Source: Candidatus Eiseniibacteriota bacterium (GTDB lineage Bacteria > Eisenbacteria > RBG-16-71-46 > CAIMUX01 > WJJG01). Taken from it: a stretch of DNA of 32,339 bases. The notes under the pieces are model-generated. The model was not told the DNA's origin and ran no database searches. It saw only the letters and a list, made by a program, of their open reading frames with translations. This document shows positions 1 through 32,339 of this stretch, piece by piece (the stretch's first letter is position 1; each line of letters begins with the position of its first letter). A program made the position numbers and the translations under genes. The stretch lies in assembly GCA_023129715.1 (NCBI GenBank), contig JAGMBO010000041.1:1-32339 (forward strand). Reading direction: 5' to 3'.

Positions 1-34
1 CGGCGTCGGGGAACTTCGGTCTAGGCGAGCGCGT

Positions 35-535
35 TCATCGACCCAACTGCTCGGCGAGCATCGCCATCCAGCCGAAGGCCAAGGCGAGCACGATCGAGAG
101 CACGGTGGCGACGAGCCAAATGGCGGTCATCACGCCGCCGATGACGATGACCGTCTTCATCTTCTGCAGGTACTGCTCGAGCATCGAGGGATCGCGGCTC
201 AAGTAGGCCGTGTTGGCACGGTCGCCCGCTTGCCACAGCAGCACCCCGACCCAGATGTAGAGCCAAGCGATGATCAGCCCGACGATCGACAGGGCCGTCA
301 GGCCCCCGGAGATGATCATGACGATCCCGAGGAATTTCAGCCACCCCTTGCTCTCGTAAGTCGGCACGAGCAGCCGGCTGAACCAATCCCCCGGGGGCGA
401 CCCGCCCACATTCACGGGCACCATTGCCGACTGAGGCCCACCCGATGACGGAGGGGGGGGGACTGCGGGCGGTGATGGCGGGGATGATGCCGCCGACGGG
501 GTTCCCGCCGATTGGGGATGATATTCCTCGGACAC
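35..535 (-). CDS. Small polytopic membrane protein with Pro-rich N-terminus (DUF5362-like?)
   Basis: A 166-residue protein of unknown function. It begins with a GTG codon at 533-535, preceded by a strong AAGGAGG Shine-Dalgarno (542-548 on the plus strand, read as the complement). Residues 1-45 are rich in Pro, Ser and Gly and probably disordered in the cytoplasm. Hydrophobic segments at about 65-100 form two membrane spans separated by a short Gly/Ser turn. Another at about 128-160 forms one or two more. Between them lies a polar stretch with 'LEQYLQKMKTVIVIGG'. This arrangement, with a 'LQKMKT' helix before the last span, recalls the DUF5362 family of small membrane proteins, but I am not certain of that match. 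It is transcribed away from the left edge and is separated by about 315 bp from the next gene on the same strand, so no operon partner is evident. Confidence 0.8.
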   Translation of the reverse strand: MSEEYHPQSAGTPSAASSPPSPPAVPPPPSSGGPQSAMVPVNVGGSPPGDWFSRLLVPTYESKGWLKFLGIVMIISGGLTALSIVGLIIAWLYIWVGVLLWQAGDRANTAYLSRDPSMLEQYLQKMKTVIVIGGVMTAIWLVATVLSIVLALAFGWMAMLAEQLGR

Positions 536-632
536 TTCCGGCCTCCTTCTCTCGCCTCGCGGTTCTCACCGACGCAGACTGCGCGGCCGATTGCGGGCAT
601 CGCTTGTCTCGCGGCTCGGCCGGCGCATGCGG

Positions 633-678
633 GTAGCTGCCAGTAGCTACTGCAACCGGCAGGCAGGGGTTGCCGGTT
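633..678. terminator. Two consecutive hairpins downstream of the CapA-like gene
   Basis: The 315-bp gap 536-850 carries two adjacent inverted repeats. The first is GTAGCT (633-638) with AGCTAC (645-650), a 6-bp stem and 6-nt loop. The second is AACCGGCA (654-661) with TGCCGGTT (671-678), an 8-bp stem and 9-nt loop. They lie downstream of the minus-strand CapA-like gene and could stop its transcription, but no clear T-tract follows. The rest of the gap holds no credible gene. The Shine-Dalgarno of the 35-535 gene lies at 542-548. Confidence 0.35.
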
Positions 679-850
679 CGGATTAGAGCCTCTTGCGCGC
701 AGCGCGTCAAGCAGAGCAGCCGGTGCCACCCGCGGTCGGCGCAACGATCGTGTCCCCCGCGCGCAAGGCACCACGGGCGACGGACGTAGCGGGCGACGAG
801 CCCAGGGCGTGATCAGCACCAGCTCGTGAGCAACCCGGCTCGTGAAGGCA

Positions 851-3800
851 CTACTTCAAGAGAATCAGTTTCGTTCCGTGCGATTCGCGGTTGACGGTCA
901 AGCGCGCGAAATAGACTCCGACAGGTTGATTGCGAGCCTCCCAGTCGATGCGATGCCAGCCGGGGCGCTGCCATTCCCGATCTGCCAGCCGCTCGATCAG
1001 CCGTCCGCTCAGATCGAAGATCTCGCAACTGACCTGCGCGCTGCCGCTCAGGCGATAGCGTAGCGCCGTGCCGCCGCGGAACGGATTGGGCGCGGGCCGG
1101 TCGAGCAAGACGCCCACTGGGCGGCGGGTGTCGCGCATCGGCGCCGCACTGAGACCCCCGTCGGTCAGCGCGGTCTCTTCATAGGTCACGGTCACCGCCG
1201 TGCCGGCCTCGGGAGTGCGAATCTGCAGGAACCGGAAGTTGTTCGGATAGGGAACGTCCATCGGCAGGGTCAGTGGCTGCCAGGCCTGCCATTCGACAAC
1301 CTTGAGATCGTCGAACCACGCGTGCGCCGCCCCTGCGGCGGGGCGGTCGAGATTGCAGCGGACGTTGAAGTACTCGGCGCCGCCCACGGGATCGAAGTCG
1401 GCGGTGTACCAGGTCCAATCGCTGGTCCCATCGACCGGATCCCCGGCATCCAGAGTGACGATCTGACTCCAGGTGTAGCGCTGGTTGTAGAAGCGCAGGG
1501 AGAACTTCGCCCCCGCGGCGTTCTCGGTCTTCATCCACCCGTTGATGCCGTAGCAGAGCGACGCATCCGCCGGCAGGTGTTTCTCGAGCATCGTGATCAC
1601 ATTGTCGCTGTCCTCGGGATAGCGCAGCAGCGCCAGGCCGTGTGCGCCTTCGTAGAAGACCACATCGTCAAGCCATTCGCCGCCGCTGTTGAGGTTCCAC
1701 ATGTGGTGGCCCTCGTCTTCTTCGAAGCGGCCGAACCAGAGCACCTCCCGCCCCCAGCGCACCTCGCACCCACTGGGCGATACACCTGCGAGCGCGGTAA
1801 TCGCCGATAAACTGCCGTCGCCGGCAAGCGCGATCGGCTGGGAAACGTAGTCACTGGCAAGCAGCGTCAGCGCCGCGGTGCTCTCTGTAGAGGAGACCTC
1901 CGGATAGGCGTCGGCGGGATCGAGGAAGATCGTGCCGGTCAGAACCATCGGGTCGACCCCGACCCAGGCCCCGAGCTGGCGCGAGTAGTCGGCCATCCGG
2001 TCGAGGATCTCGCGTCCCGGCCGCCCGCTGGAGGGCACCGGAACGTAGTGGTCGATAAAGACGGGCTTGAACGTCCAGCCGAGTATGCCGCTCTTGTCCG
2101 CCCGCGCGCGCAGCACGATGGTCGGCATCGTCTCGGGGTAGTAGAGGTCGAACATGAAGTTGCCGAGGCTGTGGGCGATCAGGACACCGTTGTAGACCTC
2201 GAAGCCCTGCAGCACGTGCGGGTGGGCATTCAAGACGGCCGCCGCGCCGAGATCGACCGCCCGGTAGCGCAGTTGCCGGTCGGATTCACCCGGCCAGATG
2301 CGGAACTTGAATTCCTGCGCTTCGGATTCGGGAACGAAGGGCGGGCAGTTCTCGACGCTAATGGGAGACGTTGCTGTCGTCCGGCCCCCGAGGTAAGAAC
2401 CGCCGCCGAGGCCCCGAGCCTCGGGCGGCGCGGTCTCGTATTCCTCTCCGCTATGCGGAAAGGCGATCACGACATCAGCGAGACTCTCGGCCTGGGCGAT
2501 CGCCCGCTCGATGTTCGGTTCGAGCCAGTATCCGAACCCGCACTTGTCGACCCCGGCATCGAGGAAGGGCTGGTAGTTGTACTCGCGCCCGGTGCGATTG
2601 CAGAAGTTGACGAATCCGAAGCGCACACCGTCGTGCGTCGCGTAGCAGGGCTGATGGGCGAAGTAGTCGTTGATACCCGACCCACCATGCACGATGCCGA
2701 CGCTATCGAAAACAGCGTGGGTCTGCAGCAGACCCTCGAGACCATAGTCGATGATGTGGTTGTTGCCCGTCGAGGCAACATCGACACCCGCGTAGACCAG
2801 CCCGGCGACATTCTCGGGGCTGGTGCGGAAGACGACACTCTTCGTTGGATGGCGTTCTCCGCGATCGGTGAAGGCACACTCGGCATTGACCACCGTGATG
2901 TCGGCCGACCCGCCCAGGATCTCGAGGGTCGGCTCCCAGAGATACTCGACGCCATAGGTATCGATCAGCCCGCCCGGATTCTCATAGGCCCGTCCCATGA
3001 AGATATCACCGGTGAAGTTGATGCTGACCACCCCGCCCCCGCTGCCTGGTTCGACAGCCACCTGGCAGGTATCGCGACCGAACAGGCCGGTGTCATCGGT
3101 GACATCCAGGGAGACGGTGAAGGTGTAGTCGGCCGTCGCCGTGAAGCTGTGGGAGGGGTTGGCGGCGTCGCTCGTCGTCCCGTCGCCGAAGTCCCAGAGA
3201 TAGGTGTGCGTGCCGCTGTCCGGGTCGTCGACCAGGCTCTGGAACGTGACCTCCAGGCGATAGAGCGGCTCCCCCGACCCGGATGCAGGCAATCCCGCCG
3301 GAAGGCTCCCATCCGGCCGGCGCGCCGCAGCCAGCAGTCGCTCAGCCTCACCGGCGCTCAGCCGCCAGGCAGCACCCAGGATCACCTCGATCGCAACGCA
3401 CGGCGCCTGCGGCAGCTCGGCAGTGACGTCGTAGATCTCATCGAAGACGGTCTTGCCGTGGGAGGTGCCGTCGCGATCGTTGACGAAGATCAGCCGGGTG
3501 ATTTCGGGAAGATAGCCCCAGGTGTCAAACCAATCGCGTCCGACCGCGAAGCGATAGGGATGCCACTCGCCGGTCTCAAAGGCGCCTTGATAGACGACGT
3601 TCCAACGATCGGAGAGCACGAGCTGCTCGCCCGATACACAGTAGAAGAGCACGTTCTCGCTCGCATCTCCCACCCCGAAGGCGTGCAGCTCGCCGAGATC
3701 CTCGGTGTAGATCGCGGCCTGAAAGACCGTCTCCATACTCAGAGAATGGGCTGTGATCGGCAGCTCCTTCCAGGTGTTGCCCCACAGGCGCAGCGCGTAG

Positions 3801-4144
3801 TCGGACCCCGCATAGGTGTTGGCCGACTGCACCGCCCAGGCGTCGGGATCGAAGTCCTCGTCGTCATAGCTCTGTAGGGGCGCACTGCCGCTCTCGAAGT
3901 CGGCCAGCACGATCGCCCGGCTGCCCCCAGACGAGGGCGCCTCCGCCGGCGAGGGGAGAGCGAGAGAGGTGGTCGGCGTGACATCCGCGAGGACGGCGGT
4001 AGGCGTGGCGGGTGTGAGACCGACCGCCGCCGGGGGGGCGGCCAGCGCGACGAGCAGAACGGCCATCAGAGCGCCGCAGCCCCTCCCATGGAAGCGGGTG
4101 CATGTCCAGCAGGCCCTGGCATCGAGGTGAAATCCGTGGAACAT
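851..4144 (-). CDS. Secreted CapA-fold (poly-gamma-glutamate synthesis CapA-like) metallophosphatase with PKD and FlgD-Ig-type C-terminal domain
   Basis: A 1097-residue exported multidomain protein. The hydrophobic signal core is at about residues 24-42, after an unusually long n-region holding Arg and Cys residues; an internal Met27 start lacks a positive n-region and a good ribosome site. About 75-250 is a jelly-roll/lamin-G-like module of unknown ligand. About 295-368 is a PKD domain ('YLWDFGDGTTSDAANPSHSF'). About 370-690 is a CapA-type metallophosphoesterase-fold domain with its usual motif series: 'TGDIFMGR', 'NAECAF', 'GNNHIIDYG', 'AFPHSGEEY', 'NAHPHVLQGFE' and 'HSLGNFMFD', so the metal site looks intact. 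A second jelly-roll-like module spans about 825-980. The C-terminus starts at 'PAPNPFRGG' and ends 'GVYFARL...KLILLK', typical of FlgD-Ig/T9SS-type-A-like sorting domains. CapA homologues usually sit in capsule operons; none is seen here, so polymer or phosphoester hydrolysis at the surface is inference. Confidence 0.85.
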   Translation of the reverse strand: MFHGFHLDARACWTCTRFHGRGCGALMAVLLVALAAPPAAVGLTPATPTAVLADVTPTTSLALPSPAEAPSSGGSRAIVLADFESGSAPLQSYDDEDFDPDAWAVQSANTYAGSDYALRLWGNTWKELPITAHSLSMETVFQAAIYTEDLGELHAFGVGDASENVLFYCVSGEQLVLSDRWNVVYQGAFETGEWHPYRFAVGRDWFDTWGYLPEITRLIFVNDRDGTSHGKTVFDEIYDVTAELPQAPCVAIEVILGAAWRLSAGEAERLLAAARRPDGSLPAGLPASGSGEPLYRLEVTFQSLVDDPDSGTHTYLWDFGDGTTSDAANPSHSFTATADYTFTVSLDVTDDTGLFGRDTCQVAVEPGSGGGVVSINFTGDIFMGRAYENPGGLIDTYGVEYLWEPTLEILGGSADITVVNAECAFTDRGERHPTKSVVFRTSPENVAGLVYAGVDVASTGNNHIIDYGLEGLLQTHAVFDSVGIVHGGSGINDYFAHQPCYATHDGVRFGFVNFCNRTGREYNYQPFLDAGVDKCGFGYWLEPNIERAIAQAESLADVVIAFPHSGEEYETAPPEARGLGGGSYLGGRTTATSPISVENCPPFVPESEAQEFKFRIWPGESDRQLRYRAVDLGAAAVLNAHPHVLQGFEVYNGVLIAHSLGNFMFDLYYPETMPTIVLRARADKSGILGWTFKPVFIDHYVPVPSSGRPGREILDRMADYSRQLGAWVGVDPMVLTGTIFLDPADAYPEVSSTESTAALTLLASDYVSQPIALAGDGSLSAITALAGVSPSGCEVRWGREVLWFGRFEEDEGHHMWNLNSGGEWLDDVVFYEGAHGLALLRYPEDSDNVITMLEKHLPADASLCYGINGWMKTENAAGAKFSLRFYNQRYTWSQIVTLDAGDPVDGTSDWTWYTADFDPVGGAEYFNVRCNLDRPAAGAAHAWFDDLKVVEWQAWQPLTLPMDVPYPNNFRFLQIRTPEAGTAVTVTYEETALTDGGLSAAPMRDTRRPVGVLLDRPAPNPFRGGTALRYRLSGSAQVSCEIFDLSGRLIERLADREWQRPGWHRIDWEARNQPVGVYFARLTVNRESHGTKLILLK

Positions 4145-4253
4145 CCCGAACCGCCTTCGCTTCGCGCCCAGCCTCAGACGTCTCTGTCCCCTCCAGGCGC
4201 TTCGGGAAGGGAGAGACTCCCCCCGCGGGGAATCCCATGCGAGGACTCATATA

Positions 4254-4282
4254 ATTTTACCGCAAACGGTTACTCATCTCAA
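4254..4282 (-). promoter_or_regulatory. Sigma70-like promoter for the CapA-like gene
   Basis: Read on the minus strand, TTGAGA (complement of 4277-4282) is followed after exactly 17 bp by TAAAAT (complement of 4254-4259). It would give an untranslated leader of about 100 nt before the start at 4144. The leader contains the palindrome CCCCGCGGGG (4221-4230). Confidence 0.55.
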
Positions 4283-4313
4283 GCCTCCGGGCGTGTGACC
4301 TTGCGGAAGGCTG

Positions 4314-4322
4314 TGCTATACT
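4314..4322 (+). promoter_or_regulatory. Extended -10 promoter for the saccharopine operon
   Basis: TGC-TATACT (4314-4322) is an extended -10 element. The -35 region is weak (TGTGAC at 4295-4300). Transcription would start near 4329, so the 20-bp repeat array at 4361-4480 would lie in the leader RNA of the lysine-ketoglutarate reductase gene. Confidence 0.45.
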
Positions 4323-4360
4323 CCCTGGCTTCTTGGCCGATTGCGCCTCCTGAAGGCCGG

Positions 4361-4480
4361 AGAACAGCCGGAAAGACCGAGGGACAGCCGGCAAGGCCGA
4401 CGAGCAGCCGGAAAGGCCGAGGAGCAACCGCCAAGGCCGAAGTACAGCCGGCAAGGCCGTAGAACAGCCTGCACGACCGG
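4361..4480. repeat. Six contiguous 20-bp direct repeats upstream of the saccharopine operon
   Basis: Laid out in rows of 20, the bases from 4361 to 4480 align without a gap in six units with consensus agaacagccggcaaggccga. The four central units are the best conserved. A half-unit (gaaggccgg, 4352-4360) precedes the array. There are no spacers, so it is not a CRISPR. Each unit contains GCC-GGCAA-GGC, able to form a tiny hairpin. The array ends 21 bp before the start codon at 4502. It may be a helically phased protein-binding array or an RNA leader element. Confidence 0.9.
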
Positions 4481-4501
4481 AGACATCCTGAGGTACAGAG
4501 C

Positions 4502-5812
4502 ATGCTGATCGGGATCCGCCGCGAGGATAAGAACCGCTGGGAGCGTCGCGTGTCCTTGACACCCGACGACCTGGGCCGCCTGATCGAGAGCGGCCTGGCC
4601 TTCCGGGTGCAGCCCTCACCAATTCGCATCTTCCCCGACGAAGCCTACCGGCGGGCGGGGGCAGAGCTCAGCGAAGATCTCGGCGCCTGCGATCTCATCC
4701 TGGGCGTCAAGGAGATCCCCCCCGCGCTGCTCTTGCCGCGCAAGAGCTATCTCTTCTTCTCCCACGTGGTCAAGTGCCAGGCCTACAACATGAAGATGAT
4801 GAAGCGCTTGCTCGAACTCGGCTGCACGCTCTTCGACTACGAGTTGATCACCGACGCGCAGGGTCGCCGGCTGGTCTTCTTCGGCCGCCATGCCGGACTC
4901 GCCGGGATGATCGACACCCTCCATGCCCTAGGTGCGCGGCTCGCCTCGGAAGGCATCGACAATCCCTTCACCACGATCCGCATGGCGCATGAATACGACG
5001 ATCTCGCCGCCGCCGGCGAGGCGATTGCGCAGGCCGGCAACTCGATCCGCACATCCGGGCTCCCGCAAGCGATCACCCCGCTGGTGGTCGGCTTCGCCGG
5101 CTACGGCCACGTTTCCCAGGGCGCTCAGGAGATCCTCGCCCACTTGCCGGTCAAGACGGTCTCCCCCGCCGAGCTGTCCCGGCTCGCGGAATCGACTGCC
5201 GTTTCCCATCACCACGTCTATCAAGTCGTCTTCAAGGAAGAGGACCTCGTCGCGCCCAAGGACGCCTCACAGGCCTTCGTCCTGCAGGACTACTACGACC
5301 ACCCGGAGAAGTACCGTTCGATCTTCGCCGACCATCTCTCGCACCTCAGCGTGCTAGTCAATTGCATCTACTGGACCGAGCGCTACCCACGCCTGGTCAC
5401 CAAGGAGTGGGTCGCCCGGCACTACGGTCCGGGCGACCAGCCGAGATTGCGCGTCATCGGCGACATCTCCTGCGACATCGAGGGCAGCATCGAGATTACC
5501 CTGAAGGTGACCGACCCCGCCGATCCCTGCTTCGTCTACGATCCGGTCAGCGGCGGGATCCGCAACGGCGTGGCCGGGCCCGGACCGGTTGTGATGGCGG
5601 TCGACAACCTGCCCTGCGAACTGCCCCGTGAGTCGAGCGAGCACTTCAGCCACGCGTTGCGTGAACTCATCGGCGCCCTCCGGGAGACCGATCTCGCCGC
5701 GCCCTTCGAGACGCTCGCTCTGCCGGAACCGCTGAAACGCTCGGCGATCGCGGCCCATGGTCAACTGCGTCCCGAATTCGGCTATATTGCCGACTGCATC
5801 GAGAAAGCTTGA
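4502..5812 (+). CDS. Lysine-ketoglutarate reductase (saccharopine-forming)
   Basis: A 436-residue cytoplasmic enzyme matching the stand-alone LKR half of the eukaryotic alpha-aminoadipic semialdehyde synthase. It condenses lysine with 2-oxoglutarate to saccharopine using NAD(P)H. The N-terminal AlaDH/PNT-like domain opens 'MLIGIRREDKNRWERRVSLT', with the R-x-E-x-x-x-WERR-V pattern of the family. It continues with 'ILGVKEIP' and 'YLFFSHVVKCQAYN' (human: FSHTIKAQ). The nucleotide-binding segment is 'VGFAGYGHVSQGAQEIL', the equivalent of G-x-G-N-V-S-x-GA in plant and animal LKR. 'VIGDISCDIEGSIE' and a 'DNLPCELPRESSEHFS' motif complete the C-terminal half. The start at ATG 4502 aligns with the family N-terminus. 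The saccharopine dehydrogenase gene begins 59 nt after its stop, so the two are very likely one operon for lysine catabolism. Confidence 0.92.
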   Translation: MLIGIRREDKNRWERRVSLTPDDLGRLIESGLAFRVQPSPIRIFPDEAYRRAGAELSEDLGACDLILGVKEIPPALLLPRKSYLFFSHVVKCQAYNMKMMKRLLELGCTLFDYELITDAQGRRLVFFGRHAGLAGMIDTLHALGARLASEGIDNPFTTIRMAHEYDDLAAAGEAIAQAGNSIRTSGLPQAITPLVVGFAGYGHVSQGAQEILAHLPVKTVSPAELSRLAESTAVSHHHVYQVVFKEEDLVAPKDASQAFVLQDYYDHPEKYRSIFADHLSHLSVLVNCIYWTERYPRLVTKEWVARHYGPGDQPRLRVIGDISCDIEGSIEITLKVTDPADPCFVYDPVSGGIRNGVAGPGPVVMAVDNLPCELPRESSEHFSHALRELIGALRETDLAAPFETLALPEPLKRSAIAAHGQLRPEFGYIADCIEKA

Positions 5813-5871
5813 ACGAACCCGAGGCATCCAGGCCGGCCGGCGACGGCCCCTGGGGGAATGAGGAGCACTCC

Positions 5872-7194
5872 ATGGCACGCGTACTGCTGCTCGGCGCAGG
5901 GCTGGTCACCCGGCCCCTGGTCCGCTACCTGCTCGACCAGCCCGATCTGGAGATGACGATCGCCACGCGCACCGTCTCGAAGGCGGAGAAGCTGATCGAG
6001 GGGCATCCCCGGGGGCGCGCGCTGCAACTCCTGGTCGACGATGAGCAGGCGCTCTCGCGACTCGTCGCCGAGCACGACCTCGCGATCAGCCTGCTGCCCT
6101 ACACCTATCACGTCCGGGTCGCGCAACTCTGTATCGAGCACCGCAAGCAGATGGTGACAACCTCCTACATCAGTCCGGCGATGAAAGAGCTCGACAGCGC
6201 AGCGCGGGACGCGGGCATCACGATCCTCAATGAGATCGGGGTCGACCCGGGCATCGATCACATGTCGGCCATGCGCGTGATCCACGAGGTCGCGGGCCGG
6301 GGCGGCAAGGTGACCAGCTTCTCCTCCTATTGCGGAGGCCTGCCCGCGCCGGAGGCCAACACGAACCCGTGGGGCTACAAGTTCTCATGGAGCCCGCGCG
6401 GCGTGCTGATGGCAGGCAAGAACGACGGGCGCTTCCTGCGCGACGGGAAAACCGTCGACATCCCGGGCAGTGGACTCTTCGCACACTACGAAACCGTTCA
6501 GGTCCCGGGGGCCGGCGAGTTCGAGGGCTACACCAACCGCGACTGCCTCGGCTACATCGACCTCTATGGCCTGCAGGGAATCAAGGACATGTTCCGGGGC
6601 ACGTTGCGCCACCCGGGATGGTGCGACTCGATGAGGGCCCTGGGGACGTTCGGCTATCTGGATGAAAGCCGGCGCGACGATCTCGCCGGCAAGAGCTTCG
6701 GGGAGTTGGCCGGGTTGCTCGTGCCGAGCGCGGCGGGCGCGACCGATGTCGCCGGAGCCGTTGCCGCCCACCTGGGACTGGCGCGCGATGCCGAACCGAT
6801 CCACCGCATGGAGTGGCTCGGGCTCTTCGGCGATGACCCCCTACCGGAAGCGCCGACGGTGCTCGACGTCCTCGTAGTGCGGATGCTCGAGAAACTCTCC
6901 TATGAAAAGAACGAGCGCGACATGCTTGTCCTCCACCATCAGTTCAAGGCGGAATTCTCCGATCACCGCGAGTCGATCACCTCGACGATGATCGACTTCG
7001 GCGTCCCCGGCGGAGACAGCTCGATGGCCCGCACAGTGAGCCTGCCGGCAGCGATCGGCACCCGCATGATCCTCGAGGGCCAGATCACCAAACTCGGCGT
7101 GCTCGCCCCCGTATACCCGGAGATCTATCAGCCCATACTCGCGGAGTTGGAGCGTCTCGACATCGTTTGCAAGGAGGCGCGGCGGGTCGAATAG
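5872..7194 (+). CDS. Saccharopine dehydrogenase (glutamate- and aminoadipate semialdehyde-forming)
   Basis: A 440-residue cytoplasmic oxidoreductase of the LYS9/AASS C-terminal type. It oxidises saccharopine to glutamate and alpha-aminoadipate semialdehyde, the second step after the upstream reductase. The N-terminal Rossmann fold starts 'ARVLLLGAGLVTRPLVRYLL', matching G-A-G-x-V-x-x-P of saccharopine dehydrogenases. 'LLPYTYHVRVAQLCIEHRKQ' and 'NEIGVDPGIDHMSAMRVI' are hallmark motifs, and 'SYCGGLPAPEANTNPWGYKF' is strongly diagnostic. The start chosen is ATG 5872, preceded by AGGAG (5861-5865) at proper spacing; an upstream in-frame TTG (5809) overlaps the previous stop and adds 21 unconserved residues. 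Having two genes rather than the fused animal/plant enzyme is the usual state in the bacteria that carry this route. Confidence 0.92.
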   Translation: MARVLLLGAGLVTRPLVRYLLDQPDLEMTIATRTVSKAEKLIEGHPRGRALQLLVDDEQALSRLVAEHDLAISLLPYTYHVRVAQLCIEHRKQMVTTSYISPAMKELDSAARDAGITILNEIGVDPGIDHMSAMRVIHEVAGRGGKVTSFSSYCGGLPAPEANTNPWGYKFSWSPRGVLMAGKNDGRFLRDGKTVDIPGSGLFAHYETVQVPGAGEFEGYTNRDCLGYIDLYGLQGIKDMFRGTLRHPGWCDSMRALGTFGYLDESRRDDLAGKSFGELAGLLVPSAAGATDVAGAVAAHLGLARDAEPIHRMEWLGLFGDDPLPEAPTVLDVLVVRMLEKLSYEKNERDMLVLHHQFKAEFSDHRESITSTMIDFGVPGGDSSMARTVSLPAAIGTRMILEGQITKLGVLAPVYPEIYQPILAELERLDIVCKEARRVE

Positions 7195-7200
7195 CGGCGC

Positions 7201-7280
7201 GGGCGGGAGCGGGGGGGGAGCGGACCGGAGCGGACCGGAGCGGACAAGAGCGGACAAGAACGGACGGGAGCGGGCGAGCC
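7201..7280. repeat. 10-bp tandem repeats after the saccharopine operon
   Basis: Directly after the stop at 7194 the sequence falls into 10-bp rows. From 7221 there are cggaccggag twice, cggacaagag, cggacaagaa, cggacgggag and a degraded cgggcgagcc. The two preceding rows are G-rich and degenerate. The plus strand is almost pure purine with C, so the stretch may also adopt non-B structure. No gene lies in 7195-7333. Confidence 0.8.
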
Positions 7281-7333
7281 CACTTGACCGCGGGATTGCC
7301 CCCGAAGTGAAAGACGCAAGGAGGGCACGCACC

Positions 7334-7540
7334 ATGACTGATCGAACGGATCAAGACATCCTGGCGGCCTTGCGCCCGGCGGTCCGGGAGGGCATGCTGG
7401 TTTGCAGGGATGCTCTGGCGGCGGCGGAGCGGCTGGGCATCCCCCCGGGCCGGATCGGGAAGATCTGCAACGAGAACGAGATCCGCATCGTCAACTGCCA
7501 GCTCGGCTGCTTCGGGACCAAGCGGAGCCAACCCCGATGA
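7334..7540 (+). CDS. Small HTH-like protein with C-terminal CQLGCFG motif
   Basis: A 68-residue protein starting at ATG 7334, nine bases after GGAGG (7320-7324). Residues about 23-50 ('ALAAAERLGIPPGRIGKICN') read like a helix-turn-helix. The C-terminus carries two cysteines three residues apart in 'IVNCQLGCFG', plus Cys24 and Cys45, so it might bind a metal or FeS cluster or sense redox. Its stop overlaps the start of the ModE-like gene (ATGA at 7537-7540), which indicates translational coupling. I recall similar 'CQLGCF' tails beside ModE-type regulators and formate dehydrogenases in deltaproteobacteria, but this is memory, not a search. Role inferred: a partner in molybdenum-, tungsten- or formate-dependent regulation. 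Confidence 0.75.
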   Translation: MTDRTDQDILAALRPAVREGMLVCRDALAAAERLGIPPGRIGKICNENEIRIVNCQLGCFGTKRSQPR

Positions 7541-8004
7541 GCGAGCCGACACATGCCTCCCCCGGCAACCTCCCGGCGGGCATGCACCTGCAAGTCAGTC
7601 TTTGGCTGGAGGACGGGGAGGGCAAGGTGCTCTTCGGCGCAGGGAGGCTGCAGATCCTGGAAGCGATTCGCCAACATGGATCGCTCTCTGCTGCGGCCGA
7701 GGCCCTCGGGATGTCCTATCGCGGATTGTGGGCCAGGATTCGCCACTCGGAGCGCCGCCTCGGGTTCCAGCTGGTCGAGTCGCACGTCGGGCGCGGACCC
7801 ACTTCCGGAACATCCCTGACGCCCGCGGCCGAGGCGATGATGACGCGCTACGCCCGCCTGCAGAAGGAAGTCTCCGCGGGAGCCCTGCGGGCCTTCGCCG
7901 AGGCGTTTCCCGGGAGGGGAAGGGAAGGGCCGACCGCTAGGTCACGCGTGCATCGCGCTGGAGCGCAGAGGCGCCGCGTCCGAGGATCTCTCTCCCCCGA
8001 GTGA
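7537..8004 (+). CDS. ModE-like winged-helix regulator (DNA-binding domain only)
   Basis: A 155-residue protein whose residues about 18-110 match the N-terminal winged helix of molybdate regulator ModE: 'LQILEAIRQHGSLSAAAEAL' followed by 'GMSYRGLWARIRHSERRLGF', then 'LVESHVGRGP...GTSLTPAAE'. This fold binds operator DNA. The molybdate-binding MOP/TOBE domains of full ModE are absent, as in many short ModE-like proteins. The C-terminal 40 or so residues ('GREGPTARSRVHRAGAQRRR') are Arg-rich and low in complexity. This looks like reading into non-conserved DNA, so a small frameshift near 7920 is possible. Translation is coupled to the upstream gene by the ATGA overlap. It precedes the FdhE and formate dehydrogenase genes, whose expression it probably controls according to molybdenum or tungsten supply. 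Confidence 0.85.
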   Translation: MSEPTHASPGNLPAGMHLQVSLWLEDGEGKVLFGAGRLQILEAIRQHGSLSAAAEALGMSYRGLWARIRHSERRLGFQLVESHVGRGPTSGTSLTPAAEAMMTRYARLQKEVSAGALRAFAEAFPGRGREGPTARSRVHRAGAQRRRVRGSLSPE

Positions 8005-8067
8005 TCGACGGTATTGTGTCATCTCTGACATCGTATTCTCTCCCAAGCGCTTAGCCCTGATCGTTTC

Positions 8068-8096
8068 TTGACACTCACCCCATGGGCGACGAAGAT
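8068..8096 (+). promoter_or_regulatory. Possible promoter before fdhE
   Basis: TTGACA at 8068-8073 is a perfect -35 hexamer, but the hexamer 17 bp later (GAAGAT, 8091-8096) is a poor -10. Just upstream, TGTCA-tctc-TGACA (8017-8030) is an inverted repeat that could be an operator. Both are weak evidence for a separate promoter for the formate dehydrogenase genes. Confidence 0.3.
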
Positions 8097-8157
8097 CGGG
8101 CCTCAGCTTCTCGAGGCCAGAGGGACGGATTCCCCGGGCATTCATAGGGAGGAAGAA

Positions 8158-9075
8158 GTGGACGGCCCCGAAGTACCCCGCCCCAACCTGACAGCACTGC
8201 TGGAGCGGCCGGGGATCTCTCCCGATCTGGTGACCCTCGAGGAGGCGTTGCTCTCCTACCGCCGCACCCTGCACGCTGAGATCGGGTCGCGATATCCCGA
8301 CTGGATGCCCGAGTCCGAACGCCTAGCCGAGGCCTTGCGGGCGGGCACACCGCTGGTCCGACTGATCGATCCCCAGCCCCCTGCCCCCTTGCTGGCAAGT
8401 GCCGCCCGCCGGCTCTTCGCCGCGATCGAACCCCATCTGCCGCGCGCCAAGGAACTGCGGAGCTGGCTGACCGAAGCAGACGCGACGGGCGAGGACCCCG
8501 ATCTGGCCCCCTGGTTCACCGCCGCCTGGCAGGACGATCGCGCCGCGCTGGGCCGCATGGGGGAACGCAAGGAGATCGACGTGGATCTCCTACACTGGAG
8601 CGGGCGTCAGCTCTGCCGCCCCTTCCTCCATCTCCTGGCGCGCGATCTGCGCGATCATCCCGTCCTGCAGGCCGATGGCGAGCGCGCCCTCGCGGCCGGC
8701 TGCCCGGCCTGCGGTGGCGCGGCCCGACTGGGGCGCTACTACGGCGATGAGGGACACCGGTCTCTGTGGTGCGATCTCTGCGATCTGGAGTGGAGCTTCC
8801 CGCGTATCACCTGTCCCTTCTGCCTGAATCAGGATCATGAACAGCTCGGCTTCCTCGCCGTGGAGGACACGCGTGGAGTCCGCATCGATGTGTGTGAGAG
8901 CTGCCACGGCTATCTACGCGCGGTCGACCAACGGGAGACCGGCGTGGAGGCCGCGGTGGATTTCCTCTGTGAGGATGTAGGAACGGCAAGCCTGTCGGTG
9001 GCCGCCGAGAGGGAAGGCTACCGCCCGGGGAGTATTACCCCCCGCGCGGGAGCAGCCCCCTCGGCCCCCGGCTGA
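8158..9075 (+). CDS. fdhE: Formate dehydrogenase accessory protein FdhE
   Basis: About 305 residues, close to the roughly 309 of E. coli FdhE. FdhE is a cytoplasmic rubredoxin-like protein needed for maturation of respiratory formate dehydrogenases. The C-terminal half holds four CxxC pairs: 'CPACGG', 'CDLCDLEW', 'CPFCLN' and 'CESCHGYLR'. These are the metal-binding knuckles of the family, with 'SLWCDLCDLEW' and 'RIDVCESCHGYLR' strongly typical. The helical N-terminal half includes 'RPFLHLLARDL'. I chose GTG 8158 because AGGGAGGAA (8146-8154) precedes it at correct spacing; the longer TTG start at 8068 lacks such a site. It lies 52 bp upstream of the catalytic subunit gene, in the order expected for a dedicated maturation factor. 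Confidence 0.93.
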   Translation: MDGPEVPRPNLTALLERPGISPDLVTLEEALLSYRRTLHAEIGSRYPDWMPESERLAEALRAGTPLVRLIDPQPPAPLLASAARRLFAAIEPHLPRAKELRSWLTEADATGEDPDLAPWFTAAWQDDRAALGRMGERKEIDVDLLHWSGRQLCRPFLHLLARDLRDHPVLQADGERALAAGCPACGGAARLGRYYGDEGHRSLWCDLCDLEWSFPRITCPFCLNQDHEQLGFLAVEDTRGVRIDVCESCHGYLRAVDQRETGVEAAVDFLCEDVGTASLSVAAEREGYRPGSITPRAGAAPSAPG

Positions 9076-9127
9076 GAGACGTGGTCATGAGGGGGTATCA
9101 CAGCGACGCAATGGGAGGGGTCCTGCA

Positions 9128-12100
9128 ATGAAGCTTTCGCGGAGAGGGTTCCTGGTTGCGGCAGGAGCGACCGCCGGCGGCGGCGTCCTATCGAAGCTGG
9201 GGCTCGACCTAGGTCCGTCGATTGCCCATGCCGAGGCGCTCAAGACGCGCTACGCCCGGGAATCGACCACGATCTGCCCCTACTGCGGGGTGGGCTGCGG
9301 TCTCATCGTCTCGACGATGAACCGCAATGTGATCAATGTGGAGGGCGATCCCAGCCACCCGATCAACAAAGGCGCGCTCTGCTGCAAGGGCCAATCGCTC
9401 TACCAGGTGGCGACCAGCCCCCGACGCCTGACCAAGGTCATGTATCGGGCGCCGCGGAGCACCGCGTGGGAGGAGGTCTCCTGGGAGTGGGCCATCAACC
9501 GTATTGCCGATCGAGCCAAGGCGACGCGCGATGCCACCTTCACCAAGAAGGATGACCAAGGACGCGTCGTCAACCGCACCCACGCGATCGGCGCACTGGG
9601 CGGCGCCGCCCTCGACAACGAGGAGTGCTACCTCTACGGCAAGCTGATGCGCGCCCTTGGCTTGGTGTACGTCGAACACCAGGCGCGAATATGACACTCG
9701 GCCACTGTCGCCGGTCTGGCGGAAAGTTTTGGCCGTGGCGCGATGACCAACCACTGGACGGACATCGCCAACTCCGATTGCATCATGATCATCGGCTCCA
9801 ATGCCGCCGAGAATCACCCGCTCTCTTTCAAGTGGGTGATGAAGGCGGTCGAGAAGGGAGCCAAGCTGATCAACATCGATCCGCGCTTCACGCGCACCTC
9901 ATCGAAGGCGGACATCTACGCACCGCTGCGTTCGGGAACGGATATCGCCTTCATCGGCGGTCTGATCCGCCACGTCGTCGAGAATGAGCTCTATCACAAG
10001 GACTACATTCTCAACTACACGGACGCCGCGTTCATCGTCGATGAGAAGTTCGACTTCTCCGACGGGCTCTTCAGCGGCTATGACGCCTCGAAACGCAAGT
10101 ACGACTCCGCGGCCGGCGGCTGGCGGTATGCCTTCGATACCGACGGCAACCCGAAGCGTGATCCGACCATGCAAGACCCGCGCTGCGTGCTGCAGCTGCT
10201 GCGCAAGCACTACGCGTCCTACACCCCGGAGAAGATGTCCGAGGTAACCGGCATGCCGGTGGAGAAATTCCACGAGGTCGCCAACGCCTTCTGCGCAACG
10301 GGCACGCCGGAGAAGTCGGCGACGATCATGTATGCTATGGGGACAACCCAGCACACCTACGGCACGCAGAACGTGCGCAGCTACGCCATGCTGCAGCTCT
10401 TGCTGGGAAACATCGGCATCGCCGGCGGTGGAATCAACGCCCTGCGCGGCGAGTCCAATGTGCAGGGCTCGACCGACTATGCGCTGCTCTACCACATCCT
10501 GCCCGGCTACCTGAAGACCCCGCGGGCGAGCAACACAAGCTTGAAGGCCTATTTGAAGAAGTGGACGCCCAAGAGCCTGTATGGCGATAAGTCGGCGAAC
10601 TGGTGGCAGCATACACCGAAGTACATGGTCAGCCTGCTTAAAGCCTACTGGGGCGATCGGGCGACGAAGGACAACGGGTTCGCCTATGACTATCTGCCGA
10701 AGCTCGACGAGGGGACAATCTACACGCACATCGGCATGTTCGAGGCGATGGACGAGGACCGCATCAAGGGCCTCTTCTGCTTCGGGCAGAACCCGGCCGT
10801 CGCCGGACCCAATGCTCGCAAGGAACGCCGGGCGCTCGGCAAGCTCGACTGGCTAGTGGCGGTCGACCTCTGGCAAACCGACACGATGGACTTCTGGAAG
10901 CGTCCCGGTGTGGACCCGAAGACGATCGATACCGAGGTCTTCGTCCTGCCGGCGGCCTCTTCGATCGAGAAGGAGGGGTCGATCAGCAACTCCGGCCGCT
11001 GGATGCAGTGGCGCTACAAGGCAGTCGATCCGCCGGGGGTTGCCAAGTCGGACCTCTGGATCGTCGACAAGCTCTTCCTCGCGCTGCGTGAGCGCTACGA
11101 GCAGGGCGACACCTTCCCCGAGCCGATCGTCAACCTGCACTGGAACTACGGTCACGAGGATGAGCCCGACGTCCACATGGTCGCCAAGGAGTGCAACGGC
11201 TACGCCATGCGCGACTATGAGATGAAGGGCAAGACGATCAAGAAGGGCGAGCAGATCCCAAGCTTTGCCTGGCTGACCGATGACGGCTCGACCTGCAGCG
11301 GCAACTGGCTCTACTGCAACAGCTACACCGAGGCGGGCAATATGGCCGCTCGGCGCGATGACACCGACGCGGCCAACGGCATCGGCCTCTATCCGAAGTG
11401 GGCGTGGTGCTGGCCGGTCAACCGCCGCATCATTTACAATCGCGCATCGGTCGACACGCAGGGCAAGCCCTGGAATGACAAGAAGTGGGTCATCCGCTGG
11501 AACGAGAGCCTCAAGAATGGCAAGGGTGGCTGGGAAGGCGATGTCCCCGACGGAGGCTGGGCCCCGGACACGAAGTACGCGTTCATCATGAAGCCGACCG
11601 GCCATGCCCAGCTCTTCGGCTATGGCCGGGTCGACGGCCCCTTCCCGACGCACTACGAGCCGGTCGAGTCGCCGGTGAAGAACGCGATGTACTCCCAGCA
11701 GAACAACCCGGCGATCAAGCTCTGGGCTTCGGAGATGAACGAGCTCGGCACCGCGGACAAGTACCCGATCGTCTGCACGACCTATCGTGTCGTCGAGCAC
11801 TGGCAGGCGGGCCAGATGACCCGCAACCTGACCTGGGTCTCCGAGCTGATGCCCGATATGTTCATCGAGATGTCCCGGGAGCTGGGCCGCGAGAAGGGCA
11901 TCGCCAACGGCGATCGAGTGAAGATCAGCACGGCGCGCGGCAGCATCGTCGCCTTCGCGGTGGTGACGCCCCGCTTCAAGCCCTTCAAGCTCAATGGCAA
12001 GCTGGTGCACCAGATCGGAGTGCCCTGGCACTGGGGTTACTCCGGGATCGCGGTGGGCGACAGCGCCAATGTGCTCACCCCGCACGTGGGCGACGCCAAC

Positions 12101-12154
12101 ACGATGATCCCCGAGTACAAGGCATTCCTCTGCGATGTAGAGAAGGAGGTGTAG
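9128..12154 (+). CDS. fdnG: Formate dehydrogenase-N-type catalytic subunit, selenocysteine-containing
   Basis: A 1008-residue molybdopterin (or tungstopterin) oxidoreductase oxidising formate to CO2, exported by Tat and acting on the outer face of the membrane. The Tat signal is 'SRRGFLVAAGATAGGG'. The [4Fe-4S] ligands are C50-x2-C53-x3-C57 and C85/C86, followed by Lys87. The in-frame TGA at 9692-9694 encodes Sec189: the reading continues 'HQARI-U-HSATVAGLA' and 'SFGRGAMTNHW', the exact FdnG/FdoG active-site context, including the catalytic His after Sec. Total length matches E. coli FdnG (1015). Without recoding the gene would appear as a 188-residue fragment plus a downstream 803-residue fragment from Met 9743; nothing else is damaged. 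FdhE is upstream and the FeS subunit starts two bases after the stop. The symbol follows homology and the enzyme may be closer to FdoG or another FDH clade. Confidence 0.95.
9692..9727 (+). promoter_or_regulatory. Bacterial SECIS element with UGA selenocysteine codon
   Basis: Starting at the UGA (9692-9694), the RNA can fold with an apical stem CGCC (9709-9712)/GGCG (9718-9721) capped by the loop GGUCU (9713-9717). A U-G pair follows (9708/9722). After a small internal loop, ACU (9704-9706) pairs with AGU (9725-9727). The GGUCU apical loop at this distance from the UGA is the known SelB-recognised feature of the E. coli fdhF and fdnG SECIS. The host must carry selA/B/C/D elsewhere. Confidence 0.88.
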
Positions 12155-12155
12155 A

Positions 12156-13028
12156 ATGGCTGAACACACCTTTTACTATGATGGGTCCCTCTGCATCGCC
12201 TGTCGCAGCTGCCAGGTCGCGTGCAAGCAGTGGAACTATCTGCCGGGGGAGAAGACGGAATTCTTCGCCAAGGAGGGAGGCTACCAGAACCCCTCCGATC
12301 TCTCCCCGATCACCTGGACGCTCATGAAGTTCCACGAGCAGGAGACCCAAGGCGAGGTGGAGTGGCTCTTCCGCCGGCACCACTGCTTCCACTGCACCCA
12401 GGCCGCCTGCATCGAGGTCTGCCCCGTGGAGCCGAAGGCGATGATCCGCCACCCCGAGTTCGGGACGGTCCATGTCGACCAGAACCTGTGCATCGGGTGC
12501 GGGGCCTGCGTCGAGGCCTGCCCCTACGGGGTGCCGCACGTGAACTACGAGCTCGAGAAGTCGCGCAAGTGCACCGGGTGCTACGACCGGGTCGCCAACG
12601 GGATGCTCCCGGCCTGTGCCAAGACCTGCCCGACCAAGGCGATCCGCTATGGGGACAAGGGTGAGCTCTACGCGTTGGCCAAGCAGCGGGTCAAGGAACT
12701 GCGCCAGGCGGGCTGGCCCGACGCCAACGTCTACGGACCCGACCAGCTCGATGGGCTCCACTCGATCTACGTCCTCCCAGTCAAGCTCGAGACCTACGAG
12801 CTGCCGGCGAAGGTCGAGTGGGAGTACGGGCGCCTCGAGCCGATCAAGCGCAAGGCCCAGGAGAAGTACGCCGCCGTGCTGCGCGAGCGGGGCGTGGGTC
12901 TCGCCAGCGTGGCCGGGGGCGGGATCTCCGGGGCCCTGGTGGCATCCGGTGTCGTCGCGGCGGGGCTGAAGAAACTTGCCGATCGCAAGGCGGCCCGGGC
13001 GCGGGAGGAGGCCGAGGAGCAGTCCTAG
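12156..13028 (+). CDS. fdnH: Formate dehydrogenase iron-sulfur (beta) subunit
   Basis: A 290-residue electron-transfer subunit that passes electrons from the catalytic subunit through four [4Fe-4S] clusters. The four Cys groups are visible: 'CIACRSCQVAC', 'CFHCTQAACIEVC', 'CIGCGACVEAC' and 'CTGCYDRV...CAKTC'. Near the C-terminus, 'GGGISGALVASGVVAAG' (about 253-270) is a single membrane anchor followed by a positively charged tail ('KKLADRKAARARE'), as in E. coli FdnH (294 residues). The start ATG 12156 lies just behind AAGGAGGTG and two bases after the upstream stop, so the genes are coupled. The usual third subunit, a cytochrome b (FdnI), does not follow; a strong hairpin closes the operon instead, so the quinone-linked partner must be elsewhere or different. 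Confidence 0.94.
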   Translation: MAEHTFYYDGSLCIACRSCQVACKQWNYLPGEKTEFFAKEGGYQNPSDLSPITWTLMKFHEQETQGEVEWLFRRHHCFHCTQAACIEVCPVEPKAMIRHPEFGTVHVDQNLCIGCGACVEACPYGVPHVNYELEKSRKCTGCYDRVANGMLPACAKTCPTKAIRYGDKGELYALAKQRVKELRQAGWPDANVYGPDQLDGLHSIYVLPVKLETYELPAKVEWEYGRLEPIKRKAQEKYAAVLRERGVGLASVAGGGISGALVASGVVAAGLKKLADRKAARAREEAEEQS

Positions 13029-13048
13029 CGCAGGCAGAACGCCCTAAC

Positions 13049-13083
13049 GACAGCCATGGCCGGTCTTAGCGGCCATGGCTGTC
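13049..13083. terminator. Perfect 14-bp hairpin closing the formate dehydrogenase operon
   Basis: GACAGCCATGGCCG (13049-13062) and its exact reverse complement (13070-13083) flank a 7-nt loop, 20 bp after the stop of the FeS subunit gene. No T-run follows, so it may be a Rho-assisted or RNA-stabilising structure rather than a textbook intrinsic terminator. Confidence 0.6.
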
Positions 13084-13187
13084 CTCCATTCGGGCCATTG
13101 CATGCAGGCGAATCGCTGGCTGGCCACCGCCAGTTCGGGCGCGAGCCCCCCCCGGGGGCGACATATGAATCAAGTATAGACAGAGGA

Positions 13188-13216
13188 TTGACTTATCCTT
13201 CAGATCCTGGTAGAAT
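13188..13216 (+). promoter_or_regulatory. Strong sigma70-like promoter of the tagged PPC-type gene
   Basis: TTGACT (13188-13193), a 17-bp spacer and TAGAAT (13211-13216), an almost consensus promoter in an otherwise GC-rich region. The start point would be near 13223, giving a leader of about 115 nt. Confidence 0.7.
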
Positions 13217-13251
13217 CTCTTCACTGGAGGAAATAGCAGTAGCAGGCTAGT

Positions 13252-13269
13252 GACGGTTTCCTAACCGTC
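13252..13269 (+). promoter_or_regulatory. 5' leader hairpin
   Basis: GACGGTT (13252-13258), loop TCCT and AACCGTC (13263-13269) form a 7-bp stem in the inferred leader RNA of the 13339 gene, followed by unstructured sequence to the Shine-Dalgarno at 13325-13329. It could stabilise the mRNA or serve regulation. It is too short of T residues to be a terminator. Confidence 0.4.
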
Positions 13270-13338
13270 GACATCTTCCAGCGGTGTGCATCTTGTGTAT
13301 CATTTGTCACGTTCAACCAAGAACGGAGGTTGCAGACT

Positions 13339-14292
13339 ATGCGTATTGCAACTCTGATCGCTGTCCTGGCGCTTCTCTGCGGCACCACCGCTATGGCGGA
13401 CAAGGTGCCCGACGCGAAGCCCTGGGGCTTCGATCTGACGGGCCTCCGCAACATCACCGAGGTCGAGCCCAATGACACCTGTCCTGGGCAGGAAATCGCC
13501 TGCGGCGATGTGGTCGATGCCTATCTGGGTCCCCACGACCCCGAGGACCTCGACTACTTCACCTTTTACGCCACTGCGGGGCAGGTCTTGACCATCGGGA
13601 CGGACGCGGGCCCTGACCCGGACGCCTATGACACTCAGCTCACGCTCTACAATGCCGACTGCTCGACCGAGCTGGACTACGACGACGATGCCGGCCCCGG
13701 CTGGTATTCGCTGATCAGCGGATTCGTGGCGCCTTACGACGGGTACTACGTGGCCATGGTTAATCCATACCCGTACAGCACCCTGTACGAGGGGAACTAC
13801 ATTCTCTTCGTGACCTGTGAGACGCCTCAGGAGCCACCGGTCAACGATACCTGCGACGGCGCGATCGTCATCGAGCGCTGCACAAGCGGTCTGATCGAGG
13901 GTGATCTGACCTGGGCGACCGACGACTACAACCTTGGCTACGGCAACGACTGCACCGGCTACACCTCGGCAGGCCTGGATGTCACTTACGTGATGACCCT
14001 GCTGGCCGGTGACATCGTCTCGATGTTCTACTCGGGCAACTTCGATGAGACATTCTACATCGTGACCGACTGCAGTGACTTCGAGGCGACTTGCGTTATC
14101 GGAGCCGATGACACCGTCGGCTCTGGCGAGCAGATCGACTGGGTGGTCCTTGCGGACGGGGTCTACTACCTGATTGCCGATGCCTACGGCACGGGCAACG
14201 GTGGCCCGTTCACGATCGACTACTCGATCGAGTGCCCGGTCACTCCGACCGAGCCCACAACCTGGGGTAAGGTCAAGTCGATGTTCGAGTAG
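13339..14292 (+). CDS. Secreted PPC-type two-domain protein with C-terminal WGxIK tag
   Basis: A 317-residue exported protein of unknown function. ATG 13339 follows GGAGG (13325-13329) at nine bases; an upstream in-frame TTG lacks a ribosome site. The signal peptide is 'MRIATLIAVLALLCGTTAMA', with cleavage after Ala20 likely. Residues about 36-160 look like a bacterial pre-peptidase C-terminal (PPC) domain, opening 'EVEPNDTC' and holding 'LDYFTFYATAGQVLTI' and 'YDTQLTLYNADC'. Residues about 168-300 form a second related domain starting 'VNDTCDGAIVI'. The paired cysteines suggest disulfides and an extracytoplasmic location. No catalytic domain is attached. The protein ends 'TPTEPTTWGKVKSMFE', a tail shared in register with two other secreted proteins in this window. 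It has its own strong promoter and a terminator-like hairpin downstream, so it is monocistronic. Confidence 0.9.
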   Translation: MRIATLIAVLALLCGTTAMADKVPDAKPWGFDLTGLRNITEVEPNDTCPGQEIACGDVVDAYLGPHDPEDLDYFTFYATAGQVLTIGTDAGPDPDAYDTQLTLYNADCSTELDYDDDAGPGWYSLISGFVAPYDGYYVAMVNPYPYSTLYEGNYILFVTCETPQEPPVNDTCDGAIVIERCTSGLIEGDLTWATDDYNLGYGNDCTGYTSAGLDVTYVMTLLAGDIVSMFYSGNFDETFYIVTDCSDFEATCVIGADDTVGSGEQIDWVVLADGVYYLIADAYGTGNGGPFTIDYSIECPVTPTEPTTWGKVKSMFE

Positions 14293-14346
14293 GTCCACGG
14301 ATCTCATGAGCGCCTCTGCGGCGTTCGTGAGCGAAGATCGAAAAGT

Positions 14347-14372
14347 GGGGCGTGGCCGCGTGGTCACGCCCC
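14347..14372. terminator. Hairpin downstream of the tagged PPC-type gene
   Basis: GGGGCGTG (14347-14354) pairs with CACGCCCC (14365-14372) around a 10-nt loop, followed by CTTCTTAT. This is a reasonable intrinsic terminator for the gene ending at 14292. Confidence 0.6.
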
Positions 14373-14420
14373 CTTCTTATGCCATCCGCCTTCCGTTGTC
14401 GCCATTCCCGCCCAATATCG

Positions 14421-14452
14421 CCTCTCCATCTGCAACCCAACAGATGGAGAGG
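14421..14452. terminator. Second, 12-bp perfect hairpin before the double-propeller gene
   Basis: CCTCTCCATCTG (14421-14432) and CAGATGGAGAGG (14441-14452) form a 12-bp perfect stem with an 8-nt loop, followed by GCTTTC. It lies 45 bp before the ATG at 14498, so it may be a second terminator or a leader structure of the downstream gene. Confidence 0.55.
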
Positions 14453-14497
14453 GCTTTCAGCCGGGCGGCACACCCGCCCCAAAGGGAGGTAACGATC

Positions 14498-16906
14498 ATG
14501 ACAGGACGTAGGTTCTACGCAGGTTTGGTGGTAGCGATCGCGGTCGCCGCCGTGGCGGCATCCGCGGCCGGCGCCTACGAGTGGTATCCCGTGCCGATCG
14601 ATAGCGTCGAGCACACCGTCTACGAGCTCCAGTTCGGAGGCATCTCTGGCTATGCGGGTACCGACATCGGGGTCTTCCGTGGCGAGCTCGCGCGCAACTG
14701 GAGTGGCATGGGACTCGGCTATCCCGGTTTGGGCGGCTACACGATCCTCTATGACGAGGGACCAGGGTGGGTGAAGCATACGATCGCTGGCACCCCCATC
14801 CCGGGTGCGACCGGGGTCGCGGTCGGTGACGTCGATGACAGCGGCTATGCCGATATCATCGTGGCGGCCAAGGATCCCAGCGACCAGGTGGTCTGGTACC
14901 AGAACCCGCTCCCCGATCCGATGACACCCTTCTGGACCCCCCATGACGTCGAATCGCCCGCCCTGGGGGCCCGCGAGGTGATGCTCGCCGACATCGATGG
15001 TGATCTCGATCTCGACATCGCCGCGGCACTCCGCGACGAGGACCGCATCGTCTGGTATGCCGCCGGGGACGACGCCGAGCCGGTCTCCTGGACCCGCCAC
15101 GACATCGGGCCCGCCTCAGGACCCCGCGGGGTCTATGTCGCCGACATCAACGGCGACACCCGCCCCGACGTCGTCGCCGGCTCGATGAACGATGGGACGG
15201 TGCTTTGGTTCGAAGCCCCACCCGACCCGACCCATGAACCCTGGCTCCCCCACATCATCGACACCGACCTGGCCGGCGTCAAAGGCGTCTTCGCCTGCGA
15301 CATCGATCTGGATCTGGATCTCGACATCGTCGCCGCGGGTCGCGACGCCGGCCTAGTCGTCTGGTACGAGCAGCGTAGCACCGACCCCGAGGAGTGGATC
15401 CGACACACCATCGATCCCGACATCCCCGGCGCCGTGAGCATCTGGTGCGGGGATCTGGTCGGGGACGCGCGGCCCGAGGTTGCCGTCACCGCCAAGACCG
15501 CCGGTTGTGTTGCCGTCTATGAGCAGCCCGAGGATCCGGGCGATGTCTGGGAGAAGACGGTCGTCGATCCAGATCTCACCGAGGCCTGCCCGATCTTTGC
15601 CGGAGACTTCGACGGCGATGGGCGCACCGATCTGGTCGCCGCGGGCAAGGCGGCAAGTGTGGTCGCCTGGTACCGGGCGCCCGATGAGAGCGGCCTTACC
15701 TGGCAGAAGCAGGTCATCGATGATGCCGTCGGCAGCTCGATGGGAGTCACGGCCGGAGATGTCGACGGTGATGGCGACTGGGATATCGTCGCCACCACCT
15801 GCGTGGAAGGCGAGGTCATCTGGTACGAGAACGACCAGCGCGATATCTACTGCGGCTTCACCGACGGCACCGGCATGTGCGAATCGGATGGAGTCTACAA
15901 GTGGCACGACACGCGGCAGGAATGGGTCGTCAACTGGTGGTGCCCGCGGCCCTACTTCCTGGCCGAACATCCCCATGTCCCGGGGCAGTACTTCTGTGGC
16001 AATCACATCGGGCTCTACACCTCCACCGACATGGTCTCCTGGGAGGATGTTGGCGGCGGCGTGCTCCCCGACTCGGTGCGCTGCATCTGGTTCAGTCCGA
16101 TCGATCCGTTCGACATCATGGTCGGCACCGAGCGCGGCGTCTATCGCTCGAATCCGGCCGATCCCGGCTGGGTTCCGGTGGCGGGGATCCCGGCGCTGCC
16201 GGTCTACGACATCGAGACCGGCTGGCACCAGATGGGCCCCTACGACCCGGCGATCTTCGTCTCGATCGGCAACGGCAGCTTCAACGATGGCGTTCTCTGC
16301 TCGCACGACATGGGACAAACCTGGGAGCGGATTCTGACGATTCCTGAACCGACCGATCTGTTGCAGGACTACACGGAGCAGCACCATCCGCTGGTGATGT
16401 TCGTCGGCACCCGCGGCCACGGGATCGTGCGTGTCGACTGCTGTGGCGAGCTGCTCGGCGACTTGAACGCGGGATTGCCGAATCTGACCGTTCATTGCAT
16501 GCGCTACGATCCCTTTATCGACACCCCGGCGATCTATGCGGGCACCGAGGAGGGACTGCACCTCTGTATGCTGCTCGAGCAGTCGGCGGTCGGAGGCGAA
16601 GTCGCCGACCGGCCGGCAGAGAGGCATACGCTGGTGCTCAGCCGAGCCTGGCCGAATCCCTGGAGCAGCGATGTCGCCTTCCGTCTGGCCGGCGGGCTCC
16701 CCGATGGCCCGGTCACCCTGCGCGTCTTCGACCCGGCGGGGCGGCAGGTCTGGTCGGCCCATTCCTCGCAGCCGACCGGTGGAAGCGTAACCTTCTCCTG
16801 GAGCGGGCGGGATCGGGGCGGCCGCAACGTGCCCGACGGCATCTACTTCTACCGCTTCGAACTCCCCGGGCAGACACTGGATGGCAAGATCATCCGTCTG
16901 GAATAG
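14498..16906 (+). CDS. Secreted double beta-propeller protein (seven VCBS/FG-GAP-like repeats plus Asp-box region) with FlgD-Ig-type tail
   Basis: An 802-residue exported protein starting at ATG 14498 behind GGGAGG; the longer in-frame extension upstream has no signal and no ribosome site. The signal peptide covers about residues 1-26. Residues about 92-446 contain seven repeats of roughly 50 residues. Each has a 'W-x-x-H-x-I' strand, a 'GDVDGDGDWDIV'-type calcium loop and a closing 'VVWY' strand. Seven copies fit one seven-bladed propeller. The fifth loop is degenerate ('GDLVGDARPEVA'). About 450-700 is a second beta-rich region with Asp-box motifs ('STDMVSW' and 'SHDMGQTW'), as in sialidase/VPS10-type propellers. 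The C-terminus ('AWPNPWSS' to 'GIYFYRFELPGQTLDGKIIR') is a FlgD-Ig/T9SS-A-like sorting domain. Binding or adhesion at the cell surface is likely; no enzymatic residues are evident. Confidence 0.88.
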   Translation: MTGRRFYAGLVVAIAVAAVAASAAGAYEWYPVPIDSVEHTVYELQFGGISGYAGTDIGVFRGELARNWSGMGLGYPGLGGYTILYDEGPGWVKHTIAGTPIPGATGVAVGDVDDSGYADIIVAAKDPSDQVVWYQNPLPDPMTPFWTPHDVESPALGAREVMLADIDGDLDLDIAAALRDEDRIVWYAAGDDAEPVSWTRHDIGPASGPRGVYVADINGDTRPDVVAGSMNDGTVLWFEAPPDPTHEPWLPHIIDTDLAGVKGVFACDIDLDLDLDIVAAGRDAGLVVWYEQRSTDPEEWIRHTIDPDIPGAVSIWCGDLVGDARPEVAVTAKTAGCVAVYEQPEDPGDVWEKTVVDPDLTEACPIFAGDFDGDGRTDLVAAGKAASVVAWYRAPDESGLTWQKQVIDDAVGSSMGVTAGDVDGDGDWDIVATTCVEGEVIWYENDQRDIYCGFTDGTGMCESDGVYKWHDTRQEWVVNWWCPRPYFLAEHPHVPGQYFCGNHIGLYTSTDMVSWEDVGGGVLPDSVRCIWFSPIDPFDIMVGTERGVYRSNPADPGWVPVAGIPALPVYDIETGWHQMGPYDPAIFVSIGNGSFNDGVLCSHDMGQTWERILTIPEPTDLLQDYTEQHHPLVMFVGTRGHGIVRVDCCGELLGDLNAGLPNLTVHCMRYDPFIDTPAIYAGTEEGLHLCMLLEQSAVGGEVADRPAERHTLVLSRAWPNPWSSDVAFRLAGGLPDGPVTLRVFDPAGRQVWSAHSSQPTGGSVTFSWSGRDRGGRNVPDGIYFYRFELPGQTLDGKIIRLE

Positions 16907-16919
16907 CGAGCACTCGGCG

Positions 16920-16965
16920 CTGCCGGGCGTCCCCGGCAGGCCATGCTCCAACGGTGGAGGAGCAT
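16920..16965. terminator. Tandem hairpins after the double-propeller gene
   Basis: CTGCCGGG (16920-16927)/CCCGGCAG (16932-16939) form an 8-bp stem with a 4-nt loop. ATGCTCC (16943-16949)/GGAGCAT (16959-16965) form a 7-bp stem. They begin 14 bp after the stop at 16906 and probably end transcription, though T-runs are missing. Confidence 0.5.
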
Positions 16966-16990
16966 CGATTCAGAGGCCGGAGGGGACCCA

Positions 16991-17124
16991 GGGTGCCGCA
17001 CGGTGAGAGCCGTGCGGCGCCCCTCACTAACGATCCCGCCTCCCGCGACGGCCGTGCGCCCCCCCCACAACGATCCCACCTCCCGCGAGAGCCGAGCGGC
17101 ACCTCCCCACCAACAGACCTGCCT
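16991..17124. repeat. Degenerate ~40-bp tandem repeats with a 13-bp hairpin
   Basis: Units starting near 17003, 17045 and 17085 share GAGAGCCG-type starts and AACGATCCC(G/A)CCTCCC cores. The clearest pair, 17021-17060 and 17061-17100, matches at 31 of 40 positions by eye. The first unit overlaps a strong hairpin: 16991-17003 pairs with 17010-17022 over 13 bp (one G-U) with loop TGAGAG. Together with the hairpins at 16920-16965 this fills most of the 321-bp gap. I see no gene in it. Confidence 0.65.
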
Positions 17125-17135
17125 GTGGGCCTGCC

Positions 17136-17164
17136 TTGAAAGGCACTCCCCGTTATGAGATAAT
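17136..17164 (+). promoter_or_regulatory. Sigma70-like promoter of the small tagged secreted protein
   Basis: TTGAAA (17136-17141), 17-bp spacer and GATAAT (17159-17164). The start would be near 17171, giving a leader of about 57 nt before ATG 17228. Confidence 0.65.
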
Positions 17165-17227
17165 CCTTTGTGCAGTCGTCATCTGCCGCATACGTGCATC
17201 TGTGACGCCAATGGAGGTAATCGCACC

Positions 17228-17908
17228 ATGATGGCATTTGCTCTAGCCGTCGCTCTGGTGGGCATCCTGCCCAATCCGGTGCCCTCCAGCGGGCTGGGCA
17301 TCGATGTCGCCCACTCAGGGGGAGCCCTGGCCAAGGAAACCACCCCCGAGATCGTCTGCATCCAGGAGGGCATGCTCAACGGCTACAAGGTCCCCGCCGA
17401 TACGGCGGAGGTCGCCAACGATTGCGTCGAGGCAGGCTCGGCGCACGTCGTGCGCGCGATCTGGTGCGGCGGCTACACCGAGTGGGAGCCTGGGGACCCG
17501 CACATCACGACCTTCCACGTGCGTTTCTATGAAGAGCTCGACTGCAAGCCCTTCTCGCTGATCGCCGAGTACCTCTCTGCCGAACCCGACACCTTCTCCA
17601 TGGGCTATTGCACTGACGGGCTCCCCTGCTATCAGTACGAGCTCGAGGTCGACGTCCCGGTCGGTCCCGACCCATTCTGGTTCTCGGTGCAATCGGCCTT
17701 CGCCGGCAAGGATCGCTACCCGCCCAAGTGGGGACGCCTCGGCGATGAGGCCGACTTCGGATGCGGGAATCGCGTCAGGCCGGAAAACGACATCGAGTGG
17801 CTGCCGCTCGATCCGATTCACACCGATGTCAGCCAGAAGTTCGTCGTCGAGCATCCGACACCGGCCGAAGACGGGACTTGGGGCGCCATCAAGGCCCGGT
17901 ACTGGTAG
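17228..17908 (+). CDS. Small secreted protein of unknown function with C-terminal WGxIK tag
   Basis: A 226-residue protein. I place the start at ATG 17228 (second ATG at 17231), eleven bases after GGAGG in 'atggaggtaatcgcacc'; an upstream in-frame start adds a Cys-rich stretch without a ribosome site. The N-terminus 'MMAFALAVALVGILPNPVPS' is a short signal peptide with a weak positive n-region. The mature part is acidic, rich in aromatic residues and has about seven cysteines, with beta-like segments such as 'ITTFHVRFYEELDC' and 'CYQYELEVDVPVG'. No catalytic motif or known family is recognised. It ends 'TPAEDGTWGAIKARYW', in register with two other secreted proteins here. The TPR-CHAT gene starts 138 bp downstream on the same strand. 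Confidence 0.85.
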   Translation: MMAFALAVALVGILPNPVPSSGLGIDVAHSGGALAKETTPEIVCIQEGMLNGYKVPADTAEVANDCVEAGSAHVVRAIWCGGYTEWEPGDPHITTFHVRFYEELDCKPFSLIAEYLSAEPDTFSMGYCTDGLPCYQYELEVDVPVGPDPFWFSVQSAFAGKDRYPPKWGRLGDEADFGCGNRVRPENDIEWLPLDPIHTDVSQKFVVEHPTPAEDGTWGAIKARYW

Positions 17909-17915
17909 TCACGCG

Positions 17916-17967
17916 GCACGAATCGTCGCGCCGCACGAATCGTCATCCTCGCGTAGCACGAATCGTC
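17916..17967. repeat. Three copies of GCACGAATCGTC between the tagged gene and the CHAT gene
   Basis: Exact 12-bp copies lie at 17916-17927, 17933-17944 and 17956-17967. Each contains the dyad ACGA-A-TCGT. They sit 80-130 bp before the start of the TPR-CHAT gene, a position suited to an operator cluster. Confidence 0.75.
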
Positions 17968-18046
17968 GAGGAGCGCCACCAGGATCACAACGTACCGCGC
18001 CCGACACCGAGGGGAGCACAGATCGGCGGTGAGCGGGGGAGTCTGG

Positions 18047-21000
18047 ATGCCTCGATCCGATCTTGCTCTCTGCCCACTGAACCTCAGAGCGGCGCTGCTG
18101 GTTGCCTTGATCGCATTTCTCGGACTCTCGGCCACACTACTCCCCGGCTGCGGTGAGCAGTACCCCGCCCCGGCGCGCGAGGAGGTTCACTTTCCCCAGG
18201 CCGAGGCCGCCCGCCGTGCCGGTGACTACGACGCCGCGATCGCCGCCTATCGCCGCAGCATCGCCGTCGAACCCGATGATCCGCGTCCTTACTTCGGTAT
18301 CGTCGAATCGCACGCTCGCCGCGGGGACCTTACGGCGGTCGAAGCGCTGCTCGATTCCCTCGCCTTAGCCGACCCACACAACGCCAGCGTCCACTACGGC
18401 CTCGCCTGCCTGGCCGTCAAGCGCCAGGACTTGGAGACCGCGTTAGCCGAGGCGCGGCAGACGATCGCCCTGGACGCCGGTCTCGGCCACGGACATCTGC
18501 TGCTCGGCAGCGTGCGCTACTACGCGGGCGAGAGCGAGCAGGCGCTGGAAGCCTGGGAGCGGGCCCGCGCGATCTTCCGCCGCCAGGGGGACCGCAAGTA
18601 CGAAGCCTGGTCACTCAATCGCACGGCGCTTGTCAGGCGGGAACTGGGAGATCTGCGCCAGGCGTTGGGGGAATTCCAAGAGGCGCTCCGGCTTCATCGC
18701 GAGCTCGGGGACCGTCAGGCCCAGCAGCTCGTTCTCGGCAATATCGGACTCGCGCAGGCCGACTTGGGCGACCTAGCCGGAGCGTTGGAGGCTTTCCAAG
18801 AGGCCCTCGACCTGGCCTGGGAGATCGGCGACCGCGAGGGCGCCTGCTGGGGACTGACCAACCTCTCGTATGTCGCCAATCTCACCGGCCAGCATCATCA
18901 GGCGATCGCCTATGCCGACTCGGCGATTGGCCTTGCCCGGCAAACCGGCAACCGGATCGATGAGGTCACCGGCCTGGTCTCACGGGCGACGGCGAGCCTC
19001 GACCTGGGCGATCCGGTCGGGGCCTTGCAGGATGCGGGCGAGGCGCTCGCCCTTGCCGATTCGATCGTCGACCCCCGACATGGCGCTGCGGCGCTCACTG
19101 TCCGCGGGCGCGCGGCGCTCAACCTGGGTCGCCTCGAGCAAGCCCGCGAGAGCTACGCCCGCGCCAACGATCGCTTCCACGAAATGGGCATCGAAACCGG
19201 CTCCTGGGAGGCACGCATCGGTCTGTGCGGCGTCGCGATCCAGGAAGGGGATGCCGGCGGCGCGATCGAACTTGCGGAGGCGACCATGGCCGACTGCGCC
19301 GCCGCGGAATACGCGGAGGGAGAGGAATACCTAGCGCTGACGCTCTGTGAACTGAAGCGCGAGCAGGCAGACGCCGAGGTGCTGCTCGACCCGGCGCAAC
19401 GGAATGCCCTGCTGGACGAGGCCCTTCAGCTCGCCTCCCGGGCGGTCGAGCTGAGCCGGCGCGATGGGCGGCGCAAGCGTGAGGCGATTGCCCTCGCGCG
19501 CCGGGCGCGGGTGCATCTACTGGCCGCCAACCATGACATCGGAAACGCAGACACGGAGGCGCAGATCCAGGCAGCGCGCCGGGATGTCGGTGACGCCTGC
19601 CGGCTGGCGACAGACATTCGCAGTCCGGAGGTCACCTGGGAGTGCGAGCTGGTCGCCGGTGATGTGGCCACGGCCGACATGGAACTCAATCGCGCCTGCA
19701 GCCACTACCGGGCCGCCATGGACGCGCTCGAGGAGATCCGGCGGGACTTGCGCCTCGAGGAGTTCAAGGCAGCCTACCTGGCCGGACGCATCGATCTCTA
19801 CTACAAGACCGCCGCCCTGCTCGCCCGGCGCGGAGATCCGCAGGGTGCGTTCGCGGTCTGCGAGCGGGCCCGAGCGCGAGCCTTCCGCGACTTGCTCGCC
19901 GCCAGCCCGCGCCCCCTGGCGCCGCAAGTCGACGCGGCCCTGGCGCAGGAGCGCGCCACTATCGAGACGCAGCTGCGCACATTGCAGGCCTCGCGCTCGG
20001 CGATGGCGGCGCGCGGCATCGCGGACCGTGATCGGATCGCCGAGATGGACGGTGAGATCCACAGGATGAAGCAGCGCTGGGAGGAGGTGCGTACCGAGAT
20101 CCTGCTGGCCGATCCGCAGTATGGGATGCTGATCTCAGCTCCCACGCACGCGCCCCTGGAGATCGTCGAACGCCTGAACCCGGACGAGGCGCTGCTCGAA
20201 TACCTGCTCGGCCCCGACTCCTCGCTCTGCTTCCTTGCACGGGCGGAAGGCATCACGGTTGTGCCCCTGCCGGTGGGACGGGCGGCGCTGGCCGGTCAGA
20301 TCCGGGCGTTGCGGAGGCCTATGCAAGCCCCCCGCAGCCTGGCAACGCTGGAGTTCGATCTGGAACTCGCCCATCGGATCCGCGCGGCGATCTTCGATCC
20401 CCTGATTCCCCACCTAACCGGCGTGACGCGCGTGCTGGTCGTGCCGGATGGCGCGCTCCACTACTTGCCGTTCGGGGCCCTGCCGCTGCCGGAAGATTCG
20501 AGCCTACAGACCCTCGTGGAAGATTCCCCTTCGAGCGACGTTCCATGGCGGCGGGCGGCATCGCGGACCGTGACCGGATCGCCGAGAGCGGTGCAAGACC
20601 CCACGGCCGCCAACCGGGGGGACGCTGATCAGCCGGCGTCCGGAGCGCTTCCGCTGCACGCCGAGTTTCGCGACATCCGCTTCCTCGAAGACCTCTTCGT
20701 GCTCGAGGTGCTCCCTTCAGCCAGTCTGATCGCACGCGCCGGAGAGGCGGAGCATGAAACCGGATCCGGTCGCGCCCTTGCAGACGATGGCATTCATCCA
20801 TTCTCAAGCGGGTTGCTGGCCATGGGTCATGCCCCAACAGACCCCTCCATCGGATGGGGGGCAACCGCCCGCCCCCTGGCCCATGTCGAGCAGGAGATCC
20901 AGGCGATCGCACGAAGTGTCCCCGATGCGGTCGTTGCCGTCGATAGCGCGGCCAGCGAGCTGCGGTTCAAGACCACGGCTCCCCGTTTCGCGCGCCTGCA

Positions 21001-21463
21001 CCTTGCCACGCATGGCAACATCGATGAGGCGGTTCCCCTCTACTCCGGCCTGCACCTCGCCCCCGACCCCGCCGGCCGCGAAGATGGGGCGCTGCACGCC
21101 TTCGAGATACTCGAGCTTCCCCTGCGGTGCGAACTGGTCACGTTGAGCGCTTGCCAGACCGGTCTCGGACGCCTCTACGCCGGAGAAGGCCCTCTGGGGC
21201 TGGCCCGCGCGTTCTTCTACGCGGGAGCCGATCAGGTTCTGGTCAGTCTCTGGAGTGTCGATGACGCCTCAACGGCAATGTTGATGGGGCAGTTCTACGA
21301 GAACATGACTCAAGGAGACGGCGCGGCGGTTGCCTTGCGCAAGGCCCGCCGAAGCCTGCGCGGCGAGTTCCGCACGGGATCCGGCGGTGAGCGGGCGCTC
21401 AGCTACGCCCATCCCTACTTCTGGGCTCCCTTCGTACTCATCCGCGCCGCGGGATCCGACTAG
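18047..21463 (+). CDS. TPR-CHAT (caspase HetF-like) protein with lipoprotein signal
   Basis: A 1138-residue protein. ATG 18047 follows a G-rich GGGGGAG site; GTG 18029 is an alternative adding six residues. The N-terminus is a hydrophobic helix ending in the lipobox 'LLPGC' (Cys35), so it is probably a lipid-anchored, extracytoplasmic protein. Residues about 45-560 are tetratricopeptide repeats of the 'A-x4-G-x2-A-x4-Y/F' type ('LGDLRQALGEFQEALRLHRE', 'LGDLAGALEAFQEALDLAWE'). About 600-680 is a coiled-coil-like linker. About 720-1138 is the CHAT domain: caspase-type His989 in 'LHLATHG' and Cys1036 in 'VTLSACQTGLG', followed by 'GLARAFFYAGADQVLVSLW' and the C-terminal 'HPYFWAPFVLI', all diagnostic. 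Both catalytic residues are present, so protease activity is plausible. A linker at about 820-870 contains an out-of-frame copy of upstream DNA. Substrate unknown. Confidence 0.92.
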   Translation: MPRSDLALCPLNLRAALLVALIAFLGLSATLLPGCGEQYPAPAREEVHFPQAEAARRAGDYDAAIAAYRRSIAVEPDDPRPYFGIVESHARRGDLTAVEALLDSLALADPHNASVHYGLACLAVKRQDLETALAEARQTIALDAGLGHGHLLLGSVRYYAGESEQALEAWERARAIFRRQGDRKYEAWSLNRTALVRRELGDLRQALGEFQEALRLHRELGDRQAQQLVLGNIGLAQADLGDLAGALEAFQEALDLAWEIGDREGACWGLTNLSYVANLTGQHHQAIAYADSAIGLARQTGNRIDEVTGLVSRATASLDLGDPVGALQDAGEALALADSIVDPRHGAAALTVRGRAALNLGRLEQARESYARANDRFHEMGIETGSWEARIGLCGVAIQEGDAGGAIELAEATMADCAAAEYAEGEEYLALTLCELKREQADAEVLLDPAQRNALLDEALQLASRAVELSRRDGRRKREAIALARRARVHLLAANHDIGNADTEAQIQAARRDVGDACRLATDIRSPEVTWECELVAGDVATADMELNRACSHYRAAMDALEEIRRDLRLEEFKAAYLAGRIDLYYKTAALLARRGDPQGAFAVCERARARAFRDLLAASPRPLAPQVDAALAQERATIETQLRTLQASRSAMAARGIADRDRIAEMDGEIHRMKQRWEEVRTEILLADPQYGMLISAPTHAPLEIVERLNPDEALLEYLLGPDSSLCFLARAEGITVVPLPVGRAALAGQIRALRRPMQAPRSLATLEFDLELAHRIRAAIFDPLIPHLTGVTRVLVVPDGALHYLPFGALPLPEDSSLQTLVEDSPSSDVPWRRAASRTVTGSPRAVQDPTAANRGDADQPASGALPLHAEFRDIRFLEDLFVLEVLPSASLIARAGEAEHETGSGRALADDGIHPFSSGLLAMGHAPTDPSIGWGATARPLAHVEQEIQAIARSVPDAVVAVDSAASELRFKTTAPRFARLHLATHGNIDEAVPLYSGLHLAPDPAGREDGALHAFEILELPLRCELVTLSACQTGLGRLYAGEGPLGLARAFFYAGADQVLVSLWSVDDASTAMLMGQFYENMTQGDGAAVALRKARRSLRGEFRTGSGGERALSYAHPYFWAPFVLIRAAGSD
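20003..20045 (+). repeat. 43-bp direct repeat inside the CHAT gene, copy 1
   Basis: This copy is read in frame as 'MAARGIADRDRIAE' in the coiled-coil-like linker before the CHAT domain. It matches 20545-20587 at 41 of 43 bases. Confidence 0.9.
20545..20587 (+). repeat. 43-bp direct repeat inside the CHAT gene, copy 2 (different frame)
   Basis: This copy lies 542 bp after copy 1, so the offset is not a multiple of three. It is translated in another frame as 'WRRAASRTVTGSPRA' within a poorly conserved CHAT linker. It differs from copy 1 at two bases. Confidence 0.9.
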
Positions 21464-21664
21464 CGTAGTCGACCCGGCTGGTGTGGCCCGAATCGACCAT
21501 CTTGCCAACGCGACCAGTTCCTCGCCTGCCCACCCCTGCCGCACCCCTGCAGGGATGGCTGATCTGCGCCGCCGGAGAGCTCGATCGCTAGGGGCAAATC
21601 TCCACAAGACGCGTGTCTCGGCCGACGATATCTACAGACAGACCCCTATCAAGGAGACTATGCG

Positions 21665-22729
21665 ATGGACGTTGCCACACTATTGACGTTCGCTGTCCAG
21701 TCGGGCGCCTCGGATCTCCACCTCAGCAGCGGCGAGCATCCGATGATCCGACTCGACGGGGATATCAAGAAGCTCGACCTCCCGCCCTTCGACCGCGAGG
21801 CCGTCCGAGCGATGGTCTATGACATCATGAATGATTTCCAACGCAAGTCGTTCGAGGAGGATCTCGAACTCGACTTCTCTCTCGAACTCGTCGGCGTCGG
21901 CCGTTTCCGCGTCAACGTCTTCATGCAGCAACATGGCGAGGGGGCGGTCTTCCGAATGATCCCAGAGCAAATCATCTCGCTCGAGGAACTGGGGCTCCCG
22001 CCGGTGCTCGGCAGGCTATGCGCCAAGGAGCGGGGCCTGGTGATCTTCACCGGCCCCACCGGATCGGGAAAGACCACCTCGCAGGCGGCGATGATCGATC
22101 TGATCAACACGACTTCCGAGCGTCACATCGTCACGATCGAGGATCCGATCGAATTCCTCCACAAGTCGAAGAAGTGCCTCGTCAATCAGCGTGAACTGGG
22201 CACCCACACGCACTCCTTCGCCCGAGCCCTGCGAGCGGTCCTGCGCGAGGATCCCGATGTGATCCTGGTCGGGGAGATGCGGGACCTGGAAACGATCCGT
22301 CTCGGCATCACCGCTGCCGAAACCGGCCACCTGGTGTTCGCCACCCTGCACTCGCCCAGCACGGTCGGCAGTATCGACCGCATGATCGACGCGTTTCCGA
22401 CCGGCCAGCAGCAGCAGATCCGCACCCAACTCAGCGATGCCCTCGAGAGCATCGTTGCCCAAACGCTCTGTAAGGGTAAGGAGAAGGGGCGGGTCGCGGC
22501 GATCGAGATCCTGATCGCCACGGGAGCGGTACGCAATATGATCCGCGAGAGCAAGACCCATCAGATCGGAGCGCTGATGGAAGCGGGAGCCAAATCCGGC
22601 ATGCAGACGATGGATGCCGCCATCCGCCAGCTACGCAAGACCGGCAAGGTCACGGAAGAGGAGGCGCGGCGCAAGCGGTTGGCCTACGGCCTCGATCAAG
22701 AAAGGCCGGATCTGCGCTTCGCCGCGTGA
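21665..22729 (+). CDS. pilT: PilT-family type IV pilus retraction ATPase
   Basis: A 354-residue cytoplasmic hexameric ATPase that powers type IV pilus retraction. ATG 21665 follows AAGGAG (21651-21656). The N-terminal PAS-like domain ('SGASDLHLSSGEHPMIRLDG', then 'FRVNVFMQQHG') leads to Walker A 'GPTGSGKTT' (about residue 129). The Asp-box region ('VTIEDPIEFLH'), Walker B ('DVILVGEMRD') and His-box ('GHLVFATLHSPS') follow. The PilT-specific C-terminal motif appears as 'AVRNMIRE' (AIRNLIRE in other PilT). Length is typical (about 345). It is followed nine bases later by a pilU-like gene. No pilin, PilB or PilC gene is in the window. Confidence 0.93.
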   Translation: MDVATLLTFAVQSGASDLHLSSGEHPMIRLDGDIKKLDLPPFDREAVRAMVYDIMNDFQRKSFEEDLELDFSLELVGVGRFRVNVFMQQHGEGAVFRMIPEQIISLEELGLPPVLGRLCAKERGLVIFTGPTGSGKTTSQAAMIDLINTTSERHIVTIEDPIEFLHKSKKCLVNQRELGTHTHSFARALRAVLREDPDVILVGEMRDLETIRLGITAAETGHLVFATLHSPSTVGSIDRMIDAFPTGQQQQIRTQLSDALESIVAQTLCKGKEKGRVAAIEILIATGAVRNMIRESKTHQIGALMEAGAKSGMQTMDAAIRQLRKTGKVTEEEARRKRLAYGLDQERPDLRFAA

Positions 22730-22737
22730 GGTGTTCC

Positions 22738-23922
22738 ATGAAGGCAATCTCCAGTAGCACTTGTGATCTTGCTTCTCTCATCGAGCTACTGACGGACCTG
22801 GCCGCGCGTGACGGATCGGACTTGTATCTGACCGCCGGGAGCCCACCGATGCTCCGCATCCAGGGTCAGGTCCAGTCCGTCGACGCACCGAAACTCAAAC
22901 CCCGGGAGATCGGGGATCTGGCGCACGAGATCATGGGAGACGATCGCTGGGCTCAGTTCTCCGAGCGGCCGGAGATGAACTTTGCCCTCCCGGGTGACAT
23001 CATCCCCTCCGCCCGCTTCCGAGTGAACGTTTTCCGCCAGCGCGGATCGGTCGGCATCGTGCTGCGCCGGATCAAGATCGAGATTCCCGATCTTGGCTCG
23101 CTCGGCCTGCCCGAGTGCCTGCGCGAGCTGGTCCTGCACAAGCATGGCCTGATCCTGATCGTCGGGCCCACCGACTCCGGTAAGTCGACGACGCTTGCCG
23201 CGATGGTCCGCCGACGCAACTCCACCATCCCCGGCCACATCATCACCGTCGAGGACCCCATCGAGTTCGTCCACCGCCACGACCAATCGATCGTCACCCA
23301 GCGGGAAATCGGCTTCGACACGAACAGCTATCATGATGCTCTCACCAATGCCATGCGGCAGGCGCCAGACATGATCGTCGTCGGCGAGGTCCGCGACCGG
23401 GAAACGATGGAATCGGTGATCACTTTCTCGGACACCGGACACCTCTGTCTCACGACTCTGCATTCCACCAATGCAAGTCAGGCCTTTGAACGGGTGATCA
23501 ACTTCTTCCCGACGGCACGCCATTCCGAGATGCTGCTTCAACTCGCGATCAACCTGCGCGCGGTTCTCTCTCAGCGGCTGCTGATGGGCAAGGAAGGCAA
23601 GCGGGTCCTGGCTACCGAGCTCCTGCTCAACACGCCCCGCATCAAGGACATGATCAAGAAGGGCAAGATCGACATGCTCAAGACCGCCATGGAGGAGAGC
23701 GCCCTCGATGGATGTCACACCTTCGACATGTCGCTCTACGAACTCCAGTCTGCCGGGGAGATCGACCTCGAACAGGCCCTCGCCCACGCCGACAGCGCCA
23801 ACAACCTGCGGCTGCGCATCAAGGTCGCGGAGATAAGCGCGCCGGGGGCGCGCTCGGCGGAGGCAGGTCCCGAGCTGCGCATTCGGGAGGATGGGCCCGA
23901 TACCGCCGTCGGCTGGTCCTGA
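22738..23922 (+). CDS. pilU: PilU-like retraction ATPase paralogue
   Basis: A 394-residue PilT/PilU-family ATPase. ATG 22738 is preceded by GAGG at six bases; a GTG at 22726 overlapping the previous stop adds four residues. 'ARDGSDLYLTAGSPPMLRIQ', 'VEDPIEFVHRHDQSIVTQRE', Walker B 'DMIVVGEVRD' and His-box 'GHLCLTTLHSTN' are intact. The C-terminal 'DGCHTFDMSLYELQSAGEID', then 'ADSANNLRLRIK', is the PilU signature rather than PilT. Walker A is 'GPTDSGKST', with Asp in the position normally Gly. This still fits G-x4-GK-[ST] but is unusual. PilU normally works as an accessory motor together with PilT, which fits the tandem arrangement. A short unconserved tail follows residue 370. Confidence 0.92.
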   Translation: MKAISSSTCDLASLIELLTDLAARDGSDLYLTAGSPPMLRIQGQVQSVDAPKLKPREIGDLAHEIMGDDRWAQFSERPEMNFALPGDIIPSARFRVNVFRQRGSVGIVLRRIKIEIPDLGSLGLPECLRELVLHKHGLILIVGPTDSGKSTTLAAMVRRRNSTIPGHIITVEDPIEFVHRHDQSIVTQREIGFDTNSYHDALTNAMRQAPDMIVVGEVRDRETMESVITFSDTGHLCLTTLHSTNASQAFERVINFFPTARHSEMLLQLAINLRAVLSQRLLMGKEGKRVLATELLLNTPRIKDMIKKGKIDMLKTAMEESALDGCHTFDMSLYELQSAGEIDLEQALAHADSANNLRLRIKVAEISAPGARSAEAGPELRIREDGPDTAVGWS

Positions 23923-23989
23923 CCCCGGCCCCGGCGGGACCGGGTGATTCTGCTGGACAGCGAACTAGCGACTGCGCACCCTGCGACGA

Positions 23990-24916
23990 ATGAACCTGCT
24001 CACCATCATCATGCCGGTATTCCTGGTGATCGGACTCGGTTATGCCCTGCGCCGATTTCGCTTCATCGAGGAGGAAGCGAATGCCTGGCTCTCGCGACTC
24101 GTCTTCTATGTGGCCGCGCCGGCCCTGCTGTTCCGCAGCACTGCGCAGAGCAGTTTCGACTGGGGCACGAGCGCCCCGACCCTGGCTCTGATCGGTGGCT
24201 TGACAACCGCGGCCGGGATCGTCCTCTACCTGGCAGCCCGCGGGGTGGCTCCCGCGCGGCGCGGGGTTTTGGTCCAGGGAGCCTTGCGCAGCAACACGGT
24301 CTTCGTCGGCCTGCCGGTCGTGCTCAACGCCTACGGCGAGTCGGCGCTGGCGCTCGCCTCGCTGCTGATCGCCTTCATGGTCGTCTTCGAAAACTTCCTG
24401 GCCGTGATTGTGCTGACCGTGCCGCACCGGGAACGCAGCGCGCTCGATCCGCGGCTCTGGATGCACACGGCCATGCGTGTGCTCAGGAATCCGCTGATCA
24501 TCGGCTGTGCCGGGGGACTGCTCTACGGCATCACCGGTCTCGAACTGCCGGCGACTCTCGACCGGTCGCTGGCGCTGGTCGGCAGCATCGCCGCACCCTT
24601 GGGCCTGCTCTGCGTCGGTGCCGAACTCGATCTGCGCAAGTTGCAGGCCGAAATCCCGGGAACCGCGCTCGCCGCCGTCATCAAGTTGATTGCCTATCCC
24701 GCGCTCGTCTATGGCGGCCTACGACTGTTGGGCCTGGAGGGGCTCGCTCTAGAGGTGCCGGTCCTGATCATGGCCTGCCCGACCGCCGTAGTCAGCTACA
24801 TCATGGCCCGTGAGATGGCAGGTGACGAACGGTTCGGCGCGGCGATCGTCATCGGCACGACGACCGCCGCGCTGATCACGCTAGTCCTTTGGCTGGCGGT
24901 ACTCACACTCGGCTAG
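23990..24916 (+). CDS. AEC (auxin efflux carrier) family transporter
   Basis: A 308-residue inner-membrane carrier with about ten hydrophobic helices in two five-helix halves. The N-terminus 'LLTIIMPVFLVIGLGYALRR', then 'LSRLVFYVAAPALLFRS', is typical of the membrane transport/AEC family (Mem_trans). So is 'LRSNTVFVGLPVVLNAYG' in the first crossover region, and 'APLGLLCVGAEL' before helix 8. Substrates of bacterial members include malate, malonate and other small organic acids; nothing here identifies one. ATG 23990 is the first start after the pilU stop (67 bp), without a strong ribosome site. It is convergent with the SLC13 gene, and no clear terminator is visible in the 107 bp between them. 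Confidence 0.88.
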   Translation: MNLLTIIMPVFLVIGLGYALRRFRFIEEEANAWLSRLVFYVAAPALLFRSTAQSSFDWGTSAPTLALIGGLTTAAGIVLYLAARGVAPARRGVLVQGALRSNTVFVGLPVVLNAYGESALALASLLIAFMVVFENFLAVIVLTVPHRERSALDPRLWMHTAMRVLRNPLIIGCAGGLLYGITGLELPATLDRSLALVGSIAAPLGLLCVGAELDLRKLQAEIPGTALAAVIKLIAYPALVYGGLRLLGLEGLALEVPVLIMACPTAVVSYIMAREMAGDERFGAAIVIGTTTAALITLVLWLAVLTLG

Positions 24917-25023
24917 CTGCCGGGGACGCCGAGATCACGATCATTGCCGGGCGCCCGCCGGTCCCGCAGGTCCCATCCAGTCCGCTCGCTCCATTGAGCT
25001 GTGCACGACTGGCGCGAAGTGAC

Positions 25024-26826
25024 CTAGAAGGGCCACAGCAGAGGGATAAGAAGCACCGCGAGCCCCCAGAAGATCAGATTGAGCGGCCCACCGATGCGGA
25101 TGTAGTCGGTGAACCGATACCCACCCGGAGCATAGATCATCGTATTCGTCTGGTATCCCACCGGGGTTGCAAAACTCGTCGAGGCGGCGAAGGTGATTGC
25201 GATCAGGAAGGGACGCGGATCGACGCCCATTGCGGTCGCCAGTGAAAAGGCGATCGGGGCGAGCAGGACCGCCGCGGCGTTGTTCGACATCGTCTCGGTG
25301 AGCAGTGCCGTCAGGATGTAGAGCACCGCCAAGACGATCAGTGGCCCCGCGCCCGCAAGCGGACTCAAGACCCGCTCGACGAGCCAGGCCGCTCCCCCAC
25401 TCTGCTCCAGCGCAAGACCAAGCGGCAATATGCCACCCAGAAGGAAGATCACGCGCCAGTCGATCGCCTGATACGCCTCCTCGATGGTGAGACACCGCGT
25501 CAGGACCATCCCGACCGAGCCGATCAGCGCCGCCACCAGAATCGGCACGACATTGAAGGCGGCCAGGCCGATCACTCCTCCCAGCAGAAACAGCGCCACC
25601 AAGGCCCGATCGCGCCGCAGGACCATCTCCGAGAGCTCGTTGGTCAAGATCACATCCGGAGACTCGGTCAGATGCGCGATGTCTCCCTTGTCCGCCTGCA
25701 GGAGCAGGGTGTCCCCCGGTTCGAGTCTCAAGTCAGCGACCCGCTCCCGCACGATCCTCCCCCGCCGTTGCACCGCCAGGACGAGCGTCCCGAAGCGGCG
25801 GGCGAAATCGCTCGAACGCAGGGTCCGCCCGATCAGATTCGAGCGGGGGGGAACCAGAACCTCGAGCAGCTTGATCTCATCAGAACTGATCTGCTCATCC
25901 CGGATGGTCACGTCGGCTTCGAGCTGCAGGCCGTACTCGTCCTGCAGACCCATCAATGCATCCAGATTCCCATGGATCAGCAGGATGTCGCCGGCGCGGA
26001 TCTTGGTGCGCAGCGGCCTCCAGGTCGCCTGCTCGGCGCGCACGAGCTTGACCAGCTCGACCCGCGCCTCGGGCGCCTTTCTCGCCTTGCCCCGCTGCGC
26101 CACGACCGCCTCGCGCCAGGTCTGCCCGACCAGCAACGACTCCTCCTGGACGCGCAGTTCCGCGAGGTAGTCGGCGAGACGGTACTTGTCCACCTGCTGC
26201 GCCTCGCCCTTACGTTTGGGCAGCAGCCATCGCGTGACCAGCAGGAGGTAACCGATCCCGACTACACTCATCGCTGCCCCGAGCGGGGCGAATTCGAATA
26301 GCCCGAAGGCGGGCAGGCCCCGACCGACAGCGATCGAGTTGACCAGGATGTTCGTCGAGGTGCCGATCAGCGTGCAGACGCCGCCGAACTGGCTGGCGAA
26401 GGAGAGCGGGATCAGCACGCGTGACGCGGAGACCTTGCGTGACTTGGCCAGCGCGATCGCCACGGGAATGAAGACCGCCACGGTCGCCGTATTGACGATG
26501 AAGGCCGAGAGCAGGGCGATGGTGACACAGAGCACGAGAATCAGCCGCCCCTCGCTCTTGCCGGCGAGCAGGTCGAGGCGGCGCGCCAGCCACTGGACGA
26601 GACCGGTGCGCACGAGCCCGGCACTCATGACGAACATCGCCGCCACGGTGGCGGTTGCCGGGCTGGCGAAGCCGTGCAGCGCCTGGTCGGGGCGGATCAG
26701 GCCGGCGACCAGTAAGAGCGCCAGGATCGCCAACGCCACGACATCGACGCGCTGCTTGCCGCCGGCGAAGAGGACCATGGCAAGGACGACGAAGCCCAGG
26801 GAGAGAATCGCCTGGCTGTGTGGCAT
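25024..26826 (-). CDS. SLC13-family permease with two RCK_C (TrkA-C) domains
   Basis: A 600-residue inner-membrane anion symporter of the divalent anion:Na+ superfamily (sulfate- or dicarboxylate-type). The start at 26826 follows GAGGAG (complement of 26832-26837). Residues 1-205 and about 395-600 form the two halves of the transporter. The first half has the 'FIVNTATVAVFIP' and 'GTSTNILVNSIA' hairpins, the second 'ETMSNNAAAVLLAP' and 'SFATPVGYQTNTMIY'; these are the substrate/Na+ motifs. Between them, about 210-390, lie two cytoplasmic RCK_C modules ('LRVQEESLLVGQTWREA' and 'EVLVPPRSNLIGRTLRS'), as in YfbS-like proteins. Such modules may sense ligands. Divergently transcribed from the 27216 gene. 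Confidence 0.92.
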   Translation of the reverse strand: MPHSQAILSLGFVVLAMVLFAGGKQRVDVVALAILALLLVAGLIRPDQALHGFASPATATVAAMFVMSAGLVRTGLVQWLARRLDLLAGKSEGRLILVLCVTIALLSAFIVNTATVAVFIPVAIALAKSRKVSASRVLIPLSFASQFGGVCTLIGTSTNILVNSIAVGRGLPAFGLFEFAPLGAAMSVVGIGYLLLVTRWLLPKRKGEAQQVDKYRLADYLAELRVQEESLLVGQTWREAVVAQRGKARKAPEARVELVKLVRAEQATWRPLRTKIRAGDILLIHGNLDALMGLQDEYGLQLEADVTIRDEQISSDEIKLLEVLVPPRSNLIGRTLRSSDFARRFGTLVLAVQRRGRIVRERVADLRLEPGDTLLLQADKGDIAHLTESPDVILTNELSEMVLRRDRALVALFLLGGVIGLAAFNVVPILVAALIGSVGMVLTRCLTIEEAYQAIDWRVIFLLGGILPLGLALEQSGGAAWLVERVLSPLAGAGPLIVLAVLYILTALLTETMSNNAAAVLLAPIAFSLATAMGVDPRPFLIAITFAASTSFATPVGYQTNTMIYAPGGYRFTDYIRIGGPLNLIFWGLAVLLIPLLWPF

Positions 26827-27087
26827 GAGTTCTCCTCATCGGCGGAATTCGAGGCCATTCAACCCGTTCCCGACACCCCACGCAAGGCGGCTGCGCACCG
26901 GCGAGGACAACGCCTGGATCGCAATCCCGGAGAACACCCAGGCCGATCTCGATTTCATGGCCCTGTAACGCTGCAATGGACAATCTGTTACCGAACTCGC
27001 GCTCATCCGAACGGCCATCCCGCGCGACCGAACTGCGCCATGCGTGACCCCGTCCGCCTTCCTGGCGTGGGATCGCGCCGGCTGGTG
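26827..27087. other. Divergent intergenic region between the permease and the tagged secreted protein
   Basis: The full gap 26827-27215 is 389 bp. Apart from the permease Shine-Dalgarno (26832-26837) and the extended -10 at 27088-27096, I see no gene, clear hairpin or riboswitch core. Reading frames through it are Arg/Pro-rich and lack ribosome sites. Confidence 0.5.
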
Positions 27088-27096
27088 TGCTAAAAT
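27088..27096 (+). promoter_or_regulatory. Extended -10 promoter of the third tagged secreted protein
   Basis: TGC-TAAAAT (27088-27096) stands out in GC-rich sequence. The -35 region is poor (TGGGAT, 27068-27073). The inferred leader to ATG 27216 is about 113 nt, similar in length to that of the 13339 gene. Confidence 0.5.
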
Positions 27097-27215
27097 CGCC
27101 TCGCGTCTGAGAGTGCGCTGTCCGGTGGATCACCTGCATGCGGGGTGTGGGGACCGGGAATCCGGGCAGGCGAGCGACAAGTGGAGACAGTCCCGCAAGC
27201 ATCCGGAGGACCGTC

Positions 27216-28241
27216 ATGCGTTGGTTGGTACTGTGCCTTGTCCTGCTCGGTCTCACCACCTCTGCCATGGCTGTCGACCTGAGCAATCGCCAGATCCTGC
27301 CCCCCAAGGGTGAGCAGGGTGATCAGATGAGCGACGGCCGGGAGGGGGGCGAGTCCTATGCCGATGCCCTTCTCATTCCCGGCTTGCCCTACGCGGACAC
27401 TGGTGCGACCTGCGACAATCGGGATGACACCACGCCCGCTTGCGGCTACAGCATGGCCAATGACGTCGTCTACAAGTTCGTCCCGACCGAGGATGCATTC
27501 ATGTCTGTGTATCTGTGCGGCTCGGGATACGACACGATCCTCGAGATCCAGGACGGCATCGGCATCCCGGTCGCCTGCAACGACGACTTCTGCGGCCTGC
27601 AGTCCGGCATCGAGTTCTTCCCCGTCGTAACCGGTCATGAGTACTACATCATCGTCGACGGCTACAGTAACGACTGCGGCTCCTACATTCTCGAGATCGC
27701 CTTGGAGGAAGAGTGCGTATTCGAGTGTCCCCCCGGTGCGATTCTCGAGGGCGAGCCCGACTGCCACGATGACTACGTCGACACGTACAATGGCGGTTGC
27801 AACAGTGACCCCGAGGTCTTCCAGCTCATTTGCCCCACCTCGGGCAACCAGACGATCCTGTGCGGCACCAGCGGCACCTACCTCTTCGAGGGCAGTGGAT
27901 ACCGCGACACCGACTGGTTGCAGGTCTACGGCACGGGCGGCCTGATGAGCGCGAGCTGCATCGCGGAGTTCCCGGTGCAGCTACTCTTCATCCACGGCAC
28001 CGATTGCATCGAGCCGGAGTACGACGCGATCCGCGCCGACCGTTGTGAATTCGTCATCGTCGGCCGCAATGTCGACCTCGGCGAGCTCGTCTGGGTCTGG
28101 GTCGGACCGAGCGTCTTCAGTGGAGTCCCCTGCGGCGCCGACTATGTGCTGACGCTCGATGGCATCTATGCAGGTCCCGGCTGCCAGCCGACCCCCGCGC
28201 GGGAAGATAGCTGGGGACGGATCAAAGGTATGTTCCGCTAG
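27216..28241 (+). CDS. Secreted PPC-like protein with C-terminal WGxIK tag
   Basis: A 341-residue exported protein of unknown function. ATG 27216 follows GGAGGA (27205-27210); longer in-frame starts have no ribosome site. The signal peptide is 'MRWLVLCLVLLGLTTSAMA', cut after Ala19. Residues about 45-165 resemble a PPC-type beta-sandwich ('MANDVVYKFVPTEDAFMSVY', then 'SGYDTILEIQDG' and 'YYIIVDGYSNDCGSYILEI'). A Cys-rich linker ('CVFECPPGAILEGEPDC') leads to a second beta domain (about 190-320). More than fifteen cysteines suggest many disulfides. The end, 'TPAREDSWGRIKGMFR', aligns without gaps with the tails of the proteins ending at 14292 and 17908. It is convergent with the caspase-like gene, with 82 bp between them. 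Confidence 0.9.
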   Translation: MRWLVLCLVLLGLTTSAMAVDLSNRQILPPKGEQGDQMSDGREGGESYADALLIPGLPYADTGATCDNRDDTTPACGYSMANDVVYKFVPTEDAFMSVYLCGSGYDTILEIQDGIGIPVACNDDFCGLQSGIEFFPVVTGHEYYIIVDGYSNDCGSYILEIALEEECVFECPPGAILEGEPDCHDDYVDTYNGGCNSDPEVFQLICPTSGNQTILCGTSGTYLFEGSGYRDTDWLQVYGTGGLMSASCIAEFPVQLLFIHGTDCIEPEYDAIRADRCEFVIVGRNVDLGELVWVWVGPSVFSGVPCGADYVLTLDGIYAGPGCQPTPAREDSWGRIKGMFR

Positions 28242-28323
28242 CTTTGCCCGTGCTGGAGCAGCAGATCCGCCGACCGCGGTGGACGCCGCCCGCGCGTCAC
28301 TCGGGGACACGTGGGGCCAGGAT

Positions 28324-31300
28324 CTACCGCACCACGACGACGGGTCTCGTCAAACGCTCACCGGCCGTTTCCAGGCGCAAGAAGAAGATCCCTGAACCAA
28401 GTGCCCGCCCCTCCTCGTCCCGGCCATCCCAAGTCAAGGTCTGCGCGCCCGCGGGCCGGACCTCATCCAGCAACCGGCGGACGAGACGCCCACCCGCGTC
28501 GTAGACCTTGAGCGTCGCCCGCGTGTTGGCCCCGCCCTCGGGAATCGCATAGGCGATGCGCACCGTCCCCGGCAGCGAGGTCGGCGTGCTCGAGACTATC
28601 TGCAGGCGCATGACCGCCTCACCGGGTCGCCCGGACTGCCCGTCGGCGAGCTCTTGAGGCGCCCAACAGGCCACCGGCCAGGCGCCAATCAGGCCACAGC
28701 CCTGCTGATCGCAGGGAGTGTAGTTCCACAGCCCCAGATCCCCGCCCTCCGCATCGCAAAAGTAGGGATCCATGGAGAAGTTCCCGTCGCGGCCGAGCTG
28801 TTCGGCAATCACACCCGTCCAGTCTCCCTCGGCGTTGCCGTAGATGTCGCAGCAGGAAAAGTCGGCGCCACTACCCGCGGTCAGGTGGACCGCCTCTCCG
28901 TCGACCGAAAAACCGAGAATGCAACGCAGCACGTCGAGCTGGGCCTCGTCTCCGTAGATACAGGCGCCAGAGTCTGCCGCGCTGCAATGGAAGGTACAGG
29001 CCTCTAGCACAATGGCCGCCGAGTCGCCGCCGACCGCGCCACCGAGCGCGGCCGCGTTGCCCACGAAGGTGCACTGCTCGAATGCGGGCGCGGCCTCCGC
29101 GATGGCTAGCACCGCTCCTCCGACGCCCGGGCTCTCATTCCCACTGAAGATGCAGCCGCTGATCGAGGGAGCCGATCCGGTGCACAAGATCGCACCGCCG
29201 TTCGCGGCATAGCCATCGCGAATCGTAATCCCCTCGATGCGGCATCCGGCCGGCTCTCCGCTGTCAAAATGGAATCCGCGGTGCTCGTCCCCGGCGCTTC
29301 CTTCGCAGGCAATGATGCAGGCGGCCGCATCTCCACGCAGCGAGCGCAAGCAGAGTGCGGTGCCCAGGCAGTCGAGATCGCGGTTGCCCGCGCCACGGTA
29401 GACACCGTCGGCGAGGTAGACGGTATCTCCGGCGGCCGCCGCATCGAGGGCCGTCTGGATCGTCGGCCACATACCGGCGCCATCCGCGCGCACCAGCGCC
29501 AGGCCCGCCCCGCAGGGATTGGGATCGCAGGCCGCATGTCCGTAGATCCAGTCGCCGCCGAGTCCCGCGCACTCGGGCTCGCTGAGCAGCTGGCAGGTCT
29601 CCCCTATACAGCATGCATAGGCGCTGCAGGGATCAGGGTCACAGGCGTCGATCGTCTCGTACCAGATCCCACCGAGCAGGCCGCACTCCGCTTCGCTCGC
29701 CAGGGTGCAGGCCTCACCTACACAGCAGGCTCTCGGAGTACAAGGATTGGGATCGCAACTCGCGACACCCGACTGCCAAACTCCGCCCATGGCAACACAC
29801 TCCTGGTGGGAGACGAGTTGGCATTCCGCGCCCAGGCAGCAGGCGGCGTTCTCTTGCGGATGGCAGGCCACGCCATCGGTGTAGATACCCAGAGCTCCGT
29901 AGCAACTCACCGGAAAGGTGACGCCGTCGGGATTGCCAAACCCCGTCTCTCCGGCCTGCTCCCACGCGCAGAGCGCCAGCGTCCCGGTGGTATAGGCGTA
30001 GCTCGCGAACCAGTAGACCGCCTCGAAGTCGCCCGACCAGCGGTCGGCATGCATCATGGTCACACCTTCGTTCGGGCCCGGCCACCCGGGAGAAGCCGAT
30101 TGAACCCCGCCGCCATTGCAGGGCCCCCAGGCGCCAATGCCGAGCTGCCCGGGGTCGTAGTCACCGAGCCCGAAGGTCACCCGGTTCCAGCTCCGCGGCT
30201 CACCCCAGGCGGCAATCACATACCAGGTCGCGGTCTCCTCGGGACCGGCCGGATCGATCCGGGTGACTTGTTGGCTACTCGCCTCGATCCGGAACTCGTC
30301 TTCGTACCGCGCGCACCAGTCGACCCCATCGGTGTAGGTCAATCCCGCCGGTGCGTGAGCGATCAAGACACCGCCAAAGAGATTCATCGAATCGGGCATA
30401 CAGATGTACTCGTCGCAGACCTCGACACCGGGCAAGAAAATCCCGCCCGCCGCCGTGCACGCCGGCAGCGTCCGCAGATAGCAGACATCGCCGATGCAGC
30501 AGGCCCGCGCGGCACAGGGGTTGGGGTCACAGGAGGCGTATTCCTCCATGAGCTGACCGCCGGCCGCCACGCAATCCACGTAGGCAAGGACCTGACACTC
30601 ATCACCGATACAGCACGCGTAGGGGGTGCAGGGATCCGGTTCACAATCGATCCCATCATGCCAGGCGCCCCCGCTGTCGTTGCAGACCGGCAGAATGGTG
30701 TGCACGCAATCATCACCGAGACAACAGGCGCCCCAATCGCAGGGATTGGGGTCGCAGCTGGCGATGGTATCGAAGATCTCTCCACCCGCGCGCATGCAAT
30801 CGAATGGATTCAGCATCTGGCATACGGATCCCGTGCAACAGGGATGCGCGACACACGGCAACGGGTCGCAGCTCTCGATGCCGGGGAACCACTCGCCCCC
30901 CAGGGCGGTGCAGTCGTCCGGCGCGAGGATCTGACATGCCTCCCCAATGCAGCATGCTCCGACGGTAAACACCAACGAGAAGGCCTCATCGCCCGCGAAG
31001 CGCATGCAAGCGTTGATGGCGCAAACCGGGTAGTCGGCCAGCGCCATGTCGAACGCCTCCTTGACCGGATAGCCGACGGACATGTAGTTGAAGAGGGCGT
31101 CCTGCCAATTGAGCGAGTAGCTCCAGCAGTCATCGCACTGCGGCGTCGACATTCCGCAATAGCCCACGGTGGTCGCATTCTCGTTGGAGCCCTTGCGGAA
31201 AGCGTCGGAGAAGGTCCCGACACCGGTTCCACACAGTCCGTCACAGCTGCCGATGAAGGCAAACAGCTTCTTGTAGTAACCCGTCAACCAAAGTTCGATT

Positions 31301-32079
31301 TCGACGGCAAACGTGGTCTCCGGATCTTGGCCGTCGATGCAGCCGCTGTTGAAGAGATCGCTGCCGCCGTGGGCCAATTCGTAGAAGATGGCGATGTCAT
31401 CGGACTGGACGTGGCTTTGGACTTCCTCCTCGGTCGGCCAGATGATGACGTCGGTCGGAAAGCCCATGGTCTCGAACCACCCGTGGGCGTTATCGGCCCA
31501 CCAGTGCCAGGAGTTCTCGCACGGGTTGAAGTCGATCGGACCGGTCAACGAGAACCCGCTTGCCGGCGGTGGGATCCCGGGGCCGAGAATCTCACCGGTG
31601 ACGGCATCGACTACCGTGAGCGCGACCTGGCCGCCGGTATCGCTGCGCACGACCCAGCAGGGGTTCAGTGGTGCCGGATCCAGGGGAAAGACATCCGAGT
31701 CGGGGGCGATGAGCAGCAGGCGAGCCGACGCGCCGGGGTCCCCGACCAAGACAGCCGCATCCTCCGCCGAAAGCGCGAGCGGCGGCAGGCGGTCAGGCAC
31801 GTCGTTTCTCCAGTGAGACTTCCGATCGAGCAGCTCCTCGCTCATGCGACTGAACTGGTAGACAATGTAGTCCTTCTCGACAACCGCCTCGCCGAGCGTG
31901 CGTTGGTGGAGGTAGACGATCAGCTGATCCGAGATCACGATCTCCTGAAAGGGCACGTCTTCCGCCTCGACGGTAGCGAGCAGGCCGGAACCGGCGGCCT
32001 GAGCGCCATCGAACGGGATCGCGAGCCAGAGGATCCCGACAACGGCGACCAGGCGGAGAACTGCCTGCAGACCGAACAT
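28324..32079 (-). CDS. Secreted caspase-fold-like peptidase with eight six-Cys repeats, beta-helix and FlgD-Ig-type tail
   Basis: A 1251-residue exported protein. The ATG at 32079 follows AAAGGAG (complement of 32089-32095). The signal peptide is residues 1-29, ending 'GAQA'. About 205-370 looks like a clan CD (caspase/gingipain-fold) core: a hydrophobic strand ends in His237-Gly ('IAIFYELAHGGS'), and the next strand ends in Cys279 ('LFAFIGSCDG'), the classic dyad layout. About 374-562 and 747-858 hold five and three copies of a 38-residue repeat, ACC-x-G-x2-C-x7-C-x3-GG-x8-CDPNPC. Between them is an unassigned beta-rich module (about 563-746). About 860-1140 is a right-handed beta-helix ('TIQTALDAAAAGDTVYLADG', 'SGCIFSGNES', 'GGAV'). 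The C-terminus ('LKVYDAGGRLVRRLLDE' to 'GIFFLRLETAG') is a FlgD-Ig sorting domain. Peptidase activity is inferred from the fold motif only. Confidence 0.85.
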   Translation of the reverse strand: MFGLQAVLRLVAVVGILWLAIPFDGAQAAGSGLLATVEAEDVPFQEIVISDQLIVYLHQRTLGEAVVEKDYIVYQFSRMSEELLDRKSHWRNDVPDRLPPLALSAEDAAVLVGDPGASARLLLIAPDSDVFPLDPAPLNPCWVVRSDTGGQVALTVVDAVTGEILGPGIPPPASGFSLTGPIDFNPCENSWHWWADNAHGWFETMGFPTDVIIWPTEEEVQSHVQSDDIAIFYELAHGGSDLFNSGCIDGQDPETTFAVEIELWLTGYYKKLFAFIGSCDGLCGTGVGTFSDAFRKGSNENATTVGYCGMSTPQCDDCWSYSLNWQDALFNYMSVGYPVKEAFDMALADYPVCAINACMRFAGDEAFSLVFTVGACCIGEACQILAPDDCTALGGEWFPGIESCDPLPCVAHPCCTGSVCQMLNPFDCMRAGGEIFDTIASCDPNPCDWGACCLGDDCVHTILPVCNDSGGAWHDGIDCEPDPCTPYACCIGDECQVLAYVDCVAAGGQLMEEYASCDPNPCAARACCIGDVCYLRTLPACTAAGGIFLPGVEVCDEYICMPDSMNLFGGVLIAHAPAGLTYTDGVDWCARYEDEFRIEASSQQVTRIDPAGPEETATWYVIAAWGEPRSWNRVTFGLGDYDPGQLGIGAWGPCNGGGVQSASPGWPGPNEGVTMMHADRWSGDFEAVYWFASYAYTTGTLALCAWEQAGETGFGNPDGVTFPVSCYGALGIYTDGVACHPQENAACCLGAECQLVSHQECVAMGGVWQSGVASCDPNPCTPRACCVGEACTLASEAECGLLGGIWYETIDACDPDPCSAYACCIGETCQLLSEPECAGLGGDWIYGHAACDPNPCGAGLALVRADGAGMWPTIQTALDAAAAGDTVYLADGVYRGAGNRDLDCLGTALCLRSLRGDAAACIIACEGSAGDEHRGFHFDSGEPAGCRIEGITIRDGYAANGGAILCTGSAPSISGCIFSGNESPGVGGAVLAIAEAAPAFEQCTFVGNAAALGGAVGGDSAAIVLEACTFHCSAADSGACIYGDEAQLDVLRCILGFSVDGEAVHLTAGSGADFSCCDIYGNAEGDWTGVIAEQLGRDGNFSMDPYFCDAEGGDLGLWNYTPCDQQGCGLIGAWPVACWAPQELADGQSGRPGEAVMRLQIVSSTPTSLPGTVRIAYAIPEGGANTRATLKVYDAGGRLVRRLLDEVRPAGAQTLTWDGRDEEGRALGSGIFFLRLETAGERLTRPVVVVR

Positions 32080-32203
32080 GGGGAGGATCTCCTTTCGTCA
32101 CTACGCGAGCAATGGCCCCCGTGAATCACGCGACTCCCCGGAGGCTCGAACGTGCCACAAGACCCCGCACCTTGAGTTGCCCAGATGCGCTGCACTCCGA
32201 CAG

Positions 32204-32231
32204 AGTTTAAGCGTATCCCATTACTGTACAA
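32204..32231 (-). promoter_or_regulatory. Possible promoter of the caspase-like gene
   Basis: On the minus strand TTGTAC (complement of 32226-32231), a 16-bp spacer and TAAACT (complement of 32204-32209), in a locally AT-richer stretch. The leader to 32079 would be about 115 nt. Its end can fold GGAG-AUC-CUCC, partly hiding the Shine-Dalgarno. Confidence 0.45.
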
Positions 32232-32270
32232 CATACAAGCGGGATTGGTCTGTTGAAAATCGGGGAGTTG

Positions 32271-32339
32271 ATGAGCGAGGAATCAGCGGCTCCGCTCGGG
32301 GCAGCGGGGCGGGGTGTAACCCACCACTCTCTGCTGCTC
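32271..32339 (+). CDS. Possible 5' end of a gene running off the window
   Basis: ATG 32271 is preceded closely by GGGGAG, and the frame stays open for 23 codons to the window edge ('MSEESAAPLGAAGRGVTHHS'). It is too short to recognise a family, and the ribosome site is only three bases from the ATG, so this is tentative. If real, it would be divergent from the caspase-like gene. Confidence 0.3.
   Translation, partial: MSEESAAPLGAAGRGVTHHSLLL

Follow-up and report, generated by a model that had tools for sequence, protein, structure and literature searches.

The window, meaning the whole stretch of 32,339 nucleotides analysed here, is contig JAGMBO010000041.1 of a Candidatus Eiseniibacteriota genome. 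It encodes three exported proteins that end in the same kind of short tail, together with three exported contrast proteins whose C-terminal domains (CTDs) resemble those of the type IX secretion system (T9SS) and which do not carry the tail:

13339 to 14292, plus strand: tagged exported protein 1, coding sequence from the likely ATG (open reading frame 13330-14292)
14242 to 14289, plus strand: tail of protein 1, TPTEPTTWGKVKSMFE (pattern searches and reading frame)
17228 to 17908, plus strand: tagged exported protein 2, coding sequence from the likely ATG (open reading frame 17168-17908)
17858 to 17905, plus strand: tail of protein 2, TPAEDGTWGAIKARYW (pattern searches and reading frame)
27216 to 28241, plus strand: tagged exported protein 3, coding sequence from the likely ATG (open reading frame 27138-28241)
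28191 to 28238, plus strand: tail of protein 3, TPAREDSWGRIKGMFR (pattern searches and reading frame)
851 to 4144, minus strand: exported contrast protein with a T9SS type A/FlgD-like CTD, no tail (TIGR04183, 23.2 bits; cut-off 23)
14390 to 16906, plus strand: exported contrast protein with a FlgD-like/T9SS type A-like end, no tail (TIGR04183, 20.9 bits; cut-off 23)
28324 to 32079, minus strand: exported contrast protein with a FlgD-like end, no tail (FlgD family, E 9e-5; TIGR04183, 13.7 bits only)

As a preliminary description of this DNA had reported, all three tails are in frame, and a stop codon follows each immediately. The host proteins otherwise differ, again as described: protein 1 (signal peptide MRIATLIAVLALLCGTTAMA) has a weak Pfam match to the PPC domain (PF04151, E 4e-5) that falls under its cut-off, protein 2 has neither a Pfam match nor a known domain, and protein 3 (signal peptide MRWLVLCLVLLGLTTSAMA) has no Pfam match. 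NCBIfam returns no match in any of the three, and no curated domain of Pfam or NCBIfam is common to them. An apparent tagged relative of protein 3 is present in another genome of the phylum (L026). An AlphaFold model of one window protein alone reached a pLDDT of only 34.6 and was discarded. The tail occurs in place of a T9SS CTD and not together with it, and the contrast proteins have the CTD without the tail. The protein at 14390-16906 also matches the C-terminal region of PorU (E 4e-6). The protein at 851-4144 contains, ahead of its type A tail, a match to the lasso-peptide epimerase MslH family (E 1e-11) that is far under the cut-off.

Across exported proteins, the tail (here the WG tail) follows the consensus [T/S]-W-G-x-[I/V/L]-K-x-x-[F/Y]-R, which in the window's own genome extends to P-[AV]-[ED]-x-x-[TS]-W-G-x-[ILV]-K-A-L-[FY]-R. 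The 4.83-Mb genome was searched at the DNA level with two patterns, each with its reversed form as control. A pattern of WGx[IV]K, four residues, and a stop codon gave 21 matches and none for the control. A second pattern, WGx[ILVM]Kxx[FY], which demands the aromatic residue and no stop, gave 58 matches versus 2 for the control; such counts are minima, since the patterns tolerate codon choice and demand W, G, K, and mostly the aromatic residue and a nearby stop. When all 58 were read, every one lay 1 to 19 residues from a stop codon, and there were no internal copies. Conservation extends to positions outside the pattern: [TS] immediately before W in 56 of 58, P at position -6 from W in 43, and R after the aromatic residue (position +9) in 42. 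Chance origin is therefore ruled out by the control and by the C-terminal placement, and an internal motif is ruled out by the lack of internal copies. Relative to the preliminary description, the proline is now placed at position -6 from W. That the tail ends at the stop holds for the three window proteins; elsewhere, the sequence often continues as FREGTD before the stop, so an exact C-terminus is optional. Groups of adjacent beta-helix-like proteins, many with the variant WGG[VL]KALFREGTD, lie on five contigs of this genome (C46, C53, C145, C163, and C182 of G000).

The tagged bodies of this genome fall into 17 sequence clusters, the biggest of which holds 30 proteins. Paralogy has multiplied the count, yet by sequence comparison at least 17 unrelated bodies have the tail, which rules out simple duplication. 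By a strict home-made rule, signal peptides are found in 34 of 48 complete tagged frames versus 10 of 50 untagged long frames (p 6e-7), and by a looser rule in 43 of the 48. The observation of the preliminary description holds and reaches further than was reported there. The description had named two findings that would speak against a tag, namely no further tagged exported proteins, or a motif just as frequent inside proteins or in cytoplasmic ones; neither was seen.

Among the families matched by tagged proteins in NCBIfam are the "choice-of-anchor" V and J domains, a ScyF/PEP-CTERM relative, and MYXO-CTERM relatives; LTD, NHL, beta-helix, PKD, fn3, and CBM domains also occur. No model of the tail itself is among the families listed for these proteins (NCBIfam; Pfam for 25 of 32), with the proviso that very short models may escape the filters. 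A few tagged proteins (L002, L020, L047, and L239) are lipoprotein-like, which is unusual for T9SS cargo. When the sequences were read, no C-terminal transmembrane helix with basic residues was found, in agreement with the earlier statement that the tail is neither LPXTG nor PEP-CTERM, and TIGR04183 matched 0 of 75 tagged proteins at E 0.01. Identity with the type A CTD was rejected on this result and on the conserved part of 10 to 16 residues, which in orthologues collected without regard to the tail follows a variable, P-rich linker.

Within the phylum, three pattern searches combined found at least one tail in 45 of 47 genomes. One of the two negative genomes (G038) nevertheless has a tail with a short extension, WGKIKATYLGDR, recovered by a tail-blind search. 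In the tail-blind family of lamin-tail-domain orthologues, W is present in 18 of 18, and G and K in 16 of 18 each; K is replaced by R in 2 and G by S in 2, and in some orthologues 2 to 8 extra residues follow the tail. Because nearly all genomes of the phylum have the tail, presence and absence there do not single out a partner gene. A wide pattern search covered 385 genomes, 338 of them outside the phylum, where coverage is sparse, with apparently one to three genomes for each phylum. Six outside lineages (G071/G219, G112/G253/G383, G115/G256, G145/G283, G167/G304, and G181/G318), and also G150, have 4 to 56 copies, and the tail loci re-read in these high-copy lineages encode exported proteins. 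The remaining tail-positive outside genomes have one to three copies, and in 288 outside genomes the pattern search found none. The tail is thus conserved at the protein level across phyla, and the conservation first noted among three proteins of one contig extends through the phylum and six further lineages.

The genomes that carry the tail also carry T9SS genes. Of the 47 genomes of the phylum, 46 have SprA and all 47 have PorV-family members; neither exceeds its cut-off in any of 14 control genomes. Each genome of the phylum has 6 to 15 PorV/PorQ-family matches, which suggests several specialised carriers. In the window's own genome, a full-length PorU gene adjoins a PorV gene (G000:C133), and a PorU-like match (E<1e-60) is present in 38 of 38 tail-positive genomes tested. 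Outside the phylum, a strong SprA match (E<=1e-30) occurs in 41 of 50 tail-positive versus 43 of 288 tail-negative genomes (p 9e-21), an association that could be due in part to shared FCB ancestry, as the genomes are not independent and the test has no ancestry correction. SprA is present in 14 of 14 outside genomes with four or more tails, and every genome with at least two tails has a match at E<=1e-15. Five tail-positive genomes have no SprA match at all, and in the two that could be read (L159 and L162) the tail is a chance read. About half of the SprA-positive genomes are tail-free, among them G249, G379, G275, and G135, whose SprA is strongest; thus, T9SS alone does not require the tail. 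As for the carrier, PorP/SprF (TIGR03519) was not found in the window's own genome and was set aside as carrier of the tail; it is weak or missing in tail-rich genomes, and of 50 genomes tested it exceeds the cut-off in two, neither of which has the tail. A dedicated carrier did not emerge, and the number of tails has no obvious match to PorV copy number. Together, the tagged set has three features expected of T9SS substrates, broadly defined: a signal peptide, a genome that encodes SprA, PorV-like proteins, and PorU, and a conserved C-terminal signal. The association of the tail with T9SS is new in the present analysis, and literature searches yielded nothing that links T9SS to Krumholzibacteriota or sorting tails to Eisenbacteria. 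Similar tails in FCB-related genomes, mentioned in the preliminary description, fit with the presence of the WG tail in lineages that have an FCB-type T9SS.

In lineages with one tail, the tail usually resides on the same small secreted fn3-like protein, the exception being a protein of G187/G324. This protein, of about 130 residues and ending in TWGSIKA[ML]FR, is encoded at the following loci, among others:

L164, 8034-8438: fn3-like tail protein
L165, 6336-6767: fn3-like tail protein
L166, 8403-8834: fn3-like tail protein
L168, 8472-8897: fn3-like tail protein
L169, 9164-9556: fn3-like tail protein

A tail-blind search with an HMM of the fn3 domain stripped of its tail recovered 16 short stand-alone secreted homologues from 11 families, all in SprA-positive genomes. 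Each of the 16 has [TS]WGSIKA-[MLI]-[FL] at, or a few residues before, its C-terminus, so that the protein is conserved in 11 families or more. Long proteins that share the fn3 domain, at least eight of them, end in a type A-like CTD. Since the domain ends in the tail in short proteins and in the type A CTD in long ones, one domain takes either signal. In G047 and G371 the fn3 tail gene comes immediately downstream of porD, and in G341 it is two genes away from porD; porQ is a close neighbour in G097 and G371. For 12 of the 16 homologues, the stretch read showed neither porD nor porQ adjacent to the fn3 gene. PorD belongs to the extended T9SS translocon (PMC10994853, PMC8754138). Judged from sequence, the small fn3-like protein is possibly an unnamed T9SS component. 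In general description it resembles P. gingivalis PorA, a T9SS cargo held on PorV-Sov (PMC8754138): both are small, secreted, and T9SS-linked, with a C-terminal signal. The PorA CTD, however, is removed.

Two classes of T9SS substrate are described, both with folded CTDs tens of residues long, and each has its own kind of outer-membrane carrier at the SprA pore: PorV receives type A substrates, and dedicated carriers such as SprF receive type B substrates (PMC12635249, PMC10994853). Like the WG tail, the type A CTD (TIGR04183, Por_Secre_tail) is C-terminal, is found on Sec-exported proteins of many folds in the same genomes, can follow the same fn3-type domain, and has a near-invariant Lys close to the C-terminus (PMC10994853). 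In both, hydrophobic residues and a basic end come after this lysine. The type A CTD, however, is a folded beta-sandwich of about 70 to 80 residues, with short ones of 43 to 55 residues in Prevotella intermedia (PMC11969387), and has motifs B, D, and E, whereas the WG tail comprises about 10 to 16 residues, has the W-G-x-I-K core, and does not match TIGR04183. For Hbp35, the same source cites the final 22 residues as absolutely required (PMC11969387). The type B CTD with PorP/SprF offers a precedent for an alternative T9SS signal with its own carrier; it is a folded domain, unlike the short WG tail, and PorP/SprF was not found in the window's genome.

That the tail is a genuine targeting or docking element is very probable, and the preliminary description's reading of it as a tail for sorting, anchoring, or cleavage agrees with its strictly C-terminal place on exported proteins of many unrelated folds, the choice among the three being a matter of inference. 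The system that reads it is probably T9SS. Somewhat better than even is the fuller proposal that the WG tail is a C-terminal targeting signal representing a third, minimal class of T9SS signal. Tagged proteins would cross the inner membrane by Sec export, as their signal peptides suggest; the tail would then dock on a PorV-like carrier at the SprA pore; and the protein would reach the cell surface, where the carrier would hold it or PorU would trim and attach it. Recognition by a PorV-like carrier is a tentative element of this scheme. The whole, in which a linear peptide of about ten residues with its own PorV-like carrier forms a third T9SS class, the fn3 protein belongs to the T9SS machinery, and dozens of proteins in seven lineages have acquired the tail, is rather doubtful as a conjunction. 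The tail may mimic the final strand of a CTD or form a short amphipathic helix.

Alternatively, the tail could dock independently of T9SS, with a separate envelope partner (an outer-membrane, surface-layer, or cell-wall protein) holding the exported proteins and T9SS co-occurring as an FCB trait. The roughly 43 tail-free SprA-positive genomes, the lipoproteins among the carriers of the tail, the confounding of the SprA association by FCB ancestry, and the absence of any noticed T9SS gene next to the window's tail genes are all consistent with such a partner. Against it, three genomes have the gene of the single-copy tail protein next to or close to porD and two have it close to porQ, the same fn3 domain is followed by either the tail or the type A CTD, and no genome with two or more tails lacks SprA at E<=1e-15. 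Independent docking is thus a possible, if unlikely, explanation. A dedicated enzyme that cleaves and attaches, akin to a sortase, exosortase, or rhombosortase and acting outside T9SS, is brought to mind by the choice-of-anchor V and J domains and the MYXO-CTERM/PEP-CTERM relatives, which elsewhere have such anchors. PEP-CTERM, MYXO-CTERM, LPXTG, and GlyGly-CTERM are, like the WG tail, short C-terminal tails shared by many exported proteins, including those with choice-of-anchor domains; they have a hydrophobic helix and a basic end, whereas the WG tail has neither this helix nor a basic stop-transfer cluster, and up to 19 variable residues may trail it. This makes such an enzyme improbable; PorU, which is the sortase of T9SS, occurs in the genome and would fit a T9SS signal.

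The tail could instead mark proteins for quality control or degradation by a periplasmic protease or PDZ protein, which would suit its C-terminal place and the hydrophobic and aromatic residues near the end. Proteases and PDZ proteins of this kind are widespread, and the tail is nonetheless absent from most phyla; the conserved W-G-x-I-K core, the P-rich linker, the many folds, and the tolerance of 1 to 19 trailing residues also make degradation a very unlikely function. Finally, the 30 related proteins of the biggest cluster would be expected had the tail spread through gene duplication and domain shuffling with no function at all. This is exceedingly improbable given that one genome has 17 unrelated bodies, that seven lineages are rich in tails, that unselected positions are conserved, and that internal copies are completely absent.

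If the T9SS reading is true, a peptide of about ten residues would sharpen the question of what the T9SS translocon recognises, would bring hundreds of exported proteins that have so far gone uncounted to uncultured FCB-type genomes, and would constitute a compact surface-display tag. Even if another system reads it, at least 17 unrelated proteins of one genome share a tail of the sorting type. A search of a full-text literature library with tail sequences found no occurrence, and the tail looks undescribed as an address label.

Two other genes of the window deserve mention. Directly downstream of tagged protein 2, at 18029-21463 on the plus strand, lies an exported lipoprotein-like TPR protein with a CHAT-type-peptidase-like C-terminal part; it was considered as a processing protease and set aside, as nothing ties it to the tail. 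An Rfam search of the whole window at the gathering score gave no matches, a SECIS element included. At 9128-12154, also on the plus strand, the window encodes the catalytic subunit of a formate dehydrogenase with a twin-arginine signal and an in-frame TGA at codon 189 (ARI-U-HSATVAG). It is likely a selenocysteine enzyme, and ORF callers split its gene at 9694/9743.
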